Virus record (IMG/VR): IMGVR_UViG_3300033145_002663
Location: 28,470-92,469 of that record
Origin: a virus
DNA: 64,000 nucleotides
Reading direction: 5' to 3' (one strand)
Below are positions 1 through 64,000 of this stretch, in pieces. Each line of letters starts with the position of its first letter. Within the stretch, counting starts at the first letter, position 1. The notes beneath the pieces are model-generated. The model did not search any database and had not been told where the DNA came from. It worked only from the letters and a program-made list of their open reading frames with translations. Made by a program: the position numbers and the translations under genes.

Positions 1-472
1 TATTCTTTTTCTTCCTATTAATGTTTAAATCCTGGCTGTAAATATTATCGGTAAGTTTGCTAATTTTATTGCAATAATCTGTTATTGTTTCTGACGCTTT
101 GATATCTGGAAACATAGTGGCGACTGCTGTGATATTGTCCGGTAATAACTTAGAAAAGATCTCTTTTTCGTAATTGGGATATTGTTCTGCAAGGTATTGT
201 TTAAAAACAACTGTTAATTCTTCCCGTTTCTTTCGGTAAACTTCTTTGTCTTGTTCTTTTTCTTTTATCGATTCAATGTCTTCAATTTGAGAAATATAAA
301 CATTCCAACAATCTACAATCGTAGCTATAAAAACAATTATAAAAACAATCGAAGATAGGATTGTAAAGACCGGAATAACGCTATCGCTGCCTTCCCAATC
401 CTTTACATAAGTATAACTACTTAATATATAAACAATAGTCCCTAAGCAAAATGTTCCTAACAATTTAATCAT
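1..472 (-). CDS. Partial small membrane protein
   Basis: This reading frame runs off the left edge of the window with 157 codons visible and no stop. A GGAGG ribosome site at 480-484 precedes the ATG at 472, and the stop codon of the integrase gene lies between them, so the two genes are probably co-translated. Two hydrophobic stretches (about residues 3-20 and 30-48) predict a two-span membrane protein. The rest is charged and Lys/Glu-rich, with a probable coiled segment around residues 58-75 that would lie in the cytoplasm. I do not recognise a family. Its place next to the integrase fits an accessory (lysogenic conversion or exclusion) role, but that is only a guess from position. Confidence 0.6.
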   Translation of the reverse strand, partial: MIKLLGTFCLGTIVYILSSYTYVKDWEGSDSVIPVFTILSSIVFIIVFIATIVDCWNVYISQIEDIESIKEKEQDKEVYRKKREELTVVFKQYLAEQYPNYEKEIFSKLLPDNITAVATMFPDIKASETITDYCNKISKLTDNIYSQDLNINRKKKN

Positions 473-475
473 TTT

Positions 476-1783
476 TTATCCTCCATTCCCCGGAAACTTA
501 ATCACGTTATTAAAATCCTCAACACAAACCTTCCTTGCTTCCCTCTGTCGCTTGATCGCGGCTTCCTGCACCTGGCGTTTCTTATCCATGGTGATCTCAG
601 CGTACTGCTCCACGGACTTCCGTGTGGCATGATCTGTTAGGATCTGCAGGTCGTCGATCGATCCTCCCTCCTCAATAAAATTCGTACATGCCGTATGTTT
701 TAATCCCTGGTACGTCCAGATACGCCTCACCCCCGCGTCGTCGCAGGCCTGGTACCACAAATTCCTGAGCGCCTCGAGGGTGTACCTCCGTCCTTTCTTC
801 CGGGCCCGTGGATTTGCAAACAGGAACGGGCTGTCCGGATCCTGATTTAAAAGCTGCTCGGCAGTTGCTTTGAACCGATCATCGCATGCCACGTAATGAA
901 TCTTGGGTTTCTGCCAGTTGGTCTTAACCGAATTAACAAGCTGCCTGGCAGATATGGCCCGGTGAACCTTAAAACACTCCGTGAACGGATCGTAATCGAT
1001 CTTATGCAGGGCGCAGGCCTCACCGAGTCTCCGGTAGTGCAAATACACCCAGTGAAATATCGGGCGCGTAGTTCCAGGCAGCTTGTTATACACGGCGTCC
1101 CATTCTTCCCGTGTGAGCCACTGAATTTCAGGCTTTTGGAGGTTGTAGTCCTCAAGTGTAGGGAAGGGCGGAACCACCGAGATACGCTTGGATCTGCGGG
1201 CGTAGAGCATCATTTTCTTTAAGGTGCTCATAATGTTCAGAGCGGTCTTATCAATATTGCCCTCCGGGTTCTTTCGTCTAAGCCGATCAAGGATGTAATT
1301 TAAAAACGACATCAGAATATCATGCTCGATCTCATGCAGCCGAACCGGGTGCTTGGAGAAGAAAGGTTCGATCCAGGTGCGGGCATATGATTGATACGCT
1401 TTTATCGTGGCCGGCTTACGGCGTTTGGCCACGACGTCATTGATAAACGTATGGTAATACTCGATGGTGTCCGTCCAGCCGTCCTGTGTGAACTCCTCGA
1501 TCCTGAAGACGCACTCGCCCTTCTTCGCTTGCTCAGCGCGTCCCTGCATGAGAGAGCGGAGTTTTCTGGCCAGCTCGTACCCTTTGCACTTATCCTTGTC
1601 CGGTACCGGGCGCCCATTATTAAGAACAATCGTGCCGCTGCGCATCTTAAACGCGGTGCAGGGCATGTGGCCACCCTTGTATTTTGTGATCCAGCGGTTC
1701 TTATTTTTCTTCGTGGACTTTTCATCATACCAAATCACGGCCCACCGGTTCCGGTCAGCCTGATATTGAATTGAGCCTTTCAT
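476..1783 (-). CDS. int: Tyrosine recombinase, likely phage integrase
   Basis: A 435-residue site-specific recombinase, expected to integrate the phage into the host chromosome. The ATG at 1783 is chosen because AGGGAGG lies 8 bases upstream; a longer frame to 1834 would need a TTG start. The N-terminal part looks like an arm-type DNA-binding domain, residues about 105-200 are the SAM-like core-binding domain, and residues 220-400 the catalytic domain. Visible catalytic positions are Arg251/252 (YRRLGE), Lys287 or 292 in the beta-hairpin, His385 (TDHAT) and Tyr394 (EQYAE). The usual HxLRH box reads YQGLKHT, so the expected His and second Arg are Gln359 and Lys362. This is divergent but not clearly dead. 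No attachment site could be identified by eye. Confidence 0.88.
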   Translation of the reverse strand: MKGSIQYQADRNRWAVIWYDEKSTKKNKNRWITKYKGGHMPCTAFKMRSGTIVLNNGRPVPDKDKCKGYELARKLRSLMQGRAEQAKKGECVFRIEEFTQDGWTDTIEYYHTFINDVVAKRRKPATIKAYQSYARTWIEPFFSKHPVRLHEIEHDILMSFLNYILDRLRRKNPEGNIDKTALNIMSTLKKMMLYARRSKRISVVPPFPTLEDYNLQKPEIQWLTREEWDAVYNKLPGTTRPIFHWVYLHYRRLGEACALHKIDYDPFTECFKVHRAISARQLVNSVKTNWQKPKIHYVACDDRFKATAEQLLNQDPDSPFLFANPRARKKGRRYTLEALRNLWYQACDDAGVRRIWTYQGLKHTACTNFIEEGGSIDDLQILTDHATRKSVEQYAEITMDKKRQVQEAAIKRQREARKVCVEDFNNVIKFPGNGG

Positions 1784-1830
1784 AACATAATCCTCCCTGA
1801 AGGGAAGATTATCATATATTTGATTCTTAA

Positions 1831-2421
1831 TCAATATTTCGTCAACGTTAAATTTAAATATTTTTTTCTGGCGTTATATTCCATCCTATTTATACAAAAC
1901 CCATCTGTGTTTGCATAATCCACATCAAAGGAAATCTTGGCGGTACTGGATACAGGCAGTCTTGTTAAAATCTTTTTAAATTCTAATACGGTTAAATTTT
2001 TCTTTCCCAATGAGTTCCTTCCGTTTAATACGAAGTTTATGTAGTTTTTATTATTGTCAATTAGTTCAATTATGCCTATATTATCTTCATTAAAGAAAAT
2101 TTCTGTATCATCAGGCATTTGGTTTAAAATTGCTTTAAGATTCATTACTGTTAAAACGCGGTTAATTTCTTTTACAAATCCTTTTTTAGAGCGAATATAA
2201 TTAAGCAATTCATCAGAAAGCTTAAACCATTCACCACGAATTTTTAAATGATGAAACTGTTGATGTAATTTCATTTCATCATTTTTATTACCATTAATTG
2301 TTTTGAGTAATTTTAATTTAGAAGGAGTCCCTATTTGCAATTCAGCCAATCTTTTTTTTGGACTTTGTGATGTTCCGATTTTAATATCACCATTTTGACC
2401 ATTTTGAATAAAATAAATCAT
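1831..2421 (-). CDS. T5orf172/GIY-YIG-like protein
   Basis: A 196-residue protein. Residues 1-80 match the T5orf172 / Mug113 branch of the GIY-YIG fold: MIYFIQ at the start, IKIGTS near residue 13, RLAELQIGTP near 24-33, and an LHQQFHHLKIRGEWF block near 53-67. The family is often linked to phage DNA cleavage or repair, but the role here is not shown. The C-terminal 110 residues (MPDDTEIFF and following) are unassigned. The start at 2421 is one base after the stop of the metallopeptidase gene, so translation is coupled; the longer frame to 2520 would only overlap that gene. Confidence 0.7.
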   Translation of the reverse strand: MIYFIQNGQNGDIKIGTSQSPKKRLAELQIGTPSKLKLLKTINGNKNDEMKLHQQFHHLKIRGEWFKLSDELLNYIRSKKGFVKEINRVLTVMNLKAILNQMPDDTEIFFNEDNIGIIELIDNNKNYINFVLNGRNSLGKKNLTVLEFKKILTRLPVSSTAKISFDVDYANTDGFCINRMEYNARKKYLNLTLTKY

Positions 2422-2422
2422 G

Positions 2423-2914
2423 TTACATCCCCGGCAACTTCTGCTGCGAGTTTTTAATTGACTCATATTTAGTGGCCACCAATATCCCCACCCGGTCCCG
2501 CCAGCGGGGATCGTCCTCATTTAAATTAACCTCACTGTGAAAATCCTCGATCGAATGCGGGCGCAGTTTGTACGGACTCTTGGATTCGATCTCTATGTGC
2601 GTATGCCTGAGCTCGTGCCGGATAATCCGAACACGATCCAAATCCTCGATGTTGTTCCACATCACCTTGTCCAGGTACATGATATAATCGTAGCCGGTGT
2701 CGGACCCGGATTCGTCAATAGTCAGGTGCCGGGTGAGATCATTGGTTTTTGTAATTCTGCCCAGGGTAATTGTGTCTCCGGTTTTACGTTCTTTGAGATC
2801 CATGAGTATCAGGATCTTGCAATCACCGAGCTCTTTAAAATGGCTTCCAATTAGCAAGCGCATGAGATCATACGCGTGCTCCGGGGCGTCTTCGAATCTG
2901 ATGTCTACATCCAT
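2423..2914 (-). CDS. Putative phage metallopeptidase
   Basis: A 163-residue protein with an HExxH zinc-binding helix (RHELRHTHI, around residues 113-121) followed by a conserved RPHSIEDF block that probably supplies the third ligand. This arrangement matches the 'putative phage metallopeptidase' family, whose substrates are unknown. The ATG at 2914 has AGGAGG 6-7 bases upstream (2921-2926); the longer frame to 2962 is an overlap with the neighbour. It sits in a tight leftward operon with the 51-residue gene upstream and the GIY-YIG-like gene downstream. SprT-like or anti-host proteolytic roles are possible but not shown. Confidence 0.75.
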   Translation of the reverse strand: MDVDIRFEDAPEHAYDLMRLLIGSHFKELGDCKILILMDLKERKTGDTITLGRITKTNDLTRHLTIDESGSDTGYDYIMYLDKVMWNNIEDLDRVRIIRHELRHTHIEIESKSPYKLRPHSIEDFHSEVNLNEDDPRWRDRVGILVATKYESIKNSQQKLPGM

Positions 2915-2915
2915 G

Positions 2916-3071
2916 TTAATCCTCCTTTCTTTCTCGTTCAATACCAGCGATGACCGCTTCATATGACCGATTATAAATTTCGGTAAATTCCGGTGACGGC
3001 CAGTTTAAATATTTTCTGATGGCCTCTGCCACTGGCTCCATTATTTTATAAATATTGTAAGTGTCTTCCAT
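2916..3071 (-). CDS. Small hypothetical protein (51 aa)
   Basis: A 51-residue frame whose ATG shares one base with the TAA of the patatin-like gene (TAATG) and whose end contains the ribosome site of the metallopeptidase gene. The protein is acidic and helical in look, with a YLNWPSPEF turn near residues 21-29. The perfect fit between flanking genes supports it as real. No family is recognised. Confidence 0.6.
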   Translation of the reverse strand: MEDTYNIYKIMEPVAEAIRKYLNWPSPEFTEIYNRSYEAVIAGIERERKED

Positions 3072-3799
3072 TATTTAACCTCCAAAAACTCCTTCGCAGC
3101 CTCACGGCCATTATTATAAAGCGATTCCTTCTGATCATCGGTCAGGTCAAAGTCCGTGGCCATAATATCCATGACCGGGATATAAATTATCTTTCTCACG
3201 GTTTTCGGCAGGTGCTCTTTGTGAATACGCTGGGCATCCACATAGTTGAAGTGGGCCAGGAACAGGTCTTTTATGGTGGGGTTGTCCGTATTTTTCAGAT
3301 AGCACTTGGGGCGTTCATCCATATACATGAACAGTCCAAATGTTGGGATGTCCGTGGTTTTATTGAGACCGTCTGTATTATTATTTAGACCGCCGATATA
3401 GGGGAAATTACTGCATATGGTGCCGTCGGTAGGAAGTTTACAACTTCTTTCTAAAGCATTATACATAGGAAAATCACTTTGGTAGTCCTGTATTTCGCTT
3501 TTGTATATTGATAAATCGCTTATAAAAACTTGGAAATCTTTTGGCCATGTCCATCCCAATCCTTCTTGAAGAAGAACAAGCTCAACAAATCTGTATGGCG
3601 TTATTGGCCTTTTATTTAATAATTTAGGATTATATTTATTAAATATTCCCGTCTTAACCAACGCCCCAACAACAGCGCCGGCAGAAACGCCGGCGAAGTT
3701 TTTAATCTCATATTGTTTTTGAATTTCCTCAATTGCTCCCGCGAAAGCGTACAGCCCGCGAGCCCCGCATCCATCAGCTACGATGTTGCATTGCTTCAT
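3071..3799 (-). CDS. Patatin-like serine hydrolase
   Basis: A 242-residue protein with the hallmarks of the patatin-like phospholipase fold: an oxyanion loop DGCGARG at residues 9-15 and a nucleophile elbow GVSAG at 37-41 (Ser39). The expected Asp partner is less clear; DGTICSNFPY near residue 128 is the best candidate. Family members cleave acyl chains from membrane phospholipids. AGGAGAGACTTC precedes the ATG. Bacterial patatins act as virulence factors, housekeeping lipases or CBASS effectors (CapV), but no cyclase gene is seen nearby, so there is no direct support for a defence role. In a phage it could act in lysis, membrane remodelling or exclusion; which of these is unknown. Confidence 0.82.
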   Translation of the reverse strand: MKQCNIVADGCGARGLYAFAGAIEEIQKQYEIKNFAGVSAGAVVGALVKTGIFNKYNPKLLNKRPITPYRFVELVLLQEGLGWTWPKDFQVFISDLSIYKSEIQDYQSDFPMYNALERSCKLPTDGTICSNFPYIGGLNNNTDGLNKTTDIPTFGLFMYMDERPKCYLKNTDNPTIKDLFLAHFNYVDAQRIHKEHLPKTVRKIIYIPVMDIMATDFDLTDDQKESLYNNGREAAKEFLEVK

Positions 3800-3812
3800 G
3801 AAGTCTCTCCTA

Positions 3813-4115
3813 TTATTTTTCTGAGGGCCAAGTTATTTTAGTGAAGACAGCAACTCCATTTTTCAATTTACATTCGCCCGACCAAGACTTCATGACAATT
3901 TCCGCTGGGATACCTCTATTTTGCTCATAAGCACTTAAGCAATTGTGTAGTTCTTCAGCCAGCATCAGACCGGCATCAAGAAGAATTTTTGCAAACTGCT
4001 CTTCTTCCGAGGTTAATTCTTTACGCTTTTCAAATTCTTCTTTGATACCTTCAAAAGATAAACTCGCATCCTGAACCCCGATACCACTTATTTCTATTCT
4101 TTTTTCTTCGCTCAT
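3813..4115 (-). CDS. Hypothetical protein (100 aa)
   Basis: A 100-residue acidic protein with an AAGGAGG ribosome site directly upstream. A Glu/Lys-rich helix (residues 24-40) is followed by a mixed helical region and a short strand-rich C-terminus. I recognise no family. It lies 13 bases upstream of the patatin-like gene in the same leftward operon and may be its partner, but only position suggests this. Confidence 0.6.
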   Translation of the reverse strand: MSEEKRIEISGIGVQDASLSFEGIKEEFEKRKELTSEEEQFAKILLDAGLMLAEELHNCLSAYEQNRGIPAEIVMKSWSGECKLKNGVAVFTKITWPSEK

Positions 4116-4132
4116 GCTACCTCCTTATGAGT

Positions 4133-4792
4133 TTATTCAAGACTTTCAGCGTGCCTAACAATATATTCTTCAAGGCCGGAAATATTATAACGTTCCGACA
4201 ATACTCTGATAAGATCATTCTCATGGATTTTGTTACCATCACTATCTTTAACAAACATACTGCTATGTTTTAGGCATTTGGATTTTGGATCGATGAAGAA
4301 GGATTTATTTTTTGCCTTGATTGCTTTCTTGAGAGGTTTTTCAAGACGCTCCTTCTGTTTTTTGATTGATCTAAAACCGTCATTTGAAAATGCAAGGGCT
4401 ATTTCAGAATTGTCCATGTCTTCCAATTTTTTAGTGATTGATGTAATGTTGTCACCTATAATGACTGCAAGGGGAATCTGTTTCTCTCCGGTTACAACTG
4501 CTAACTGATCTTGCCTGGAGATATGCTCAAGTTTTTTAAGTAAGGGTTTATTAGTAAAGAATTTTATAAAAGCTTTTTCATGGAGCAATCCACTGCCAAT
4601 GCTTTGCAGCCACCTGCGCCATTTCAGTTGTGGCTCCCTTCCCATCTGAATTAATCTGACAGTAATTTTAGCTGCACGACAAATTGTCCTTTCAGTTAAT
4701 CCAAGACATTTTGCAAGCTCGGCTTCCAATTGCTCTGCGTTCATTCCATCAATGTCGCTATCAGGATTGATTGGTTGTACTTGTGTTTCCAT
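4133..4792 (-). CDS. Hypothetical protein with HTH-like N-terminus
   Basis: A 219-residue protein. Residues about 18-50 (EQLEAELAKCLGLTERTI and following) read like a helix-turn-helix of the type found in phage regulators; the remainder is Lys-rich and helical. The start lies inside the 3' end of the zinc-ribbon gene (32-base overlap), with AAGGAGGAATTAA before the ATG. This is a compact phage-style arrangement. No specific family is recognised, and a DNA-binding role is inference. Confidence 0.55.
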   Translation of the reverse strand: METQVQPINPDSDIDGMNAEQLEAELAKCLGLTERTICRAAKITVRLIQMGREPQLKWRRWLQSIGSGLLHEKAFIKFFTNKPLLKKLEHISRQDQLAVVTGEKQIPLAVIIGDNITSITKKLEDMDNSEIALAFSNDGFRSIKKQKERLEKPLKKAIKAKNKSFFIDPKSKCLKHSSMFVKDSDGNKIHENDLIRVLSERYNISGLEEYIVRHAESLE

Positions 4793-5645
4793 TTAATTCC
4801 TCCTTACATAAAATATAATACATTAAAATTTCATCTTCTTTAATTTTTCTTAAATAATTTTTCTTGTATGTAGATTCCTTAGAAATACCCCCCTTCCAAT
4901 TTCCTGAACCTCCATTGGCCTGATATCTCCCATTGCATTTTGCAGAACAACAAAAGTTTTTATTTCTTTTCTCTTGGCATGGTGTAATATATTTTGTTTT
5001 TCCACAAACAACGCATGGCACTTCCTTTCCTGTTTGCATTTTTTCGCCCTGTCGCTTTGATGAACAAATTTTGCATGTACCTCCACGCCTTATAACAGAG
5101 AGATATGCATCCCATTTTTCCCCACATTTGCATATTACTAGGATTTTAGTTTCGTAGTTTACATATGGCCCAATAAACTTATGTCCCATTTTTTCGATTT
5201 CATTTTTTACATTTTCCTCACTTAACATATGGGTGTAGCAATTTTTTCCTTTACGCCATTCGTAATGACATTTTTGAGAACAAAAGTTGTTTCTTCTGAT
5301 TCCGATTTCACACTTATGTTTTTCGAATAACTTTTTGCAATTTTTACATTCCACTTTGATCTTTGTTTTGCGAAATTCACCGTTGCATTTTTGAGAACAG
5401 AATATTTTTTGGTTTTTATGAATGTTTTTTGCATATTTTACTTTTGGCCTCAGAAAAAAGCGTTGACAATTTTCGCATCTTAATTTTACTTTATTTCTTT
5501 CTAAAGATTTTTTATTCATAATTCGTTTGCATTTCAAACATTCATGCTTACGAATCCACCTCAAACTCTTCCCCGTTCCCTCATAATCATGCCCCCGCTT
5601 GCAGAGAGTCCCGAGATAATATTTTGATTCGTCGAAGGGGTTCAT
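4761..5645 (-). CDS. Multi-zinc-ribbon protein (possible HNH-type homing endonuclease relative)
   Basis: A 294-residue Lys/Cys-rich protein. It opens with YYLGTLCKRGHDYEG and a following CLKCKR pair, a module common at the N-terminus of phage-encoded zinc-ribbon proteins. It then carries at least four more Cys pairs (CENCQR, FCSQKCNGEF, CKNCKKLF, FCSQKCHYEW, CKICSSKR, CVVCGK, FCCSAKCNGRY), that is, repeated treble-clef or zinc-ribbon units. The CSxKC-x-GRYQANGG...NWKGG tail resembles the ends of phage HNH endonucleases, but no clear HNH catalytic core is visible. The ATG at 5645 overlaps the upstream TGA (ATGA), which settles the start. Nucleic-acid binding is likely; cleavage is unproven. 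Confidence 0.65.
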   Translation of the reverse strand: MNPFDESKYYLGTLCKRGHDYEGTGKSLRWIRKHECLKCKRIMNKKSLERNKVKLRCENCQRFFLRPKVKYAKNIHKNQKIFCSQKCNGEFRKTKIKVECKNCKKLFEKHKCEIGIRRNNFCSQKCHYEWRKGKNCYTHMLSEENVKNEIEKMGHKFIGPYVNYETKILVICKCGEKWDAYLSVIRRGGTCKICSSKRQGEKMQTGKEVPCVVCGKTKYITPCQEKRNKNFCCSAKCNGRYQANGGSGNWKGGISKESTYKKNYLRKIKEDEILMYYILCKEELNGNTSTTNQS

Positions 5646-6022
5646 TCCTCTCCCAACAATACCTTGCTTATATATAAACATTCGAGTTTTGTTTTAAGAT
5701 CAGCGAAATTTTCATCATCGGAACACACCCGTATTAACTGCTTAATAATATTACGGGTTACTGTACCCGTGATGTAATCCAAATAGCGCCCATTGTGGAA
5801 TAAATAATAGCCGTTACCACGCTTTTTAAACTTATATACTTCCTTGTTCAAAAATTGATCGAGAAAATTATGAAACGTATCTTCATCATCATCATTAACT
5901 TTAAATATGTATCCTGGTTTCATTTTAACCTTTTTTGATGTTATCATTCCTTTTTGAGCCAAAGCGAATGGCATTGCTATTTTTATGATTTTCGATCCAT
6001 GTGGTCTATGTCCTCCAACCAT
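5642..6022 (-). CDS. Hypothetical protein, paralogue of the 23.5-23.9 kb gene
   Basis: A 126-residue protein. Its core (PGYIFKV near residue 36, YKFKKRG near 63, VTRNIIKQLIRVCSDDE near 88, LGEE at the end) matches the product of 23491-23907 block for block (VTRNLIKELKRVCSDDE, ending LGEEG), so the phage carries two diverged copies. AAGGAG lies 8 bases before the ATG. The N-terminal 30 residues are unique to this copy. Function is unknown. Confidence 0.65.
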   Translation of the reverse strand: MVGGHRPHGSKIIKIAMPFALAQKGMITSKKVKMKPGYIFKVNDDDEDTFHNFLDQFLNKEVYKFKKRGNGYYLFHNGRYLDYITGTVTRNIIKQLIRVCSDDENFADLKTKLECLYISKVLLGEE

Positions 6023-6033
6023 TACGACGCTCC

Positions 6034-6105
6034 TTATTTGATCGATACAAAAATATGAGGATGATTGAGTCTTTGTAAATCGATAATGCAGTTTTTTTTA
6101 ATCAT
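6034..6105 (-). CDS. Possible 23-aa leader peptide
   Basis: A short frame (MIKKNCIIDLQ...) with GAAAGGAACGTCA before its ATG, lying between the operator-bearing promoter at 6201-6238 and the gene starting at 6022. Its stop overlaps the ribosome site of that gene. It may be a translated leader, but it could also be chance. Evidence is position and ribosome site only. Confidence 0.3.
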   Translation of the reverse strand: MIKKNCIIDLQRLNHPHIFVSIK

Positions 6106-6200
6106 TGACGTTCCTTTCATGATTGTGTTCGCCCCTGCCATATGGCAGAAAGAACACCGCGCAAAAGCAGGGGCGAACGGTTGGAGGATTGTTGCGCGAT

Positions 6201-6238
6201 GTTCAATTTTAAATAGTTTAATAATGAATTTTAGTCAA
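6201..6238 (-). promoter_or_regulatory. Leftward promoter P6.2 with two 14-bp operators
   Basis: On the minus strand TTGACT (6233-6238) and TATTTA (6210-6215) are 17 bases apart. The spacer carries the 14-mer ATTCATTATTAAAC (6216-6229), and a second copy in the opposite orientation, GTTCAATTTTAAAT, lies at 6201-6214 over the -10. Upstream is the T-rich TTTTTTACTTGACT block shared with other promoters in the window. It should drive the leftward genes from 6105 towards the integrase. Confidence 0.65.
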
Positions 6239-6253
6239 GTAAAAAATGAAGAT

Positions 6254-6637
6254 TTATGGAAGTTTTTTTAGAAGAATTATAAAATGATCGTAAAGCGGTG
6301 CGACATAGAACATTGTTTTCATTGAAGTCGCGCAGATAGTGGTTCGGGTGGTTCGGGCAGTATTAACCGGGCAGCCGGCACAATCATCGTTGCGGCGTTG
6401 ATAACACCCCTTACGGTTTGACCATAACACATTGCCCCCGGTGTCCTGAAGAATGATAACGTCTCTCTTTAAATTAAAAAGAATGTCAAGAGGATATATA
6501 ATATTATTACAGGTAATATATTTTGGAATTTTAAGTTCATACAAAAATGATAGAGCAGTATGTTTAATAAATAGCTGGTCTTGAGTTTGAACAGCTTCCC
6601 GGAAGATTTGATACCGGCAATTTATTGTAGATATCAT
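6254..6637 (-). CDS. Small PAS-like protein with a cysteine cluster
   Basis: A 127-residue protein with a good ribosome site (CAGGAGATGGTTT before ATG). Residues about 56-110 have the run of a PAS fold (DVIILQDTGGNVLWSNRKG), followed by a C-x7-C-x2-C cluster (KGCYQRRNDDCAGCPV) of the sort seen in some PAS sensor domains that bind metal or heme-like cofactors. No output domain follows. Its position directly downstream of the repressor gene, and just before the next leftward promoter, suggests a regulatory accessory. The PAS call rests on pattern only and is tentative. Confidence 0.5.
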   Translation of the reverse strand: MISTINCRYQIFREAVQTQDQLFIKHTALSFLYELKIPKYITCNNIIYPLDILFNLKRDVIILQDTGGNVLWSNRKGCYQRRNDDCAGCPVNTARTTRTTICATSMKTMFYVAPLYDHFIILLKKLP

Positions 6638-6685
6638 AAACCATCTCCTGAATTTTTAAGAAAAAGAAAAATATTACAGGAGAAT

Positions 6686-7057
6686 TTACGCTATGTCGAC
6701 TTTCTTTATATACTGTTCCATCTTTTTAAATGTAAATTTAATCAGCTCGGGATCTTTAATTTTAGCTGCCAGATTTATAGATTCCAGATAGTGTCCTAAT
6801 TTTGGAAAATATTCAAGCGCCTCTTTGCTGACGAGAAAACCGTCGGTGTTATCGTCGTTATGATCCAAATCAATCCCCAGTTCAGCGCTGATATCTTTTA
6901 ATTCCTGTAATGTCGGTTTTTGAATCCCCGCCTCGATTTTGCGCATCTTTACGTGCGGTGCGTTCAGTTTCGGGAAAAGTTTTTCCCCAAGCATTTTCTG
7001 TGTCCAACCTTTCCGGCTCCTGTGCAGCGCGATGAGCTCTCCCTGTTTTAATTTCAT
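6686..7057 (-). CDS. XRE-family phage repressor (CI-like)
   Basis: A 123-residue protein with an N-terminal helix-turn-helix of the Cro/C1 (XRE) type (ELIALHRSRKGWTQKMLGEKLF, about residues 5-26, recognition region to about 45). A 75-residue helical C-terminus probably mediates dimerisation; no LexA-like autoprotease domain is visible. The ATG at 7057 follows GGGGGGTAAC; the frame to 7102 lacks a ribosome site. It faces away from the Cro-like gene across an operator region at 7088-7131, the standard layout of a lysogeny switch. It is the best candidate to bind the 14-bp dyads found across the window. How it would be inactivated on induction is not visible. Confidence 0.8.
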   Translation of the reverse strand: MKLKQGELIALHRSRKGWTQKMLGEKLFPKLNAPHVKMRKIEAGIQKPTLQELKDISAELGIDLDHNDDNTDGFLVSKEALEYFPKLGHYLESINLAAKIKDPELIKFTFKKMEQYIKKVDIA

Positions 7058-7087
7058 GTTACCCCCCACTTTTTGTTTAAAAATTAC

Positions 7088-7131
7088 TTGACTAAAGTTC
7101 AAAATTAAACTAAAAAAGTTTAAAAATAAAC
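7088..7131 (+). promoter_or_regulatory. Rightward promoter P7.1 with paired operators
   Basis: TTGACT (7088-7093) and TAAAAA (7111-7116) are separated by 17 bases. The 14-mer GTTCAAAATTAAAC fills the downstream part of the spacer (7097-7110), and GTTTAAAAATAAAC follows at 7118-7131, so the centres are 21 bp apart, two helical turns. This promoter serves the Cro-like gene and the rightward replication operon. The same pair with the same 21-bp spacing recurs at 56633 and 56654. Confidence 0.75.
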
Positions 7132-7151
7132 TTTTACGGAGACTGAATTAA

Positions 7152-7406
7152 ATGACAATCGATGATTATTTGAAATCAACAAAGTTAAAAGCCCTTGAAT
7201 TTGCTAAAAGAATCAACCGCCACCCATCCTACGTCTCTAAACTAAAAAAGAAAAAAATTGTTCCTTCGCTTCTGGAAGCTTTAGTTATTTTTAAAGTGTC
7301 CGACGGCCATATCAATATCGAAGATATGGTCCATACAAAACATCTAAAAGCTCACGGCTTACTCAAAAGCGACAGTTCCGCTGTTATTAAATTAATACAG
7401 AATTGA
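7152..7406 (+). CDS. Cro-like / YdaS-type DNA-binding protein
   Basis: An 84-residue protein with a helix-turn-helix near residues 12-34 (LKALEFAKRINRHPSYVSKL), followed by VPSLLEALVIFKVSDG, the pattern of YdaS/Cro-type regulators. It is the first gene of the rightward operon, immediately after the operator pair, and diverges from the CI-like gene. It should compete with the repressor for the operators and favour lytic growth; this is inference from family and position. Confidence 0.75.
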   Translation: MTIDDYLKSTKLKALEFAKRINRHPSYVSKLKKKKIVPSLLEALVIFKVSDGHINIEDMVHTKHLKAHGLLKSDSSAVIKLIQN

Positions 7407-7417
7407 ATATAAGTCAA
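7389..7417 (-). promoter_or_regulatory. Possible leftward antisense promoter P7.4
   Basis: On the minus strand, TTTTTTACTTGACT ends in a -35 at 7412-7417, and TAATTT (7389-7394) lies 17 bases downstream. A degenerate operator (ATTCAA and following) occupies the spacer. The upstream block is nearly the same as at the 6.2 and 33.4 kb promoters. Transcripts would run antisense through the Cro-like gene and into the repressor gene, which recalls a lambda PRE-type promoter. Confidence 0.4.
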
Positions 7418-7445
7418 GTAAAAAAGTGAACAATAGGGTTGTTTT

Positions 7446-8855
7446 ATGACGAAGCTTTGGAAGCATCAGGAAGAAGCGGTGAACCTCGCCTTGCCACATC
7501 CAAGTTATATGTTCGCGCATGACATGGGAGTGGGAAAGTCACTCGAAACGATTGAATACGCCAATCGCATCGAGGCTAAATTAATTTTAATCCTGTGTCC
7601 AAAATCCGTGATGGACGTATGGCCGAATCAATTCTGGCAGCACTCTAAGATTATTAAGTGGGATTGCTTAATCCTAAATAAAGGGTCTGTCAAGAAAAAA
7701 GCTCAAACTTTAACCAATGCTCTGAATCTACAAAAGCTCACCAAAAAACATCTGGCCGTAATTGTCAATTATGAATCGGCCTGGCGATCGGGACTCGGAC
7801 CGGATTATAACAAAAAAAACCGTATCATAAATAAAGGTGTGATTTTATCCACGCTCTGGGATCTGGTTGTGGCTGACGAATCCCACAGATTAAAATCCCC
7901 ATCTTCAAAAGCTTCCTGGTTCGCCTACCAAATCACCAAGAATAAAAAAGCAAAGCGTCGGTTATGCCTGACGGGTACGCCTCTCCCGCATGGGCCATTG
8001 GATATATACGGCCAATATCGGTTCATGGACTTTTCCATATTCAACCGGAACTTCACTCAGTTTAGAAATCGCTACGCCATCATTCGGGACATGGGCGACT
8101 TTAAAAAGGTGGTCGGGTATCAGCGCGAAGAAGAAATGAACGCGTTAATTTACAGCCGGGCGCATCGGGTAATGAAACGGGACGTGCTGGATCTGCCACC
8201 GGTCATGCACGAGCAACGCACCTGTCAATTATCTTCAAAAGCTCAGAAAATATACAACGAGCTTGAAACCGAGTTTGTGGCGTGGATAGAAGAGCAGGGC
8301 GATAAGGTTACGGTAACCAATGTTCTTACCAAGCTGCTTCGATTAGGCCAGATCACCGGCGGGTTCCTACAGATGGATTCCGGTGAGTCGGAAATCGTAT
8401 GCAACAATAAAATATCGCTGCTTGAAGATATCTTTGAAGACCTCCCACCGAACGAACCGGTTGTTGTATTTGCCCGGTTCACCAATGAAATTCAGCGCGT
8501 AAAACAACTGGCCGAAAAAATGAAGCGATCGGCAGCGGAACTATCCGGCCAAATGAACCAGCTCAAAGAATGGCAGAAGGGCGGGTTTAATATTCTTGCA
8601 ACTCAGATTCGTGCAGGGGGTGTGGGCATTGATCTAACCCGCGCGCATTATTGTGTGTATTTTTCCACGGGTTACAGCCTCGGGGATTACGAGCAATCAC
8701 TGGCCAGGCAGGATCGACCGGGGCAGATCGAGAATGTCATGTACTATCACCTGCTGGCTGAAAAAACCGTGGACATAGACGTGTATAACAGCCTGTCAAA
8801 GAAGAAGGAAATTGTAGAGTATGTGCTCAAACAACGGAGGAAAGGAGGTGTGTGA
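7446..8855 (+). CDS. SNF2-family DNA helicase/translocase
   Basis: A 469-residue superfamily 2 ATPase. Walker A is DMGVGKS (residues 26-32), motif II is DESH (144-147), LTGTPLP is motif III, and the C-terminal RecA-like domain ends with the SLARQDRPGQ motif VI. Length matches the short SNF2-like helicases of phages, which use ATP to translocate on double-stranded DNA during replication or recombination. It opens the replication block and is followed without a gap by the gene at 8856. Confidence 0.88.
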   Translation: MTKLWKHQEEAVNLALPHPSYMFAHDMGVGKSLETIEYANRIEAKLILILCPKSVMDVWPNQFWQHSKIIKWDCLILNKGSVKKKAQTLTNALNLQKLTKKHLAVIVNYESAWRSGLGPDYNKKNRIINKGVILSTLWDLVVADESHRLKSPSSKASWFAYQITKNKKAKRRLCLTGTPLPHGPLDIYGQYRFMDFSIFNRNFTQFRNRYAIIRDMGDFKKVVGYQREEEMNALIYSRAHRVMKRDVLDLPPVMHEQRTCQLSSKAQKIYNELETEFVAWIEEQGDKVTVTNVLTKLLRLGQITGGFLQMDSGESEIVCNNKISLLEDIFEDLPPNEPVVVFARFTNEIQRVKQLAEKMKRSAAELSGQMNQLKEWQKGGFNILATQIRAGGVGIDLTRAHYCVYFSTGYSLGDYEQSLARQDRPGQIENVMYYHLLAEKTVDIDVYNSLSKKKEIVEYVLKQRRKGGV

Positions 8856-9281
8856 ATGACAGATCAAAACGGTATGGGCGTTGACCTGGAAATGCTAACC
8901 GAATTCGCAAAGCTGGACTTGCAGCTGAAAGAATTCGAGATGAAAGTTAAATCCATAAAAAACGTCAAGTCAAAACTGGAAGCACCATTGCTGGAGCAGA
9001 TGGCTAACTCGGGGGTGAATTCAATGAACCTGGAAGGGCTGGGAACCCTATACATCCGGTGCACAGTCTGGCCGAAGTTTAAAGACGGCAAGACCCGGGC
9101 TGATGTGGTGGCCGCTATGAAAGAAGACGGTATCAGCGAGGACTTTCTAAAAGAGGATTACAACGCCAATTCTTTCGCGGCATATGTCCGTGAGATTGAG
9201 AACACCGGCGAAGAATTCCCGGAGCATCTGGCAACGGTGGTGGAAGCATCAGAGAAGTTCAATCTTATCCGATTGAAATAA
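8856..9281 (+). CDS. Conserved phage replication-module protein
   Basis: A 141-residue protein with a charged helical N-terminus (about residues 10-48) and an ordered C-terminal part, including a TLYIRCTVWPKF strand near residue 68. Similar small proteins sit between helicase and single-strand-binding genes in other phages, but their role is not established. The ATG comes one base after the helicase stop, with AGGAGGTGTGTGA upstream, so translation is coupled. Confidence 0.6.
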   Translation: MTDQNGMGVDLEMLTEFAKLDLQLKEFEMKVKSIKNVKSKLEAPLLEQMANSGVNSMNLEGLGTLYIRCTVWPKFKDGKTRADVVAAMKEDGISEDFLKEDYNANSFAAYVREIENTGEEFPEHLATVVEASEKFNLIRLK

Positions 9282-9300
9282 CAAGGAGGAAAAGAAAAAA

Positions 9301-10059
9301 ATGACGAAGAAAAAAAACGGTAAAGAACTTGTAGTTGTGGCGCCGACGGACTACGCGGCGGTGAAAATGGAGGTGGATATAACCGAGGTTATCCGCACCA
9401 ATCTCGGAAACGTGAAAATCAGCCCGCTGGATCTGGATCAGATTAAAATACCGGCCGCTGGTGGAAGAGTATGGTCATATGAAACCCTCGACGGCGAGGT
9501 GGATTCTAAAATCATCGAAGGCATCATTGTTTATACCACAACAACCCGGGTGTATTGGAAGGACTCATACGAGGAATCCGGCGGCGGGTCCCCGCCCGAT
9601 TGCGTATCTATCGACATGATTCATGGACGTGGAGAACCCGGCGGTATGTGTCCTCAATGTCCGCTGTCGGAATTTAAAAGTGCACCTGTACGCAAAGGGC
9701 AGGAAAAAAGCAGGGGTCAGGCCTGCCAGGAACGACGGTTTATGTTTCTTGTTTTACCGAACGCGGCCCTGCCGTATGTAATTAACTTACCGCCAACAAG
9801 TCTGAATCCGAGTAAACGGTTCCTGCTTCGGCTGGCATCGAACGGTATAAACTTCTATGAGAGAATCACTCGCGTCGAGCTGGAACCGGACAAAAGTGCT
9901 GACGGACATAAGTTTTCCAAGGCCAAGTTCTCGGTTGCCGGTCCGGTACCGAACCCTGATTTCTGGAAAGAATATTCCTTGAAGATTGCTCCGATGCTGC
10001 AGGCGACCGCTGAGGAAATCGCGACTGAGATGGAGCAGGATCATCCGGAAACAGAATAA
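9301..10059 (+). CDS. Cys-containing phage protein, possible ssDNA-binding or recombination factor
   Basis: A 252-residue protein with an AAGGAGG ribosome site. It contains MCPQCPLSEF near residues 117-126 and GQACQERR near 140-147, a three- or four-Cys cluster that may hold zinc or an iron-sulfur centre, followed by a strand-rich half. Proteins of this pattern are common in phage replication blocks, where they are usually unassigned. Its position between the helicase and primase genes supports a DNA-metabolism role. No OB-fold signature could be confirmed by eye. Confidence 0.55.
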   Translation: MTKKKNGKELVVVAPTDYAAVKMEVDITEVIRTNLGNVKISPLDLDQIKIPAAGGRVWSYETLDGEVDSKIIEGIIVYTTTTRVYWKDSYEESGGGSPPDCVSIDMIHGRGEPGGMCPQCPLSEFKSAPVRKGQEKSRGQACQERRFMFLVLPNAALPYVINLPPTSLNPSKRFLLRLASNGINFYERITRVELEPDKSADGHKFSKAKFSVAGPVPNPDFWKEYSLKIAPMLQATAEEIATEMEQDHPETE

Positions 10060-10076
10060 TAAATCGGGGTTTGTCA

Positions 10077-11765
10077 ATGGATCTGCGCGATTTCTTCGAA
10101 TTGCTCTATGGTGACAAGCCCGACAACTCGCACCTGTTGATCTGGACACCGGGGAAAACTAAGGGTGGGCATTCTTTCTGGACACCGGATACCAATGGCG
10201 CGGTGGATCACATCCTGAAGGACCCGAAGAAGGACCAGTATTTTCAGGTGGGGTTGTCGGGTAAAAAATACAAAAAGAACCAAAGGTGTCACCTCGACGA
10301 AAGCGAGGGTCGCCCGGTGGTAGCACTGCCGGCGGCCTTCGCTGACATTGATTTTGGTACCGAAGGCCATAAGAGCAAGAAAAATCCTCCAACGCGAGAT
10401 GATGCGCTGCGGCTGATCCATGGCCACGGCTTTGACCCAACCGTGATCGTTCATTCCGGTCACGGCCTGCAGGCGTACTGGGTGTTCAAAGAAATCTGGA
10501 AACTGGAAACACCGGATGAACGTAAAAAAGCCATGGTGTTTTTACGTCGCGTAGTAGCATTTTTTAAAGACAAGGCCTCTGAAAAAAAATGGTATGTTGA
10601 CAGCGTTCAGGATCTGGCTCGCATTCTTCGACCACCGGAGAGTTACAACTGCAAGACTGACCCCAAATTAGTTGAAATCATTGAGTACAATGAGGATCGC
10701 AGATACAACCCCGAAGACCTCGAAGAATTCCTACCTGAAGATCCCGGCCATCAATCCTATGTGGAATCCAAACAGATTCATAGTACAGGTAAAAAATTAT
10801 TCATAACCGAAGGACGCCAACCTCCATCCGGTAAGTTCGCGCAGCTCTGGGCGATCTTTCCGAAGTTTCAGGCCACGTGGGAAAATCAAAGAACCGGGGA
10901 TTTAAATGATACCAGCCCTTCCGGATACGATATGGCGCTGGCATTATTTGCGGCGCAGGCAAACTGGAAACCGCAGGAAATTGTGGACCTGATCATTGCT
11001 CACCGGGAACATCATGGGCACGATTTAAAATTAAAGAATATTCAATATTACGCCCGCACCGTGATTAATGCACGGGATCTCGCAATCTCGGAATCGTTCG
11101 AGACTCAGCAGGACATTCAGAATCTTCAGTTATCGGAAGAATTGAACCCGACAGAAGAAGATTCTCCGGAGGAACGGTTAAGGAAAGATGTCAGTCTTCG
11201 CATGGGTGTTAAGATTTTAAAGATTGAAAAATACTTAAGTGAGGATCCCGATTATATTATTCATATTGAATATAACGCCAAGATCGAAGAAATCACGTTA
11301 AAAATTACTCACTTTACATCGCAGAATCAATTCCGCAACAAGATAGCGGCGATTACCGGCAAGGTAATTACCAGGTTTAAACCCAGGGAGTGGGACAGCC
11401 ATATTCAGCAGTTATTAAATCTGGCGGAACAAAACATCAAGGAAGTGGGCGAGGAGGCGAGTGATAAGGGTATCACGCGATACTGGCTGGAAGATTATTT
11501 AAAGGGCTGTCATAAGTTAAAGCTGGAAGATGCCGTCGATAACAAAAAACCGTTTATCAAAGACGGTACCTGGTTTTTCTTTTTGGAAAACTTTTATATG
11601 TGGGCCAAGATGAAGCGAGGCGCAACCCTGTCCCGCAGAGAACTTGGAACCCTGGTCAGCAGGCTGGGGTGCTTAAATAAAACGTTTAATATTCTGTCCG
11701 ACAACAACAAACGAACCTCTCGTTCGGCGTATCGAGTGCCGAAAAAGGTGGAACCGCAAACATGA
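10077..11765 (+). CDS. Archaeo-eukaryotic primase (AEP) superfamily replication protein
   Basis: A 562-residue protein. The N-terminal half carries AEP catalytic motifs: AFADIDFG (about 88-94, acidic hhhDhD motif I), the IVHSGHGLQAYWVF motif II (about 124-137), and DSVQDLARILRPP (about 175-187). The C-terminal half resembles the regulatory/helical part of phage primases and ends in a helical DNA-binding-like region. The ATG at 10077 is preferred over a TTG at 10071 because GGGG lies 7 bases upstream. It should make primers for phage replication. Its stop overlaps the next ATG (ATGA). No separate replicative helicase of DnaB type is seen. Confidence 0.8.
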   Translation: MDLRDFFELLYGDKPDNSHLLIWTPGKTKGGHSFWTPDTNGAVDHILKDPKKDQYFQVGLSGKKYKKNQRCHLDESEGRPVVALPAAFADIDFGTEGHKSKKNPPTRDDALRLIHGHGFDPTVIVHSGHGLQAYWVFKEIWKLETPDERKKAMVFLRRVVAFFKDKASEKKWYVDSVQDLARILRPPESYNCKTDPKLVEIIEYNEDRRYNPEDLEEFLPEDPGHQSYVESKQIHSTGKKLFITEGRQPPSGKFAQLWAIFPKFQATWENQRTGDLNDTSPSGYDMALALFAAQANWKPQEIVDLIIAHREHHGHDLKLKNIQYYARTVINARDLAISESFETQQDIQNLQLSEELNPTEEDSPEERLRKDVSLRMGVKILKIEKYLSEDPDYIIHIEYNAKIEEITLKITHFTSQNQFRNKIAAITGKVITRFKPREWDSHIQQLLNLAEQNIKEVGEEASDKGITRYWLEDYLKGCHKLKLEDAVDNKKPFIKDGTWFFFLENFYMWAKMKRGATLSRRELGTLVSRLGCLNKTFNILSDNNKRTSRSAYRVPKKVEPQT

Positions 11766-13426
11766 AAGAATATCGCATTTATGGGCCGCCGGGAACTGGG
11801 AAGACCCGAGTGCTTGCACGACGGCACATTCCCCGGGCGGTGGAAAAATACGGGCCTGACAAGGTGATGGTTACATCATTCACCCGGGCGGCGGCAAGGG
11901 AAATCGCCGGGCGGGATATCAAGGTCAATGAGCACAATGTCGGCACGTTGCATAGCATCTGCTTCCACGCGTTCGGGCAGCCTGATCTGGCCGTCAAGCA
12001 TTTAAAAGAATGGAATGAGGCATATCCGAAGTGGCAGATGTCCAAAGGCAGCCAGGATCATGACGAAAGCTTTGAACCTCAAATGGACGGTGATAAACTT
12101 ATATCCGAGATTCAAGTGCTGAAAGCAAGGCTGGTGCCGTCAAACATTTGGAGAATGCACCTTCAAAGTTTCAAGAAAGCATGGGACGGATTCAAGAAAG
12201 AAATGAACGTGCTGGACTTTGACGACCTGATTGAAAGCGCGCTGGAAGAATTTCCGGTGGCGCCAAACAATCCCGCCGTTATGTTCCTGGACGAAGCCCA
12301 GGATTTCACCCCCATACAATTTAAGCTGATCCGGTTATGGGGCATGTCAATGGAATGGTTCGTGATGTGTGCGGACGACGATCAAACTTTATATGAATGG
12401 CTCGGTGCAGATCCCAAAGCCCTTATTTATCCACCGGTGCCTAAAGAATTCAAAACAGTTCTCAATCAATCGTGGCGGGTACCGGCCACGGTTTTGGAAA
12501 TAGCGAACCGTGTAATCAAAGAGGTTTCGATCAGGGAACCTAAAGAATATCGACCGCGCATGGACGATGAGCTTGAATCGGTGCAGGGTGAAGTGATTTT
12601 TCATGATGATCATTATAAAAGCCCGGACGAAGTTTTAGAGATGGCCATAAAATATATCAAACAGCCGTCAACAAGACCGGGCAGAAAAAATAAGGATGTC
12701 ATGTTTTTAGCATCATGTTCTTACATGCTGGAACCGTTAAAGAGACTGCTCAGAGACAGGGGCATTCCTTTTCACAATCCGTACCGGCGGCAGCGGTATG
12801 ACTGGAACCCGTTTTACAGATCGAAAGGTGTGTCCTCGGGTGAGCTGCTGTCCAGTTTTCTTTCTCAGTCGGAGTCTGACGAAACCTACTGGAGCGTGGC
12901 CCAGTTTTTAAAGTGGGCTCAGTTTATCAAAGTGGGTAAGACCGGGTTAATAAAAAAACAGGGCAAGGAAGCGATCAAGGTTTTAAATCAGGCCGTCGAG
13001 GACTGCGCCATGGGTATTCACACCACCCGGGAGGTGCTCCACAATGTGCTGTCTCCGGACGCTCTGCACGCTGCCTTAAATCGGGATATTCGATGGCTGC
13101 AGGACAATATCTTAAAATCCCGTTTAAACGGCCTCGCGTACCCGTTAACGGTGTTGAAGAATCAGGGGTGCGATGCCCTGCGAGAGGAGCCGAGCGTGGT
13201 TTTAGGTACAGTTCACTCGGTAAAAGGAGGTGAGGGATCGTGTGTCGTGCTCTTCCCGGACCTGTCAAGAGCTGCATACTCCGAGATGGATATTCAGGAG
13301 AATGAAGACGCCATACGCCGAATGTTCTATGTAGCCATGACCCGTGCGTATGAAACATTAATATTATGCTCGCCGGTCCCGGCGCCGCGAGGTATGCCGG
13401 CGATGTATTTTGAGTGGCCGGAGTAA
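11762..13426 (+). CDS. UvrD/Rep-like superfamily 1 helicase
   Basis: A 554-residue SF1A helicase. Motif I is GPPGTGKT (8-15), motif Ia SFTRAAA (39-45), motif II LDEAQD (176-181), motif III ADDDQTLYEW, motif IV region NQSWRVP, motif V LGTVHSVKGGE, and motif VI YVAMTRA. Family members unwind DNA 3' to 5' in repair and replication. At 554 residues it is short, with reduced accessory domains. It overlaps the primase stop by four bases, so primase and helicase are co-translated; together they probably form the replication initiation set. Confidence 0.9.
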   Translation: MKEYRIYGPPGTGKTRVLARRHIPRAVEKYGPDKVMVTSFTRAAAREIAGRDIKVNEHNVGTLHSICFHAFGQPDLAVKHLKEWNEAYPKWQMSKGSQDHDESFEPQMDGDKLISEIQVLKARLVPSNIWRMHLQSFKKAWDGFKKEMNVLDFDDLIESALEEFPVAPNNPAVMFLDEAQDFTPIQFKLIRLWGMSMEWFVMCADDDQTLYEWLGADPKALIYPPVPKEFKTVLNQSWRVPATVLEIANRVIKEVSIREPKEYRPRMDDELESVQGEVIFHDDHYKSPDEVLEMAIKYIKQPSTRPGRKNKDVMFLASCSYMLEPLKRLLRDRGIPFHNPYRRQRYDWNPFYRSKGVSSGELLSSFLSQSESDETYWSVAQFLKWAQFIKVGKTGLIKKQGKEAIKVLNQAVEDCAMGIHTTREVLHNVLSPDALHAALNRDIRWLQDNILKSRLNGLAYPLTVLKNQGCDALREEPSVVLGTVHSVKGGEGSCVVLFPDLSRAAYSEMDIQENEDAIRRMFYVAMTRAYETLILCSPVPAPRGMPAMYFEWPE

Positions 13427-13439
13427 GGAAGGAGAAACC

Positions 13440-13598
13440 ATGAATAAAATAGAGTTAGTTCAAAAGATAGGCAATGAGATTTGTGAGGGATGCGGGCCGC
13501 ATGCTGATTGCGGCATTGAGCCTTCGGATTGCGATCGCATAACCAATGCAGTCAATTTGCTTGATGAATTTTTAGAGGAAAAAGATGCCAAAATGTAA
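13440..13598 (+). CDS. Small Cys-containing protein (52 aa)
   Basis: A 52-residue acidic protein with CEGCGPHADC near residues 15-24 and a further Cys, a possible metal site. AAGGAAGGAG lies before the ATG at 13440; the longer frame to 13410 overlaps the helicase gene. Function unknown. Confidence 0.55.
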   Translation: MNKIELVQKIGNEICEGCGPHADCGIEPSDCDRITNAVNLLDEFLEEKDAKM

Positions 13599-13767
13599 AG
13601 GCTGCGGCCAGGAAATTAAATGGATAGAGATGGCAACAGGAAAGAAAATGCCACTGGATGCAAAACCAATACAAATGATTCAGGTAAAAGAAGGAATCGG
13701 CGAAGTGATCCCGGTTTACATGCCCCACTGGGCAACTTGTCCGAATGCCCCGGATTTTAAAAAATGA
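13585..13767 (+). CDS. Small zinc-ribbon protein (60 aa)
   Basis: A 60-residue protein with CKGCGQEI at residues 3-10 and H-x3-C near the end (HWATCP), a zinc-ribbon type common in phages. AGAGGAAAAAG precedes the ATG, which lies 14 bases inside the previous gene. It probably binds nucleic acid or a protein partner; no specific role is known. Confidence 0.65.
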   Translation: MPKCKGCGQEIKWIEMATGKKMPLDAKPIQMIQVKEGIGEVIPVYMPHWATCPNAPDFKK

Positions 13768-14015
13768 AAAAAGTTAAAGGCATCTCTCTTTCAGTCAAAG
13801 GAACCGAGGTATCGTACAACAAAGGGTATCTTGTCAGGGACTCTCCTTTTGTTAAGATCAAACAGTTCGTGGATGGTTCAAGCATATCCGAGGATGAAGT
13901 CAGGAAAATTATCAAAGGAATTCCGCACCCGGACAGGCACGAAACCTATATCGGTGCGAAAGAACTCGCATTATTAAAACAGGCATGGAGGAAATTGGAT
14001 GGTAACCGTTCATAA
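13764..14015 (+). CDS. Hypothetical protein (83 aa)
   Basis: An 83-residue basic protein overlapping its upstream neighbour by four bases (ATGA). The N-terminal half reads as beta strands (VKGISLSVKGTEVSY), the C-terminal half as helices. No family is recognised; it lies in the replication operon. Confidence 0.55.
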   Translation: MKKVKGISLSVKGTEVSYNKGYLVRDSPFVKIKQFVDGSSISEDEVRKIIKGIPHPDRHETYIGAKELALLKQAWRKLDGNRS

Positions 14016-14232
14016 AGCATCGCCAATTGGTAAAGAGATTATTCCAGATGGACATCTTTCAATCAGCATTCCGCTGAAAGATTCCATTACATTGGAAGAC
14101 TGCGAAGCTACCATGGAGGAAGACGCATCTAAGATAGCAAAGGTTTTAACAGAGCATCTTCCACAAGGGGTAAGGCATAAACTCTTAATCAAAATGCTTC
14201 AAGCCACCTTGAATCTTTATATTGGAAAATAA
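13999..14232 (+). CDS. Hypothetical protein (77 aa)
   Basis: A 77-residue protein with a strand-rich N-terminus (GHLSISIPLKDSITLEDCE) and two helices. Its start lies 17 bases inside the preceding gene. The overlap and reading order support it as real. No function is recognised. Confidence 0.5.
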   Translation: MVTVHKASPIGKEIIPDGHLSISIPLKDSITLEDCEATMEEDASKIAKVLTEHLPQGVRHKLLIKMLQATLNLYIGK

Positions 14233-14245
14233 TGGAGGAAATTAG

Positions 14246-14837
14246 ATGGGTAAAATTTTTTGGTTTGATACTGAAACAACCGGCTTGGATGACAAAATTC
14301 ATGGCATTACTGAGCTGGCCATATTGATTGAGGATGATGGCAAAATAATTGATGAGATTCATTATGCGGTTCGTTCGTCCGGATGACAAGTGCATTGTCA
14401 ACCCGGATGCGTTGGAAATTCAGGGTAGGACGTGGGAAGATATAATTATGGGCATGCCTGAGCGACTGGTACTCGATGATCTTAAGAACAGATTAAAAAA
14501 GCATGTTGATCCCTACAATCCCAAAGATAAGTTCGTGCAGGCCGGATACCGCGTGGGATTCGATGATGGTTTTCTTAGGGAATTTTTTATCCGGAACAAT
14601 GACAAGTATTATGGGAGCTGGTTTTTTAATGCCAGGATCGATGTGTTGTCATTAGCGGCGATGTGTCATGCCAGAAATTCATTCCCGGTGGACAATTTCA
14701 AGCTCGCCACGATGTGTAAACATTTTTATATTCCGCTTGATGCTCATAAAGCCATGGATGATATCAAAGCAACGCAGGATCTGTATTATAGACTACATTC
14801 AATTATGGGGTGGACGAATGGCAAACAGGGTCAGTGA
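14246..14837 (+). pseudogene. DnaQ-like 3'-5' exonuclease split by a frameshift
   Basis: Two frames together make a complete DEDDh exonuclease of the DnaQ family. The first (14246-14386, with GGAGGAAATTAG before ATG) gives WFDTETTGLD, the ExoI motif, then meets TGA at 14384. The second (from about 14370 to 14837) continues with RPDDKCIVNPDALEIQG, an ExoII block (AGYRVGFDDGFLREFF) and an ExoIII block (LDAHKAMDDIKAT, with catalytic His and Asp). The break lies at the tandem TTCGTTCG at 14371-14378; removing four bases restores AVRPDD. If intact it would proofread or trim 3' ends. As read, neither half has all catalytic residues. Confidence 0.8.
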
Positions 14838-15195
14838 AGACTCAATCGTAAAGGCCAGTCAGCGGTGGTTGAAGTCACTCCCGGGGTGCAAGGTCCGCAA
14901 GCGCCGGGGAGGGATGTCCAACCGTGGCGAGCCGGATCTGTACGGATGTATTCACGGGATTCATTTTGAGATCGAGGTGAAGGCGCCGGGAAATACACCA
15001 ACAAAGCACCAGGTGGCGCGGCTGGAAGAATGGGAAGTGACCGGCGCGATAACCGGAGTATCGTACTGTCTGGATGATACAAAAACGATCATACTTACCG
15101 GCCTGTTGAATATCGCGTCTAAAATTAAACCTGTAATCAAACAGTTTTTATCAGGGAGGAGCGGAGAATGCCTGAAACATGTGAGACCAAATTAA
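14818..15195 (+). CDS. VRR-NUC domain nuclease
   Basis: A 125-residue PD-(D/E)xK-type nuclease of the VRR-NUC family: GEPDLYGC at residues 37-44 supplies the catalytic Asp, EIEVKAPG at 51-58 the E-x-K pair, and TKHQVARLEEW follows. Family members, including the one in FAN1, cut branched DNA; phage versions are usually found beside helicases. The ATG at 14818 is chosen because the longer frame only overlaps the exonuclease gene. It may resolve replication or recombination structures. Confidence 0.85.
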   Translation: MANRVSEDSIVKASQRWLKSLPGCKVRKRRGGMSNRGEPDLYGCIHGIHFEIEVKAPGNTPTKHQVARLEEWEVTGAITGVSYCLDDTKTIILTGLLNIASKIKPVIKQFLSGRSGECLKHVRPN

Positions 15196-15536
15196 AAATC
15201 TATCTGATTGTCGGTATGGGGCATGTTATTGGAGAGCTGGTTCATGACTGGAAAGAAAAAATCGTGCTGCAAAATGCCGGTGTGGTTAAAGGCGACGGCA
15301 AACATATTGCCGTAACGCCTCCGATCCTTCATTGGTTTGCTCATCAGATGGATAAGATTCAAAGATTCGAGATCCCGAAACGTTTAATCATCAACGATGA
15401 TGATGCCAGTCCTGATTTATACGCAGTGTACGATATGTATGTCAAGAAACTCACCGAGAAGACTACCGGCATTAAGGTGGCCAATGAGCAGGACATGCAG
15501 CGAGTGATTAATATCGCTCAGAAAAAGCTGCATTAA
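15168..15536 (+). CDS. Hypothetical protein (122 aa)
   Basis: A 122-residue protein with GGGAGGAGCGGAGA before the ATG. The first 50 residues are strand-rich (KIYLIVGMGHVIGELV, then KIVLQNAGVV), which recalls Sm-like small barrels, but this is not certain. The C-terminus is helical. It overlaps both neighbours, and no function is recognised. Confidence 0.55.
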   Translation: MPETCETKLKIYLIVGMGHVIGELVHDWKEKIVLQNAGVVKGDGKHIAVTPPILHWFAHQMDKIQRFEIPKRLIINDDDASPDLYAVYDMYVKKLTEKTTGIKVANEQDMQRVINIAQKKLH

Positions 15537-15748
15537 TGGCAACGATAATTTTTGAAAACTGGCCCAACACATGCTGGATGGATAAAGAGTGGGTCAAAGA
15601 TAGGCTTGAAACGGAACAAAAGAAAAAGATTATACAGATAGAATCTCTTTTTTCTAAGGCAAGCATGAAAAGAAAAGCTCAAATCATGGGAATTTCTGTT
15701 GGATATTATTATCAATTAAGAAGCAAGTATAAAATTACCACCCCATAG
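15536..15748 (+). CDS. Small HTH-like protein (70 aa)
   Basis: A 70-residue protein. Residues 40-62 (ASMKRKAQIMGISVGYYYQL) look like a helix-turn-helix. Its ATG shares one base with the previous stop (TAATG). It ends 14 bases inside the convergent recombinase gene and closes the rightward early operon; no terminator hairpin is visible between the two. Confidence 0.5.
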   Translation: MATIIFENWPNTCWMDKEWVKDRLETEQKKKIIQIESLFSKASMKRKAQIMGISVGYYYQLRSKYKITTP

Positions 15749-16613
15749 CCGCATCCACCCGGCGCTGAAGCATGTTCGGTGTCGGGTGAATGTAGTTATC
15801 CTCGATTGTTTTCGGTGTGTCCCCCAGCAGGAACGCAATGTCCATGATACTCATACCGCCTTCATAGTGCAGCCATGTGGCCACGTAATGCCTAAAGGTG
15901 TGGGGGCCCCGACCATCGGCACCGTTCTTTAGTCCCAGGTCAATCAGCATGTCATTAATAATCTTCTGGACCTGCTTGGTGGAGGGGAATATTCTATCCT
16001 GCCATCCCATATCCAGCATTGCGCGTTCCTTATATATTAATAATATGCGCGCGGTGTCTTTTGAGAAGAACGCCGGCCGGGGTTCGGTCTTGGAGTCAGA
16101 CAGAAATACGGTTCTGTTCTCAAGATCCACGTCCCTGGACATGATGCGGCTGACCTCCCGGACCCTGGCACCGGTATCGATCAGCAGGCACACGATCGCC
16201 TGGTTCCGGACAGAGTTTCTTGAATCCGGGAACGAGTATTCTCTGCACATCTCGACCTCAATTTCAGTGAACCAGCGGCTCACAGCCTTGAGCTGGGCTT
16301 CCTTGCGCTCGGATGCAGGAATGCGGTAGGTGTATTCTATGGGGGTGCCGTTCCATTTGAAGAACATTTTAGCAATGGTGAGGTATTGCTGGATGGTGGG
16401 TCCACCGCAGTTCAAACTTTCAAGATAGGCCGCATACCCTGGCATGTATTCCTGGAAGTTATTTAAGTCTACGTTATCCATTCCTAACCAATTGCAATAC
16501 CCTTGAAGCCTTTGCAGACCATTTCTGTATAGATTGATTGTGTTCGGCCTCAATGAAGATATTGAGGATAAATATTGAGCTATAACCATGTTTATATCTG
16601 CTTTGTGTGCCAT
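15735..16613 (-). CDS. Second tyrosine recombinase
   Basis: A 292-residue recombinase unlike the integrase at 476. A SAM-like core-binding domain (residues about 5-100) precedes the catalytic domain. Catalytic positions visible are Arg150 (TGARVRE), Lys175 (SDSKTEP), His238 and Arg241 (PHTFRHY) and Tyr274 (DNYIH); the expected His before the Tyr is Asp265 (LLGDTPKT). The length is that of Xer-like or short integron/plasmid recombinases. It is the first-discovered alternative for dimer resolution of a plasmid-like prophage, or DNA inversion; an integrase role cannot be excluded. Its ATG overlaps the stop of the zinc-ribbon gene upstream (TAATG). Confidence 0.85.
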   Translation of the reverse strand: MAHKADINMVIAQYLSSISSLRPNTINLYRNGLQRLQGYCNWLGMDNVDLNNFQEYMPGYAAYLESLNCGGPTIQQYLTIAKMFFKWNGTPIEYTYRIPASERKEAQLKAVSRWFTEIEVEMCREYSFPDSRNSVRNQAIVCLLIDTGARVREVSRIMSRDVDLENRTVFLSDSKTEPRPAFFSKDTARILLIYKERAMLDMGWQDRIFPSTKQVQKIINDMLIDLGLKNGADGRGPHTFRHYVATWLHYEGGMSIMDIAFLLGDTPKTIEDNYIHPTPNMLQRRVDAAMGW

Positions 16614-16906
16614 TAATCCTCATCTCCCTCGTAGAGTTTGACCCATTCTTCAAATAACATAACTTGCCATTTAATCGATGGTATTCGTTTTTGCAGCAAC
16701 GCTTGAAATTCATAAGCCTCAAAGGTGGTGCAAAACATTCCATATGGTACATGTTTTTTGGGGTCATCAATAACGATATCGTAACTTCCAATATATTTAA
16801 GTAATTGATCAAGATCCTCAAGTACTGCTCCATAATACCCACATGCGCCGCATGCACCTTCGAGCATTGCCTTTTGTTGACACCGTGGACATTTATAGTG
16901 ATTCAT
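16613..16906 (-). CDS. Zinc-ribbon protein (97 aa)
   Basis: A 97-residue protein with YKCPRCQQKA at residues 4-13 and CGACGYYG near 19-26, a four-Cys zinc ribbon, followed by a 70-residue alpha/beta part without known motifs. It is translationally coupled to the second recombinase and may be its accessory, but only position suggests this. Confidence 0.6.
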   Translation of the reverse strand: MNHYKCPRCQQKAMLEGACGACGYYGAVLEDLDQLLKYIGSYDIVIDDPKKHVPYGMFCTTFEAYEFQALLQKRIPSIKWQVMLFEEWVKLYEGDED

Positions 16907-16972
16907 TTTACAATCCTCGCTTTAATAGTTACAAGCATTCATCCGCAATTTTACGGTATTCATTAAGTTCTT

Positions 16973-17404
16973 TTATTTTGCAAACATAAATCTATGTGGA
17001 ATCCTCGCTTTCTGCACCTTCCTCGGGGCCATACCCTTGAACACTCCACTTGGATCAATGCCTAATGCCTGCGTGAAATTCGCCAGCTTCAATGCACACA
17101 TCGGACATACGCTTGTGTCCGGGCCGTACTCATCGGCGTTCGGGTCAATGTCGCTGCAGAAATAACAGTCGCCGGCGGCTTCGTCGTAAATGTCCTGGAT
17201 CTTGTCAAAGATCTTCAACTCACCGGGATCCTCCTCGGTGTCCACCAGGCCCAGACCAACACGAACTTCGGTCATCACATACGTTAACAGGAATGTCATA
17301 GCCCTGTTGGCGATTTCAGGATCCAGGCTGTTGATGGCGTCAATGCCGTCGTCGTACCAGGTGTCTTTATCTTTTAGAATCTTTGTGAAATCAATGATTT
17401 TCAC
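16973..17404 (-). CDS. Hypothetical protein with Cys pairs (143 aa)
   Basis: A 143-residue acidic protein with a GTG start (GGAGGTATGGA upstream) that lies inside the 3' end of the gene before it. Residues about 80-104 hold CYFC and CPMC pairs, a likely zinc site. The N-terminal 70 residues are helical. No family is recognised. The 66 bases after it (16907-16972) hold no credible gene. Confidence 0.6.
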   Translation of the reverse strand: MKIIDFTKILKDKDTWYDDGIDAINSLDPEIANRAMTFLLTYVMTEVRVGLGLVDTEEDPGELKIFDKIQDIYDEAAGDCYFCSDIDPNADEYGPDTSVCPMCALKLANFTQALGIDPSGVFKGMAPRKVQKARIPHRFMFAK

Positions 17405-18041
17405 TCCATACCTCCTTTACATGTTTGATGCTCGGATAAAGTTTATGCGATGCTATCATATTGGCAATTTCAGGTTTGAATTTTGGTGGACAGTCCTCTT
17501 TACTCCACTTGTAAAACAAATCAAACTCGTCATTGAACTCTTTTATCTGACGATCCTTTTCCGCTATTTCTTTCTTGAATAATTCGTGCAGTTTTTTAAT
17601 TTCCGGTACTACCTGCCTGACAATCATATCTGAAAGATTAAGTTTTTTTGCTTCGTATTCATGACGGGAGGGCAGGGGCCACGAATAGGACAAGCAGTTT
17701 TTAAATGTAGTATTATTTAAAGTAATTTGTGAGTTGTCGTTGAACGTATATCTCTGCTTTAAAATATCCGCGATTTTATCAAATGCGTATTTACGATCTT
17801 GTTCGCTTAGGTCATAGTTAAATATACGGTTCCCATATTTCATAGTACCGTAACACCTGAAATTAATACCCTCACCAGTCATTTTAAAATCTTCGGATCT
17901 CACAATATTAACTAGTTCAAACTGATAAGGATCATCGCATATTACAACTGTATTAACATTCCCACCACGATGAAGACCTAACTGCTTGTTCAATAAAAGT
18001 TTAATATGGTGTATGTTTCTCAGTACATTTTCAGCTAACAT
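17391..18041 (-). CDS. Hypothetical protein (216 aa)
   Basis: A 216-residue protein. The first 120 residues look alpha/beta; residues about 135-180 are a charged helix (MIVRQVVPEIKKLHELFKKE) that may form a coiled coil. No catalytic motif is visible. It overlaps the next gene by 14 bases and lies in the leftward accessory operon. Function unknown. Confidence 0.6.
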   Translation of the reverse strand: MLAENVLRNIHHIKLLLNKQLGLHRGGNVNTVVICDDPYQFELVNIVRSEDFKMTGEGINFRCYGTMKYGNRIFNYDLSEQDRKYAFDKIADILKQRYTFNDNSQITLNNTTFKNCLSYSWPLPSRHEYEAKKLNLSDMIVRQVVPEIKKLHELFKKEIAEKDRQIKEFNDEFDLFYKWSKEDCPPKFKPEIANMIASHKLYPSIKHVKEVWSENH

Positions 18042-18084
18042 ATTCCCTCTATTTACACGGGTACCACCCGTATCGGTACCGCAT

Positions 18085-18264
18085 TCACCTTTTCATTTCA
18101 AACGTGTTCATCATCAGCGCGTCCGGGTTCCCACCTCTACCGTATACGCACTCCCACTTATCCCTTTCAAAATCCGCCGGGCCTTTTGTTGGATGGCACC
18201 ATTTGGTTTGAGCGCAACCATAAATACATAGAGCCATGATTAAAACTGCGATAACTGTTTTCAT
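18085..18264 (-). CDS. Small lipoprotein (59 aa)
   Basis: A 59-residue protein with a lipoprotein signal: basic start MKTV, hydrophobic core to residue 15, and a lipobox LCIYGCAQ with Cys17. GGAGGATAAAATT precedes the ATG at 18264. The mature part has two more Cys residues. It should be lipidated and anchored in the host envelope. Spanin outer subunits (Rz1) are similar in size, but no inner partner overlaps it, so a superinfection-exclusion or envelope role is equally likely. Confidence 0.7.
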   Translation of the reverse strand: MKTVIAVLIMALCIYGCAQTKWCHPTKGPADFERDKWECVYGRGGNPDALMMNTFEMKR

Positions 18265-18329
18265 AATTTTATCCTCCTTTTTAATTTTAGAGGATAGAAT
18301 TATACCTTCTTTTTGATTATTAATCAAGA

Positions 18330-18923
18330 TTAAAAAGCATAGCGCCCGGAGGGTTTACGGACCTTCCACATCCAGCTGGAATCATAAGCGGAGTTTCGAC
18401 CGAGCTTTAACAGTCCGGCTTTGTTTTTAATGACCAGCCCCTCAATTTCATTATCCTCGATAACGTCAAAGAACACCTTGCGAAAGTTGTCCGGGAACTC
18501 CTCGGGGATCCCCAGGGGATCACTGTTCACTTTGAACAGGTTCTCGATGATGGTTCTTCGGTACCAACGCGGTTTCCCAACCAGAAGTTTTCCCTGCCAC
18601 ACAAACACGTCGTAGATCATAACCTTATGTTTTATGCCCGGCACCTTATTATGGCGGAGGCCTCCGTCAAATAAACAGTACCCGTTAAGCTGAAGACGGC
18701 TTAACGCTTCCATCAGCTCATCGTTCGGGGTGTAGTTTAATTTTTCCTCGTGCCGGTTCCAGAACTCAAAATTGCCGTTGCAGTGCAGCTCTAAACGCTG
18801 CTCATTATATTTTCGTTCGGCAACGAAAGAGTTGTGATCAGAAAGCCTTTGAAACAGGGGTTGCTCTATGCTGAGCAGGCGGGGTTTCTCCGGGTAGAAA
18901 TATTTAAAAGCGGTGAGTTTCAT
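18330..18923 (-). CDS. Minimal ATP-dependent DNA ligase (adenylation domain)
   Basis: A 197-residue protein with nucleotidyltransferase motifs of ATP-dependent ligases: Lys38 in ERKYNEQR (motif I, usually KxDGxR), LFDGG at 84-88 (motif III), EGLVIK at 161-166 (motif IV) and WMWKVRK at 184-190 (motif V). No OB-fold domain follows, so it is far shorter than typical phage ligases. The substitution of the Asp-Gly by Asn-Glu in motif I is unusual. It may be a minimal DNA ligase needing a partner, or an RNA ligase. The ATG at 18923 overlaps the upstream TGA (ATGA), with AAGGAGG before it. Confidence 0.75.
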   Translation of the reverse strand: MKLTAFKYFYPEKPRLLSIEQPLFQRLSDHNSFVAERKYNEQRLELHCNGNFEFWNRHEEKLNYTPNDELMEALSRLQLNGYCLFDGGLRHNKVPGIKHKVMIYDVFVWQGKLLVGKPRWYRRTIIENLFKVNSDPLGIPEEFPDNFRKVFFDVIEDNEIEGLVIKNKAGLLKLGRNSAYDSSWMWKVRKPSGRYAF

Positions 18924-19261
18924 GCAGTAACCTCCTTCTTGAAATTCCGAGTACAATAATAAATTCCATTTTGGTACCTCATGGGCTTGCCGCAATATGG
19001 GCATAGTTTTTGCTTACATTGTTCACAAATTGTTTCATCTTCGCTTCCTTTCAATAAACTTTGCCAAAGATTTACCATATATTCTACAAGCTCTTTCAGT
19101 TCGGTTTGCGTTAATGACTGAACACTGCAGAACTCTCCGTCATACCCGTAATCAATAACTCCAACCTCAACACCATCTTCGGATAACCCTAAAATTCCAG
19201 AAGGAGCATCTATTTTTTTGCCAGTAGAGAAAACAAACGTATTGTTATGAACAAGCTTCAT
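18920..19261 (-). CDS. Hypothetical protein with zinc ribbon (113 aa)
   Basis: A 113-residue protein. The first 75 residues are alpha/beta and unassigned. The C-terminus carries CEQCKQKLCPYCGK near residues 83-96 and a further Cys, a zinc ribbon. The ATG at 19261 has AGGAGG upstream and lies inside the end of the previous gene; its stop overlaps the ligase start, so the two are probably made together. Confidence 0.6.
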   Translation of the reverse strand: MKLVHNNTFVFSTGKKIDAPSGILGLSEDGVEVGVIDYGYDGEFCSVQSLTQTELKELVEYMVNLWQSLLKGSEDETICEQCKQKLCPYCGKPMRYQNGIYYCTRNFKKEVTA

Positions 19262-19487
19262 GCCTGATTGCCTCCTCGATTTCGTCTTTGTATAATAATT
19301 CAAAAGAACTCCACAGCAAGTACGGAACCTGCTCGTACGTTCTTTCATTCACCACGTCTATAATTTCCCAGCTGAGCGATTCACCCGGACAGTGGAAGCT
19401 TGCCGGTTCGCCCTTGTGGGCATGAATAAACAGGGTGTAGGATTTTCCATTGACTGATATCGTTAATTTTAATTTTAGGGGGGTCAT
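19245..19487 (-). CDS. Hypothetical protein (80 aa)
   Basis: An 80-residue protein with a beta-hairpin-like start (LKLTISVNGKSYTLFIHAH) and a helical acidic C-terminus. It overlaps both neighbours by a few bases, as expected in this compact operon. No family is recognised. Confidence 0.55.
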   Translation of the reverse strand: MTPLKLKLTISVNGKSYTLFIHAHKGEPASFHCPGESLSWEIIDVVNERTYEQVPYLLWSSFELLYKDEIEEAIRHEACS

Positions 19488-19723
19488 TTCAATTTCTCAC
19501 CTCTCTTAATCAACTCGGGCCGCCACAATGATTTTGTTTCTTCACTGCAATGAGCCATGGCATCCTCCCATGTCGGCCATCGCCCATGTTTATTATAAAA
19601 ACTATACTGGTAGCACAGGCTATTTCTATCATGCGGGGCATCGATAGGATGATCAACCGCACATTCCTGACATACCCCCGGCCTGGGTGGCAACATAGTA
19701 AGTGGGCTTAAGTGTGATTTCAT
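19484..19723 (-). CDS. Conserved phage zinc-binding protein (79 aa)
   Basis: A 79-residue protein of a type I recognise from other phage genomes: PPRPGVCQECAVDH near residues 12-25, then a WPTWEDAMAHC block. The Cys/His pattern should bind zinc. The ATG at 19723 shares a base with the upstream TAA (TAATG), with GGAGGGATA before it. The role of this family is not known to me. Confidence 0.7.
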   Translation of the reverse strand: MKSHLSPLTMLPPRPGVCQECAVDHPIDAPHDRNSLCYQYSFYNKHGRWPTWEDAMAHCSEETKSLWRPELIKRGEKLK

Positions 19724-19914
19724 TATCCCTCCAACTTTTTTAAGAACCACGACGCCTTAACATCCAGCGTAAACTCCTCGTTATAATAATAAAACTGCGA
19801 ATCATCCCAATCAATCAGCACGGACTTGGGGATGAACACCATGCGCTTTTTGTACCGGACGCGGATAGCCTTTCCGGAGAAAGACTCCCGCATCCATTTA
19901 ACTTGGATTTTCAT
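19723..19914 (-). CDS. Hypothetical protein (63 aa)
   Basis: A 63-residue basic protein, strand-rich, with an aromatic FYYYNEEF patch. It overlaps the upstream gene by four bases and the downstream gene by one base. Function unknown. Confidence 0.5.
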   Translation of the reverse strand: MKIQVKWMRESFSGKAIRVRYKKRMVFIPKSVLIDWDDSQFYYYNEEFTLDVKASWFLKKLEG

Positions 19915-20159
19915 TTAGCCAAATTCACTCTCTGCCCCTTGTTATTTCTTGCCACAAGGTCGGCTGCCGGTGGAAAATCTATGCTTTTATCGTCCACGTT
20001 GATTGTTCCGTAGCTGGCTACGTCAAAACGATTGTATGATACCACCTCGGTAACCCGGGACGGCGACTGAAGCTCAACGGCCAGCTTTTCAAATGCCACC
20101 CGAAGATTACAGAGAACAATTGTTATTATGATCAGGGCTATGAGTATTAAAACTCTCAT
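19911..20159 (-). CDS. Small membrane-anchored protein (82 aa)
   Basis: An 82-residue protein whose first 18 residues (VLILIALIIITIVLC) form one membrane span or uncleaved signal anchor. The remainder is soluble and probably outside the cytoplasm, with a polar tail. It overlaps the RNase H gene by four bases. Function unknown; it is one of several envelope-directed proteins in the window. Confidence 0.55.
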   Translation of the reverse strand: MRVLILIALIIITIVLCNLRVAFEKLAVELQSPSRVTEVVSYNRFDVASYGTINVDDKSIDFPPAADLVARNNKGQRVNLAK

Positions 20160-20596
20160 TGCTTCAACGCCTCCTTTCTTGCGAGATAATCCGCCCGCTC
20201 ATTAAGCTTATTGCCAGCATGACCGGGCACCCAGTGAATACTAAACTGATATTTGGCGTACAGCTTTAGCAGTTTCAACCACAGATCTTTGTTCTTAACT
20301 GCCTGGCCGCTGGCTGTTCTCCATCCGTTCGCCTGCCACCTGGCCAGCCAGCCTTTGGTGAAAGCGTGTTGAACGTACTTGCTGTCGGTGTATATGCTAA
20401 CACCAAAAACCGGGAAACTGATGGCCTGCAGGCCGGCAATCACGCCCATCAGCTCCATACGGTTGTTCGTTGTTCTGGACTCACCGCCCTTAACCTCTCG
20501 ATCCCTGCCGCCGTAACTTAAGATCGCGGCGTATCCTCCCCTGCCTCCCGGGTTGCGGAGGCAGGAACCGTCGGTGTAGATTGTGACATTTTTCAT
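20156..20596 (-). CDS. rnhA: Ribonuclease HI
   Basis: A 146-residue RNase HI with all four catalytic acids: Asp9 (TDGSC), Glu48 (RMELMG), Asp71 (TDSKYV) and Asp136 (NERAD), plus the basic-protrusion WQANGWRTASG block. It degrades RNA in RNA-DNA hybrids, here probably removing primers. The ATG at 20596 follows GAAAGGAAACC; the frame to 20662 adds 22 basic residues without a ribosome site. Length is close to the bacterial enzyme. Confidence 0.92.
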   Translation of the reverse strand: MKNVTIYTDGSCLRNPGGRGGYAAILSYGGRDREVKGGESRTTNNRMELMGVIAGLQAISFPVFGVSIYTDSKYVQHAFTKGWLARWQANGWRTASGQAVKNKDLWLKLLKLYAKYQFSIHWVPGHAGNKLNERADYLARKEALKQ

Positions 20597-20711
20597 GGTT
20601 TCCTTTCTTCGAGCAAGTCGAATAACCTTAATTTCCGCCATTCTCAAGCGAGCCTTTTTCATTTCTAATCCTTAATCTGTACTCCCATGATGCAAAATAA
20701 ATCCATGCTCG

Positions 20712-21335
20712 TTACCCCCTTAGGCTCGGTGTGTACGGCCGGCAGAACGTGCGCAGCGCGGCCAGGTTATCTTCGTCCACGGCCCGATACAATTTGCGAT
20801 CAAACTCGTTACACACCTTCAGGTTGGTGGTGGTGTCAAAGAATACGGTGAACCGATCGCCCATGCATTCCATGAGCTCCGCCTGCAGATCATCGTCCTC
20901 AAATACTTCTGCTTTGAGCTTGACTGAAAACTTCTGGTCGATCAGGTCCGGGTACTTATCTCCCAGAATTTCCTCGATCTCACAACCATCCTCGGCATTG
21001 ACAGAAAAGCGGTTGCTGCTGACAAATTTCACTTGACTATCATTCATGCCTGGGATACTGTAACTATGCCGGAAGTTGCTGTTATAACCATCCTTGTCTT
21101 GGCGGACGCGGGTAAATTCTATAATGGTGCCTCCGGCATCTTTCTTTTCGGCGGTAGCTTCTTTTAATGCCTTATCCGCCGCCAGGTAGCGATCCACCTC
21201 CTCCCTGATATGATCCGGCGCGTCGATCACCGGGATCTTGAACTTGGACGACTTCTTCTTCTTGGTCGTTGCCGTCTGTTTCAGCATGTCTCCAAATCCT
21301 ACTGCGGGTTTAATCTTCCTTGCTGCTTGTGCCAT
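20712..21335 (-). CDS. Conserved phage protein (207 aa)
   Basis: A 207-residue protein with a basic, disordered start (TTKKKKSSKF), a helical middle (residues 35-70), and a strand-rich C-terminal half. Related unassigned proteins occur in phage DNA-metabolism modules. GGAGGAAACCGC precedes its ATG. Location next to RNase HI suggests a DNA role, unproven. Confidence 0.55.
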   Translation of the reverse strand: MAQAARKIKPAVGFGDMLKQTATTKKKKSSKFKIPVIDAPDHIREEVDRYLAADKALKEATAEKKDAGGTIIEFTRVRQDKDGYNSNFRHSYSIPGMNDSQVKFVSSNRFSVNAEDGCEIEEILGDKYPDLIDQKFSVKLKAEVFEDDDLQAELMECMGDRFTVFFDTTTNLKVCNEFDRKLYRAVDEDNLAALRTFCRPYTPSLRG

Positions 21336-21499
21336 GCGGTTTCCTCCTTTGGTTAATAAATCTATTCAGTGCTTCTAAAACACTGGGTTCCAAATAAACT
21401 TTGTCGGTCGGATTGAGATGATCATTTGCCAAAAGCCAGACGCCAAATCCATCGAACTTTGCGTAAACGCCATCACCGAGATACTCATAAATATGTCAT
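21310..21499 (-). pseudogene. Small conserved phage protein, frame broken near its start
   Basis: The ATG at 21499 has a strong site (CAGGGAGGT) but its frame stops after four codons. The next frame gives an open, protein-like product (YEYLGDGVYAKFDGFGVW, then LNPTDKVYLEPSVLEAL) ending at 21310, with no start codon of its own. Deleting one T in the ATATTTATG stretch restores one continuous ~62-residue protein, of a sort I recall in other phages. So this is either a single-base insertion, a sequencing error, or programmed slippage. Confidence 0.55.
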
Positions 21500-21508
21500 A
21501 CCTCCCTG

Positions 21509-21589
21509 TTAAAGACTCGAAAGTCCTTTACCAAAAAACTCCCACAATTGCCTTCTTCCACGCCATGTAATCCGTTTTTTCTCGGTCAT
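21509..21589 (-). CDS. Small basic peptide (26 aa)
   Basis: A 26-residue basic frame (starts MTEKKRITWRGRRQ) whose ATG shares a base with the stop of the methyltransferase gene (TAATG) and whose stop precedes the ribosome site of the next gene. The exact fit suggests it is translated; function unknown. Confidence 0.4.
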   Translation of the reverse strand: MTEKKRITWRGRRQLWEFFGKGLSSL

Positions 21590-23229
21590 TAACCCAAGGT
21601 CAACGAGCAACATAAATGCCGTATATCCGGTGCTAAATTCACCTCATGAGTCAATTTGATTTGTGTTGACCTATCCGCAAATACAGGTTGATTTAAGTTC
21701 TGGCTGTATGATTCCCAGCCCTCGAAGCTGTCAACGATATTCTGTTCTTCATTATTCATGTTCTGATATGATTTATTGCCGTAATCATGGGGCAACCAGT
21801 TCTTACCCAGACATGCCGCCATGTTAAACCGTCTGAGGATATCCTCATCCCTGAAAGTTAAATGAATCGTGCCCTTTTTATAGCAGTTCATTTTAAAGTA
21901 GGTACTATGAATACCTCTTGACTCGCCTCTATCGAAAGCACGCGTTATTGCGCTTGTTATTGTTTGATAATGAGCGCATCCGTCAAAGTAATTCATAACG
22001 ATATCAATGTCTCTTAGTTCTCTTGCGGCATCGTAGTGCAATTTCCATCGTCCATCAAACCAATCATTAAACGGGCCGCTTCCATATCCGCCATACATTG
22101 GAATGATAACCTTCTTACCCACTTTAAAAGCGTTATTGGTTTTCCAACCACTAAAATAATGAATGTTATCTTCATACAGACCACCGCTATAGCAATTCTT
22201 GATAGTAAACTTATCAAAAATTTCCAGCACGGCCCTGGTGAGTGCGTCCGTATATCCACCGATTAAATTAAGAACAAACTGCCTGATATTATGCTCGGTG
22301 AAATCCATATCACATCGCTCATTCAGCGCGTGCTCGAACTCCGACTGTCGCTTGGCGGTCATGCGGCTGTTGACTTCTTTCAGGTCAAGCGTTTTTCGCC
22401 AGAACGTTTTTCGAACGGCGATCACCAGGACATTGACCTCGTTCTGCATTTGTGTGGTAAGATCTTCGTCCCTGCAATACTTATCCGGTTCCTTGTTTAA
22501 TCCAATAAAGACACCGACCTTTTTGTAATTCTTATAATAATCCGTGATGGTTTGAATGCCAATATTTACGATCTGATTGTACTCAGCCACCAGCTCCTGG
22601 ATGGTTCGACGGTTGGACACTTCGTGGTTGGTTTCAATTCCAGGCTTTAATTCACCGGCGGTATCACTGACATCTTTGAAAAGATCTTCCTCAACATTAC
22701 GCGTGACAATGATATTCACCAGGGCAACTTCGACCTTGGTTTTTCGTTCCGCGAACTCAAAACCGTTTTGGATATATTCAATCTCGGCGTTGAGTTCGTC
22801 CAGCTTCTTAACCAGCTCCTTGCGGGTGTTGCTGTACGGATTGCACAAAGTTTCGGCATTGAGCAGGAATATGATCTGCCCTCTGTACATAATATCGATT
22901 GCTTTGAGCAGATGCTTATCCCCCTCATCAAACGGCGGGTTCGCAATAATTAAATCGAACTTATCCGGTCCGGCGTAAGTGAGAAAGTTACTATCAATGA
23001 CTTTAATACCCTTGCCTCTGAGTGTTGCCTGAAATTCCTCATCAATCTCTATGGCCGATATGTTGCTGAAATTTCGACTATGGCTATATCGGCTACGCTC
23101 CTTGAGAAATTCGATAATACCCCCCCTACCCGCCGAAGGATCCAATACGTTGACAAATGAACCTTTCTGAACCTTGTCAAGCATCTTTCTTATCAGACGC
23201 TTCGGGGTAGGATAATCATTTTTTAACAT
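21589..23229 (-). CDS. N6-adenine DNA methyltransferase with DUF4942
   Basis: A 546-residue protein. Residues 1-190 form a SAM-dependent methyltransferase with a VLDPSAGRGG motif I (28-37) and NPPF catalytic motif IV (97-100), typical of N6-adenine enzymes. Residues about 200-460 match DUF4942, including an FTEHNIRQFVLNLIGGY block and a HYFSGWKTNNAFKVGKK block. The fusion is known from phages and mobile elements. It probably modifies phage DNA against restriction or regulates it. No restriction partner is visible. Confidence 0.85.
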   Translation of the reverse strand: MLKNDYPTPKRLIRKMLDKVQKGSFVNVLDPSAGRGGIIEFLKERSRYSHSRNFSNISAIEIDEEFQATLRGKGIKVIDSNFLTYAGPDKFDLIIANPPFDEGDKHLLKAIDIMYRGQIIFLLNAETLCNPYSNTRKELVKKLDELNAEIEYIQNGFEFAERKTKVEVALVNIIVTRNVEEDLFKDVSDTAGELKPGIETNHEVSNRRTIQELVAEYNQIVNIGIQTITDYYKNYKKVGVFIGLNKEPDKYCRDEDLTTQMQNEVNVLVIAVRKTFWRKTLDLKEVNSRMTAKRQSEFEHALNERCDMDFTEHNIRQFVLNLIGGYTDALTRAVLEIFDKFTIKNCYSGGLYEDNIHYFSGWKTNNAFKVGKKVIIPMYGGYGSGPFNDWFDGRWKLHYDAARELRDIDIVMNYFDGCAHYQTITSAITRAFDRGESRGIHSTYFKMNCYKKGTIHLTFRDEDILRRFNMAACLGKNWLPHDYGNKSYQNMNNEEQNIVDSFEGWESYSQNLNQPVFADRSTQIKLTHEVNLAPDIRHLCCSLTLG

Positions 23230-23239
23230 TTATCCCTCC

Positions 23240-23494
23240 TTAAATCATCGGTTGATTCCGTTCGGACAGCGGACGACCCACCTCTGGAACTTCCTCAAAA
23301 TATAATTTCATATCCTTATCCAAATCCATTCCGTGAGGCGGTTCTCCATCATCATCGATCAAATAAACATCTGTCCATTGATCCCCTTTATAGTCGTGGC
23401 GACATCGATCAACCTCTTCGTAAATCTTACCTGACGTAAAGACTATCCTGTTATCTTGAATCATCCTAAAGTCTTTCTTGCACAGCCATTTCAT
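23240..23494 (-). CDS. MKWLCKKDF-family small protein, copy 1 (84 aa)
   Basis: An 84-residue protein nearly colinear with the 64-residue product at 24597-24791: both start MKWLCKKDF and share IVFTSGKIYEEV-like and YLIDDDGE / GMDL blocks. This copy has a longer tail. Its ATG overlaps the preceding TGA. The strand pattern suggests a small beta barrel. Function unknown. Confidence 0.65.
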   Translation of the reverse strand: MKWLCKKDFRMIQDNRIVFTSGKIYEEVDRCRHDYKGDQWTDVYLIDDDGEPPHGMDLDKDMKLYFEEVPEVGRPLSERNQPMI

Positions 23495-23907
23495 CCTTCC
23501 TCCCCCAACAATGTTTTAGCTACATAGAGCCGTTCCAGTTTCTCGGCAATACCGGACAAATCCTCGTCGTCGGAGCATACCCGCTTTAATTCTTTGATAA
23601 GGTTACGGGTCACTGCACCGCGCATCACGTGCAACTCTTGATAAACCCTGCCAACTTCCCGACGTAAGTACTCATGTTGACTAGCGTTAAGCTGTTTTAA
23701 ATCATTATTTAAATCTTTATACTGTAAATAATATCGATGCATGGGAACTTGATGAATATGTTTTCCATCCTGACCACGTCGTCTAAAGCGGTATGTTTTA
23801 CTTAAAAATTTCTTGGCAAGGGATCGAAATAAATCTCCCTCCTTAGTGTTTGGGACTTTAAAAATATATCCCGGATTGTCCTTCATATATTTTTCAAGTT
23901 TCTTCAA
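23491..23907 (-). CDS. Hypothetical protein, paralogue of the 5.6-6.0 kb gene
   Basis: A 138-residue protein with a TTG start after AAGGAGG; an ATG at residue 8 is the alternative. PGYIFKVPN near residue 13, YRFRRRG near 38, VTRNLIKELKRVCSDDE near 99 and LGEEG at the end match the gene at 5642-6022. The copy here has an extra ~30-residue charged insertion in the middle. Function unknown. Confidence 0.65.
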   Translation of the reverse strand: MKKLEKYMKDNPGYIFKVPNTKEGDLFRSLAKKFLSKTYRFRRRGQDGKHIHQVPMHRYYLQYKDLNNDLKQLNASQHEYLRREVGRVYQELHVMRGAVTRNLIKELKRVCSDDEDLSGIAEKLERLYVAKTLLGEEG

Positions 23908-23916
23908 AGCTCCTCC

Positions 23917-24597
23917 TTACGCCGGCAACGGCGCACGATCGTCCGGGTTCGCCTGCGTTCCCAGCATAATATCGTCGCTGATCTTGCCTAATATTTCCTC
24001 GATGTACTCATCCTCATCCGGGTGCGCGGCCTTCATGAAGTTTAAAGCGATGTCCTTTTCTCCCTCGGCCAGTTGCAGGTAGCGGGCGTATTGCTTTTTG
24101 TACCGATTGATTTTCTCAACCTCATCAAATGCCAAACCTACAGCAACACTAACTTTATCAATAACACTTTTACGCTCTTTGATGATGCCATCATATTCTT
24201 TCTTCGCCAAATTATAACGAGTTTCAATTTCTTTAGCAGCCTTCTCTTGAGCCTTATGCTTTTCTCGATGCTCTGACGAGAAAGCCTTTTGCGGCTTAAA
24301 AGAAACAGATTCTTCATTCAATACATAACCATCTGTTGACCAATCTCGTCGCATACGTGTCATGCCATTAAGAAGATTAACAATTTCTTGAGCATCTTCT
24401 TTGCGCTCAAGCAATACATCATCAATATTGAAAAGGTTTAAATCTTCCTGCGGCTTGTTTACTTCCGGTTTGACTGGCGACGACTCCGGCAGTAGCGGTA
24501 TGCCTTCAAAGCAACACTCCAGGTCGATTAAACGCTCAATTCCATCCTGATTTAAATCTCTAAGCTCTTCGTTGGTGTAGTCTGTGAGTCTTTTCAT
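23917..24597 (-). CDS. Hypothetical coiled-coil protein (226 aa)
   Basis: A 226-residue acidic protein with a long helical stretch (about residues 105-170, AQEKAAKEIETRYNLAKKEY and following) that should form a coiled coil. It lies between the two MKWLCKKDF paralogues; its ATG shares a base with the upstream stop (TAATG). Function unknown. Confidence 0.55.
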   Translation of the reverse strand: MKRLTDYTNEELRDLNQDGIERLIDLECCFEGIPLLPESSPVKPEVNKPQEDLNLFNIDDVLLERKEDAQEIVNLLNGMTRMRRDWSTDGYVLNEESVSFKPQKAFSSEHREKHKAQEKAAKEIETRYNLAKKEYDGIIKERKSVIDKVSVAVGLAFDEVEKINRYKKQYARYLQLAEGEKDIALNFMKAAHPDEDEYIEEILGKISDDIMLGTQANPDDRAPLPA

Positions 24598-24791
24598 TAT
24601 TCCTCCTTAAAATAATTTAACATGTCTTCTATTAAATCCATTCCATGACGTTCACCCTCATCATCAATCAGAAAAATATCAACCCATTTGTCATGCTTAA
24701 TACGAGAAACTTCCTCGTAAGTTTTACCTGCTGTAAATACCACCCGATTATCATGATTCATTTTAAAGTCTTTTTTACATAACCATTTCAT
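24597..24791 (-). CDS. MKWLCKKDF-family small protein, copy 2 (64 aa)
   Basis: A 64-residue paralogue of the gene at 23240-23494, without the C-terminal extension. It starts one base after the stop of the VWA gene. The pair flanks two other small genes, which suggests a local segmental duplication followed by divergence. Confidence 0.65.
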   Translation of the reverse strand: MKWLCKKDFKMNHDNRVVFTAGKTYEEVSRIKHDKWVDIFLIDDEGERHGMDLIEDMLNYFKEE

Positions 24792-24792
24792 C

Positions 24793-25929
24793 TTAATTCA
24801 CCCCCATATGCACCAGCTCGCCCCAGGGCGGATCACTGCCCCGGCCGCTTGGGGTTTTCACCCACAGCACGGGATAATCCGGCGGGCTTGCCGGGTAATC
24901 GCTGCTTTCCAGGTCTGTCAGATAAATCGCAAATCCCGGAGTGCCGTCATAGTTTCTTTCGATCCACTCAAATGCCGGTGAAAACCGGGTACCGCCGCCC
25001 CCGCTAAATTCAAGGGACAATATCGGCAGGTCCTCACGGGTGTAAATCGCGGGTGTTCCCTGCACCTTAGTATCAACATAAACCACGGTCAGCTCGGTGG
25101 GATACGTTTCAAGGATACCGTTAAACTCCCCGAGAAACTGCTGCCGGTCCTTTAATGTGGAACCTGAAGCGTCCATGATCAGGACACCGGGATTAAGCTC
25201 CCTGCAAAACATGCTCGGCAGATAAATACCCATGTGAATAAAGCGGCGGTTCGGCGGGATCCACTGATAGTCGTTCCGGGTTATCTTCTCGATGAACCTC
25301 ATGAGCACGACTCGCCAGTCCACCTTGGGCTTTAAGATGTTATCCACCATCTCTTTAATACCACCCAGCATCTTACCCTCGGCACTCGCCTGGTTCTTGG
25401 CCTGTCTTACGGTCAGCTCCCAGTCGACCTCGTGCTCTCGTTTCTGGGATTCGGTGGCGGGCTGGTTTTCGTCTTCCGGGTTCGGCATGTCTCGAACTTC
25501 GCCAAAGCCGCCACCTTCAGGCGGATCGGGAATTAATGAATAGATCTCCTCTGCACACATCCCGTAAAACGCCGGGTCGTCCAAGCCGCCTTCCGGCAAC
25601 CTAAATCCGGCATCCGTTACCAGCGGATTAATCGCATAATCGGCAGCCCTGTTAAATTTCTCATGTTTCCGATCACCCCTTCTGGTATGATGCATGCAAG
25701 CACAGTGCATGCATTCGTGACAGACAACACCCCGGATCTTACCGATGGTAAGCGAGTGCACGAACTCAGGGTTGTATCCAAGGTGTATGCCGTCGGTCCA
25801 CATCGTTTTACAGCCGTAGTCTTCCTTTAAAATGAGCTTTAGGGACAGCGTACCGAAGAACGGTGCTTCAGCTATCAGCCCGGATCGTGCCCGCACCATC
25901 TGGAAGCGGGCCTCTTTGTCTTTGATCAT
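24793..25929 (-). CDS. VWA-like protein with N-terminal metallopeptidase domain
   Basis: A 378-residue protein. The N-terminal part has an HExxH helix (HECMH at 71-75) and further His/Cys residues, as in the DUF2201 metallopeptidase-like domain. The C-terminal part has a MIDAS-like DASGS (253-257) and the VWA-like fold ending in a YLTDLESSDY block. Such proteins pair with MoxR AAA ATPases, and one lies upstream at 27986-29050. The pair may remodel or mature a protein complex. GGAGGTGAAAA precedes the ATG. Confidence 0.8.
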   Translation of the reverse strand: MIKDKEARFQMVRARSGLIAEAPFFGTLSLKLILKEDYGCKTMWTDGIHLGYNPEFVHSLTIGKIRGVVCHECMHCACMHHTRRGDRKHEKFNRAADYAINPLVTDAGFRLPEGGLDDPAFYGMCAEEIYSLIPDPPEGGGFGEVRDMPNPEDENQPATESQKREHEVDWELTVRQAKNQASAEGKMLGGIKEMVDNILKPKVDWRVVLMRFIEKITRNDYQWIPPNRRFIHMGIYLPSMFCRELNPGVLIMDASGSTLKDRQQFLGEFNGILETYPTELTVVYVDTKVQGTPAIYTREDLPILSLEFSGGGGTRFSPAFEWIERNYDGTPGFAIYLTDLESSDYPASPPDYPVLWVKTPSGRGSDPPWGELVHMGVN

Positions 25930-25940
25930 TTTTCACCTCC

Positions 25941-26429
25941 TCACTCCCACATATGCCGGAAATCGTTGTTTGGCATGATCCAGAAATACTGATTCAAAAT
26001 AATTCGGCATAGTTTGTGGAGATCGTCGAAATATAACTTATCTTTATCAAAATAGGGTTCCCATGAACCCGACTCAATCACTTTGTGCATATCGTCACAC
26101 TCATATGGGTAGTTTGGATCAAAACCGTACCTTAGAAAATGATCAACCTCCGCTTCGCATCCGTATTGAGTCAGAGTATTATCCAATCTTTGAAAGCATG
26201 TTTCGCAATACGGGGTTCCATCACCATCTGTACCCCAACCACCATCAACATCATACTCGCCATCCGGATCTGATCTTCGGAGATCCTCCACTTTTTTATG
26301 TGCGCAATCATAACAAAAACTTAATCCTTCATCGTATCCGCTGATCCAGTGTTCATTTTCTTCCGTGACGAGCATGGCGCCGGCCAGAAAAACTTCTTCC
26401 AGTCTCATGCGTTCAGTTTTTGTTAACAT
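25941..26429 (-). CDS. Hypothetical protein with Cys pairs (162 aa)
   Basis: A 162-residue very acidic protein with CYDC near residues 38-41 and CETC near 74-77, a likely zinc site, and an aromatic C-terminus. The start region contains a short duplication (TATGTTAACAAA twice around 26423-26447) that also spans the stop of the preceding gene. Function unknown; it lies between the VWA gene and its likely partner genes. Confidence 0.55.
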   Translation of the reverse strand: MLTKTERMRLEEVFLAGAMLVTEENEHWISGYDEGLSFCYDCAHKKVEDLRRSDPDGEYDVDGGWGTDGDGTPYCETCFQRLDNTLTQYGCEAEVDHFLRYGFDPNYPYECDDMHKVIESGSWEPYFDKDKLYFDDLHKLCRIILNQYFWIMPNNDFRHMWE

Positions 26430-26436
26430 ACCTTTG

Positions 26437-27285
26437 TTAACATACCACCCCCGCGTACGGCGCCATCTTCTTCATGATCTCAGCTGTGGCGTCCTTTAAA
26501 GTGTTTCGAACTTCCTCGTTCCCCCTGATCTCCTTGCCGGAAAACCGGCACAGTTTTTGCTCGATCTCTTTGGCCATTTCGTCCAGCTTGGGATCGTTGC
26601 CGATGTTCAGCTTGGGCAGCACCGGGAGCAGGTCTTTAATATTCTGCACGATGGAGTTGTGCGGTTTCTTGGACTCCGCCAAACGGTCCGCCATTTTCTT
26701 GATCGGATCGTACAGCTTTTTCCATACACCGGCCATTGCCCCGGCAAACCGGGCAGTGATCTGTTTTTCCAGGTTGTCGTTCAGATAGTCCAGTTCGTCC
26801 TGGGACAGCTTCACGCGCCAGTCCCCCACCGAAGGGATAGGAACAATGTTCAGTTTAGTTCCGAACAGGTCACGAATTTTCGAGACAGCCGGGTAATCCC
26901 CAGCCTTCCACATCGTTCCGAGTAATTCTTTCTCGGCATGAACATAACCGGAATAGTTAATACAGAACTGATCATAGCGATCCTCGAACGTTGAGATTCG
27001 CTGGCGCTGACCGTCCATGTATTCCTGGTGCAGCTCGATGGCCAGAATGCGGTTAACAGGATCCCACGGCAGGGTCATGAGTTTATGAAAGTTCTTAATA
27101 TCGGCGGCCGCGGACTCGTACCCGCTGGTACAATCCTTGGCCATCGTATATTTCGTGAATGATCCTGCCTTTCTCCTGCATCCCTCATTAATCTTGTTTG
27201 TTACTTCCTTGTCCACCCGGTTCGTGCGGTACATGTTCACCTCACATGACACCAGGACGGCTCTTGAGCTTAGGTCTAACAACAT
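26437..27285 (-). CDS. Helical protein of the MoxR-VWA neighbourhood
   Basis: A 282-residue mostly helical protein. The ATG at 27285 has AAAGGAG upstream; the frame to 27303 lacks a site. Such proteins commonly sit between the MoxR-like ATPase and VWA genes in phages (the DUF3150-type context), and I suggest that assignment tentatively. It may be a structural partner of the ATPase complex. Confidence 0.5.
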   Translation of the reverse strand: MLLDLSSRAVLVSCEVNMYRTNRVDKEVTNKINEGCRRKAGSFTKYTMAKDCTSGYESAAADIKNFHKLMTLPWDPVNRILAIELHQEYMDGQRQRISTFEDRYDQFCINYSGYVHAEKELLGTMWKAGDYPAVSKIRDLFGTKLNIVPIPSVGDWRVKLSQDELDYLNDNLEKQITARFAGAMAGVWKKLYDPIKKMADRLAESKKPHNSIVQNIKDLLPVLPKLNIGNDPKLDEMAKEIEQKLCRFSGKEIRGNEEVRNTLKDATAEIMKKMAPYAGVVC

Positions 27286-27619
27286 TGGTTTTCTCCTTTC
27301 CAAAAACTTTTAAGATGCGAATACATTCGGGATGATTTTTATATCCCAAAGCATTTGACACTTCGCGCCAGGTTTTCCCACCACCTCGCATACGTTTAAT
27401 AATTTTCACCTGCTTCATGCGCTGTTCAATGGTAAACCGAGGCTGTCTGCCAGGTTTTCGGTTTAAATTTTTAATAATTTCTTGTCTTTTTTTACGCAAT
27501 TGACATAATTGCATCCGAACGGATCGTTTTTGTTTAAATAATTCGATTTCCTTTTGATTGATTTTATCATCAATCTCGACCAAACGAGCTATTTCTTCAT
27601 CAATGAGTTTTGTTGGCAT
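27242..27619 (-). CDS. Putative HTH DNA-binding protein (125 aa)
   Basis: A 125-residue very basic protein. Residues 1-55 form a charged helix or coiled coil, and residues about 70-105 look like a helix-turn-helix (GGGKTWREVSNALGYKNHPE). Its ATG shares a base with the upstream TAA. It overlaps the next gene by 44 bases. A regulatory or DNA-packaging role is possible. Confidence 0.55.
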   Translation of the reverse strand: MPTKLIDEEIARLVEIDDKINQKEIELFKQKRSVRMQLCQLRKKRQEIIKNLNRKPGRQPRFTIEQRMKQVKIIKRMRGGGKTWREVSNALGYKNHPECIRILKVFGKEKTNVVRPKLKSRPGVM

Positions 27620-27777
27620 TAATCGCCTCCGTCGAAATCTAATGAATCTGCATCAGAACCGACGACTTCAAATTGATCGCTACCACACTTGGGGCACCTT
27701 GCTCCGTGTTCGGCCCAATCAATGTCGTTATCGTATGGGCTTGCTGTTTTCCATTGATCATAATTTGTAAACGGCAT
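27619..27777 (-). CDS. Small acidic zinc-knuckle protein (52 aa)
   Basis: A 52-residue protein with CPKC near residues 28-31 in an acidic context (ends DGGD). AAGGAGGAATAG precedes the ATG. It fits exactly between its neighbours. Function unknown. Confidence 0.55.
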   Translation of the reverse strand: MPFTNYDQWKTASPYDNDIDWAEHGARCPKCGSDQFEVVGSDADSLDFDGGD

Positions 27778-27972
27778 CTATTCCTCCTTAAACACGCAAT
27801 TTTGACAACGCGTCTTATCTCTACAAAATTTACATACTTTATTGCTGTCTATGGCCTCGCAAGTATGATCGATAATCACTCCTATCGCTTTTGTCATAGG
27901 CACATCCAAAGCCCATGCAATACGCCTCAATGCGCAACTACGCTGATAGTTTAATTCTGGCGTATATGCCAT
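27778..27972 (-). CDS. Conserved small zinc-binding protein (64 aa)
   Basis: A 64-residue protein of a type I recall from deltaproteobacterial phages: starts MAYTPELNYQ, has RRIAWALDVPMTKAI near residues 16-30, and ends with CKFCRDKTRCQNCVF, a four-Cys zinc site. The helical part may bind DNA. No role is established. Confidence 0.65.
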   Translation of the reverse strand: MAYTPELNYQRSCALRRIAWALDVPMTKAIGVIIDHTCEAIDSNKVCKFCRDKTRCQNCVFKEE

Positions 27973-27985
27973 CTTGCCTCACCCC

Positions 27986-29050
27986 CTACTGCAAATACTG
28001 CCCGTGCTCCGGGAACCACTGCGTGGTGTACGCTTTGTGCTTCATGAGCATGGGGTCTTTGCGGACGATGTCTTTCATTAATTTCATGGACCACTCTTTT
28101 TCCACCCGCATAGAATATGTTACGATGTTCTTAAAGTTGTCCTGATCGGCCATGGATGCCAGCGCGCAGGTCAGCGAGTACATTATGTCAGGCTTACCTG
28201 TGGGAACACCGGCGGTCTTGGGATGCGCCAGGATATTGTCCATGTCCGGCAGCTCGTTATAAACTTTCTCGAATGTCATGAACTCACCGGTGGGCCCCTT
28301 GCCGACCGTGCCGCTTAACAGCTCGAACTTTAAATCCTGCGGCGGGTGCTGCTTTAAAATGTCGGATGTAAATTCCCATGTCCTAGGCGAGGCGAACGCT
28401 TTTTCGTTTTTCTTTTCCGGGTTCTGAGAATCGTTCATCGGGTCAAAGTCCAACAGCAGCTGCGGAAAATTATGAATGAACGCAATCACCATTGGATAAA
28501 TATCAGCGCGGTACGCCCATGTAATCCAATCTTCCTGGCTTACATCGTAGTTAATATGAATGAGCCGGTTCGCCATGGGGGTGCTCATCCGGTGGGTGAA
28601 CGCTCTGTCAATTTCCCGGTTGCCGGCGGCTACGATCCACCAGCCAGGCGGCAGCTCGTACTCCCCGATTTTTCGATCAAGGAATAACTGAAGCAGGGCG
28701 TTCTGTGTGAGCGGCGGTGCTGAGGGCAGCTCATCAAAAAAGATGATGCCCTTGCCTTCCGTCGGCAGGAATGCCGGCGGACACCAGTGCGCTTTCTGGT
28801 CGCCGTTGATTGATGGCAACCCACGAATATCAACAGGATCGAGCAGCAATGCCCGAATATCCCTGAAGCCGTACAGTGCCTTTGCCTTTTGTTTGATTAA
28901 TTTGCAATCACCGCCCTCGGTGGCGTTAAGCCAGTCCACCAGTTGTTGGATGATACATGACTTTCCAACTCCCGGCGGGCCCCATAAAATGCAGGGCAGG
29001 TCGGCGTTTTTAAGAATCTTTAATGATTCAAATACTTGGGTTGGCCTCAT
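27986..29050 (-). CDS. MoxR-like AAA+ ATPase
   Basis: A 354-residue AAA+ ATPase: Walker A GPPGVGKS (24-31), Walker B GIIFFDEL (101-108), then AAGN as sensor 1 and an arginine-containing HRMSTPMANR block. The pattern is that of the MoxR branch, chaperone-like ATPases that act with VWA proteins on target complexes. The VWA partner lies at 24793-25929. The ATG at 29050 has AAAGGAGGAAAGCA upstream; nine extra residues in the longer frame are unlikely to be used. Confidence 0.85.
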   Translation of the reverse strand: MRPTQVFESLKILKNADLPCILWGPPGVGKSCIIQQLVDWLNATEGGDCKLIKQKAKALYGFRDIRALLLDPVDIRGLPSINGDQKAHWCPPAFLPTEGKGIIFFDELPSAPPLTQNALLQLFLDRKIGEYELPPGWWIVAAGNREIDRAFTHRMSTPMANRLIHINYDVSQEDWITWAYRADIYPMVIAFIHNFPQLLLDFDPMNDSQNPEKKNEKAFASPRTWEFTSDILKQHPPQDLKFELLSGTVGKGPTGEFMTFEKVYNELPDMDNILAHPKTAGVPTGKPDIMYSLTCALASMADQDNFKNIVTYSMRVEKEWSMKLMKDIVRKDPMLMKHKAYTTQWFPEHGQYLQ

Positions 29051-29198
29051 TGCTTTCCTCCTTTCTGTTACATCCAAATTTCTCCTGCAGGGAGTACAGA
29101 CATTTGTTGCACTTTGAGCACCTTTCCCGCCTGCAATTTAACTGCTCATCAGTTTCAAGCTCTCCCTTGCACCTTTTACACTTATAAATATAAACCAA
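29028..29198 (-). CDS. Small zinc-ribbon protein (56 aa, TTG start)
   Basis: A 56-residue Cys-rich protein with CKRCKG, NCRRERCSKCNKC and GC pairs (seven or eight Cys). It begins with TTG, AGGAGG lying 8 bases upstream, and overlaps the ATPase start by 23 bases. The Cys spacing supports a real zinc protein; function unknown. Confidence 0.5.
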   Translation of the reverse strand: MVYIYKCKRCKGELETDEQLNCRRERCSKCNKCLYSLQEKFGCNRKEESNEANPSI

Positions 29199-29211
29199 TA
29201 GTTTCACCTCC

Positions 29212-29976
29212 TTAAATTGGTATTGGATTAACCTTCATGGTCTCTAAATTTACAAAGACACCATGATATTCGATTCGGGTTTCTCGAATTAGTTTCCAGA
29301 GTATGTCCATGCCGAGCATAGCCAGCGTGGAATTGATAAACAGATCCTGCCTGCCTAAAGCCTCGGCAAGGCTGCATGACGGCCCCTGATCTTCCTCGGT
29401 TGCCCGTTCAAACTCGTCATAGAACAATTCCAGCACGTGAGGGAGCTTTTGGGATTGACCATCGGGTTGCTTTATTTCGTCCCATGAGCCAAGCACGGCC
29501 TGACCGGTCTTCTGGGTGTTGCCAAAATCCATCCAGTACATTCCTTCGTTATACTCCTGCCCCCCTCGAACATCCTCGTCCCAAAGTTCCGCCAATGCGA
29601 TGCGTGCTTCAACAGTATCGACACAGGATATAATTATATTGGTGGGATCAATAACTTCGACGGTATCCCTGCAGTACGGGATGGCATTAGCTTCCCATGC
29701 CAGTCCGAAGAACCGGTTTACCCTTGTAATCAGAGCGACGGCTTTGTTCTGCTCGATTTCGGCGGGTGAGAACAATTGTCGCCCGAAGTTGGACTCGCTC
29801 ACGATGTCCGGATCGTATGCCTGAACATAGAACCCAGGGTGCCCCAGGCCCTGCAGGGCGAAGTCCATGCGGGCCAGGCAGGTTAGCACCTGCGATCCGG
29901 TACCGCCGCACCCTACCAGCGCGACGGTGATCGGGTGTGTGGGGTCTAATAAGTATTTGTCAGCGTAGTGAGTCAT
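29212..29976 (-). CDS. PRTRC system ThiF-family (E1-like) adenylyltransferase
   Basis: A 254-residue E1-like enzyme: nucleotide loop GCGGTGS (22-28), the DPDIVSESNFGRQLF block (55-69) with the conserved Asn-x-x-Arg-Gln, Asp120 in SCVDT, and a Cys201 in PSCSLAEAL at the site of the conserved C-terminal Cys of MoeB/ThiF proteins. The Zn-binding Cys pairs of MoeB are absent. The family adenylates the C-terminus of a ubiquitin-like partner; the best partner here is protein C at 32762. It overlaps protein B by four bases. This is a diagnostic member of the ParB-related, ThiF-related cassette. Confidence 0.87.
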   Translation of the reverse strand: MTHYADKYLLDPTHPITVALVGCGGTGSQVLTCLARMDFALQGLGHPGFYVQAYDPDIVSESNFGRQLFSPAEIEQNKAVALITRVNRFFGLAWEANAIPYCRDTVEVIDPTNIIISCVDTVEARIALAELWDEDVRGGQEYNEGMYWMDFGNTQKTGQAVLGSWDEIKQPDGQSQKLPHVLELFYDEFERATEEDQGPSCSLAEALGRQDLFINSTLAMLGMDILWKLIRETRIEYHGVFVNLETMKVNPIPI

Positions 29977-30656
29977 AATAAATCCCCCAGTACCTTTGCT
30001 TTTTTCTTGGAAACCATATGTTTTTTCATGGTTGTTTTAAGGGGGAACCGGCCTCCTTTAGTTATAAGTTTCGTCCAAATAGCATTCAGGTTCTTTCTTC
30101 CCTTGCAGGGATTGGCTACAAAATGAGAAAATTTGGAGTTGAAGAAAGCCGATTCCCAGCCACGGATAATCTGATCAATGGTTTTTCCTTGTATTCTTTT
30201 AGCACTCCCCATACACATATTCCCGTCCTCGTACCTGTTGTGAAACGGGGCATAGTACAGCTCGGTTTCGAGGGTAGGGCGGTCTTTGCCGACGTAGGCA
30301 AACACGGACAGGGTGCTTCCCGTAACCATAAAGATCAAACCGGGGCACCATGCCAGGCCGTCAGGAATGTTCAAGGCGTCCGAAAAATATAGCTGGCGAA
30401 TCATCGGCGGGTAATACCAGAGGGTTTTATGAACATCATGTGTTAATAAATTTACAGGGAACAACCCGGATTTATCCGGCTGATTTTTTTGCTGAAACAG
30501 GGTGATCAAACCTTTCAGGTTTTTCCATGTCAGAGGCTTCCCGCCCAGCAGGGTGCCGTCCCGTGTAATATCATGCAGTTCCGCATAGTAATCTGTATTG
30601 GTGTCCGCCTGATATATCATCAGGGATTTTCTTAGGTGAAAGTTAGAGTAATCCAT
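29973..30656 (-). CDS. PRTRC system protein B (E2-like signature)
   Basis: A 227-residue protein that matches PRTRC protein B. Near residues 135-150 it has APFHNRYEDGNMCMGSA. The arrangement H-N-x-Y-x-x-G-x-x-C-[LM] parallels the active-site segment of E2 conjugating enzymes (HPN-x-Y-x-x-G-x-[VI]-C-L), so Cys148 would be the thioester residue. That comparison is mine, from the sequence. The ATG at 30656 overlaps the stop of the upstream gene (TGATG). Direct coupling to the ThiF gene supports an E1-E2 pair. Confidence 0.82.
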   Translation of the reverse strand: MDYSNFHLRKSLMIYQADTNTDYYAELHDITRDGTLLGGKPLTWKNLKGLITLFQQKNQPDKSGLFPVNLLTHDVHKTLWYYPPMIRQLYFSDALNIPDGLAWCPGLIFMVTGSTLSVFAYVGKDRPTLETELYYAPFHNRYEDGNMCMGSAKRIQGKTIDQIIRGWESAFFNSKFSHFVANPCKGRKNLNAIWTKLITKGGRFPLKTTMKKHMVSKKKAKVLGDLL

Positions 30657-31588
30657 CAAGCCTCCATTAATTTTTGAGAAACACCTGTCCCCATTTCAAA
30701 AAATTTCATAAGGTTATAAGGCCATTGAGGAACTTTCAGCCTGTTAATTTCCAGGCAATCCTTGCCGGTTAAGTAAAAGTTGTGCACAAACGGAATCATG
30801 CCGACACTATTGCAATATTCTTCAGAATCTCTTAAAACTTCCTCGCCCATATAATCATCCAATGACCATACGAATCGCATATAATTATATGGGTTCGCCC
30901 CATCAATGCCTCGTTCAAATTCATAGTCGAGAAAATCATTATAGTCCAAACCGCTTCTGATTAATTCATACCCCTTAAAGCACCAGCTAAAAATCTCTAC
31001 TTCAAGATCGTTTTCAGGGTTGAATTGAGCGAGCATTTGCGCAAAATCATCTATGGAAAAATTCAGCCGATTAATACAATTTTCATAGAAACCGGGTTCA
31101 CCTTTCATGTATTTATGAATCATGTCTGAATAATACGAAATTAAACCTTCATCCGGATCGTCCTCATATTTTTCTTCCCCGATGCGCTCATCAAAATAAT
31201 CAAGCATACGCTCATCCATATCCATGTGCGGCATATTGCAATGCTTGTTTAACAAGCTCATCATGGATAGAATTAAATTATAAATCTTACGATTTTGATT
31301 CTTTAGTTTTGGCAGGTATTCCAGGGAGAGCATATAAATATCATACTCACAGACATTAGAGTATTTATGGTAAACTCGAATCAAATAGTTTGGTGACTCG
31401 ATTATTTCCCATTGAAAATCATTCGGGATGAGTCCGTGCAGTTTTTCAAGGATCGTGCCCAGCACTTTCCAGGTTGGTGTGTTTTTATCTAAGTCCGGTA
31501 TGGAAATTTCATAGTTTTTTAAGATGTTTCGTATTTCCCTTATGGCTTGAAGTTGTTTTCTTTCTGAATCAAACATTCCGTAGTGCAA
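30656..31588 (-). CDS. Large PRTRC-associated protein (possibly protein F)
   Basis: A 306-310-residue helical, acidic protein, coupled to protein B. The start is uncertain: TTG at 31588 with GGAGG 11 bases upstream, or ATG at 31576 without a site. The longer frame to 31879 is rejected because a different small gene occupies that space. The middle (residues 140-230) is rich in Asp/Glu and aromatic residues (DYFDERIGEEKYEDDPDEG). PRTRC cassettes often carry a large protein here, but I cannot confirm the family. Confidence 0.6.
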   Translation of the reverse strand: MHYGMFDSERKQLQAIREIRNILKNYEISIPDLDKNTPTWKVLGTILEKLHGLIPNDFQWEIIESPNYLIRVYHKYSNVCEYDIYMLSLEYLPKLKNQNRKIYNLILSMMSLLNKHCNMPHMDMDERMLDYFDERIGEEKYEDDPDEGLISYYSDMIHKYMKGEPGFYENCINRLNFSIDDFAQMLAQFNPENDLEVEIFSWCFKGYELIRSGLDYNDFLDYEFERGIDGANPYNYMRFVWSLDDYMGEEVLRDSEEYCNSVGMIPFVHNFYLTGKDCLEINRLKVPQWPYNLMKFFEMGTGVSQKLMEA

Positions 31589-31614
31589 TTTCGCACACAC
31601 CTCCAGCTCGTGCT

Positions 31615-31791
31615 TTACGGCAGGCACACCATGCAGGGCGGGGCAGGTAATCGCTCGGGCCGCTCTATGCCGGTCCGGTATGCCCTGTCGGAGTCCACCA
31701 GCAGGCGCCCGACACCGTTGTGCAGCATTTTGAGCTGTTTCTCCTTTTTTTTCCTGCATTTTTTCACCTTCAAATATTCTTCGAGTGTCAT
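31615..31791 (-). CDS. Small basic protein (58 aa)
   Basis: A 58-residue protein beginning MTLEEYLKVKKC, with a Lys-rich N-terminus and a CMVCLP end. Its ATG overlaps the stop of the zinc-finger gene upstream (ATGA), the usual coupling in this operon. It is read in another frame from the longer open frame that crosses here. Function unknown. Confidence 0.5.
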   Translation of the reverse strand: MTLEEYLKVKKCRKKKEKQLKMLHNGVGRLLVDSDRAYRTGIERPERLPAPPCMVCLP

Positions 31792-32084
31792 TGTCTGCTA
31801 CTCCAATCGGCATACTCATCAACGTCATCGTTCTGTTTGGTTTTAAAGCAGTACTCCGATAAAAAATGGAGGCCTTCACCCACCGGGCGACCGCACCCGC
31901 AGGAGCAGAGCTTTATTTTCTTGGGATCCTTTTTTTCGTCCTTGTGCGCTCTGTAATAATCCCTGCATCTTTTACGGTGCATATCTTTGTTGCACTCCGG
32001 ACAATATTTTCGACGGGCAGCAAAGTGGTTTGCCACCTTAAATATCTTGCCGCACTTGGGGTTTTGGCATATTACGGTGAGCAT
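31788..32084 (-). CDS. Zinc-finger protein (98 aa)
   Basis: A 98-residue basic protein with CQNPKCGKIF near residues 6-15, YCPECNKDMH near 28-37, and a LCSCGCGRP block near 60-68 followed by a YC; the Cys spacing fits two zinc ribbons. The ATG at 32084 has CAGGAGTTATC upstream. Nucleic-acid binding is likely. Confidence 0.6.
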   Translation of the reverse strand: MLTVICQNPKCGKIFKVANHFAARRKYCPECNKDMHRKRCRDYYRAHKDEKKDPKKIKLCSCGCGRPVGEGLHFLSEYCFKTKQNDDVDEYADWSSRQ

Positions 32085-32263
32085 GATAACTCCTGGCACT
32101 CATATTTCTTGAGCATTTTTATGGCGTTCCGGTAATTTTTAAACCTTAAGAAGTGACGCAGTTTTTTTAGCTGAGCCTGGGGAAAGCCAAAATAGCAATA
32201 CTGACGCGATTCCCAGGCCACCTCCAGCTCGCCGTATGAGTTGTAATTAATGATTTCTATCAT
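32072..32263 (-). CDS. Hypothetical protein (63 aa)
   Basis: A 63-residue basic protein with a beta-hairpin start (ELEVAWESRQYCYFGFP) and a basic helix (LKKLRHFLRFKNYRNAIKML), a pattern reminiscent of small KTSC-like or DNA-binding proteins. It overlaps both neighbours. Function unknown. Confidence 0.5.
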   Translation of the reverse strand: MIEIINYNSYGELEVAWESRQYCYFGFPQAQLKKLRHFLRFKNYRNAIKMLKKYECQELSCSP

Positions 32264-32405
32264 CTTTCACCACCTCATGAATTTTCCATGCGATATCCAT
32301 GAATTCAGCAAGGCGTTCACCCTGCTGATCCATGGATAAAAATTTAAAGGGCGGTATGTCTTTGATTTGATTATAGAGCTTTTGCTCCATCTCTTGCCGG
32401 GTCAT
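32247..32405 (-). CDS. Small helical protein (52 aa)
   Basis: A 52-residue charged helical protein (MTRQEMEQKLYNQIKD...). The ATG is very close to its GGAG, so an ATG five codons later is an alternative start. It overlaps the genes on both sides. Support is continuity with the operon only. Confidence 0.4.
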   Translation of the reverse strand: MTRQEMEQKLYNQIKDIPPFKFLSMDQQGERLAEFMDIAWKIHEVVKDDRNH

Positions 32406-32577
32406 TCTCCTTTATTACCTCCTTAATAATATTAGCTAATGCTACTATAGCAGCACCCTGATTCCCAAAGTATTCAGCTACAGTTTTTCCATTGAAGGGT
32501 TGACCATCAAAGTGCTTTGCATCATTTGATGTATTAGTAATTATTAAATCTAAAACCCTAATCTTCCTCTCGTTCAT
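32371..32577 (-). CDS. Hypothetical protein (68 aa)
   Basis: A 68-residue protein with a strand (RVLDLIITNTSND) and a helical C-terminus. Its ATG overlaps the previous stop by four bases (ATGA). No family is recognised; it is part of the PRTRC operon by position. Confidence 0.5.
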   Translation of the reverse strand: MNERKIRVLDLIITNTSNDAKHFDGQPFNGKTVAEYFGNQGAAIVALANIIKEVIKENDPARDGAKAL

Positions 32578-32759
32578 TCAGTCACACCTCCTCCATACCA
32601 GGCATGGACCGTGCCGGTTTCTTCGTCCACCAGAAGATCCAATGCCACGAAATTAAAGTGGCGAAACATTGCCAGTGCTTCGCCACTTAAACCTAATTTT
32701 TCGCCCATATCTTCCATGTACTCCCGATCCAGTTCAGCTTGAACGGATACTTTTCTCAT
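32574..32759 (-). CDS. Hypothetical protein (61 aa)
   Basis: A 61-residue acidic protein with a helical N-terminal half and a strand pair near the end (FVALDLLVDEETGTVHAWY). It starts two bases after PRTRC protein C ends. Function unknown. Confidence 0.5.
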   Translation of the reverse strand: MRKVSVQAELDREYMEDMGEKLGLSGEALAMFRHFNFVALDLLVDEETGTVHAWYGGGVTE

Positions 32760-32761
32760 AC

Positions 32762-32971
32762 CTATCCTTTCATCCCCACGGATGTGGAAAACTTGTACTC
32801 GGCTACACCGTCCTTGATTTCCGGGCCGGTAACCGTGGCAGTGGTTAGTTCGGGGTAGGTGTTGCTGTAAAACTGCAACACGTCGTGCGGGGACATCTCA
32901 GGGGCGGGATCGGTGAGCGGTTCGCCCTTATGAAGAAACACCCGTTTTATATTCGTTACGTCTAATGCCAT
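32762..32971 (-). CDS. PRTRC system protein C (candidate ubiquitin-like modifier)
   Basis: A 69-residue protein recognised as PRTRC protein C: IKRVFLHKGEPLTDPAPEMS at residues 8-27, an FYSNTYPELTTATVTGPEI core, and a C-terminal SVGMKG. The predicted order of strands and a central helix with a glycine end is what a small beta-grasp modifier would show, so it is a candidate substrate for the ThiF enzyme. That is inference. The ATG at 32971 is preferred over a GTG at 32980 for its spacing from GGGGG. Confidence 0.85.
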   Translation of the reverse strand: MALDVTNIKRVFLHKGEPLTDPAPEMSPHDVLQFYSNTYPELTTATVTGPEIKDGVAEYKFSTSVGMKG

Positions 32972-32986
32972 TTGAGCCACCCCCTT

Positions 32987-33364
32987 TTATGTAAACAAAC
33001 CTGGTTGTTGACTGACAGCACCAGGTGTCTTAACCGGCGCGGCCTTCTTTTTCACGGTCTTGTCGGTCTTTTTCACCACGGCTCGCTTTTGTTTCTCGAC
33101 CAGATCGTTATACTCGTCTATGGAACTCATTAAACCATGGGTCGATCGGCCGGCTCTTGTCAGTTCATTAATGAACCCCTCGTCCAGTTCTTTGGGAGTT
33201 CCGGATATAACCAGCGGTTTAACCTCAATCTTATCCGCTTTCTCATCCGTCTGTTTGGGCAGCACGCTCACGGCGATTTTCCCATGAACAGGCTTGCTGA
33301 TAACCATTGTTATTGTTAACTTACCCGATTCTATGACCGGGTAAATTCGTTCAAAAAACTCCAT
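32987..33364 (-). CDS. PRTRC system protein E
   Basis: A 125-residue protein matching PRTRC protein E: an FERIYPVIESGKLTITMVIS start (strand-rich), a KPLVISGTPKELDEGFI block near residues 48-64 and a Lys-rich tail ending PGLFT. The tail resembles a clamp-binding (QxxLF) peptide, QQPGLFT, and a sliding clamp gene lies just upstream; that link is speculative. AAAGGAGGAAACGC precedes the ATG. It is the first gene after the promoter at 33399-33426. Confidence 0.78.
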   Translation of the reverse strand: MEFFERIYPVIESGKLTITMVISKPVHGKIAVSVLPKQTDEKADKIEVKPLVISGTPKELDEGFINELTRAGRSTHGLMSSIDEYNDLVEKQKRAVVKKTDKTVKKKAAPVKTPGAVSQQPGLFT

Positions 33365-33398
33365 GCGTTTCCTCCTTTTGGGCTAATAAAATACCTCT

Positions 33399-33426
33399 TT
33401 TATACTCCAAAGTGAACATAAGTCAA
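33399..33426 (-). promoter_or_regulatory. Leftward promoter P33.4 of the PRTRC operon
   Basis: On the minus strand, TTTTTTACTTGACT ends with the -35 TTGACT (33421-33426), and TATAAA (33399-33404) follows after 16 bases. A single GTTCA half-site lies in the spacer instead of a full 14-bp dyad. Downstream is the first PRTRC gene. The upstream T-tract is the same as at P6.2 and P7.4. Confidence 0.65.
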
Positions 33427-33472
33427 GTAAAAAATGACTTTCAAGGAATATAAAAGAGGGGTTCGCTGATAT

Positions 33473-34777
33473 CTAACTGTTTATTCCCATGATAGCGGCT
33501 TTTAAATTTCCGCCTTCGAAAAACACGGGTTTCATCGAATCATCGGACAGCTTCAGGGTAACTTTTTTACCCACGTGCTTCAGGGCGTCCGCGACATAGC
33601 CCGTATTCAACCGGACGGTCATTTCGGGATCAACCTTGCCTTTGAGAAACGGTACGTCAAACCTGCGGTATTCTCCCTTGTCGTCATTGGCAGCCTCGAC
33701 GTTCATCACGCCGTTGAGTGTGAAATCCGCGACCTCGGAGATCAGCCCGACCTGTTTTACGACGTCTTTGAACACGTCGTTGTCAATCTCGATGCTGTGA
33801 ACGGTTTTCGTACCGTTCATAAATCCCATGTAATCCGGGAAATTAACGTCTTCATCCTTGGTCAACACGGTCAGCTTGCCGTAGGTAAATTGAGCCCGGC
33901 TTCCGTTCTTGTCGATCTTCATGGTAACATCTTTGTCCTTGGCAACTTTCGCCAAAGTTCCCAGAGCACCCGCCGGCAGCGTGATGTTTTGCTTCAGGTT
34001 GATCTGATGCTTCAGCATGTGCAAACGGTTACCGTTGGTGGACACCAGATTTTTCTCCTTGGCATCGAACATAACAACCGTTTGATGCGGCGAAGCGTCA
34101 TCTTTGTAATTGCAGGCATCCGTCAAGCTTCTCAGGTCATCACCCTTTATGGTGGCAACCTGAGTCCCGGTAAATTCTCGAGCATCAGGGAACTCTTTGA
34201 TGTCGGTCAGCGGGATGCGCTGAAAATGCTCCCCGATTGCCAGGGCCGTTGCGTTGACACCCTCGGTCAAAAAGTCCGATTTTTGCTCGAACTCCTCAAC
34301 ATGAAGATCAATAACATCCCCGGAATTCTCGGAATTCACGATCTTAAGCAGGTGGTCCGGGTCTACCAGGAACCGTTCGTCAACCTCGGTCTCGGGCGGC
34401 GGCAGTTTCTCCTCGGTCTGGGCGGCGGCTTCGCTGGCATTAAATATCGATTCAACCATATCAGCTTTCTTGGCCTTCTCGCCGAGATCGATGCCGGCGT
34501 ACTCGCACAGATCGACAAGCTGCCCGACCTTCAATGATTTCAGGTCTGTGGTAAGGTCTTCGTCCGGATGCACCACGGCGGGTTTTTCGCCAACGATTTT
34601 CTGCTTGTAATCAGTCAGCGAAATCGCTACCTCACCCCTGGTCTGCATATCCGTTGCGATGATCTTCTGGCTGGGGCCATCAATCAAAACTTTTCCCAGC
34701 TCCGGATAGGACTTACCATTTTTAAACCCTTTGACCATTTTCAGGCCCTCTACAAGGTCTTTCTTTGCTACTTTCAT
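33473..34777 (-). CDS. dnaN-like: DnaN-like sliding clamp with SAP-like insertion
   Basis: A 434-residue protein with the three-domain plan of the bacterial beta clamp: domain 1 strands at the start (LGKVLIDGPSQKIIATDMQT), a middle domain with LVSTNGNRLHMLKHQI, VNFPDY near residue 300, and a C-terminal domain ending with a NLKAAIMGIN strand like the IMP motif of DnaN. Domain 1 is interrupted at about residues 75-140 by an insertion that includes a SAP-like DNA-binding motif (79-112, LKVGQLVDLCEYAGIDLG). It should load around DNA and hold polymerase or partners. AAAGGAGGTGCAT precedes the ATG at 34777. Confidence 0.8.
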   Translation of the reverse strand: MKVAKKDLVEGLKMVKGFKNGKSYPELGKVLIDGPSQKIIATDMQTRGEVAISLTDYKQKIVGEKPAVVHPDEDLTTDLKSLKVGQLVDLCEYAGIDLGEKAKKADMVESIFNASEAAAQTEEKLPPPETEVDERFLVDPDHLLKIVNSENSGDVIDLHVEEFEQKSDFLTEGVNATALAIGEHFQRIPLTDIKEFPDAREFTGTQVATIKGDDLRSLTDACNYKDDASPHQTVVMFDAKEKNLVSTNGNRLHMLKHQINLKQNITLPAGALGTLAKVAKDKDVTMKIDKNGSRAQFTYGKLTVLTKDEDVNFPDYMGFMNGTKTVHSIEIDNDVFKDVVKQVGLISEVADFTLNGVMNVEAANDDKGEYRRFDVPFLKGKVDPEMTVRLNTGYVADALKHVGKKVTLKLSDDSMKPVFFEGGNLKAAIMGINS

Positions 34778-34799
34778 ATGCACCTCCTTTGAAATAAAT

Positions 34800-34871
34800 T
34801 TACCGAACCATACAGCCCGGCCGGATCTTATGAATCCGTGAGAACCGTCGAATTTTTTCAACAGCTCTCAT
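34800..34871 (-). CDS. Possible 23-aa basic peptide
   Basis: A short frame (MRAVEKIRRFSRIHK...) beginning five bases after the RadC-like stop and ending before the clamp's ribosome site. It has no clear ribosome site of its own. Listed as a low-confidence coupled frame. Confidence 0.25.
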   Translation of the reverse strand: MRAVEKIRRFSRIHKIRPGCMVR

Positions 34872-34875
34872 GGAG

Positions 34876-35229
34876 TCACACTCGGGTTAAATCTTTATAC
34901 TTCGTTTTTAATCGAGCTATCGTTCCTCGATCTGCCATACTGTAAAACGCCCTATCGCCGACGATCAGGTGTTCGTGTATTGTGACACCAACCGATTGCA
35001 GGGCGATCATCAGTTGAAAGGTGATAGAAAGATCTTCAGGCGACGGATCGGAACTTCCTGAAGGATGGTTGTGGCAAAAAATTACCGCTGCGGCTTGTTC
35101 CTGGGCAGTCAAAGGTTTCATAATATTATATAACTCCTCAGAGTTATTTACCTTTTGCCCTTTAATATTTTCCTTAACCATTGTTGCAAATTTACCGGAT
35201 ATCAAATCCTGATAGAACTTACAATTCAT
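34876..35229 (-). CDS. RadC-like JAB-domain protein with internal deletion
   Basis: A 117-residue protein. The C-terminal part has the JAMM metal site of RadC/JAB proteins (FCHNHPSGSSDPSPEDLSIT, then GVTIHEHLIVGDRAFYSM). Upstream of it, MKPLTAQEQ joins directly to AAAVIF: about 45 residues that normally lie between these blocks, including strands of the JAB core and the conserved Glu, are missing in frame. So it is probably not a normal peptidase. PRTRC cassettes usually carry a JAB-type protein A, so it may be a degenerate deubiquitinase-like partner. AAAAGGAGGTGGTAGC precedes the ATG at 35229. Confidence 0.7.
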   Translation of the reverse strand: MNCKFYQDLISGKFATMVKENIKGQKVNNSEELYNIMKPLTAQEQAAAVIFCHNHPSGSSDPSPEDLSITFQLMIALQSVGVTIHEHLIVGDRAFYSMADRGTIARLKTKYKDLTRV

Positions 35230-35249
35230 GCTACCACCTCCTTTTTCGC

Positions 35250-35278
35250 TTGACATTATCAATCAAAAATATTAGATT
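35250..35278 (+). promoter_or_regulatory. Rightward promoter with very short leader
   Basis: TTGACA (35250-35255) and TAGATT (35273-35278) are 17 bases apart. The downstream ATG is at 35286, seven bases after the -10, so the transcript would start at or beside the codon. It diverges from the RadC-like gene. No 14-bp operator is present. Confidence 0.6.
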
Positions 35279-35285
35279 TTTCTCT

Positions 35286-35501
35286 ATGGAAAAAAAACAT
35301 GGCGGGGCGAGGGCAGGGGCAGGACGACCCAGGGGTTCAAAATCTCCAAAGACGAAATTCAAGCCGAAACATCTTCAGAGAACAGAGGTATTTTTGGGCA
35401 TTCTACGGGTAACAAAGGTGGAAATGAACCAGCTGAAAAGCCGGATCAGGAAGTCCGGCTTATCGGCCAGTGAGTGGGCGAGGCGAAGATTGTTGGGTTA
35501 G
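35286..35501 (+). CDS. RHH-like DNA-binding protein (71 aa), possibly leaderless
   Basis: A 71-residue basic protein starting MEKKHGGARAGAGRPRG, the GGxRxGAGRP block seen at the N-terminus of many phage DNA-binding proteins. The C-terminal half (KVEMNQLKSRIRKSGLSASE) looks like a ribbon-helix-helix or similar. There is no ribosome site; the promoter -10 ends seven bases before the ATG. It is the only rightward gene in the leftward block, so it may regulate the divergent genes. Confidence 0.6.
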   Translation: MEKKHGGARAGAGRPRGSKSPKTKFKPKHLQRTEVFLGILRVTKVEMNQLKSRIRKSGLSASEWARRRLLG

Positions 35502-35503
35502 CA

Positions 35504-35620
35504 TTATTTTCGAACCATTCCGAAAAATTTATGCAGACTATTTCCGGATTCATCATAAAATCTCTGATTTTCTTCCTGAGATTTCTCCAGCTCATCGGTT
35601 AAAAGCAGTAATTTTCTCAA
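35504..35620 (-). CDS. Small helical protein (38 aa, TTG start)
   Basis: A 38-residue acidic helical frame (starts with Met-Arg-Lys-Leu-Leu-Leu from TTG) preceded by AAGGAGGTGAGATCTA. It lies in the 35.5-36 kb cluster of very small leftward genes. Function unknown. Confidence 0.4.
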   Translation of the reverse strand: MRKLLLLTDELEKSQEENQRFYDESGNSLHKFFGMVRK

Positions 35621-35665
35621 TAGATCTCACCTCCTTTTTTTAGGCTCATCCTCTTTTCTCAAGAG

Positions 35666-35749
35666 TTAGCCTCCCCAGGGGGGCTCGCCATTACCACCAG
35701 CCTGGGGATTAAATGTAATCACAACATGTTCTGTTTTTTCCTTTCTCAA
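35666..35749 (-). CDS. Small peptide (27 aa, TTG start)
   Basis: A 27-residue frame reading (M)RKEKTEHVVITFNPQ then GEPPWGG. The composition is protein-like, and short proteins ending in PPWGG occur in phages, but the ribosome site is weak. Low confidence. Confidence 0.35.
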   Translation of the reverse strand: MRKEKTEHVVITFNPQAGGNGEPPWGG

Positions 35750-35775
35750 AATGGATTTTTTCTCTTACTTAAGAT

Positions 35776-35961
35776 TTACTTTTTGTAAATGTTGATACCC
35801 ATGATCGCATCTGTGCCATCAATCTTCTGGTTTCCCTCGGTGCTGGCGATGCGGATGGTTTTTCCTGACTTTGACCGGCCAAATTCCTTGGTCAGGTCAA
35901 TCTCGATCGTCATTTTTCCTTCTTTGACCTCGTAGGCCACATTCGTTCCGACAGTTTGCAT
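35776..35961 (-). CDS. Hypothetical protein (61 aa)
   Basis: A 61-residue protein with strong AAAAAAGGAGGAGAAAATT before its ATG. It alternates strands (KMTIEIDLTKEF, KTIRIASTEGN) and ends in MGINIYKK, suggesting a small beta-rich fold. The AIMGIN end is similar to the end of the clamp, which may be chance. Function unknown. Confidence 0.6.
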   Translation of the reverse strand: MQTVGTNVAYEVKEGKMTIEIDLTKEFGRSKSGKTIRIASTEGNQKIDGTDAIMGINIYKK

Positions 35962-36005
35962 AATTTTCTCCTCCTTTTTTTTCCAACATTAATAATTAAA
36001 AAACC

Positions 36006-36035
36006 TTGACATATAAAACTAATGTGGGGTATATA
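36006..36035 (+). promoter_or_regulatory. Rightward promoter with TATATA -10
   Basis: TTGACA (36006-36011), 18 bases, TATATA (36030-36035). The following ATG at 36042 is six bases after the -10, so this is another leaderless-type start. Transcription would pass into the repeat region at 36160-36460. Confidence 0.5.
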
Positions 36036-36041
36036 AGAACC

Positions 36042-36134
36042 ATGACATGCCAATTCCCACATACACAAATTGCTAAAACCACCCACATTGTAGTACCTTT
36101 TTCGCAATTCTCCAAAAAAAATTCAAAAAAATAA
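36042..36134 (+). CDS. Possible leaderless 30-aa peptide
   Basis: A 30-residue basic frame (MTCQFPHTQIAK...FSKKNSKK) that starts six bases after the TATATA -10, with no room for a ribosome site. Evidence is only promoter position and an open frame. It may be a leader or chance. Confidence 0.25.
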   Translation: MTCQFPHTQIAKTTHIVVPFSQFSKKNSKK

Positions 36135-36202
36135 CACCTCGTAACTAATTAAAATCATTCAATGAGTAAGATGATTAACAACTAGTAAGAACTTTTGGCC
36201 TT

Positions 36203-36315
36203 GTTCTTACTCACTAGTATCCTTTATTATTTCCAATGGTTATCTCCACCGGGGACACTCGTGCAGAAAAAAGTTCTTACTCACCTTTTTTCTCTTATAT
36301 TTCCAATGGTTATCT
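36203..36315. repeat. 70-bp-period direct repeats (iteron-like)
   Basis: GTTCTTACTCAC occurs at 36203-36214 and 36273-36284, each followed 13 bases later by TATTTCCAATGGTTATCT (36228-36245 and 36298-36315), so two unit copies are offset by exactly 70 bases. A third GTTCTTACTCAC lies at 36426-36437 with a diverged partner (ATTTCCATGGGTTA, near 36464). Inverted copies (AGTAAGAAC at 36184-36192, TGAGTAA at 36164 and 36331) add dyads. Confidence 0.75.
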
Positions 36316-36581
36316 ATTGATTTTTTTCTATGAGTAATAAGTATAGGGGGAAAAAGTTTTCAAAAAAGTGAGATCCTAATTACTCGGGTTAGTCATCAAT
36401 GATAACAGGGGTTTACAGCGAAAAAGTTCTTACTCACACGTTAATCATGTTACTCATTGAATAATTTCCATGGGTTAAGTGTGTTTTTCGCTGCTTTTTT
36501 GATTATTGGTCAAGAAAATTCAACGAAAAACAGCGAAAAAATGCCCTATATTCCCAAGAGAGAATATATAGGCAAGAAATC

Positions 36582-36587
36582 TGTCAA
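36582..36587 (-). promoter_or_regulatory. Possible leftward promoter -35
   Basis: Minus-strand TTGACA at 36582-36587 with a TATTCT-like -10 about 15 bases downstream, inside an inverted repeat. It could transcribe the repeat region and the small genes to 35504. The spacing is short, so confidence is low. Confidence 0.3.
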
Positions 36588-36625
36588 GCCTGACCCTTTT
36601 TCGCAGGCACGTTATTTGCATAGAG

Positions 36626-36727
36626 CTAAAAAATGAGTTTTGGTGCAATGAATTTCCAGACGTGAAAAGCCATGTATGAGATGGCCAAAGCATAGAAAAT
36701 TTTCTCCATCAATTTTAAAATCATCAT
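36626..36727 (-). CDS. Single-span membrane peptide (33 aa)
   Basis: A 33-residue protein (starts MMILKLMEKIF), almost all hydrophobic with a central span ALAISYMAFHVWKFI, and GGGGGTGGAAAAAAAT before the ATG. The size and span fit a small membrane toxin, holin-like peptide or leader. Function unknown. Confidence 0.5.
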   Translation of the reverse strand: MMILKLMEKIFYALAISYMAFHVWKFIAPKLIF

Positions 36728-36805
36728 ATTTTTTTCCACCCCCTTTATAGAAAAATAAACTTCATAGAAATTCCACCCAGGGTGAGCATGGAATTTCTAT
36801 CAAAC

Positions 36806-36898
36806 CTATTTTTTCCCTCTGCATTTCGGACATAATTTTTCGTGCTCCCTGTTTATAAAGATCACACAAGTTTTCCGTCTGCACTTTTCACATTTCAT
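36806..36898 (-). CDS. Minimal zinc-ribbon peptide (30 aa)
   Basis: A 30-residue protein, MKCEKCRRK at the start and LCPKCRGKK at the end: two CxxC pairs separated by 16 residues, which is a complete minimal zinc ribbon. GGAAGGGGGACTGCC precedes the ATG. Com-like translational regulators share this size, but no mom-type gene is seen. Confidence 0.6.
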   Translation of the reverse strand: MKCEKCRRKTCVIFINREHEKLCPKCRGKK

Positions 36899-36913
36899 GG
36901 CAGTCCCCCTTCC

Positions 36914-36925
36914 GTGCGTACGCAC
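36914..36925. repeat. Perfect 12-bp palindrome GTGCGTACGCAC
   Basis: A perfect GC-rich palindrome in otherwise AT-rich DNA, between the zinc-ribbon gene and the ParB terminator. Short palindromes like this serve as binding sites for ParB-like or other dimeric proteins; a single site is not proof. Confidence 0.4.
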
Positions 36926-36929
36926 GCAT

Positions 36930-36966
36930 AAAAAAAACCGGAGGGCATACTCGATGCGCCTCCGGT
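36930..36966 (-). terminator. Rho-independent terminator after the ParB gene
   Basis: On the minus strand ACCGGAGG (36959-36966) pairs with CCTCCGGT (36937-36944) around a 14-base loop, followed by a run of seven T (36930-36936). It lies 34 bases after the ParB stop and should end the ParB transcript. Confidence 0.85.
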
Positions 36967-37000
36967 TCTGTGTATTAAAACCTCCCCTATATAAAGCGAT

Positions 37001-37942
37001 TTATACCACGGCTTCTTTTTTCTGAACTCGAAATTCATTGAGGGTTTCGAGTAAATTGCTTGCGATTTTCGCCATCTCTTTTGCCGTTCTTTCAATCTCC
37101 GGCAATTTCTGCTTGTTGCAGAGGATGAGCATTTTCGACTCGCCATTGGTAAATGGCGACTGTGAAAATTTCTCCATCTGATTCTTGATCTGACCAAATA
37201 ACACCTTTGCAGCCTTGCGAGTTTTCTCGTCTGCTCCGTCTTTAATCTCCGCCCACAAACTCATCTGGTTATACTCGGCTAAATAGGCATCAACTTTTTT
37301 CAACATCACATCAGCGGTTCTGCCGTTTTTCGCCCATGAATAAGCCTTCTCGAATTGACTCGGCTTAAGAGAAGCGATTTTCCTTGCCACAGGTTTCGGC
37401 AGTCGGCCTTGATCCCACTCTCTTTTCATGAGTGTCGGCAGTTGCAGAATAGGGAGATCCGCCTCGATCATAGCTACGGATTTTCCAAAAGCCTTCGCAA
37501 CTTTTTCCATCGGAAGCTCATGCTCATTCAAAGCTCTGTCAATGGCTTCCAAGGTTTCCAGCGGATCCATGTTTTTCCTGACCAGGTTATCCATGATTTG
37601 ATTCAGAAAAACATCGGCCTGAGTCATGGGTTTTTCGTAGACCCTCGCCAAGATGTAAGTTTTTCCATCTTCGATCTTGAAACCATGACGGGGTTGACCA
37701 TCCCAAAATTCCTTAATAAACATTGAAACAGCAGTCAGCCGACATTCTCCATTCATCAGCATTTGCCATCCCGGAGTCTTGGGGTGCGGAAAAACATCAA
37801 TAGCGTTTTTCATGCCTTCATTCGCTATGGAAACCGCAAGTTCGCCCTTGATGTAAGACTGGGGCTTGTTTTTTCTTGGCTGATTTGGGTCAGCCTCGAT
37901 GTAATCGACATTGACATATTCATACTTGTAATCTTCTTGCAT
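37001..37942 (-). CDS. parB-like: ParB/Spo0J-family protein
   Basis: A 313-residue protein. The N-terminal ParB/Srx domain includes YIEADPNQPRKN (about 14-25) and a NGECRLTA box (about 68-75), the GExRxxA motif that binds CTP in ParB proteins. A helix-turn-helix domain follows (ELPMEKVAKAFGKSVAMIEA, about 155-175), then a helical C-terminus. It is a plausible PRTRC ParB or a partition CTPase for a plasmid-like prophage. No ParA ATPase gene is visible in the window. GGGAGGG precedes the ATG; the terminator at 36930-36966 closes the unit. Confidence 0.82.
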   Translation of the reverse strand: MQEDYKYEYVNVDYIEADPNQPRKNKPQSYIKGELAVSIANEGMKNAIDVFPHPKTPGWQMLMNGECRLTAVSMFIKEFWDGQPRHGFKIEDGKTYILARVYEKPMTQADVFLNQIMDNLVRKNMDPLETLEAIDRALNEHELPMEKVAKAFGKSVAMIEADLPILQLPTLMKREWDQGRLPKPVARKIASLKPSQFEKAYSWAKNGRTADVMLKKVDAYLAEYNQMSLWAEIKDGADEKTRKAAKVLFGQIKNQMEKFSQSPFTNGESKMLILCNKQKLPEIERTAKEMAKIASNLLETLNEFRVQKKEAVV

Positions 37943-37982
37943 AATTTTTTCCCTCCCATTTTATTGGTTGTTGTGAAAATAC

Positions 37983-38008
37983 CTGAGCCGAGCAAACATT
38001 GGCTCAGC
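37983..38008. other. Perfect 7-bp hairpin upstream of ParB gene
   Basis: CTGAGCC (37983-37989) and GGCTCAG (38002-38008) form a hairpin with a 12-base loop in the short gap between the candidate RNA terminator and the ParB ribosome site. It may be a ParB operator or 5'-UTR structure. Confidence 0.4.
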
Positions 38009-38028
38009 GATTGCCACAACTGAGAGGA

Positions 38029-38060
38029 AAAGAAACGCCGGGCTGGTTAAGCCCGGCGTG
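38029..38060 (-). terminator. Strong terminator closing a leftward non-coding transcript
   Basis: On the minus strand ACGCCGGGCT (38051-38060) pairs fully with AGCCCGGCGT (38036-38045), loop of five, followed by TTTCTTTT. Nothing coding lies upstream of it for about 800 bases, so it most likely ends the structured RNA described next. Confidence 0.75.
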
Positions 38061-38862
38061 GGAAAGCACAAATTTAAGGTTGAAAATTTTCCAAGCCGCT
38101 GAATATTTTCCATGAGATTTTATCCCGCAAATCCGTATAGCTAACAATCCCTGCCACATGGATTTAAAAAACCCATTGCCTAATTGAAAGCAAGATAAGC
38201 AGTTCCACCTCACTTCCAAAATTCAGCCCGGATGTTACCATCCAGTATGTGGCCGGAGAAAATATCCAACCGCCCAATATTAACCCACTATGAGCACGGA
38301 CTGACCTTTTAGCGTGTTTCAGCTCACGGAGGATCTTTCATCCACAGTCATTGGCCAGACATAGACCGCATTTCTAACCGTTAGCGTGGTAGGCACACGG
38401 AGGGACTTTGCCCCACAGTCAGCCCGCTGTTTGTGAGGGGATCAGAGGACTACCACCCCACCAATCAAAAATACCAGGATAACCGATTGGCAAATTATCC
38501 ATCCTGCAATCTGTGCGCATAGAAGGCGCACCGCTCGATCCGTATTTCAGGCTCCCTTGCGACCATGATGTTACAGGACGGCATATCGGTCGCATTGGTA
38601 TATCCAAGTGTTAGCGTCATGGCAGTTGGGCTTTATTCAGCCCGCAGCTCCGCAATACAGCATCCCGGCTCCGTGGCTTAATAATCAAGCTCACAAAATA
38701 TGCCGATCACACGTTACGGCAATCAAGCCATAGTTGATGAAGGGCATCCTATACACAGCGAGCCTCAAGCCGTGTGTAGGATCTTAGCCAATGAGTTTTA
38801 TGGGCGACAAGCTGACTGGCAGGTTAGGCCGCCAGGATGAGGCCGGTTGCTCTATGGCCGTT
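38061..38862 (-). ncRNA. Candidate large structured non-coding RNA (GOLLD/ROOL-like class)
   Basis: About 800 bases without a credible gene on either strand, of higher GC content than the flanks and ending in a strong terminator. On the minus strand there are many hairpins: ATCCTA...TAGGAT with CACA/TGTG (38746-38782), GTGCGC/GCGCAC (near 38514-38533), GGATAA/TTATCC (near 38475-38504), and GGGCT/AGCCC (near 38630-38645). A 41-base module occurs twice (38309-38350 and 38381-38421) with conserved CTCCGTG...CACGCTAA pairing and differing but still pairable inner stems. Phages carry giant ornate RNAs of this size; I cannot match the class by eye. Confidence 0.5.
38309..38421 (-). repeat. Duplicated 41-nt structural module inside the candidate RNA
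   Basis: Copies at 38309-38350 and 38381-38421 (72 bases apart) share TTAGCGTG and CACGGAGG ends (plus-strand sense) and a CCACAGTCA tail. Inner stems differ: GGAT-GAAAG-ATCC in one, GGGG-CAAAG-TCCC in the other, which is what base-pair covariation looks like. The flanking CGTG/CACG pairing is kept. Confidence 0.6.
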
Positions 38863-38874
38863 CAAGTTGTTCGG

Positions 38875-38915
38875 GTGTCCAGAAAGTGAACACCACTGTC
38901 CAGAAAGTGAACACC
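38875..38915. repeat. Two tandem 20-bp dyads (left of the sigma-like gene)
   Basis: GTGTCCAGAAAGTGAACACC at 38875-38894 and CTGTCCAGAAAGTGAACACC at 38896-38915, a 21-bp period. Each is an imperfect dyad with TGTYCA/TGAACA arms. Related dyads lie at 41154-41327 on the other side of the sigma-like gene. Confidence 0.75.
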
Positions 38916-38917
38916 AC

Positions 38918-39146
38918 TGTCTCAAGTTAAAATGATACATTTATGTCCCGAATAATCTGATACAGTTTTGTATCGGTGAGACATGTCTCAAGTTATACAC
39001 ACTTGTGTCTCAAATTATTGAGGCAGAAGTGTATCAGCATAATGAGACAGGTGTCTCGGATTAGATGAAACAATAGTGTCTCAATTAAAATGAGACGGTT
39101 TGAAATAAATCATCTTTAAAATAGTGTCTTAAAAATTAATGAGACA
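38918..39146. repeat. Array of nine palindromes TGTCTCA-N7-TGAGACA
   Basis: Nine diverged dyads of about 15-22 bp: 38918-38940, 38944-38964, 38969-38983, 38984-39001, 39006-39025, 39030-39049, 39052-39072, 39077-39097 and 39125-39146. Best copies are TGTCTCAAATTATTGAGGCA and TGTATCAGCATAATGAGACA; arm changes are often in only one half. The spacing is about one unit per 25 bp. This is a protein-binding array, for example a centromere-like site, an origin, or an operator cluster. Confidence 0.75.
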
Positions 39147-39437
39147 CTATTTTAGAAAAAATTTATTAAATAATCGGTTTTGCCTGAAAATTTTTCAGGG
39201 TTTCAATGTTAACAAGTTTTTTTGTTCTGAAAACTTTTGACTTTGATTTACGAATAACGGTTACTTTTTTACGGTTCATAAAACACCTATTTTTTAAAGG
39301 TTAAATATCTTTTCAAATATATAGACGTTTCAAATTCAAAAAAATTACAAAAAAGATTTATACTGATATTTAATTAATTATCAATAGGTTATAATGATTT
39401 ATTAATAAACTGATAAAAATAAATAGAAAAATAATGT
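39147..39437. other. AT-rich non-coding spacer
   Basis: About 290 bases of strongly AT-rich DNA with no gene. A small inverted repeat (GCCTGAAAATTTTTCAGG near 39181) is present. Its role is unclear; it may be the upstream regulatory part of the sigma-like gene. Confidence 0.4.
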
Positions 39438-39465
39438 TTGACAAGATTAATCATACATATAGAAT
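39438..39465 (+). promoter_or_regulatory. Promoter of the sigma-like gene
   Basis: TTGACA (39438-39443), 16-base spacer, TAGAAT (39460-39465), then a 40-base leader with GAAAGGAAGGTGTAACC before the ATG at 39508. No 14-bp operator is seen, so it may be active in the lysogen. Confidence 0.65.
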
Positions 39466-39491
39466 GTATATCAATATCAACCATTAAATAG

Positions 39492-39630
39492 AAAGGAAGG
39501 TGTAACCATGCAATTAGTTATTAAGGAAGCATACAACCCAGAAAGTAAAGAGTATGAACCAAAAGTTTTTGACAAGAGGGATTTATACAACCCAGAACCA
39601 AAAACAGAAAAGGAAGGTGTAACCATGCAA
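39492..39630 (+). repeat. Duplicated 22-base ribosome site and start codon
   Basis: The 22-base block AAAGGAAGGTGTAACCATGC plus AA occurs at 39492-39513 and again at 39609-39630, a 117-base offset (39 codons), so both ATGs are in the same frame. The stretch between encodes a YNPE...YNPE internal repeat. It points to a tandem duplication and two possible translation starts. Confidence 0.8.
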
Positions 39631-40845
39631 ACAAAACAACTATTAAGGCTGTATTCACAAAAAATGAGTCAGTTCCAAAAATTGAGATTGCAGGATACAA
39701 AAGGCATAAGTCAAAAACAGATAATCATGCAAGATATTTTGAATGAAAGTATGATTAAATTACTTGCATTATCTGAAAAGGAAACCATTAAAAATGTTGA
39801 ACATCTTTTTAATAAGACGTTACGCAATACCACTATTGATAAAATGAGATCGTTTGAAACGTCTGAAAACATCATTGAATTTTTTGACTCATACAATGAT
39901 ATTGAAAAGAGTACGGATTTCACGCAATACAATAATTACAAAGGACTATTAAAACACGTTTTGAAAAAACTTAAAAAGAAAGTCAATAAAAAACTTTTTG
40001 TCCTGTATCATGTCAAAGGTATGAGTCAAAAAGAAATTGCTTTAAAATTATATCCAAATTTAACAGAAAATAATGCAAGGGTTAAAACTAACAGAACCAT
40101 AAAAGCATTGAATCAAAAATTATACCGAATGAAGTTAAAAAATCTTTACAGAACTGAATTTGCTACACCTTGCACGACACAGGATAAAAAACTTCCAAAA
40201 TACAAAGATCATACACCCAGTAACGCAGTAAAAATAAAACGTGAATACGGACCTTTTAAAGGGCAAGTGGCATACCTTTACAAGTCTGATCTGCTTGACA
40301 AGGAAACTTTTGACAAGGAAACCTTTGATAATAACTTAAAACTTGCTAATAATAGAGGATATTTGGCAACTAAAACAAGTCAAGGTTATACAAGTGATAA
40401 CCATATAACATACGATTTCACAAAGTACGCTGGGATTGCAGTTAAAAATAACTTTTATATAAATCATTCTTTTACAAGTACGCCTTTTGGAGTGAAGGCC
40501 ATACCTTTAGTTAATAGCATAAGCACTTATAAAAAGTGGGTAACAGATAACCTTTATGAAAAGAGTATGATATTTAAAAAACAAGACGTTACTGTCAAGG
40601 GTTATGATCGAATAGGTTGTTTGTACTCGAATAATCAGGCAAGTATTGACAAGTTTTATAATCAGGTTACACCTAAAAGGATTGTAATTAAAACAATTAA
40701 CAAGGGTTATCTGCTTTATAGCCATAAGATTTCAAAGGATATAACCCTGACTCATAACAAAACAAAAGAACATTACACGGTAACCATACCAAATAGTCAA
40801 AGGGTTGTTGAATCAACTAACTTTAAATTGAGATATGCGGAATAG
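39508..40845 (+). CDS. Sigma-70/ECF-like protein on an AT-rich cassette
   Basis: A 445-residue protein, much richer in A+T and Lys/Asn than its neighbours, suggesting a separate origin. Residues about 40-120 resemble sigma region 2 (KQLLRLYSQKMSQF..., then FNKTLRNTTIDKMR) and residues about 150-195 region 4 (LFVLYHVKGMSQKEIALKLY, then VKTNRTIKALNQKL), the helix-turn-helix that reads -35 DNA. The last 250 residues are unassigned. A 22-base block with the ribosome site and start is repeated at 39609-39630, in frame, giving a second start at 39625 (406 residues). It could redirect host RNA polymerase; alternatively it is a sigma-like DNA-binding protein of a mobile element. Confidence 0.55.
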   Translation: MQLVIKEAYNPESKEYEPKVFDKRDLYNPEPKTEKEGVTMQTKQLLRLYSQKMSQFQKLRLQDTKGISQKQIIMQDILNESMIKLLALSEKETIKNVEHLFNKTLRNTTIDKMRSFETSENIIEFFDSYNDIEKSTDFTQYNNYKGLLKHVLKKLKKKVNKKLFVLYHVKGMSQKEIALKLYPNLTENNARVKTNRTIKALNQKLYRMKLKNLYRTEFATPCTTQDKKLPKYKDHTPSNAVKIKREYGPFKGQVAYLYKSDLLDKETFDKETFDNNLKLANNRGYLATKTSQGYTSDNHITYDFTKYAGIAVKNNFYINHSFTSTPFGVKAIPLVNSISTYKKWVTDNLYEKSMIFKKQDVTVKGYDRIGCLYSNNQASIDKFYNQVTPKRIVIKTINKGYLLYSHKISKDITLTHNKTKEHYTVTIPNSQRVVESTNFKLRYAE

Positions 40846-40867
40846 ATAAAAACAACTGATTTAAAAG

Positions 40868-40897
40868 GCCCGGTTATCTGATAACCGGGCTTTTTTT
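40868..40897 (+). terminator. Rho-independent terminator of the sigma-like gene
   Basis: GCCCGGTTAT (40868-40877) pairs perfectly with ATAACCGGGC (40881-40890), loop CTG, followed by seven T. It lies 23 bases after the stop codon. Confidence 0.92.
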
Positions 40898-40903
40898 GTT
40901 TTG

Positions 40904-40998
40904 TCTGCTCTGCTCTGCTCTGCTCTGCTCTGCTCTGCTGCTCTGCTCTGCTGCTCTGCTCTGCTGCTCTGCTCTGCTCTGCTCTGCTCTGCTGCTCT
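40904..40998 (+). repeat. TCTGC/CTG microsatellite
   Basis: About 95 bases made of the pentamer TCTGC (CTCTG) interrupted five times by an extra CTG triplet. It directly follows the terminator. It should be prone to replication slippage. The Ser/Ala/Leu/Cys-repeat frames that cross it are an artefact of the repeat. Confidence 0.9.
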
Positions 40999-41049
40999 AA
41001 TCAAAAGAAAATTAACTATTGAATATCATACTATGCAGTTATTGCATAG

Positions 41050-41108
41050 GTGGGTAACGGTGGGTAACGTTACCTTGTGGTAACGGTAACGGTTGGGTAA
41101 CGTTGCTG
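41050..41108 (+). repeat. GGTAACG short repeats
   Basis: GGTAACG or GGTAACGG occurs five times in 59 bases (near 41053, 41063, 41079, 41085, 41096), with one inverted CGTTACC (41068-41074). The copies lie in one orientation at 6-11-base intervals. Protein-binding or secondary structure are possible roles. Confidence 0.65.
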
Positions 41109-41153
41109 GTACGGTTGGTATTGACGACAGGCGTACTATGCAGAAACTGCCTA

Positions 41154-41327
41154 CCTGTTCAATAACTGAACAGGAAGGTGTTAAGAAACTGAACAGGCAA
41201 CTGTTAAGAAACTGAACAGGCAGTAATTGTATACTTATAAGTCTTTATGGCCTATAAAGTCTTATTATCACTAATAAAATGGATAAGTGTTAAGTAATTG
41301 AACACCCCTGTTCAAATCTTAAACACC
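41154..41327. repeat. Five 20-bp TGTTCA/TGAACA dyads (right of the sigma-like gene)
   Basis: 41154-41174 is a perfect dyad, CCTGTTCA-ATAAC-TGAACAGG. Related units are GTGTTAAGAAACTGAACAGG (41178-41197), CTGTTAAGAAACTGAACAGG (41201-41220), GTGTTAAGTAATTGAACACC (41287-41306) and CTGTTCAAATCTTAAACACC (41308-41327). They share the arms and 20-bp length of the two dyads at 38875-38915. The rest of 40999-41434 holds no gene. Confidence 0.75.
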
Positions 41328-41434
41328 CCCCCCGGCTCTTTTGAGGTGTGGGGACATGACCATAAATTGTCACATCATTTTGCTTCACGCGATAACCCTC
41401 TTTTCGCACAGTTTGCTTCCAGAACCTCGCCAAA

Positions 41435-41519
41435 GTTCAAAAATGAATTGACAAATAGTAAAAAATAAAGCATACTCGACGAGATTTTATTTAAAAATAA
41501 ACAATTCTCCCCCTATAAT
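41435..41519 (+). promoter_or_regulatory. Late promoter P41.4 with flanking operators
   Basis: TTGACA (41448-41453), 17 bases, CATACT (41471-41476). Operator-like 14-mers flank it: GTTCAAAAATGAAT (41435-41448) and ATTTAAAAATAAAC (41489-41502). A perfect TATAAT also lies at 41514-41519, which could be a second -10. It drives the late genes from 41538. Confidence 0.6.
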
Positions 41520-41537
41520 AAGTCTTTGTGAAGAAAA

Positions 41538-42098
41538 ATGACCCTTGATCGTGCCAGAATTGGAGAGCTTAATCTCTCAAAAGGAAGTTTAAACAGCGAT
41601 ATTCAGATTAATATCTGGGATAAAGTAAAAGTTTGTACCGGTATTCACTGTAAGTTTGCCCTCCTTTGTCCATATAAGTGTTCCGAGCAAGAGCCCAAGG
41701 GTGAGGCCGCCTGTTTGATAGAGAGGAAATATCTCACAGCCAACCTTGAACCTTTCATGCAGCTTTTAGAGCGCGCCAACGATCAATTCCTAATGCAATG
41801 GGTTGGCATGCACTTGATCCCGTTATACTACGATTTGTGTCAGCTCAAGATGGAGAAGCTGCTCATCGGCGATGAAATCATTTATGATGATTCCAAAGGC
41901 CAGAAGCGTATCCACCCGATCTTTGAGGAGATCCGCAAGGTCCATAGAGAGATCTTCGCCATTTGGAGAACCACGGGTTTAAAGAAGATCGCCGAGGACG
42001 CCGGCTTTTTCCAGCAGGGCGGTACGATTATCCCGGACCGTGACCCGGACATCCACGGCACCGGCGCTGACTATGACGATATGGCCAGGGGAGCGTGA
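41538..42098 (+). CDS. First late gene, candidate small terminase-like protein
   Basis: A 186-residue protein. A four-Cys cluster (CTGIHCKFALLCPYKC, residues about 33-48) is followed by a long helical part ending with HPIFEEIRKVHREIFAIWR and TGLKKIAEDAGFF, similar to the P27-type small terminase C-terminus. It precedes the large terminase by 2.4 kb with small genes between, so the assignment is weak. An alternative is a late regulator with a zinc or Fe-S cluster. The ribosome site is poor. Confidence 0.5.
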   Translation: MTLDRARIGELNLSKGSLNSDIQINIWDKVKVCTGIHCKFALLCPYKCSEQEPKGEAACLIERKYLTANLEPFMQLLERANDQFLMQWVGMHLIPLYYDLCQLKMEKLLIGDEIIYDDSKGQKRIHPIFEEIRKVHREIFAIWRTTGLKKIAEDAGFFQQGGTIIPDRDPDIHGTGADYDDMARGA

Positions 42099-42100
42099 GC

Positions 42101-42289
42101 ATGGATTTTGAAGAAAACATACTACGTGTGTTGACTGTGGAAGAATCAGCTTACATGCCCGAGCTGACCGAGTTTAATCCTGTGGGCATCATGGAAGTTC
42201 AGGCCCGGGACATTGCCAGGCGCAACAATCTTCGAATTACGAGAGGAAAATTATCTACCGGTGACACACTTTTTAAATTCCGTCGGTGA
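42101..42289 (+). CDS. Hypothetical protein (62 aa)
   Basis: A 62-residue protein with a helical acidic start and a basic C-terminus (ARRNNLRITRGKL). The ATG at 42101 has GGGGAG seven bases upstream; a GTG at 42095 is too close to that site. Its stop overlaps the next gene (GTGA). Function unknown. Confidence 0.5.
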   Translation: MDFEENILRVLTVEESAYMPELTEFNPVGIMEVQARDIARRNNLRITRGKLSTGDTLFKFRR

Positions 42290-42807
42290 TCTGCAACCAC
42301 TGTGGTTGCGAAACATACACTATTTTTATTACCCGCCACCACGATCATGTTTGTTACAAATGTTACAGCGAGGTGAGAGGCATGTTTATTCCGGAAGGTT
42401 TTGAGCTGTACGAGTTGTTCCCGCCCGAGATTTTTCGCTCCTACCAACCCCTGACATTGTGGGGAGTCTTTGACGATCGGTTGAAAATTACCATGGATCG
42501 GCTCCGGAAGCGGTACGGACCGATGGTTGCTAATGATTGGTACTGGGGTGGTGCGAATCAGTATCGGGGGTGGCGTCCCTGGGATTGTAAAATCGGCGCG
42601 GAATTGAGCCAGCACAAGTTTGGCAGGGCCATTGATTTAAAACCTGTGAAGGAGAGTGTTGATAAGGTTCGTGCCGATGTTTTAGCCGATCCGTGGAATG
42701 ATGATTTTAGATACATCACCTGTATAGAGATGGAGGTGCCATGGTTACACATCGACACAAGAAATCGAGACAAAGCAAAGTATGGTATTTTGTTGGTTTA
42801 TCCTTAA
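42286..42807 (+). CDS. M15-type peptidase, probable endolysin, with zinc-ribbon N-terminus
   Basis: A 173-residue protein from a GTG coupled to the upstream stop. Residues 3-28 hold CNHCGC and CYKC, a zinc ribbon. The rest has the M15 (D-Ala-D-Ala peptidase) zinc site: SQHKFGRAIDL (about 110-120, His and Asp ligands) and VPWLHIDTR (about 150-158, third His). Such enzymes cut peptidoglycan stems and often serve as phage endolysins. An internal ATG at 42382 (site GAGGTGAGAGGC) would give a 141-residue enzyme without the ribbon, a common size. Confidence 0.75.
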   Translation: MICNHCGCETYTIFITRHHDHVCYKCYSEVRGMFIPEGFELYELFPPEIFRSYQPLTLWGVFDDRLKITMDRLRKRYGPMVANDWYWGGANQYRGWRPWDCKIGAELSQHKFGRAIDLKPVKESVDKVRADVLADPWNDDFRYITCIEMEVPWLHIDTRNRDKAKYGILLVYP

Positions 42808-43115
42808 TATTTTTACTGATTGCGGGTTCAGCTTTGGCCGAGCGGTATATTGTTGCGACTGCATTTGATACTGAGGCATTGCACTCTGGTTGGTCTAACG
42901 AGGTTGTGTGGTTCGGAGGTGGTTCTTCGATTACTTTGGAATGGAGTGCAAACAGCGAGGTTGATCTCAGGGGGTATGGGGTGTGGTGTAGTTATAATCC
43001 CGGTGAGGATTATATGCCCTCTAAAAGTGTATCCTGCCCTGCCAATGATAGTTCCTGTTGTACTTTAACAATATCGGTAGACGAACCAACTAACATTCAA
43101 TTGAAAGGAGAGTAA
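42741..43115 (+). CDS. Secreted FN3-like protein (124 aa)
   Basis: A 124-residue protein with a Sec signal: basic n-region (HRHKKSRQSK), hydrophobic core VGLSLIFLLIAG and a probable cut after SALA (about residue 33). The mature part has the strands of a fibronectin type III or similar domain (ITLEWSANSEVDLRGYGVWC), and Cys pairs. GGAGGTGCC precedes the ATG, 67 bases inside the endolysin gene. It should reach the periplasm or cell surface. A role as spanin or exclusion protein is possible. Confidence 0.7.
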   Translation: MVTHRHKKSRQSKVWYFVGLSLIFLLIAGSALAERYIVATAFDTEALHSGWSNEVVWFGGGSSITLEWSANSEVDLRGYGVWCSYNPGEDYMPSKSVSCPANDSSCCTLTISVDEPTNIQLKGE

Positions 43116-43117
43116 AA

Positions 43118-43459
43118 ATGAAAAAGGTTATTTTTTTGGTGATTTTTGGAGTAGTTGTTTTTAGTGCTGTTTGTTTTGCGAAGCCGTTTATTATAACGGA
43201 ACCGACGTCTTCGGATGTGACAGAGTACGCCGTGGAGATTGACGGTGTTGTAACTCCTGTTGCCCCGGAAATTTTAGGGGACGGCACGGCAAGGTTGCAT
43301 TATGATCTGGCTCCCCTTGGGTTATCTTCTGGAAATCATACAGTTAAGATTAAAGAGATCAACAATTTATGGGATCTGGAGAGTTCCCCTGTCCCTTTCG
43401 ACTTCAGCAAGCCTGCAAGCCTCACCGGCCCTGCAGGTATCGGATTAAGTGCCGAATGA
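43118..43459 (+). CDS. Secreted small protein (113 aa)
   Basis: A 113-residue protein with a clear signal peptide (KKVIFLVIFGVVVFSAVCFA, cut near residue 21). The mature part resembles small beta-sandwich proteins in phages that follow fibre genes (VTEYAVEIDGVV, then YDLAPLGLSSGNHTV). GAAAGGAGAGTAAAA precedes the ATG. Probably surface-exposed or periplasmic; role unknown. Confidence 0.65.
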   Translation: MKKVIFLVIFGVVVFSAVCFAKPFIITEPTSSDVTEYAVEIDGVVTPVAPEILGDGTARLHYDLAPLGLSSGNHTVKIKEINNLWDLESSPVPFDFSKPASLTGPAGIGLSAE

Positions 43460-43675
43460 AAGACTATATTTATTTTGATGTCAACAGGTTGATTTATCCT
43501 TAAAGGTAAGATTTTAAAAATTCACTGGGATGGTCGCTGGAACATTTCCATTGAGCGGGTGAAAAAGTCATTTTTAGATTACGACGAGCTGCGCTCATGG
43601 CTGATTGCTATTTCCGGCAAGGTTCGGGATCCCGCGAAGAAACAGTTGTTGTTAAAGGACATGAGAAATCTATGA
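43456..43675 (+). pseudogene. Small protein split by a one-base frameshift
   Basis: The ATG at 43456 overlaps the previous stop (ATGA) and gives MKDYIYFDVNRLI before a stop at about 43501. The neighbouring frame continues ILKGKILKIHWDGRWN and then VRDPAKKQLLLKDMRNL to 43675. Removing one T from the GATTTATCC stretch joins them into one ~72-residue protein. Function unknown. Confidence 0.5.
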
Positions 43676-43943
43676 TTGCGTTAACTTGGGATGATGCCTC
43701 TGATTGTACCAGGGTTGTTGGTACCGCCTTGCAAAAGAGTTCGAAGATTTTGCCGAAGCCTTGCAAGAAGCCATAGTTTTAAATCGTGTGCAGGCCCAGG
43801 CGGTGCTTGGAAATTTTGAACCCATCGCAATCCCGGTAATAATCAGTTTGCAGACCCGCAAAATTAATCGCCGGAACAGATACAAGCGGTATATTTCGGT
43901 ACGGTTAATTATTTTAATGATCGCACTTATTTTAATGTTTTAG
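43672..43943 (+). CDS. Hypothetical late protein, possibly frameshifted
   Basis: Frame one from ATG 43672 gives MIALTWDDASD, then diverges; the frame from TTG 43704 gives LYQGCWYRLAKEFEDFAEAL and runs to 43943. If one base were added near 43703 the two would join into a 90-residue protein with a hydrophobic C-terminal tail (RLIILMIALILMF). A separate TTG start is the alternative. It may be membrane-associated at its C-terminus. Confidence 0.45.
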
Positions 43944-43957
43944 GGAGAATGAATTTT

Positions 43958-44257
43958 ATGGACAAAATGGAAGCAGTGACAAAAGTATCACAATTTAGTG
44001 ATTTTTCATTGCGTGTTTTAAAACATATCAACGAATACGTAGTGCCTCAATATGGCAACTTTCCGGATAAAACTATTGCCAAATTTACGCCGGAGAAAAT
44101 TCAGGGAAAGTTGGAAGCATACGTTGACCGGATTGGTAAAAGCAGCCGTGGTCCCGAAGATGCAAAAAGAGACTGTCTGAAGATCGCCCATTTTGCGTGC
44201 TACCTGTATGCGATTTTAGAAAAGGGGGATGCACAAGCGGATTTATTTATTTTGTAG
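43958..44257 (+). CDS. Conserved phage protein near terminase (99 aa)
   Basis: A 99-residue helical protein of a type I recall next to phage packaging genes: FSLRVLKHINEYVVPQYGN, then KFTPEKIQGKLEAYVDRIG and LKIAHFACYL. The ATG at 43958 (AGGGAG, spacing 10) is preferred over 43949. No function is established. Confidence 0.65.
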   Translation: MDKMEAVTKVSQFSDFSLRVLKHINEYVVPQYGNFPDKTIAKFTPEKIQGKLEAYVDRIGKSSRGPEDAKRDCLKIAHFACYLYAILEKGDAQADLFIL

Positions 44258-44268
44258 GGAGGAAAAAA

Positions 44269-44463
44269 ATGCAAGATTTAATTTTATTGCTTACGTTGGC
44301 CGTGCTGGTCTGCGCATTAATCATCAATGCGCCCGGACAACACTACAGTTTGAATAGTCGATTAAGGCTGGAAATCGCCCGATGGAATTTGGTTCCTCGA
44401 TTAAGGCTGGAAATCGCCCGATGGAATTTTTTACACGAGCATTATCCGCACCGTGGCTGGTAA
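44269..44463 (+). CDS. Small membrane protein with a 13-residue tandem repeat
   Basis: A 64-residue protein: an N-terminal span (LILLLTLAVLVCALII), then RLRLEIARWNLVP repeated as RLRLEIARWNFLH. GGGAGGAAAAAA precedes the ATG. The size and single span fit a holin or spanin-like protein, but no such family is confirmed. It overlaps the terminase start by 11 bases. Confidence 0.6.
   Translation: MQDLILLLTLAVLVCALIINAPGQHYSLNSRLRLEIARWNLVPRLRLEIARWNFLHEHYPHRGW
44359..44429 (+). repeat. 39-base tandem duplication within the gene at 44269
   Basis: CGATTAAGGCTGGAAATCGC starts at 44359 and again at 44398; the two 32-base cores are identical and the period is 39 bases, so the frame is kept. The near-identity implies a recent duplication. 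Confidence 0.9.
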
Positions 44464-46375
44464 AAAATCATACGCTGCATACCGGAAGGGCGCTGACGGT
44501 CTGATTTTATGGGCTGAAGATTGTGTCTGGGTTTCTATCTATCCCGTTGGCTCCGAATTTGCGGTCTGGGTTCCGCTGGGTTCCGCGAACCTGCCCGATA
44601 CTATTATTTGTCCGGAGACCGGGCAGCCGTATTGTGAGATGTGGTGCAAGGTGAATCCGGAGACCGGGCGGTCGTACCAGTATATGTGGGAAAAACAGAA
44701 GGAGGTGTTGCGGGAAGCCCTGGTTATGGAGGGAGGTAAGTTCCGGTACCGGCTGATTGTGTTATGTTGGCCCCGGGGAGAGGGTAAATCTTTTTTAGCG
44801 GTTTTAATTTTAAAGTGGAAGTGGCATTGCTGGCCGAAACAGGATATCCGGTTGTGCGCGAACAGTAAAGAGCAGACCGGTCATGCGCATTTAAGCATTG
44901 CCAAAGACATGATTTTAAACTCTCCCAAGCTGTTAAAGAGTGTCGGCAAGAAAAATATTTTAGAAAAAGAGATTCGAAGGAGGGACTCCCGGGGGAATGT
45001 GGTAAGCAAGCTGGAGATTATTTCTTCAGCGAGCGGTATTTTCAGCAATATTAACGGGTACGCTTTTTCCGAAATATTTGAGCTCAAGAATCGCACGTTC
45101 TGGGACAAGGTTGACGGCAATATTCGTAATGTTCCGAACGCATTCGGCGTGATTGATTCCACGGTTTCTTCAAAAGAGCACCTGCTGTATATTTTATACG
45201 ATGGGTTTGTTAAGGGTGAAGATCCGCTCACATATTTTTCATATCGTTGCTCCGAGAAACTGGACTATCGTGATTACTGGCATCCGAACCAGACCCAGGC
45301 TCAGTTAAATTCGTACAAGTCCAAACAGCCGCTGACTTACGCTAAGCAGTTCAAGAATTTATGGAGTGCCGGCGCCGAGAAGATTTTCTCTGCCGATCAG
45401 GTCGAGGCCATGAATTACATGGGTGCCGAGGGAGTTGTGGATCATCGGAGGGTAATAGAGCTGATTCAGCGCAAGCACCAGATTATCGACAGCGAATCCG
45501 GGCCCGTGTCCAGGGGTGTCGAGGTTTACAACCAGGATCTGGAGATCAACCATGTGGAATCATTGCTGTGGCCGGTAAACGATATTTATTCTTTGGTTCC
45601 CACCCATACCGGGTCTGTCATGGCATCGCACGAAGTGCTGGATGTTCTGGGCGACATGTTTGATACCGAGTGGGCCGTGATTGCCGGGATTGACCGTGCC
45701 CAGCCGTTTAAGCGTCGAACCGATGCCCGCACGATTTATGTTGCCATGGCCAAAGGTTTGGTAGGTAGCCGTAGCAATCCGGATGTTGGTATTATTCCGC
45801 CGGCACCGTCATTGGAGATCAAGGGTTCCGGTGAGTATATGATGCGAGGTCCGGCATATATTTATTTTTATTTGCAGATCGCGGATATTATCGATCACTC
45901 CCTGGAAGGTTTGAAGGATGAGATTTTATTGACGCACGAAGAATTTGACGGTATTGACACGATTGGTTCCGAGACGTGGGGTGTGTTTGATTTAAAGCCC
46001 TGGGCCGAGACGATTGATGTTGAGGTGAACTTGTGGCAGCCGACTTATGCCCGGCAGCTGGGGGCATTCACCGAATTGTTCACCCTGGTTAATGATGGGA
46101 GATTAAAGACCCCGCCTGTCTCGATTGTCGGCGCGAAAGAGGGCGATATTGTTAATGAGGAGATGAATAATTTTGATCACGATGATGATATTCGCTGGTT
46201 TGGGAGTCCTGAAAAGAACGCCAAGGGCGGTATTCAGGACGACGTTGTTTATGCCACGGGCTGGTGTATTTATGGGGGCCGCGAATTAACCATCCATAAT
46301 TTTAGGCCGAGGCTGAAATCCATGTTTACAGGGACGATTATTCAACCGACCGGTTTATTGGGGGATTGGGGATAA
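44453..46375 (+). CDS. terL: Terminase large subunit
   Basis: A 640-residue packaging motor. Walker A is WPRGEGKS (106-113), a hydrophobic strand with FSEIFE (about 210) stands at the Walker B position, then SS/ST motif III region VIDSTVSS. The nuclease domain has Asp in IAGIDRAQPF and DLKPWAE, with a final GGIQDDVVYATG supplying another acid. It starts with GTG at 44453 after the small membrane gene, with a poor ribosome site. It cuts and pumps DNA into the procapsid. The Walker B acidic pair is not canonical, so the exact acids need alignment. Confidence 0.85.
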   Translation: MAGKKSYAAYRKGADGLILWAEDCVWVSIYPVGSEFAVWVPLGSANLPDTIICPETGQPYCEMWCKVNPETGRSYQYMWEKQKEVLREALVMEGGKFRYRLIVLCWPRGEGKSFLAVLILKWKWHCWPKQDIRLCANSKEQTGHAHLSIAKDMILNSPKLLKSVGKKNILEKEIRRRDSRGNVVSKLEIISSASGIFSNINGYAFSEIFELKNRTFWDKVDGNIRNVPNAFGVIDSTVSSKEHLLYILYDGFVKGEDPLTYFSYRCSEKLDYRDYWHPNQTQAQLNSYKSKQPLTYAKQFKNLWSAGAEKIFSADQVEAMNYMGAEGVVDHRRVIELIQRKHQIIDSESGPVSRGVEVYNQDLEINHVESLLWPVNDIYSLVPTHTGSVMASHEVLDVLGDMFDTEWAVIAGIDRAQPFKRRTDARTIYVAMAKGLVGSRSNPDVGIIPPAPSLEIKGSGEYMMRGPAYIYFYLQIADIIDHSLEGLKDEILLTHEEFDGIDTIGSETWGVFDLKPWAETIDVEVNLWQPTYARQLGAFTELFTLVNDGRLKTPPVSIVGAKEGDIVNEEMNNFDHDDDIRWFGSPEKNAKGGIQDDVVYATGWCIYGGRELTIHNFRPRLKSMFTGTIIQPTGLLGDWG

Positions 46376-46393
46376 AAAAAGGAGGAATTTTTT

Positions 46394-46649
46394 ATGGATG
46401 AACGTGTAAAGCTTTATTTTGAATATGTTAATGTTGTTATTGACATGAATCGGGTTGCAAATGGTGGTTGTCGCGTCCGATGATGTAATTGAACAGTTTA
46501 TAAAATGGCGCGCACTGGCCATGGCCGGGGATATATCCGGCAAAGAGAATATTGTTAGGGTATTTGCAGATGTTGTTTTTGCCATGCGCAAGGATATTAT
46601 GGGTGAAACCAAGAGAAAATCTGATGATGTTATGGATATTCTTTTTTGA
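46394..46649 (+). pseudogene. Conserved late protein split by a frameshift
   Basis: AGGAGGAATTTTTT leads ATG 46394 and MDERVKLYFEYVNVVIDM, with a stop at 46483. A neighbouring frame from about 46455 gives IEQFIKWRALAMAGD, then VFADVVFAMRKDIMG and DDVMDILF to 46649. The two parts look like the ends of one ~90-residue phage protein (FIKWRA and AMRKD blocks). A one-base indel near 46455-46475 would join them; separate translation from TTG is the alternative. Confidence 0.5.
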
Positions 46650-46668
46650 ATAAAAGTCACAAATAAAC

Positions 46669-46697
46669 TTGACAAGTTTAATTATGAACAGTAAGCT
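46669..46697 (+). promoter_or_regulatory. Late promoter P46.7 with operator in the spacer
   Basis: TTGACA (46669-46674), 17 bases, TAAGCT (46692-46697). The operator GTTTAATTATGAAC (46676-46689) begins two bases after the -35. It precedes the gene at 46757. Confidence 0.6.
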
Positions 46698-46756
46698 TAG
46701 TTTTAATATTTTTTTGTAGCCTTAAAAATCTATAAACCTTAAAAAGGAGATGAAAA

Positions 46757-47284
46757 ATGCCCGATAAAAATAAGGACGACCCTGTAACAATCGACAAAAA
46801 TGTTCTTAATACCCTGATAAGCGATCAAATGTCGGCGTTTGTGACTCAGTTGTCGTCACAAGTGGCCAAAGAAGGTGTGGCCGGAGAAAAAACGACTCGA
46901 TCCACTGTTGAATCTGATATCAGCGATCCGGGCCATGCAGAGGCCATGCAAGCTTCAGTGGTTAGGGGAGATAGCGCTGCTGCTGCTCTTCAGCTCATGA
47001 TGATTTCCGGTGATTATTCTTTCAATAACATGGTTCGAAGTCAGGCCCAGACAGTTACCCACGCCATGGACCTGGCATATGCCTCCATTGCCAAGAAACT
47101 TGATATTTCTATGGTAGATCACGGAGATGCGTCCTTTGACAGGCTTATTAATATTGATGAACAATCGGCATGGTTGAACCGAATCTTTAGGAATGAGAAT
47201 TTTGCGGATGCACTCCAGGTGGCCATGACGAACTTTGTCAATGCCGTATGGGAGAAAATCCTTGAAGTGAAAGAAGAAGCATAA
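46757..47284 (+). CDS. Hypothetical late protein (175 aa)
   Basis: A 175-residue acidic, helical protein with AAAAAGGAGATGAAAA before ATG. No motif is recognised. It has its own operator-bearing promoter and terminator, so it is expressed as a single-gene unit between the terminase and portal genes; this isolation is unusual for a late gene. It might be a moron gene or a scaffold-type accessory. Confidence 0.55.
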   Translation: MPDKNKDDPVTIDKNVLNTLISDQMSAFVTQLSSQVAKEGVAGEKTTRSTVESDISDPGHAEAMQASVVRGDSAAAALQLMMISGDYSFNNMVRSQAQTVTHAMDLAYASIAKKLDISMVDHGDASFDRLINIDEQSAWLNRIFRNENFADALQVAMTNFVNAVWEKILEVKEEA

Positions 47285-47316
47285 AAGACCCACACCAAAG
47301 CCCCAGGTGTTTCCGG

Positions 47317-47353
47317 AAAAGCCGTGGTTTTTAATTAAACCCGGCTTTTTTTG
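47317..47353 (+). terminator. Rho-independent terminator
   Basis: AAAGCCG (from about 47319) pairs with CGGCTTT (ending about 47348) and GGTTT with AAACC inside, a 12-bp stem with one bulge, followed by a run of T. It ends the 46757 unit just before the next promoter. Confidence 0.85.
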
Positions 47354-47382
47354 TTGACAAATTCAATAATAAACTCTAAAAG
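47354..47382 (+). promoter_or_regulatory. Late promoter P47.4 with operator in the spacer
   Basis: TTGACA (47354-47359), 17 bases, TAAAAG (47377-47382). The operator ATTCAATAATAAAC (47361-47374) is at the same position relative to the -35 as in P46.7. It drives the portal gene. Confidence 0.65.
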
Positions 47383-47457
47383 TTAAATAATTACCCGCCT
47401 TTCAATCCTATTTGTGTAGGAATTTAATTAAAAACTTAGCTTTAGCAGGGGTTTTTT

Positions 47458-49089
47458 ATGAATTCCGACGCCAATATGTCCTTTGAAGAAATCCAGAACA
47501 AAATTCAGGAAATCCCGGACGAAGTTTTTTTGCACCTGCAGGCAACCATGCCGTGGCAGCCGGGAATATTGCACGATGCTAAAACAACCGATGCTGATGG
47601 TTGTCCGATTGGCAGCGCGGATTTTAAAGACGACGATTCGGGTAGCCGTGAGTTTCTGCAAACCGAGTGCTGGCGGATGTTCAATAAAAATCCGCAGGTT
47701 TCAACTTCTGTGCGGGGTGCCGCCGGCCGGATTACCGGGCTGGGATTTGAGCCCACCTCAGAAATTTGGGCTATTCAGCAGGTTTTGGAAGACATCGAGT
47801 ACGATCCGAGAAACCGGCTGTATCATTATTGGCCCAAGTATGTTGTCCGCGCGATTATCGAAGGAGAATTATTCTTAATTCTAACCTGTCATACTGACGG
47901 GTTTATCGAGGTGGATTTTTTAGACCCGTCCCAATTAGACACCAAGGGCGACGAGAATTCCGGCATAATCTTTCATCCCACCAAGAAATTGTTCCCCTTG
48001 TTTTACTGTATCCGATCCAAGGATTCCACCGGCCAGGAATACACCCAGCAAATTCCGAGCATTAATATTGCCCGATACCCGAACCTGGTTAACGCATTGA
48101 ATGGTAACCGGTGGTTTAATTCGGTTGAGACTAAAGCGTCCCGTCATAGCGATCAAAAATTTAAAAAAACTGGTGGCTACAATCGGTTTATCGTGTCATG
48201 GGACCGTGGTTTTTTAACCCGGCGCGCCGTGAGTTATTTACGAACCGTGCTTGAATGGCTGAATCATTACGAGACGTTAAAAAAGTACGAGATCGACCAT
48301 AAGAAATCATGCGGCGCCTACGCGTGGACGTTCACCTTTGAGGATGTGAAAGCATTTAAACTATGGGTTTCGCTGTCCGAGGAAGAGCGCAAGAAGACCG
48401 CACTGATGCAGCCGATTATTCCCGGGAGTAAATTGTTTGTTCCGCCCGGGATGAAGCTGGAAGCTAAAAGTCCGCAGCTGCCAAAGATTAGCGGTCAGGA
48501 CACGGATATCATGGAAATGGCAATATCCGGTTTAAACGAGTCCGCCGATGTTACTACCGGTACCGTAAAGGGCACATATGCCAGTGTGAAGGCTACCCGC
48601 GGACCGATGAGTGACCGGACATCCGATGAAATCGCGGATTTTGACCGGTTTTACCGGCACGATTTCTGGGGGTCCGTATTTTTTTTAAAGTCCGCCCTGA
48701 CCGATTTTAAGGCATATTTTGAAGTTGAGGAAGCGACTTCCTTTGATAACGGCAAGGAAAAATTTGAGAAGGTCAAGCGCAAGCCCCAGTTTTTGGTGGA
48801 TGTGCAGTACCCGATTTCAAACACCATTGATCTTGAAAGTATAATTAAAGCCTTGTTTGGAGTTAAGCACGGGCCGCTCACTGAAACCGTAGGTATTCCG
48901 CCGAGCAAGGCCGCAGAGATGGCCGGTATTGGTGGGTATGGCCGGAATCGGCTAAAGAAAGCCACGGAGGATAAAAAATACCCGAAATTAATTTACGCGG
49001 ACGGCATGGACCCGGAATCCAAGCAGGAGAAAACCGAGGGCGAACTGACCAAAAAGAAGAAGGAGGCTCAAAATGCTCAAAAAGATTAG
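47458..49089 (+). CDS. Portal protein
   Basis: A 543-residue protein placed after the terminase, with the lambda B / HK97-type portal pattern: an N-terminal acidic region, VSTSVRGAAGRITGLGF (about 79-95), then strands, a YKA-like ASVKATRGPM loop with the ADFDRFYRHDFW helix, and a Lys-rich C-terminus. It should form the dodecameric ring at the capsid vertex that connects to the terminase and tail. A weak GCAGGGG site lies before the ATG. The Lys-rich tail is probably internal to the capsid. Confidence 0.82.
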   Translation: MNSDANMSFEEIQNKIQEIPDEVFLHLQATMPWQPGILHDAKTTDADGCPIGSADFKDDDSGSREFLQTECWRMFNKNPQVSTSVRGAAGRITGLGFEPTSEIWAIQQVLEDIEYDPRNRLYHYWPKYVVRAIIEGELFLILTCHTDGFIEVDFLDPSQLDTKGDENSGIIFHPTKKLFPLFYCIRSKDSTGQEYTQQIPSINIARYPNLVNALNGNRWFNSVETKASRHSDQKFKKTGGYNRFIVSWDRGFLTRRAVSYLRTVLEWLNHYETLKKYEIDHKKSCGAYAWTFTFEDVKAFKLWVSLSEEERKKTALMQPIIPGSKLFVPPGMKLEAKSPQLPKISGQDTDIMEMAISGLNESADVTTGTVKGTYASVKATRGPMSDRTSDEIADFDRFYRHDFWGSVFFLKSALTDFKAYFEVEEATSFDNGKEKFEKVKRKPQFLVDVQYPISNTIDLESIIKALFGVKHGPLTETVGIPPSKAAEMAGIGGYGRNRLKKATEDKKYPKLIYADGMDPESKQEKTEGELTKKKKEAQNAQKD

Positions 49090-49558
49090 TTTAATATTTG
49101 CGATCTTGTTTTTCATGGCTCTGCCGGTGCATGCGGCGTGGGATATTGACACAGAGGTTTCTGCTACTTCGGCGCATTGGATTAAATTTAAGGTGGTTTG
49201 CACTTCTGATGGCGATGCTTTGACTGCTACGGATTTGGTCGCTGAATTTGAAGAGCAGATATCAAAGAAATATGTGCAGGGATTATCTGCCATCTGGTTA
49301 AGAGTGGTTCCAGGGACCGAGGATGTTATTCCGAACACCACGATTAATATTACCTTGACCGACGAAGAAGAAGAAACGCTCTGGTCAGAAACCAGTATCT
49401 CAAAAGACGGATCTACCGAGCATTTGTTATATACGTCAGAGAATGGCGATTCAATCGGCATGTGGCCGCCGATTTTAGATAAATTTTATTTGGCAATAAA
49501 TGATATCGGCGATGAAGATGATCAAGTCACATTGATTTTTCATTGCTGGTTTGAATAG
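49073..49558 (+). CDS. Secreted protein of unknown function (161 aa)
   Basis: A 161-residue protein with a Sec signal (KKISLIFAILFFMALPVHA, cut near residue 21), followed by a strand-rich domain. It overlaps the portal gene end by 17 bases. Its place after the portal gene would suggest a virion protein, but virion proteins do not normally carry a Sec signal. It may be a host-surface or periplasmic factor. Confidence 0.6.
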   Translation: MLKKISLIFAILFFMALPVHAAWDIDTEVSATSAHWIKFKVVCTSDGDALTATDLVAEFEEQISKKYVQGLSAIWLRVVPGTEDVIPNTTINITLTDEEEETLWSETSISKDGSTEHLLYTSENGDSIGMWPPILDKFYLAINDIGDEDDQVTLIFHCWFE

Positions 49559-49568
49559 GGGACTGACT

Positions 49569-50531
49569 ATGAAAAGAATATTAAGCTATCTTTTAATCTC
49601 GTTTTTTTTAATGGCAGGGACAGCCTGGGCGGACCCTCCATCAATTCCTCCTTTTTCAATTCCAAATTTAACTATTACTAAAAATTTTAGACAGCATCAA
49701 GGCTTAGACGTTGATAGCGCAAACGCCATGACTCTTGGGAACGGAAACCTGTTCGACATTACCGGAACTACGACGATTAACACGATTGCTACAAAGGGTA
49801 TTGGAACCATTGTGGTTCTTGAGTTTGACGGTATTCTTCAGTTGACTCACTCAAACGATTTGTTTTTGCCAACGGCTGTCAACATCACGACCGCTGCCGG
49901 GGATATTGCTGCTTTCTATGAGTATGCGGCGGCTGATTGGCGTTGTTATAATTATATGAGGGCTGATGGTACGGCCTTGGTGAGCAGTGGTGGAGATATG
50001 GAAGCTGCAAGCTATCCTACAATAGTATCCCTTGAGGGTCTTACACTCACAAATGGGGATATTGTATATGCCACCGGCGCGGATGCTTTGGCAAAGCTGG
50101 ATCATGGAACTGCAGGATACAAACTGACTGCTAATGGTGTAGCTGCTCCAACATGGAATGCCCTAAGAGAACTTTCCACCCAAAATCACACCGCAACCGG
50201 CAACATTACCGAAGCTCATATACTCGCAAACAAATGGCACACCAACAACGGGGCAAGTGCTGAGATTGATTTAACCCTTCCTGCTCTGAGTTACACGGTG
50301 AATATTATATTCATTGTTCAGGATGCTTTTATCAGTGAGATCAATCCTCCATCTGGTGAATTGTTTGACCATGATGGTGATGATCTTGATGCAAACGATT
50401 GCATTGATCTTTCCATAGTCGTCGGAGATAAGATTGGATTTACCCGACTACTTCTTGCTGATGGTTCAACGTGGAGATGGTCAACGGATACGATTCGTGG
50501 AAACCATGTTGATACGGGGGCAAGCGACTAA
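49569..50531 (+). CDS. Fibre-like protein with Sec signal
   Basis: A 320-residue protein. The signal peptide (KRILSYLLISFFLMAGTAWA) is cut near residue 20. The remainder is rich in short strands, Thr, Gly and Asn (TLGNGNLFDITGTTTINTI and similar), as in phage tail fibres or trimeric beta-structured adhesins. The ATG at 49569 is chosen; a TTG at 49551 is the upstream alternative. Its secreted nature would place it on the host surface rather than the virion. Confidence 0.6.
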   Translation: MKRILSYLLISFFLMAGTAWADPPSIPPFSIPNLTITKNFRQHQGLDVDSANAMTLGNGNLFDITGTTTINTIATKGIGTIVVLEFDGILQLTHSNDLFLPTAVNITTAAGDIAAFYEYAAADWRCYNYMRADGTALVSSGGDMEAASYPTIVSLEGLTLTNGDIVYATGADALAKLDHGTAGYKLTANGVAAPTWNALRELSTQNHTATGNITEAHILANKWHTNNGASAEIDLTLPALSYTVNIIFIVQDAFISEINPPSGELFDHDGDDLDANDCIDLSIVVGDKIGFTRLLLADGSTWRWSTDTIRGNHVDTGASD

Positions 50532-52353
50532 TGAAAAAACTCATATTATCAATTCTTTGTAGTTTGTTGCTTTGTGGGCAGGTGTGGGGGGCAACTTATG
50601 CAATTGGCTCTGATGGCGATTATGTTTCATGGGCGGCTATGGAAGCCGATGGAAAACCAAGTGCTAATGATACAGTACAGTACAAAAAAGGCGAAACATT
50701 CAGAGAGTCTTTTACTGTAGATGATAGTAGTTTGGCAATTGAAAGTTATGGAGCAGGTGCCAGGCCCAAACTTTCTGGTGCTACGACTCTTGGAGCCTGG
50801 ACAGATACGACAGCAAATGATGAACATTATATAGCAGTTCCTGTTGATATTGATGGGACTAATAAAATCCGCTTTTTGCTTAAAGACGGTGTTCCAGTTG
50901 ATAGGCTTGACGATGATTCACAACATGACGGGGCAGGAGCTAATGAGCTTGGTGCTGGACAGTGGTGTTTAGACACAGGCAATACAAGAATTTATTATGT
51001 ATTAGATGGTGTTGAAGCTGACATGACGGGTTCTACGTGGGAGGCTGGATACGGCCTAATTATGGACTTGAATGGTGCTGACAGCCTCACAATTGATGGG
51101 TTAGAGTTTTATGGGGGTTCACGTCAGATATATACAGATGATGAAAACAAAGTGGAAACCATTTTAATAACTGACTGCGTTTTTACCGCTGCCGGTCTTG
51201 TCGCAATTTGGCCACAAAATGCTGATGGTTTCGATATAGGAGATCAAACTACATTAGCAACTTCAACTTCATGGTCTAATAAATTTCAGTACTGTCGTAT
51301 GGATATACTAACAGGAGGAGGTGGAGGTCCAGAGTAAATACCGGCTATAATTATGATGAAGACAACGCAGGAGGGCATTGCGTTGATATAACCTCTTTTT
51401 CTGATGGGTTTGTGTTTCAATGGAATCTTATCGAAGGGTATGCTTACTTTGGCGGAGAATTACACAGTCCTGCTTTTAGTCGTGGGATTACACTATCTTT
51501 TGATGGTGCACAGAATGTAAAGATTTTAAATAACTGGTTTAAAGACAATTATTTAGGGGGCATAGCTTTTGGTGAAGATCCAGATGCCAGTCGAATCGGT
51601 TCTGGTGCTATGATAATCAATAATATTATTTCTGGTATTAATTCAAGTTCTGTTACTGATACTACTACTCTTACAGCTGTAAGAGGTATTAGAATGACAA
51701 TCGACAATGCTGACCCTGTTGATTTTGATGCACTTATTTCCGGGAATGTTTTTTATAATAATGGAAATGCAAACGGCAATAATAACAACGGGGCATACTG
51801 TTTATATTTGGGAAATAATGCAGATGTGATCATAGGAACAGTCGAGAACAATATTTTTTATAATAATACAAACAAAGGGGATTTGCGGTTAAAAACAGAT
51901 GATGGAAATGGGTATACCATCACTGTTACACTTGATAATAATCTATATTATCGTCCAGCCGGAGATTATATTCTTGTGGGTCAAGGGCCACTATCAAGCA
52001 AACTTGATGAATATCCATCAACCCGTTCTTTTGCTGACTTTAAAAATGGTATTGGTGATGCTGATGAACCAAATGCAGCCGAAAGTAATTGGGACGAAAT
52101 AACCAGAACTGGGGGAAGTAACGAACTTAATTCAGACCCCTATTTCGTATCAGCAACAAACTTCAACCTCCAAAACAAATCCCCCTGCATAAACGCCGGA
52201 ACAGATCCTTTCTCTGACGGTGATGGGGATCAATACGATATGAAAGACCGGCTGGTATGGTCAGACGTAACCGATGCTCCCGTAGGTCCGTGGGCTGATG
52301 GTGTGGATATTGGCGCTTATGGGGATAACACAGGACCGGCGATAGGGATGTGA
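50531..52353 (+). pseudogene. Beta-helix (pectate-lyase-like) secreted protein, frameshifted
   Basis: A signal peptide (KKLILSILCSLLLCGQVWG) starts a first frame ending at 51337; a second frame picks up at about 51331 and continues to 52353 with DGFVFQWNLIEGYAYFGGE, IINNIISGINSS and NVFYNNGNANG, the repeated Asn-rich turns of a right-handed parallel beta-helix. The break lies in GGAGGAGGTGGAGG at 51314-51327. Joined, it is a ~600-residue DUF1565/pectate-lyase-like enzyme or adhesin that could cut surface polysaccharide. The start ATG overlaps the previous stop. Confidence 0.65.
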
Positions 52354-52549
52354 TGATACTCACATTGTTTTTCGGGATAGATAAACCTGATCTTGATGGG
52401 TATAATATTTATCGAAGTGCAACATACCTGCGCTGATCGCGGCGTTGAACAATATCTCCGTTGGCGATATTACCGGGACCGAGGTGGACAATGACGGGTC
52501 CGCCATCTCCCTGGCCGGCGCGTTCAAACTGATACTATCAGGACGCTAA
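52353..52549 (+). pseudogene. Remnant: FN3 scrap fused to a copy of the fibre gene's 3' end
   Basis: A 27-codon frame (52353-52436) reads PDLDGYNIYRSA, like the FN3 blocks at 42741 and 53018. It is followed, in another frame (52433-52549), by LIAALNNISVGDITGTEVDN, closely matching the fibre protein near 55852-55951 (LAALNNLSVADITGTEVDND). The DNA similarity shows a partial duplication, now degenerate. The remaining bases to 52664 hold no other gene. Confidence 0.65.
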
Positions 52550-52664
52550 AAACAGGATGTTACTGGTTATAAATTTATTGTGACATTTTAGAAAACAACT
52601 ATCGAGAATGACCCAACAGGAGGACATTCGAGACGTCCATAAATAAGTAAATAAAGGAGCAACC

Positions 52665-53021
52665 ATGAAAACAATCACAACAATTCTATGTATTTTAATT
52701 ATGACCTTGGCAATGGCAGGGGTGGCGTGTGCTGATGTTCAGTTCACGGTAAATTGGAATCAGAGTGCCGATGCTGTAGCTACCCTGGATAAGCAGGAAG
52801 TTCTTTATGACTCGGCTATTAAGAAAACGCTTGCATTCACGAACCCAAGCGATCCGCATAGTTGTGTGTGGGTAGAATCGGGGATTGACGTTGCTGACGC
52901 AATTGGGAAGGAAGTCTCGATTAGAACTTGGAACACCCAGGGTCTTTATACAGACACGTCGCTTACAATAGGATTGACTGCCGGGGCAACAGGGTTGACG
53001 ATATTCTTACTTCAGCAATAA
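52665..53021 (+). CDS. Secreted protein (118 aa)
   Basis: A 118-residue protein with a Sec signal (KTITTILCILIMTLAMAGVACA, cut near residue 23) and a beta-rich mature domain. AAAGGAGCAACC precedes the ATG. The C-terminal TIFLLQQ hydrophobic end may be packed in the domain. Function unknown. Confidence 0.6.
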   Translation: MKTITTILCILIMTLAMAGVACADVQFTVNWNQSADAVATLDKQEVLYDSAIKKTLAFTNPSDPHSCVWVESGIDVADAIGKEVSIRTWNTQGLYTDTSLTIGLTAGATGLTIFLLQQ

Positions 53022-54091
53022 GAATATTATGCCTGCTATTATGGCTACCGTGTTCAGCATGTGCATTAAATCTAAGTTTCACATGGGACGCAAACACAGA
53101 ACCCGACATAGCAGGATACAGGGTATTTTGTCGAGAAGCGGGACAAAGCTATGACTATAACAATCCGTCATGGCAGGGAACTGAAACCGAATGTACTCTT
53201 TATGGGCTGGGTGAAGATGCAACATACTACTTTGTTTCAAGGGCTTATGATGTTTATGAGAATGAAGGCGTTGACTCTGATGAATTGTTTTGTGAAGGTA
53301 GTTCATCAGAATATCCACTTGGAGCGACTAATTTACAGGTTGAATATGAAGGGGTTGGTCTAATGGCAATTACGCCTCAAGCGAACGATACCGCAGATAG
53401 CTATGGTGCAACAGCAACACTAACCTTATCGGTCAATGTTGCGACAGGAGATTTGATTGTTGTCAGTGCAGGATCTTTCTCAACCTGTGCTATCACGGGT
53501 ATATCAGATGATGACGGTAATAGCTATACGTTGCGGGATGAAATGGAAGACCCGGTTCATGCTCTTACTTTAAGGCAAGGATATGTTCTAAGTGCAACTG
53601 CTACATCTTCTCCGCTTGTAATTACTGTTACATTTGCTGCGGGTACGGAACACAGGTCGGCGGCGGTCGTTATTTATACTCCTGATGGTAGTGAGACCGT
53701 TACGCTTGATTGCGCTGCTACGAAGTATGGGGCTGCCGAGGCTTCTCCATTTGAAACTGATAGTAATTCAAGCACGACCGGAGATGATGTAGTGGCTCAT
53801 GCCGCTATAATAATCAATGGTGCATCGGCATTAAGTAATCATGAGATACCAAGTGGTGTAGCAGCGGATGCAGTAATAGCAGACGATGTGAGAAACCTTA
53901 CAGTATTTTACAGGATTTTATCGAGTACGGTTAGTAACATAGAAGCTGAGATTGATAGTTCGGGTGCTGAAACTTATGCCTTTGAACTTTTATGCTTCAA
54001 GTCTGTGGCAGCAGGCGGGCTTTCAATACCAGGATTCTTTGGAGCAACACTTTCTCCGGTATTACCTTTATTTAAAGGGAGTAATTTATGA
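53018..54091 (+). CDS. Secreted FN3 and jelly-roll-like protein with lost start codon
   Basis: The continuous open frame (usable from about 53018) gives a signal peptide (ILCLLLWLPCSACA), an FN3-like domain (LSFTWDANTEPDIAGYRVFC), and a C-terminal beta-rich domain rich in Ser/Thr. At the expected start the sequence is ATAA instead of ATGA: the codon at 53018 is ATA, while the overlapping stop (TAA for TGA) is retained. So translation may fail or begin at ATA. An upstream TTG at 52928 is possible but would put 30 unrelated residues before the signal. About 358 residues from ATA. Confidence 0.55.
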   Translation: MRILCLLLWLPCSACALNLSFTWDANTEPDIAGYRVFCREAGQSYDYNNPSWQGTETECTLYGLGEDATYYFVSRAYDVYENEGVDSDELFCEGSSSEYPLGATNLQVEYEGVGLMAITPQANDTADSYGATATLTLSVNVATGDLIVVSAGSFSTCAITGISDDDGNSYTLRDEMEDPVHALTLRQGYVLSATATSSPLVITVTFAAGTEHRSAAVVIYTPDGSETVTLDCAATKYGAAEASPFETDSNSSTTGDDVVAHAAIIINGASALSNHEIPSGVAADAVIADDVRNLTVFYRILSSTVSNIEAEIDSSGAETYAFELLCFKSVAAGGLSIPGFFGATLSPVLPLFKGSNL

Positions 54092-56091
54092 GTCAATACA
54101 AACACGCAGAAATAGGCGACGATGTATATTTCTGGTTCGCGGCAAACTCAACATCCGGATCAGGAGACGATGGGGCAAGTCCACTTTATGATGTTAGATT
54201 AGCCGGAGCCGCTTCGGACGCTGCTGCAAAGGCAAGTGGTTCTCCTACACTATTGTCTCACGGAGATTATGGGGCAGGTCTACACGAAATTGCTATTGAC
54301 ACTGATGGATGGGATGCCGGGGAGTACGCTGTGTTCTGCACAATCACGGTTTCTGCGGTAAATCCTGCGGGGTTTTGCGGGAGCTTCTTACTGAGAACGG
54401 CTGGAGCCGGAGCACTTGATGTAAATACTACTCATGTATCAGGAACAGCACAAACTGGTAATGATAACGGCGCTGATATTAACAGTATCCTTACAGCCGT
54501 TGGAACCACCCTTGACACCCTCATTAAAGCTATCCCAACCAACACAGAATTTGCGGCTCTTCTTGGTGCAATAGACACCGCAGCAAACACAGGGGCGGTT
54601 GCTGCTGATGTTACGCTTATGGGATACATTAAACAATTAATCAACGTCTTAATGGGTGGGCCGGGAATAGCTGCATGGCCTGCCGGGGTAGCGCCGGGAA
54701 ATGGCGTTTCTATCGCAGAAGGTTTAAGAAAACTCTATGAAGACAGAACACTTGCGGCGGCTGACTATACAATAGTTGGGGACTTGGGAACTGTACAATC
54801 AGCCGACAATAACACCATCCTTGCTCATGCGGATTACGGGCTTGCCAAGCTTGTAAGATCTACCACTCCGGCAAACAAGCTTGATATTTCAGCCACAGGA
54901 GAGGCAGGGCTTGATTTTGACAATATAAAGAATGCGTCAGGGGCACACACTCTGACAAATATTACAGTTCCTATCGTGACCACGAATACCGATATGAGGG
55001 GTACGGATGGAGCTAATACTGTCGAACCAGATCCCGTTGGCACTGCAGCTACACCAGCTGAGGTTGCGACAGCATTGGAAAATATACATCTTGATCATCT
55101 ACTAGCAACTACGTACGACCCAGCCTCCAAACCTGGTGTTGCTGATGCTCTTTTAAATGAAATAATCGAAAGTGATAGTGGTGTGTCGAGGTTCACCGAG
55201 AACTCGCTCGAACAAGCTCCTTCAGGCACAGGAGCAAGTGCAGCTACTATTGCCGATGCTGTTTGGGACGAAGATCAGGTAGACCATACAGGGGCTGGAA
55301 CATTTGGAGTTGTTGCTTCTGAAATAGCAAGTATTCTTGATGATACGAACGAACTTCAAACTGATGACTTGCCAACATTAATTGCAGCACTACCTACTGC
55401 CGTAGAAATCCAAGCTGAAATGGAAGAGAACGGAGCTTCTATCCTTGACACACTGAGAGACGACCTTGCAGACGGTGGCAGACTTGATCTCCTTATTGAC
55501 GCTATTAAAGAAAGAACGGATAATTTACCGGATGATCCAGCGGACGATTCGGATATTGATGCTCAATTAGCGGCCATTGTTGGATATATTGATACAGAAA
55601 TTGGTACAATTATAACGGCAGTCGGAACAACACTTGTAAACCATTTGCTTGATATCAAGGGGACAGGGTTTGCAAAAGATACTCATTCGTTGCCACAATG
55701 CTTGACTGCAACAGGTTTTAGTACCCATGATGCGGCGGCGGTAAAAACAGCCATTGAAGCGGCTGGAAGTCATCTTGCGCTCATCAAGGCTATTTCGGAA
55801 GCCTTGCCGGATTCCGGAGCGTTAACCTCATTGGCCACGGCCACGGCTTTGGCTGCGCTGAACAATCTCTCGGTTGCGGACATCACCGGGACCGAGGTGG
55901 ACAATGACGGGACTGCTATTTCGCTGTCTGGGGCTTTCAAATTACTATTGGCAGCATTGACTGGCAAATCATCGGGCGGCGGTACATCCACCCCCGCTTT
56001 TAGGGATATTGCGGATACAAAAAACCGGATTTCGGCCACCGTGGATGAAAACGGTAACCGGACCGCCATCGGCACCAGGGACGCGACCTAA
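54088..56091 (+). CDS. Large tail-fibre-like protein
   Basis: A 667-residue protein, low in aromatic residues and rich in Ala, Thr, Asp and Gly. The first 110 residues form a beta domain (YKHAEIGDDVYFWFA and on); the rest alternates helical heptad-like blocks (IADAVWDEDQVDHTGAGTF, LIDAIKERTDNLPDD) typical of trimeric phage fibres or whisker proteins. The C-terminus RISATVDENGNRT resembles a folding tip. It overlaps the upstream gene by four bases and lacks a signal peptide. Likely a virion adhesin; the attachment point on the phage is unknown. Confidence 0.65.
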   Translation: MSQYKHAEIGDDVYFWFAANSTSGSGDDGASPLYDVRLAGAASDAAAKASGSPTLLSHGDYGAGLHEIAIDTDGWDAGEYAVFCTITVSAVNPAGFCGSFLLRTAGAGALDVNTTHVSGTAQTGNDNGADINSILTAVGTTLDTLIKAIPTNTEFAALLGAIDTAANTGAVAADVTLMGYIKQLINVLMGGPGIAAWPAGVAPGNGVSIAEGLRKLYEDRTLAAADYTIVGDLGTVQSADNNTILAHADYGLAKLVRSTTPANKLDISATGEAGLDFDNIKNASGAHTLTNITVPIVTTNTDMRGTDGANTVEPDPVGTAATPAEVATALENIHLDHLLATTYDPASKPGVADALLNEIIESDSGVSRFTENSLEQAPSGTGASAATIADAVWDEDQVDHTGAGTFGVVASEIASILDDTNELQTDDLPTLIAALPTAVEIQAEMEENGASILDTLRDDLADGGRLDLLIDAIKERTDNLPDDPADDSDIDAQLAAIVGYIDTEIGTIITAVGTTLVNHLLDIKGTGFAKDTHSLPQCLTATGFSTHDAAAVKTAIEAAGSHLALIKAISEALPDSGALTSLATATALAALNNLSVADITGTEVDNDGTAISLSGAFKLLLAALTGKSSGGGTSTPAFRDIADTKNRISATVDENGNRTAIGTRDAT

Positions 56092-56280
56092 ATGGCACTA
56101 CTAACTCCGGGATATTGGCCGGATACGTTTTGGCCGGCAAGCTATTGGCAGGATGAATACTGGCCGGATTATGCCCTGGTGGCAGGCCTGGGCGTGATTA
56201 TCGACCCGACAATTGGTTCCTTGACGCCCGTCAGAACCCTGGTATCAGCAACAGTACAGCGGACAATTGAGGAAAAGTAA
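56092..56280 (+). CDS. Trp-rich small virion-associated protein (62 aa)
   Basis: A 62-residue protein with a WP-rich start (YWPDTFWPASYWQDEYWPDY). Such YWP repeats occur in small phage proteins beside fibre genes. It starts directly after the fibre stop. Probably a fibre-associated or tip protein. Confidence 0.6.
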   Translation: MALLTPGYWPDTFWPASYWQDEYWPDYALVAGLGVIIDPTIGSLTPVRTLVSATVQRTIEEK

Positions 56281-56609
56281 TGGCCGAAACATTATATTTA
56301 GGGCATGATAATGTAATAGATCGTCAAGCCAAAATTGATGGGTCCGCAGAGGATTTATCTGCCGTCACAAAAATTACGGCGACATTTGACGATATTCTTG
56401 TTGAATCAACAAGCCATATTTCCGGTGAAATTCGCTGGAATAATACCGGGTATTCAAGTGGTGAAATAAGACTATGCCTTGGTAGCAATTCTGAAATTAT
56501 TCCGGGGGCCTACAATGTTCATATTGTTACCTATGATTCGGATAATCTCAACGGTGTGGTATGGGGTTCAATCGATATAATTGTAAAGGGCGAGGTTGAA
56601 GCGAGTTAA
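56280..56609 (+). CDS. BppU-like small virion protein (109 aa)
   Basis: A 109-residue beta-rich protein with alternating strands (KITATFDDILVES, GEIRWNNTGYSSGEIRL), resembling the N-terminal immunoglobulin-like domains of baseplate or fibre proteins. Its ATG overlaps the preceding TAA. It ends the fibre block before the operator at 56633. Confidence 0.55.
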   Translation: MAETLYLGHDNVIDRQAKIDGSAEDLSAVTKITATFDDILVESTSHISGEIRWNNTGYSSGEIRLCLGSNSEIIPGAYNVHIVTYDSDNLNGVVWGSIDIIVKGEVEAS

Positions 56610-56625
56610 AAAGTTCATTTTTTAC

Positions 56626-56667
56626 TTGCAAAGTTCAAAAATAAACAGTATGGGTTTAAAAATAAAC
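56626..56667 (+). promoter_or_regulatory. Late promoter P56.6 with paired operators
   Basis: TTGCAA (56626-56631), 17 bases, TATGGG (56649-56654), with the same upstream TTTTTTACTTG as other promoters. Operators GTTCAAAAATAAAC (56633-56646) and GTTTAAAAATAAAC (56654-56667) are 21 bp apart, matching P7.1. It drives the protease-capsid genes. Confidence 0.65.
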
Positions 56668-56733
56668 TAAAAATTAGTGCAAGTTATCTGAGATTTGGCC
56701 GTCTTCGGTAACAATTTTTACTTGGGAATGATA

Positions 56734-56775
56734 GCGGGCGTCCCGCCGCTTGCTATTATTCCCTTTTTCTTTTTG
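56734..56775 (+). promoter_or_regulatory. GC-rich hairpin in the leader of the capsid operon
   Basis: AGCGGGCGTCCCGCCGCT near 56736-56755 can fold as GCGGG/CCCGC, followed by a pyrimidine-rich stretch up to the ribosome site GGAGGGCACT. It may act as an attenuator-like or stabilising leader; the T-run is imperfect, so a terminator role is uncertain. Confidence 0.35.
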
Positions 56776-56784
56776 GAGGGCACT

Positions 56785-58200
56785 ATGAATATATTAGATG
56801 TTATTACAGCGCCTTGGGCAATAATGCCTGATAAGCTTTATGAAATTCAGGAGATTTATCTCAAGCATTCCCGTGGAGAAAAGATCGATCTCGATGCAAT
56901 CGAGGCCAGGATTGGAAAACCTCTTCAGAATGAAACCACCCCCTACCAGATTGTTAATAATGACATCGCAATTATCCCCATCCACGGCGTGATAGCCAAG
57001 CGTGCCAATTTATTCACAAGGGTTTCAGGAGGTGTGTCGACAGAGCTTGCCATGCAGGATATCGGGCAGGCATTAGACGATTCCGACATTAAAGCCATCG
57101 TGCTGCATATCGATGGACCCGGCGGAGCTGTTGACGGAACTTTGGAGTTGGCCGAGTTTATTTTTGAAGGGCGGGATAAAAAACGAATCGTTGCTTATTC
57201 TGATGGACTGATGGCGTCCGCTGCGTATTGGATCGGCGCCGCCGCTCATGAAGTTTATATCTCCAGCGATACGGTTCAGGTCGGATCGATCGGTGTTATT
57301 GCCAAGCATGTAGATTATTCCGAGGCTGAGAAAAAGGCCGGCATTAAAACCACGGAAATTTATTCCGGCAAGTATAAACGTATTGCTTCTCAATATAAGC
57401 CACTCTCAAAAGAAGGCTATGAAAATATTAAGGGTATGACGGATTATTTGTATTCCGTAATGGTGGACAGTGTTGCCAAGTACCGGGGAGTTTCTTCCGA
57501 GGAAGTGCTTCAGAATATGGCGGACGGCAGAGTGTTTATCGGGAAACAAGGCATTGCCGCCGGTCTGGTGGATGAAATTTCCACGCTTGACAATCTAACC
57601 GGCACAATCCTGCCAGCGCAGGTTCAAAATAAAGTTATCACCGTAAAAAAGGAGGTTAAGTCTATGGATCTTACAAAATTAAAAGCGGATCACCCGGATT
57701 TGGTGAAACAAATTCAGGCTGATACACGGACCGATGTGACTGCGGAATTCGATCAGGAGCGAAGTCAACTCCAATCGGAAAACGAGTCATTGAAAACCGA
57801 AAATCAAACTCTTGCCGCAACCAACGATGAACTTGGCAAAGAGAACAAAGAAATTGGCAAACGCATGGTTGCCCTGGAACAAAAAGACATCTCCAGGGAT
57901 CGCCGGGATGCTCAGGACGATGCGGATGATATTTTTAACAGCGCTCTGTCCGACAGCAAAATTCCGGAAAAGCATTATGCCCGTGTCAGGCGGGGGGTTG
58001 CGTTCGATGATTTTTACAAAGATGACAAGTTTGATAAGCAGGGTTACGCCGATGCCGTCAAGGCAGAGATCGAGGACTGGGAAAAAGATATCGAGCCCCA
58101 GGTGGCCGGTGCCGGGTTCCCCGAAAAGACGGCCGAGGGTGGTGTCGATACGGTTGAGGAAGATGAGATGGTCGATGAACTTGTCGGCATGGTCGAATAA
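56785..58200 (+). CDS. S49-family capsid maturation protease with C-terminal scaffold
   Basis: A 471-residue protein. Residues 55-290 are a ClpP/SppA-fold serine peptidase: IIPIHGVI (63-70), HIDGPGGAVDG (108-118), the nucleophile Ser145 in LMASAAYWIG, VGSIGVI (167-172), and the general base Lys196 in YSGKYKRI. Residues about 330-410 form a coiled coil, the scaffold part, as in lambda C/Nu3-type proteins. The ATG at 56785 has GGAGGGCACT upstream, which rules out the longer frame to 56695. It processes the procapsid and guides assembly. Confidence 0.88.
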   Translation: MNILDVITAPWAIMPDKLYEIQEIYLKHSRGEKIDLDAIEARIGKPLQNETTPYQIVNNDIAIIPIHGVIAKRANLFTRVSGGVSTELAMQDIGQALDDSDIKAIVLHIDGPGGAVDGTLELAEFIFEGRDKKRIVAYSDGLMASAAYWIGAAAHEVYISSDTVQVGSIGVIAKHVDYSEAEKKAGIKTTEIYSGKYKRIASQYKPLSKEGYENIKGMTDYLYSVMVDSVAKYRGVSSEEVLQNMADGRVFIGKQGIAAGLVDEISTLDNLTGTILPAQVQNKVITVKKEVKSMDLTKLKADHPDLVKQIQADTRTDVTAEFDQERSQLQSENESLKTENQTLAATNDELGKENKEIGKRMVALEQKDISRDRRDAQDDADDIFNSALSDSKIPEKHYARVRRGVAFDDFYKDDKFDKQGYADAVKAEIEDWEKDIEPQVAGAGFPEKTAEGGVDTVEEDEMVDELVGMVE

Positions 58201-58237
58201 AAAAGTCGGCAGGTGAAATAAAATAAGGAGGTGCAAA

Positions 58238-58918
58238 ATGGGTTTAAGTGACACTCCTCAAATGTTGAGGGGATACCAGGATGATCCAAAGCGTGTGTTT
58301 TACAGTGATATTGAGAAGGCGCTGATGCGAGAAGTTACTATCGTCGGTGGTTATGGTGTTTTGCCGCCCGGCACTGTGCTGGCTGAAATATCTGAGAGCA
58401 CCAATCGCGTGAGTCGGGTTGTGCCGTACGCGCTCGAAGATCCTTCGGACGATGATTATACTTTTTACGGCGCAAAAATACTGGCCGATGGAGCTGATGA
58501 TACCAGTGTGTATGTCACCCAGGACGACAGTTATAAGTTCGCCGTGGGTGATCATCTGCTTGCGGTGGATAGTGATACCACCCCCGAGGATCTGGGTGCA
58601 ATTACTGCAATTGATCGAACCACATACACTCAGATGGCTCTTATTACCGTCACCAACAGTATTTCTTCAAGCATTACGATTGCTAAGCATGGTGCGGTGG
58701 CTATCCAAACCACAATGGCCACTCCGTGGACTAAGGCAGTGGGTTTTCTGTTTGGCGGTGTGGATACCGGTATCGGAGAAAATTACGCCGAGGGTGGTCA
58801 GGGCGTGATGGTTCTGTCCAATGCTATGATTTATAGCGGCATGGTCAAAAATTACGATTCTGAAGCACAGACCGACCTTGGAAGCAGCACGTCCGGTCAG
58901 TTTATTATCTTGAAGTAG
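58238..58918 (+). CDS. Head decoration protein (gpD-like)
   Basis: A 226-residue protein between protease and capsid genes, the position of lambda gpD. It has strand-rich blocks (GGYGVLPPGTVLAEI near residue 37, YAEGGQGVMVLSNAMIYSG near 185). Decoration proteins bind the capsid surface at the three-fold positions and stabilise it. It is longer than lambda gpD. AAGGAGGTGCAAA precedes the ATG. Confidence 0.65.
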   Translation: MGLSDTPQMLRGYQDDPKRVFYSDIEKALMREVTIVGGYGVLPPGTVLAEISESTNRVSRVVPYALEDPSDDDYTFYGAKILADGADDTSVYVTQDDSYKFAVGDHLLAVDSDTTPEDLGAITAIDRTTYTQMALITVTNSISSSITIAKHGAVAIQTTMATPWTKAVGFLFGGVDTGIGENYAEGGQGVMVLSNAMIYSGMVKNYDSEAQTDLGSSTSGQFIILK

Positions 58919-58974
58919 ATTGTGTCCGCCAAGACAAGGATGGTTTTTAATAGCAACTTTATGGAGGTAGAAAA

Positions 58975-60186
58975 ATGCGAGATATTCCAGCCCTTAAATT
59001 AACCACTTTGACCAAGCTGATTCAAAAGTTTATGGCGAGCCCGAAATTGCTCCTCATGAAACTTTTTGGAGAAGATAATTGGCCGAGTGATGAAATTGAG
59101 TGGGAGGCCCAGGTTGGAGACAGGGGCCTGACTCCGTTTTCAAACGAGGACGCAGAGTCACCCAGACTGGCGCCGCTTGGCATTTCCAGCCACAGAGCTA
59201 TGGCAGCGTTCTGGAAAGAAAAGATGTATTTTGGGTCGTCTTTTTTGAATAATATTCGACAACCCGGAACCAAGCAGACATATTATGCGGCCAAGAAGTT
59301 TCTGGCGCAACAGATGAAAATGCTTCGAAACCGGTGCGATCGTCGGAAAGAATGGATGTTTGCCCAGATGCTTACCGGGGGATCGATGTCTTACCAGGAT
59401 CCTAACGGTAAATACATCTCCGTGGATTACGGTGTTCCTTCGGATCATTTTGAGTCTTTGCTTGCGGCCCAGAAATGGGATCAGGACACATCCGATATTG
59501 TATCAAATATCATGGATGCCAAACTGTTCATGGAGAACGCGAACAGCTCCGAGCTTGACTATGCCATTTTTACCACTGAGATTTTGAATGTCATGGTGAA
59601 AAACCCCACGATTCAAACCTTGCTGGGTAAATCTCAGTATGGCCAGGGTGATTTGTTTGCGCGCCCGCTTCAGGTGCTTGGCGATCTTTTGAATATTCCG
59701 AACATGATTCTGTACAACCAGATGTACCAGATTCGAGGCTGGTTGACAGCGGCTCTTGCCGCCGGCGCCGGTCCGCATACGATTTACGTGGACGATGCTA
59801 CGGACTTTGTGGTGGGTTCGACCGTTTATGCCCGGGATATTACGGCCAATACCAAGGAGGATCTGACGGTTACCGCCACTGATCCCGTCGCCGGCACTGT
59901 AACGGCAACCGGCACACTGGCGAGTGCTTACAAGGCCGGCGAAGACTGCGTGACCATGACCCGCAAGTTTATTCCCACAACCAAATTCTGCATGTTTTCT
60001 TCAGTGGTTGAAGGGCAGAAAATTGCGGAGTTTGCAAAGTCGCCGTTCGGTTTGGACAGGCACTATGGCATGAAGCTGGATCGCTGGGAGAAGAAAGATC
60101 CCGATGGTGTTTTCGTAAGGGTGGAAAACAAGGGTCTGCCCGTTCTGTATTTTGAAGACAGCATCTTCGTTTACACGGTCCTATAA
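58975..60186 (+). CDS. Major capsid protein (gpE family)
   Basis: A 403-residue protein of the lambda gpE type (HK97 fold, phage major capsid protein E): starts with an MRDIPALKLTTLTK block, the arm-rich core, RRKEWMFAQMLTGG (about 119-132), and a C-terminus with KPSP-like VENKGLPVLYFEDSI. An insertion-like Gly/Ala-rich stretch at about residues 255-305 (AALAAGAGPHTIYVDDATDF and a TVTATDPVAGTVTATG repeat) looks like a surface Ig-like extra domain. TATGGAGGTAGAAAA precedes the ATG. Confidence 0.82.
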   Translation: MRDIPALKLTTLTKLIQKFMASPKLLLMKLFGEDNWPSDEIEWEAQVGDRGLTPFSNEDAESPRLAPLGISSHRAMAAFWKEKMYFGSSFLNNIRQPGTKQTYYAAKKFLAQQMKMLRNRCDRRKEWMFAQMLTGGSMSYQDPNGKYISVDYGVPSDHFESLLAAQKWDQDTSDIVSNIMDAKLFMENANSSELDYAIFTTEILNVMVKNPTIQTLLGKSQYGQGDLFARPLQVLGDLLNIPNMILYNQMYQIRGWLTAALAAGAGPHTIYVDDATDFVVGSTVYARDITANTKEDLTVTATDPVAGTVTATGTLASAYKAGEDCVTMTRKFIPTTKFCMFSSVVEGQKIAEFAKSPFGLDRHYGMKLDRWEKKDPDGVFVRVENKGLPVLYFEDSIFVYTVL

Positions 60187-60198
60187 GGGAGGTGTTCA

Positions 60199-60759
60199 AT
60201 GTCTTTAAATAAAATAAAAGGTCCTTGGCCGAGCATTAAAACCAAAAAGTTGGCTGAAAACCTGCAGGCAACGATTGGGCTGCCGGTTGCCCTTCGGTTG
60301 GAAACCGGTGCTGCGATCTCAGCATATTCCGGTGAGCATACAGACGGCTTTCAACAGCAGAGCAGTAAAGAACTCATGTTGCGCTGGAATAATGCCGGAA
60401 CAAGCCATACCAAAATGGCGGCTGTGTTTATGTTGCCGGACGATCTGGATACTACCGAAGATTTAACCGTGCATTTTCTGGCCGCGACAAGCGGTGAGAA
60501 CGACACTCCGACAATGCAGGTTGAGGCGTATATTGTTGGTGTGGGTAGTCTGCCCGCGGCCGATTCTAACTGCGGCGGATATTCCAGTGGCGAATCAACC
60601 TCAAGCGGTCTTTACGTTGATCATACATTCACGATCGATGCGGATGATTTGATTTCCGGTGAAGCGGCATTAACAGTGATTTTCAATCCGGTAAGCGGTG
60701 AGCTGGTGACGGATGATCTCATTTCCAGTCCGCCCTGGATCACGTTTATCAGGGAGTAA
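60199..60759 (+). CDS. Hypothetical virion-block protein (186 aa)
   Basis: A 186-residue beta-rich protein (strand runs such as AAVFMLPDDLDTTEDLTVHFL) with AAGGGAGGTG before the ATG, directly downstream of the capsid gene. It may be a second decoration or a connector protein. No family is recognised. Confidence 0.5.
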   Translation: MSLNKIKGPWPSIKTKKLAENLQATIGLPVALRLETGAAISAYSGEHTDGFQQQSSKELMLRWNNAGTSHTKMAAVFMLPDDLDTTEDLTVHFLAATSGENDTPTMQVEAYIVGVGSLPAADSNCGGYSSGESTSSGLYVDHTFTIDADDLISGEAALTVIFNPVSGELVTDDLISSPPWITFIRE

Positions 60760-60781
60760 TCAATCATGAAGGGATTAAATC

Positions 60782-61192
60782 ATGAAAGTAACAACGACGT
60801 GCAATCTAAAAGGCAAAACACGAACCTGGCGGAAAGGGACTGAAATTGAAGAGCCCTTTCCGCCGGATATTGCTGAAGAAATTAAAGCTGTCCAGGAAGG
60901 TCGGTCTGATGCTTTGACAGTTGTAATTTTAGACAAAGCTATTACTGAATCCAATATAGCGATTGATGGTTTAATAAAAGCAATTGATCCTGGCTTACGG
61001 GGCAGTGCGGTAGGTACCGCTCTTAGGCAAACATTAAATGACAGGGCAATTTTATTTCGCAAGTTTGATCGCCCGGTATTGAATTGTTATGGCTGTGCCC
61101 CTAAGCAGATCGAGTACCAGTCATCCCCATGGTTTTTTAATCAGGCCGGCGCGAAGAAAAAACGTCAATTGTTGCTCAGGAAGTTTAAATAA
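60782..61192 (+). CDS. Hypothetical head-tail joining region protein (136 aa)
   Basis: A 136-residue basic protein with an N-terminal strand hairpin (KVTTTCNLKGKTRTWRKGTE) and a helical middle. It lies between the capsid genes and the next connector-like genes. The Cys pair NCYGC near residue 104 is isolated. Function unknown; its stop overlaps the next ATG. Confidence 0.5.
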   Translation: MKVTTTCNLKGKTRTWRKGTEIEEPFPPDIAEEIKAVQEGRSDALTVVILDKAITESNIAIDGLIKAIDPGLRGSAVGTALRQTLNDRAILFRKFDRPVLNCYGCAPKQIEYQSSPWFFNQAGAKKKRQLLLRKFK

Positions 61193-61626
61193 TGACAAAA
61201 AAAGAATTGGCAGCATTAATTTTTGGCGATAGCAGCATCGGCAGTTATTTGGGTGTCTCGGAAGTTTTAGAGTGCTGCGACGAAGCCATGGGTGATACGG
61301 GATGGTCGTTTCCCGTATCCGGCACCTTCAAAGAGCATTGGTCAAAACAGCGATGCAAGCGTCATTGTTATTTTCGATTGTGGACGGAATCTGCCCGCAA
61401 GTTCAAGGTCGAGCAGCTTCATTTAGGAGATCGGTTCAATCATTACGGTAAAGTCATTGAGTTGATGGATATCCGTTTTGAGAAAATCATGGAGGATTGC
61501 CCGGAAGAATTCTCAGGAGTTGATACCTACAAGATGTTCGGAACGGTTGTAAGGCCCGGCATACAATATGATATCGCCGGCAATGATATCACTGACTATA
61601 CGGATTATTCGGATTTTCACGAATGA
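61192..61626 (+). CDS. Hypothetical protein (144 aa), probable head completion factor
   Basis: A 144-residue protein that shares a base with the previous stop (TAATG) and overlaps the next gene by four bases (ATGA). It has a helical start, a Cys/His-containing middle (KQRCKRHCYF) and an acidic end. Position after the capsid suggests a head-tail connector of the gpFI/gpW class, but no motif confirms this. Confidence 0.5.
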   Translation: MTKKELAALIFGDSSIGSYLGVSEVLECCDEAMGDTGWSFPVSGTFKEHWSKQRCKRHCYFRLWTESARKFKVEQLHLGDRFNHYGKVIELMDIRFEKIMEDCPEEFSGVDTYKMFGTVVRPGIQYDIAGNDITDYTDYSDFHE

Positions 61627-62228
61627 CACTTGGCGCTGACATAAAAGAAGTTCTTGCTGATGTTGGTATATCCATCACGATTCTGAGGGATGCCGGCAAT
61701 ATTACCGGTGAGTATATTTATGGCAAAATTAATAAACAAGTCACAAAGCCTTTTATTCGTGAATTCTTCATGGAGGCCTGGCTTGCCAGCGATTCGCAGG
61801 CAGTCGGCGGGGATGTGGTTCAATTATCCGACGGTAGAATTTGTATCGTCATGAACAAGACTCCGAGCATGTTCGAAGATGCGATCTATCGATACGACTC
61901 GGTTCTTTATAAGTGCAATACCGTTGCAACATTGCAGCGGCCCACGGAAACGAGAGTTAACTATACGATTACAACCACGTTTCCGACGATTCAAGAAACC
62001 GTGAACGCGTTAATTACTGAGTCCTTGTACGGAAATGAGCTGGACACGGATGAGGAGTTGGCGCTTTTAGGAATATCATCTGAGGACTGTTATGTTTCAA
62101 GCTCGGTTGGGGTAGAGTGCCAGGACCGGTTTTGGATTTCAGACTCGGAATATTATCAGGTGGAAGTAGTAAGAACCAGAAGGTTCGATGGTGTGGATTT
62201 AATTGTCCTGGGTGAAGATACCCGGTAA
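61623..62228 (+). CDS. Hypothetical protein (201 aa), probable connector
   Basis: A 201-residue protein, strand-rich, with a helical hinge near residue 145 (TIQETVNALITESLYGNEL). It is coupled to the upstream gene. Late-operon place and length fit a head-tail adaptor. No family is recognised by eye. Confidence 0.5.
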   Translation: MTLGADIKEVLADVGISITILRDAGNITGEYIYGKINKQVTKPFIREFFMEAWLASDSQAVGGDVVQLSDGRICIVMNKTPSMFEDAIYRYDSVLYKCNTVATLQRPTETRVNYTITTTFPTIQETVNALITESLYGNELDTDEELALLGISSEDCYVSSSVGVECQDRFWISDSEYYQVEVVRTRRFDGVDLIVLGEDTR

Positions 62229-62288
62229 CTTGAGAACCTTTTTGTTAAGGATAGAGCGTTCTTAACATAATCACATAGGTGAAAATAA

Positions 62289-64000
62289 ATGAAGAAAGTT
62301 TTATTCGTAGGGCTGAATCCCTTTGCGACGGCGGGTAACTCCGCTATGATGTCCGCAATTTTAGATCAACTGGACAAGACCCGTTATTCCGCGTCATGCT
62401 TTGCGTCAGATCCCCCAACGGTTGAATGGTCCGCACTGCTTTATAATCCTTTGCCGTATTCTATTATTCCCGCTTTCGACGGAGCGCAACCCCAGAGTCA
62501 TTCCAGATTATACCAGGTCATTATGCACGGGTGTCACGACGCCGTTGTGTTTGTGGGCATGGATATTTGGGAGTACATAGACGTGCTTCAAAAGTTGGCG
62601 GAGACTCGCAATAAGCCGTTTAAAATTGCCGCGATATTCCCGTATGACCTTCAGATGGTTCGTGAAGACTGGGTTGACTGGAGCAATAAATTATTAGATT
62701 TCCCCTGCGTGTATTCTCAGTACGGGCATGACATGCTTAAAGATTCCGTACCCGCAATTCGATACTTTCGGCCACCTCTTAAAAGCTCTGATGTCTGGCA
62801 ACCGGCAGACGAAAAAACTCGTCTTAAAATTCGCAGGAAACTATACCCGACGCTTAAACCTGACGATTTGGTGATGGGATGCGTTGCGGCCAATCAGAAA
62901 AGGAAAGATCTGCAGGGACTCATTAAAGCGTTTTCAATCGCTCATAAAGAATGTCCCAACTTGCACTTATTTTTACAAACCAATTTTAACAGTGAATACA
63001 ACCTGGTTCAAGCGGTGAAAGACTACGGCCTGCTTCCGACATCTATTTTGAAAAAGCCGGATAATCATAAATATATGTTTGAATCAATGCCCAAGCTTTA
63101 TAACTCTTTTGATTTTCTTGTTAATTGCAGCCTGCAGGAAGGGCTTTCGTGGACGCCGTTAGAGGCCATGCTGTGCGGTGTTCCGGTGATTGCGTCCGAC
63201 TCGACGGCTCACAAGGAACTTATCGGGGATGCCGGACTTTTAGTTCCATGTAACCAAGACACCTTGCTGAAAACCGTAACCGAAAGCGGGCCGGCCTATG
63301 TTGACGCAAAAAAATGCGACCCGAAAGATACTGCGGAAGCGATTGTCTCCATGGCTCATGATGGTGAATTGAGACAGGCTTGCGCGGAATGGTGCCTGGA
63401 AAAAGCACGTGACTGGCTGGATGGAGTCAGTAACATTAACGATCTTGTTCGGGACATGCTGAAGCCGTCAAGGCCAATTACTGTCAGAGCTGCTGAAAAT
63501 GCGGTTCTTTTTGCGCAGTACTCGTCTGCCGGCGATGTATTGATGACCACCCGATGTTTTAAAGGGATTAAGGAACGGTATGGCTTGCCCCTGCATTATA
63601 TGACGTCCGAGCAGTATATGGATATCGTTACGAACAATCCTTATATCGACAAGGTTATTCCATGGGAAAACAGTGCCGGGAAGGATTATCGGTTTGTTGT
63701 CAATCCCCATGGCGAGAGAATTGCGCCGGGGCATTGGGGGAGGAACTCGAATTCCATACTGTCCGATTTTTACTGGAAGATTTTGGATGTTGAACCGGAT
63801 GATTTCTTTATTGAGCTGAAGCAGCCGGATCGGATTAAAGAGCAGGACGGTGCTCTCACTTTTTTTGAAGAGGATTTCGGTCTTCTCCGTCCATTCGTGA
63901 GATCTCCAGGTCCCTTTTGTATTTTGCATACCACCGGCGGGGATCCTCGTTTTAGAACCTATAAATTCATGAAGGATGTTCATGAAGGCTTGAGGGATAG
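62289..64000 (+). CDS. Two-domain glycosyltransferase (GT-B, family 4/1-like plus GT9-like), partial
   Basis: An open frame with no stop in 570 codons at the window end. The ATG at 62289 follows AGGTGAAAATAA. Residues about 190-340 have a Rossmann-type glycosyltransferase domain: VMGCVAANQKRKDLQGLIKAF, then SLQEGLSWTPLEAMLCGVPV and a DAGLLVP block, the donor-binding signature of GT-B family 1/4 enzymes. Residues about 400-570 read VLFAQYSSAGDVLMTTRCFK and YIDKVIPW, the pattern of GT9 heptosyltransferases, as a second domain. It is placed in the late operon and may modify host lipopolysaccharide, capsid or DNA. The end is outside the window. Confidence 0.75.
   Translation, partial: MKKVLFVGLNPFATAGNSAMMSAILDQLDKTRYSASCFASDPPTVEWSALLYNPLPYSIIPAFDGAQPQSHSRLYQVIMHGCHDAVVFVGMDIWEYIDVLQKLAETRNKPFKIAAIFPYDLQMVREDWVDWSNKLLDFPCVYSQYGHDMLKDSVPAIRYFRPPLKSSDVWQPADEKTRLKIRRKLYPTLKPDDLVMGCVAANQKRKDLQGLIKAFSIAHKECPNLHLFLQTNFNSEYNLVQAVKDYGLLPTSILKKPDNHKYMFESMPKLYNSFDFLVNCSLQEGLSWTPLEAMLCGVPVIASDSTAHKELIGDAGLLVPCNQDTLLKTVTESGPAYVDAKKCDPKDTAEAIVSMAHDGELRQACAEWCLEKARDWLDGVSNINDLVRDMLKPSRPITVRAAENAVLFAQYSSAGDVLMTTRCFKGIKERYGLPLHYMTSEQYMDIVTNNPYIDKVIPWENSAGKDYRFVVNPHGERIAPGHWGRNSNSILSDFYWKILDVEPDDFFIELKQPDRIKEQDGALTFFEEDFGLLRPFVRSPGPFCILHTTGGDPRFRTYKFMKDVHEGLRD

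Follow-up and report, generated by a model that had tools for sequence, protein, structure and literature searches.

The 64,000-nucleotide stretch that we analyzed (the window; positions 28,470 to 92,469 of IMG/VR record IMGVR_UViG_3300033145_002663) contains a PRTRC operon without a JAB gene in a tailed phage, and a gene for a DnaN-like beta sliding clamp lies 109 bp upstream of the PRTRC gene E. The explanation that we tentatively favor is that the operon encodes a JAB-less ubiquitin-like (Ubl) conjugation cascade tethered to the sliding clamp by protein E. PRTRC has carried its name as a gene set since TIGRFAM times and was predicted in 2006 to be a bacterial ubiquitin system; no functional study of it was found in the literature. 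Reading its genes as E1-, Ubl- and E2-like is not new, since Iyer et al. proposed it in 2006 for their operon type 6d (PMC1779556). The link to the clamp looks new as far as the literature that we found, and the clamp gene in the E slot together with a motif in E provides, within the same limits, the first specific and cheap-to-test target for PRTRC.

Terminase, S49 head protease, major capsid protein and integrase genes on the contig identify a tailed phage as its genuine source. The operon runs on the minus strand in the order RadC-like gene, sliding clamp, E, C, small ORFs, F, B and ThiF. A PRTRC cassette of ThiF, B, C and E had been proposed in a first-pass annotation of the sequence, and profile matches placed all four genes at the coordinates and on the strand given there; protein F and the clamp gene were absent from that annotation and both belong to the operon. 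The features are as follows:

29212..29976, minus strand: PRTRC ThiF, E1-like adenylating enzyme, 254 aa (TIGR03736, 266 bits)
29973..30659, likely ATG at 30656, minus strand: PRTRC protein B, E2-like, Prok-E2_D (PF14460, 116 bits)
30656..31576, open frame to 31879, minus strand: PRTRC F-slot protein, about 306 aa from the inferred ATG (iterated HMM)
31788..32759, minus strand: five small overlapping ORFs between C and F, of 61, 68, 52, 63 and 103 aa (ORF list)
32762..32971 (ORF 32762-32980), minus strand: PRTRC protein C, ubiquitin-like, 69 aa, ending in GMKG (PF14454, TIGR03738)
32987..33364, minus strand: PRTRC protein E, C-terminus ...SQQPGLFT (PF19556, 63 bits; TIGR03741)
33473..34861, minus strand: DnaN-like beta sliding clamp, DNA polymerase processivity factor (PHROG 947, 3e-29; TIGR00663, 3e-13)
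34876..35262, minus strand: RadC-like gene with half a JAB domain only (PF04002 positions 60-120 of 121)
37001..37942, minus strand: ParB-like partition protein, upstream of the operon (PF17762, 4e-8)

The order E-C-F-B-ThiF is the one kept from Bacteroidota to Deinococcus and Proteobacteria. In the window it is preserved in full at 30-55% identity to relatives with all key residues intact, and the F-B and B-ThiF reading frames share 4-base overlaps.

The clamp of the window is divergent (19% identity to its nearest relative, with an N-terminal domain that Pfam does not recognize), and its position recurs elsewhere. All 36 long clamps in PRTRC loci are encoded on the ThiF strand, and in 26 of these 36 clamp-bearing loci the clamp gene is the immediate upstream neighbor of E, in the same orientation, at a gap of -10 to 109 bp. 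The placement holds for 22 of 30 clamps less than 60% identical to one another, and its binomial P is about 1e-22 if placement by chance is set at 1 in 20. Pfam clamp domains were found in every one of the ten clamps tested, and the clamp trait changes 14 times on the ThiF tree. A reverse scan of 84 loci picked by their clamp recovered PRTRC in 12, and in all 11 of these that have E the gap from the clamp to the start of E is -10 to 19 bp; PRTRC was missing beside the other 72 of these phage clamps, which were of one tested kind. In the stretch read, the Bacteroidota chromosomal elements and some three quarters of the viral PRTRC loci showed no clamp gene.

Protein E of the window (63 bits to TIGR03741, cut-off 37.95, and 63 bits to PF19556) carries QPGLF near its C-terminus, a motif of the Qxx[LM]F type. 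The known bacterial clamp-binding motif is QL(S/D)LF and is usually C-terminal (PMC9690074, PMC4549789). Among 87 distinct E proteins, the tails of 58 contain the loose form [SDTGPN][LM][FW] (shuffles 5.7, maximum 12) and those of 19 the strict form Qxx[LM][FW] (shuffles 1.3, maximum 7), with or without an adjacent clamp gene. The tail motif was unenriched in the ends of F, ParB or random ORFs. The loose form also exceeded shuffles in the ends of ThiF and A, which we took to reflect conserved folded segments because the strict Q form was unenriched there. By sequence, the motif of the E tails is clamp-binding-like, and it is short. A reading of the acidic end of E as an SSB-type tail is less likely, since the motif mostly lies inside the chain, with G, D or A after it.

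The E1 signatures previously noted in ThiF were borne out. The protein scores 266 bits against the PRTRC_ThiF model TIGR03736 (cut-off 145), and its motif residues (the GxGGxG loop, N63, R66-Q67, K78, D120 and S200-C201-S202) are invariant across 14 diverse homologues, thus comprising the glycine-rich loop, Arg, Lys, Asp and conserved Cys of an E1; the SCS triplet is present in 198 of 202 proteins. In a profile search of the PDB the best solved relatives were UBA6, NEDD8 E1 and Cap2, and ubiquitin-type E1s were nearer than ThiF/MoeB. The ThiF profile also aligned with the E1 part of bacterial E2-E1 proteins (hhalign 97%, E 7e-11). By these comparisons ThiF is clearly E1-like.

Protein B matches PF14460 (Prok-E2_D) at 116 bits (cut-off 25) and TIGR03737 at 121.4 bits, slightly below the cut-off of 131.45, and we counted it as a family member on both together. 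Cys148, in the segment that had been compared with an E2 active site, proved to be conserved: N140, C148 and G150 are invariant among 61 aligned sequences, and an N-x(5-7)-C-x-G motif occurs in all 197 relatives. Asn140 and Cys148 form a candidate active site, and His178 is nearly invariant. The spacing of 8 between N140 and C148 in the window is that of the HPN...C of eukaryotic E2s. An AlphaFold model (mean pLDDT 87.5) has a secondary-structure order compatible with the UBC fold. Profile search of the PDB gave nothing useful for B. Two independent comparisons left the E2 fold unconfirmed: Foldseek of the model against the PDB returned no solved E2 and nothing under E 0.001, and the B profile remained unaligned with bacterial E2 domains in hhalign (probability 0.3%, with a small template set).

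Protein C scores 86 bits against PF14454 (Prok_Ub) and 84.9 bits against TIGR03738 (cut-off 45.95). Counted from its likely start codon, the ATG at 32971, it has 69 aa, as had been noted, and its C-terminal GMKG is encoded directly, leaving a free terminal glycine (G69) that is invariant in 70 homologues. A KG or LG C-terminus was found in 185 of 187 C proteins, and one other row is a parsing artefact. As to the suggested beta-grasp fold, the AlphaFold model (pLDDT 82) is beta-beta-alpha-beta-beta with a flexible tail, and the top Foldseek matches included FAF1 UBL, hPLIC2 UBL and PB1 (TM about 0.5), none of them significant. A profile search of the PDB was of no use for C.

An upstream gene at 34876-35262 had been called JAB-like. 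It is a RadC relative, of a different family from PRTRC protein A, that matches PF04002 over the second half alone, and we rejected it as the cognate JAB. The A profile (JAB with a JAB-N domain) had no match in the window. Protein A is optional in PRTRC, being missing from 138 of 192 tabulated loci, and a JAB gene is also missing from L005, L006, L007, L017 and Bacteroidota loci; many other relatives are accompanied by protein A or a JAB-ThiF fusion, and the isolated Burkholderia phage BgVeeders33 has A. In related A-less loci, protein C has no tail past its terminal residue, and tails of at least 5 aa always occur with A. Of nine seeming A-less tails, all proved to be parsing artefacts save that of locus L019, where Ala replaces Gly as the final residue. 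Alphaproteobacterial loci have A and no tail, therefore an equivalence of tail and JAB was rejected and only the statement that a tail implies A stands. Tail and A each change about four times on the ThiF tree, too few for a test.

In the favored explanation, ThiF and ATP would adenylate the C-terminal glycine of C, which would then be held by ThiF as a thioester, most likely on Cys201, and be handed on to Cys148 of B. The QPGLF-type motif of E would keep this machinery on a sliding clamp, which would be that of the phage, from the neighboring gene, or that of the host where no clamp is encoded. C would be attached to the clamp itself or to a replisome protein bound to it, and F would most likely select the target. 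The gene of C already specifies a Lys-Gly end, so that C would need no maturation protease, and since protein A is absent there would be no cognate deconjugase, so that the mark would be one-way. Of this scheme, the gene content and order, the invariant residues, the linkage to the clamp and the tail motif were observed, and the adenylation, thioester, conjugation, clamp-binding and targeting steps are inferred. The conjugation cascade proposed earlier is still the most likely biochemistry. The general claim, that phages and plasmids encode Ubl conjugation acting on their own or the host's sliding clamp through recruitment by E, we consider rather doubtful. If true, PCNA ubiquitination would have a prokaryotic counterpart, with which polymerases might be switched, the phage replisome shielded or the host's replisome evicted, and clamp modification by a ubiquitin-like protein would extend to bacteria and their viruses instead of being confined to eukaryotes. 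The window phage is a good model: it is compact, brings its own clamp and a C usable as encoded, and has no deconjugase that could remove the mark.

It is possible, if somewhat improbable, that conjugation is real and not tied to the clamp: the cascade would modify proteins of the host or of competitor phages (in defence, anti-defence or exclusion, as in Bil and the E1-E2 of CBASS), and the clamp would be nearby as a fellow early gene of replication time. CBASS (PMC10097602) and Bil (reviewed in PMC11354881) are known cases of Ubl-conjugating operons that act in defence, PRTRC is only sporadic on mobile elements and many of its loci lack a nearby clamp gene. However, the clamp adjoins E specifically and not merely the same region, the motif of E is present with or without that neighbor, and ThiF is the only PRTRC gene to match a PADLOC defence model, via the shared E1 fold. 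The first-pass annotation had suggested modification of host proteins as a defence escape; nothing specific supported this in our analysis, and the genomic evidence leads instead to the sliding clamp of replication.

A role in DNA maintenance, with PRTRC modifying or regulating a partition complex through ParB, is unlikely. The cassette is named for its ParB-related and ThiF-related genes, and 30 loci, proteobacterial plasmids and phages for the most part, have a PRTRC ParB immediately upstream of E, but most Bacteroidota and phage loci lack ParB beside E. The ParB-like gene of the window lies 3.6 kb upstream, with the RadC-like and clamp genes between, and is not a PRTRC ParB (16 bits against TIGR03734, cut-off 279); none adjoins E. 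Still less probable is that no protein is conjugated, in which case C would serve as a sulfur carrier resembling ThiS/MoaD or as a scaffold, and B would be a cysteine protein other than an E2. Sulfur transfer is the role of classical ThiF proteins and B matched no E2 in either comparison, but genes for sulfur transfer or biosynthesis do not recur in the operon, and the universal motif of B, the nearness of ThiF to ubiquitin-type E1s and the JAB proteins or fusions of many relatives all argue against it. That the module is a selfish or decaying passenger without a role for this phage is very improbable: its patchy distribution, its movement between unrelated elements, the additional small ORFs and the RadC half-gene would fit, and the intact residues, overlapping frames and order kept despite divergence speak against it.

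Compared with the PRTRC system (NCBIfam TIGR03734-TIGR03742), the window shares ThiF, B, C and E, the order E-C-F-B-ThiF and carriage by a mobile element; it differs in lacking protein A and a PRTRC-type ParB beside E, in the clamp that occupies the slot upstream of E, and in its phage carrier. With type 6d (Iyer, Burroughs and Aravind 2006, PMC1779556) it shares a Ubl with C-terminal Gly, E1-like and E2-like proteins, the latter with a downstream His, and an alpha-helical protein, whereas the groups in that paper have a fused or adjacent JAB and the window has none, with C encoded in its final form. The Bil operon (BilABCD) likewise combines Ubl, E2 and E1, and JAB processing of its Ubl precursor (PMC11354881) parallels the link between PRTRC A and the C tail; the window lacks a second Ubl domain and a JAB, its E1 is short and stand-alone, and E and F have no Bil counterpart. 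The E1-like adenylation domain of CBASS type II Cap2/Cap3 is related to the window ThiF, but Cap2 is an E2-E1 fusion that needs no separate Ubl, and the window has no CD-NTase. With the ubiquitination and SUMOylation of eukaryotic PCNA the proposed common logic, in which a sliding clamp attracts a Ubl cascade, is an analogy only, and no homology is claimed past the E1 and beta-grasp folds.

PRTRC occurs on mobile elements only here and there, with transfer between unrelated elements. Scanning viral contigs with a single protein gave no hits, nor did scans that used ThiF pairs from Xanthomonas and Pseudomonas, and A1 was dropped as a scan query for being too diverse. The F-slot protein had no Pfam or NCBIfam match, including the NCBIfam F model (tested on 30656-31540). 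An iterated HMM tied it by homology to the protein in the F slot of 122 further PRTRC loci, mainly of Bacteroidota type, and it diverges fast, with only 2 columns beyond the start reaching 85% identity. The five small ORFs between C and F had no tblastn match in other PRTRC loci and, on this comparison, are specific to this phage.

The window covers 64 kb of a 92,469-base IMG/VR virus record. It encodes a terminase large subunit, an S49 head maturation protease, capsid protein E and two integrases, a gene content indicating that its source is a tailed phage, and probably a temperate one. Both integrases (476-1834 and 15735-16613) are of the tyrosine type. Profile searches placed ThiF, C and E of the cassette above the NCBIfam cut-offs and B above the Pfam Prok-E2_D cut-off. 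This bears out the PRTRC identity proposed in the first-pass annotation, and we are nearly certain that the locus is a PRTRC operon lacking the JAB protein A. The ORFs and residues originally described were correct on re-inspection, but F and a sliding clamp had been overlooked, and the supposed JAB-like gene proved to be a RadC half-domain rather than PRTRC A. In transcription order the genes are as follows.

37001-37942, minus strand: ParB-like gene, first in the order
34876-35262, minus strand: RadC-like half-gene (PF04002 positions 60-120 of 121)
33473-34861, minus strand: DnaN-like sliding clamp
32987-33364, minus strand: PRTRC E
32762-32971, minus strand: PRTRC C
31788-32759, minus strand: five small overlapping ORFs between C and F
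30656 to about 31576, minus strand: F
29973-30659, minus strand: B
29212-29976, minus strand: ThiF, last in the order

E and C are spaced by 6 bases, whereas the F-B and B-ThiF pairs each share 4 bases. Of the JAB domain, the RadC-like gene keeps the HxH...D half only, and it may have arisen by internal deletion or represent a short variant. The five tiny ORFs have no relatives in other PRTRC loci and are candidate anti-host small proteins.

PRTRC is an existing NCBIfam-defined gene set, and the operon and its ubiquitin-like interpretation have already been published (PMC1779556 row 6d); no paper on PRTRC function was found in the literature searched. The order E-C-F-B-ThiF is common to a Parabacteroides plasmid, a Deinococcus plasmid and plasmids of Pseudomonas, Cupriavidus, Hydrogenophaga and Xanthomonas, and also to the sewage isolate Burkholderia phage BgVeeders33, which carries A in addition. 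The cassette was detected in 372 of 72,556 plasmids (a ThiF tblastn count that takes in some non-PRTRC ThiF), on at least 100 IMG/VR contigs and, above cut-off, in 10 of 296 Bacteroidota species genomes. Matches to TerL or portal, the only two families tried, were present on 31 of 50 PRTRC-bearing virus contigs, which argues that phage carriage is real and broad.

ThiF retains the E1 adenylation motif and the S-C-S cysteine, its profile has UBA6 and NEDD8 E1 as top PDB matches, and hhalign aligned it at 97% to the E1 region of E2-E1 proteins from bacteria, so the E1 signatures first noted are upheld. In B, N140, C148 and G150 were unchanged in 61 sequences, and N-x(5-7)-C-x-G was found in all 197 B proteins. 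Eukaryotic E2s have the same Asn-to-Cys spacing as N140-C148 of the window protein. The AlphaFold model of B (pLDDT 87.5) consists of a helix, a four-stranded meander, the Cys loop and further helices, an architecture compatible with an E2 core. However, Foldseek with this model returned no E2 match, and the B profile gave no hhalign alignment to the E2 part of six bacterial E2-E1 proteins. The earlier E2 comparison stands for the invariant Cys148/Asn140 pattern; the E2-like label therefore draws on Pfam, the analysis published in 2006 and the residue pattern of the active site, and the UBC fold is putative. The terminal glycine is the sole invariant residue of C among 14 distant members, and G69 was invariant in 70 sequences, in agreement with the glycine C-terminus already reported. 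In its AlphaFold model (pLDDT 82.3), C has a bb-a-bb arrangement followed by a loose tail; the weak Foldseek hits of this model included UBL and PB1 domains. We infer that ThiF, C and B would form a minimal ubiquitin-like cascade without JAB, in which the fast-diverging F would confer specificity, and consider it fairly likely that the operon conjugates C to proteins.

C extends 5-100 aa past Lys-Gly in 32 A-positive loci, and none of the 138 loci without A has a C tail (one ends in Ala, not Gly). Another 17 A-positive loci, mostly alphaproteobacterial, have C without a tail, and 5 more have 1-4 aa. The tail is thus confined to loci with A, which would fit a role of A as the maturation protease; deconjugation may be a further activity of A. 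The pattern is clean, yet it is not a phylogenetically independent test, since tail and A each show about four changes on the tree. In the window, which has no A, C would require no processing. A natural fusion of A with ThiF at one comparison locus (L191:9329-10753) supports A as part of the cascade. At another (L019:7972-8187), protein C has GTKA in place of the terminal GTKG; it is the sole full-length copy seen without a terminal glycine, either a natural dead copy or a sequencing error. Burkholderia phage/prophage contigs (L075-L096) carry C tails of 57-100 aa after a common GTKG, in several unrelated types (DPFVDVRTQ..., TDxATRDI..., NxALPxxxYTxKLSTSADGRTY..., ATEELDTPQKIS...). Because the differences between close relatives all lie C-terminal to the predicted JAB cut, these appear to be polymorphic, possibly released cargo.

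E combines a conserved N-terminal domain with a variable tail. The motif [SDTGPN][LM][FW] occurs in the tails of 58 of 87 distinct E proteins, against 5.7 in shuffles (maximum 12 in 300), and Qxx[LM][FW] in 19 against 1.3. Examples are QPGLF-T at the end in the window, QNSLF in L018, QTSLF at the end in L024 and a terminal EPASLW in alphaproteobacteria. Ends of other families and unrelated disordered tails were not enriched to a like degree, except those of ThiF and A, where the loose motif was enriched but the Q form was not. For clamp-binding motifs, the literature gives the consensus QL(S/D)LF, mostly C-terminal (PMC9690074, PMC4549789). The E motif is present both with and without an adjacent clamp gene, as expected if E can use the host clamp.

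PRTRC loci picked by ThiF alone contained 36 full-length beta-clamp genes, all on the ThiF strand, and in 26 of these the distance from the clamp end to E is -10 to 109 bp. Pfam clamp domains were matched in 10 of 10 clamps tested. Median pairwise identity was 19%, 22 of 30 clamps less than 60% identical to one another occupy the slot directly upstream of E, and the trait shows about 14 changes on the ThiF tree. In the reverse scan, PRTRC was absent from 72 of 84 contigs picked by clamp, and in the 11 with E, the E gene begins -10 to 19 bp downstream of the clamp. ParB fills the slot in proteobacterial loci (30 loci), and two Aeromonas plasmids have the order ParB-clamp-E-slot gene-C. We suggest that E would recruit the cascade to the sliding clamp; involvement of the clamp or clamp-bound proteins is a tentative proposal, somewhat short of an even chance. 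No paper linking PRTRC to clamps was found in the literature searched, which leaves out most subscription journals. As far as checked, the following are new here: broad carriage by phages, a JAB-less form whose C is ready-made, the rule for C tails, the slot taken by the clamp and the motif in E.

Ahead of its recognised domains, at residues about 100-145, the window clamp contains what looks like a SAP-like insert of ~50 aa, which the other clamps of the set lack. On an Aeromonas caviae plasmid (L209), the clamp, F and ThiF look frameshifted or truncated compared with the intact sister plasmid L211, and protein C lacks the KTNG end.

Follow-up and report, generated by a model that had tools for sequence, protein, structure and literature searches.

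About 840 nt beside the ParB-like gene of a tailed bacterial virus probably encode a stand-alone giant structured noncoding RNA, akin in kind to GOLLD and ROOL, at what is likely the origin or partition locus of the genome. At the level of sequence, the stretch is noncoding, folds with a strand bias, carries a terminator before ParB and keeps its position beside ParB in eight records, with homology and covariation within two clusters of these. The original prediction of a candidate giant structured RNA between ParB and a palindrome array is supported, homologs and compensatory changes having been found in relatives.

The locus and its predicted features

The window, that is, the whole stretch of DNA analysed here, comprises 64,000 nt and corresponds to positions 28470-92469 of the 92,469-base IMG/VR record IMGVR_UViG_3300033145_002663; coordinates are those of the window unless a relative is named. 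Its genes include those for a terminase, an S49 head protease, a major capsid protein, a helicase, a primase/polymerase and an integrase. The presence of terminase, S49 head protease, capsid and replication genes therefore identifies a tailed bacterial virus. The RNA stretch (38029-38870) is flanked on one side by the ParB-like gene and on the other by a palindromic AT-rich region, which is followed by a sigma-factor-like gene. The features are as follows, L095 and G055 being two of the related records described below.

37001-37942, minus strand: ParB-like protein of 313 aa; its gene shares the strand of the RNA and lies downstream of it (HTH_ParB 33.8 bits against a cut-off of 22.6; PHROG ParB-like, 5.9e-11)
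38030-38870, minus strand: putative giant structured RNA of ~840 nt (fold z, homology to L095, no ORF)
38035-38059, minus strand: intrinsic terminator closing the RNA at its 3' end (10-bp stem with 8 G-C pairs, T-rich tail)
38086-38271, minus strand: 3' domain closed by a long-range helix between GGUUGGAUAUUUUC (from 38271) and a GGAAAAU copy (38092-38086), from separate fold predictions in the window, L095 and G055
38228-38245, minus strand: 7-bp hairpin with a GNRA loop that is conserved in both L095 and G055 (21/21 cells paired; both-sided changes at 2 pairs in G055)
38309-38350, minus strand: duplicated module, copy 2 (score reached by 0/300 shuffles)
38380-38421, minus strand: duplicated module, copy 1 (local alignment score against shuffles; inner hairpin without a counterpart in L095 in the alignment)
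38876-39167, no strand assigned: repeat and palindrome array with TGTCTCAA-type palindromes and one 21-bp tandem repeat (repeat/palindrome search)
39170-39470, no strand assigned: very AT-rich stretch, GC 0.21 (base composition)
39438-39465, plus strand: sigma-70-type promoter of the sigma-like gene, 11/12 matches (promoter scan)
39508-40845, plus strand: sigma-factor-like gene, divergent from the RNA (PHROG sigma factor 3e-4; NCBIfam SigZ 1e-7, below its cut-off; 30.5% identity to the same-place L095 gene)

The stretch had been described as some 800 bases without a plausible gene, and this holds: the longest ORFs across it (71 and 62 aa, both with TTG starts) are short and chance-like, and stop codons occur throughout all six frames. 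A decayed gene was considered and rejected, since stops interrupt every frame and gap lengths are not multiples of 3 (2/19 gaps in the alignment of the window and L095 RNAs are divisible by 3); a tRNA array was likewise rejected, since the 64-kb window contains no tRNA gene. The balanced GC that had been set against AT-rich flanks calls for a small correction. GC is 0.49 in the RNA and, as claimed, low across the 600 bases on the 5' side (0.33, then 0.21), but it is 0.47 on the ParB side, so that the AT-rich flank is found on one side only.

Many paired stems, an internally duplicated module with covarying inner stems and a strong minus-strand terminator had also been foreseen, and each was recovered. 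The minus strand folds to -304.1 kcal/mol (z -3.81; 0/20 shuffles reach this), whereas the plus strand has a z of -1.89, reached by 1/20 shuffles; a repeat with 28 shuffles gave -3.68 and -1.68, respectively. The duplication of the 42-nt module has a local score of 33, compared with a mean of 19 and a maximum of 29 among 300 shuffles, and on direct reading its inner hairpin, GGGGCAAAGUCCC in one copy and GGAUGAAAGAUCC in the other, shows a both-sided change in 2/4 stem pairs. A pattern scan for the module gave no match, and a later pattern scan returned 15 stretches, of which 3 were RNAs already in the present set and the other 12 were judged chance matches in coding sequence. The terminator was flagged solely in the window among the four loci put through the promoter and terminator scan. 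Whereas the 3' end of the RNA is marked in this way, its 5' end was placed solely from the repeat array and homology.

The GNRA hairpin has a base-pair probability of 1.0 in the window's own fold, 0.09 in L095 and 0.0 in G055, and the unconstrained folds of the latter two pair this segment otherwise. Its double changes are reached by 55/500 shuffles, because just three sequences are compared. For the long-range helix, the probability at the GGAAAAU centre is 0.81 in the window, 0.99 in L095 and 1.0 in G055, with one double change between the window and L095; the GGAAAAU repeat lies ~60 nt from the RNA 3' end and its partner is a mid-RNA segment. As a DNA motif, GGAAAAT is over-represented relative to base composition in ParB phages (window, G010, G056-G058 and G060, the G060 count being inflated by overlapping pieces), with 20 copies against 3.0 expected in G057. 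It is also in excess in G025, a relative without ParB (49 against 20.4).

Counterparts in related viruses

Relatives were searched for with the capsid protein (35 loci), the terminase (57 loci) and ParB alignments (47 and 9 loci). Seven further records carry the same ParB: L095/G056, G010, L153/G057, L155/G058, L113/G059, L217/G060 and G055. The window ParB alone, searched against the 35 capsid relatives, matched only G010, and a ParB profile applied to 25 records, of which six had been included because they were already known to bear ParB, returned the same six and one weak match (E=1.4e-4) in a 1653-aa frame, which was left uncounted. An ORF-poor stretch of 0.8-1.1 kb lies upstream of ParB, on its strand, in 8/8 records (the window and the seven others); in the relatives its limits were judged by eye, with terminators, arrays and homology as guides, and in G055 its position depends on reading the record as circular, which was done because the record ends overlap.

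On the ParB-sense strand, the eight stretches fold with z values of -3.7, -4.6, -5.8, -4.3, -4.7, -2.0, -3.7 and -4.9, the L217 RNA (z -2.0) folding weakly better than its shuffles. The antisense strand also beats shuffles in several members (L153 -3.7, L113 -3.8), as would be expected if the inverted repeats were selected as DNA, in a centromere, an origin or a packaging site, and no functional RNA were made. Such a DNA-level element is very improbable: the RNA strand folds better than its opposite in 8/8 records, the terminator sits on the RNA strand, and the GNRA loop and G-U pairs are kept on that strand. Structured noncoding stretches are also found in relatives without ParB, in unrelated gaps of G025 (z -3.7) and G031 (z -6.4), and G030 shows weak folding at its skew minimum. 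Since the G025 and G031 gaps fold strongly, folding alone does not single out the ParB-linked RNAs. In G031 (L065), positions 17646-18507 are gene-free and fold strongly on both strands (z -5.4, -6.4), and ParB was not found there.

A homologous conserved region is present in L095, whose RNA is 62.6% identical to that of the window over 430 nt (E=1e-20), and G055 is linked to this cluster by blastn (E=0.006) and by a profile of the window and L095 (E=0.0044). A second cluster is formed by L153, L113 and L217 (L153-L113 E=8e-31, L113-L217 E=1e-25, remaining pair E=3e-22), which L155 joins through a profile of these three (E=8e-6). No opposite-strand homology was found at E 0.2. The two clusters are not joined by sequence, R1, the model of the core of the second, giving no match to the window RNA, and the G010 RNA matches no other and is linked through position, strand and folding only; that all eight form one family is therefore argued from position. 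A search with R1 through the ParB-less relatives yielded no further member among 85 loci (1.43 Mb). A GGGAGCC...UGAAAUAC box at 38540-38556 of the window is seemingly shared with L153, L113 and L217, and thus between the two clusters, on direct reading and was significant in no search.

Covariation, which had been left to comparison with relatives, appears as compensatory changes in conserved helices, from few sequences and with one whole-alignment test that is not strand-specific. In the R1 core (L153, L113, L217 and L155; 160 positions, 22 pairs), 98.7% of 79 cells are paired, 5/22 pairs show double changes, and 0/500 shuffles reach the covariation score. Consensus folding of whole alignments is moderate (z -2.2 to -2.7 against column shuffles), the antisense being about equal in 2/3 alignments. 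Agreement of structure pairs is far above that of slid controls, which also lose sequence identity. A GCNNN-UGARAU-NNNGY hairpin covaries in the same core (A12 columns 64-79), and the folds of these sequences also predict long-range pairing for its 5' arm; a two-state switch and a prediction artefact are both possible.

The sigma-like gene is homologous among the window, L095, L153, L113, L217 and L155 and, from the coordinates, is divergent from the RNA in five of these; in L155 the two share a strand. Pfam sigma domains exceed their cut-offs in the L113 and L153 genes, and the gene adjoining the RNA in G010 and G055 is not recognisably sigma. On the ParB side, the RNA runs on the parB strand and in the window ends ~90 nt upstream of the gene with the terminator in between, an arrangement that would suit a structured and very long parB 5' leader whose terminator is an attenuator and whose RNA senses a signal. 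This is improbable, as the RNA lies ~0.8 to 1.8 kb from ParB in L155, L217 and G055, with small ORFs in between, and its size is well beyond that of usual leaders. The leader and the DNA-level element both fit less well than an RNA-based origin, which is considered below.

Comparison with known giant RNAs

No Rfam model, including those of GOLLD, ROOL and OLE, matched the window or the seven homolog loci at gathering thresholds; the RNA is therefore not GOLLD, ROOL or OLE as catalogued. In E-value mode (E<=5), the window, L052 and L155 stretches gave no GOLLD match and otherwise matches at chance level only, for instance one to Hrs12 on the terminator (24.9 bits against a gathering score of 70). 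Among known phages neither the window RNA nor the L155 RNA had a DNA match and the window ParB matched no protein, and the L153 RNA had no match among known plasmids. Several weak matches were taken as chance: one of 25.8 bits to R1 among 297 genomes from a single phylum, which reads as coding DNA; those in two MAG genomes (E ~0.01); and 13 short ones (E 0.008-0.9) in a DNA search of 35 relatives. The RNA is not described in the open-licence literature on giant phage RNAs and on noncoding RNA with parB, a prior description elsewhere being possible. The window RNA and its counterparts probably form a new family among giant viral RNAs.

The likeness to GOLLD and ROOL that had been suggested thus stands as one of kind, that of a giant structured phage RNA, and fails as one of membership, given the lack of an Rfam match and of a tRNA gene. 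GOLLD often lies near tRNA islands and forms a homo-oligomeric nanocage, its level rising during lysis; both GOLLD and ROOL form cages. The window RNA differs from GOLLD in adjoining parB, the array and the sigma-like gene, in a window with 0 tRNA genes, and from ROOL in its size (~840 nt against 659 nt for the studied ROOL) and in having no tRNA island. According to PMC12286853, GOLLD is phage-encoded, longer than 800 nt and better conserved in its 3' part than in its variable 5' part, and ROOL is a large structured RNA of phages and prophages, the function of both being unknown. The window RNA is also phage-encoded and spans ~840 nt between array and terminator, with a 3' domain that appears better conserved and a 5' part that appears variable; it resembles ROOL in being large, phage-borne and, by predicted folding, structured. 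A further parallel is the abundant ~800-nt noncoding RNA that phage ICP1, which has no tRNA genes, carries in a 1-kb ORF-less space (PMC7567579). Size, ORF-less setting and absence of tRNA genes agree, whereas the ICP1 RNA lies near the lysis cluster and the window RNA near parB.

A possible role at the origin and partition locus

The cumulative GC skew of the window reaches its minimum at 38771, inside the RNA stretch. The minimum lies at 48286 in G010 and, for G056, at 54207 within the 19.8-kb part analysed. In all three cases it is at the RNA 5' end or no more than 0.3 kb from it; in G057, of which a 19-kb part was analysed, the distance is 2.2 kb. Because it coincides with a switch in gene direction, the minimum is suggestive of an origin and no proof of one. 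The adjacent array (38876-39167) may represent an operator, parS or origin iterons. Beside the L095 RNA an array is also present (7240-7390), with an unrelated repeat unit of TATCCAAGATATC type, so that what is retained is the presence of an array and not its sequence.

The strongest rival to a stand-alone giant RNA is an RNA-based origin: the RNA would belong to the replication origin of an extrachromosomal prophage, and its transcript would prime or initiate replication beside the partition locus, as in RepA-less mycobacteriophages. A precedent is provided by the mycobacteriophages Alma, LadyBird and RedRock, in which, according to PMC7157519, a noncoding RNA region near parABS is necessary and sufficient for replication, the origin producing a noncoding transcript beside the partition locus; the deleted regions measure ~400-500 bp, parA is present and transcription runs away from it. 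The adjacency of RNA and ParB in eight records, the palindromic AT-rich array beside the RNA 5' end and the position of the skew minima in the window, G010 and G056 all agree with such an origin. On the other hand, the phage encodes its own helicases, primase/polymerase and two integrases (476-1834 and 15735-16481), whereas the mycobacteriophage setting is integrase-free. In addition, ParA (PF13614) was found in 0/8 ParB records, so that ParB here stands without the parA of the parABS precedent, and the window RNA runs towards parB where the precedent runs away from parA. The skew minimum, besides marking the gene-direction switch, falls in the largest gaps of the ParB-less G030 and G025 too. 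An RNA-based origin is accordingly a possible but rather doubtful reading.

As a stand-alone RNA, the favoured reading, it would be transcribed leftward from the palindromic array. Its transcription is probably under phage control, perhaps with a role for the sigma-like protein, since the sigma-like gene adjoins the RNA in most relatives and no good sigma-70 promoter was found for the RNA itself. The transcript would end before ParB; its fold would comprise a 5' part that varies and a 3' domain that is better conserved and that the long-range helix closes. The RNA would probably be abundant and may self-assemble like GOLLD and ROOL. While the virus infects a cell or is maintained as a prophage, it could serve in trans as a structural scaffold, at the presumed origin or partition site of the genome. 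A bolder version, which we regard as unlikely, makes the giant ornate RNA a working part of the phage origin/partition locus. It would be transcribed at the replication origin with a phage sigma factor, assemble on the spot and help to initiate replication, or to hold and segregate genomes with the orphan ParB. The positional ties of this set of RNAs to ParB, the palindromic array, the sigma-like gene and the GC-skew minimum yield a concrete replication/partition hypothesis. The eight records form a comparative set for it, and if it is true, the job of giant phage RNAs becomes experimentally testable.

Other parts of the window yielded minor observations. The ORF-poor 1.8-kb record end (62229-64000) shows no unusual folding, and a TCTGC pentanucleotide is tandemly repeated in ~19 copies at 40904-40998. 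A cassette of PRTRC genes occupies 29212-33364 on the minus strand, with a ThiF-like E1 (266 bits, cut-off 145), PRTRC E (63, cut-off 38) and PRTRC B (121 bits, just under its cut-off of 131), and is adjoined by a DUF2201 gene and an ATPase gene.
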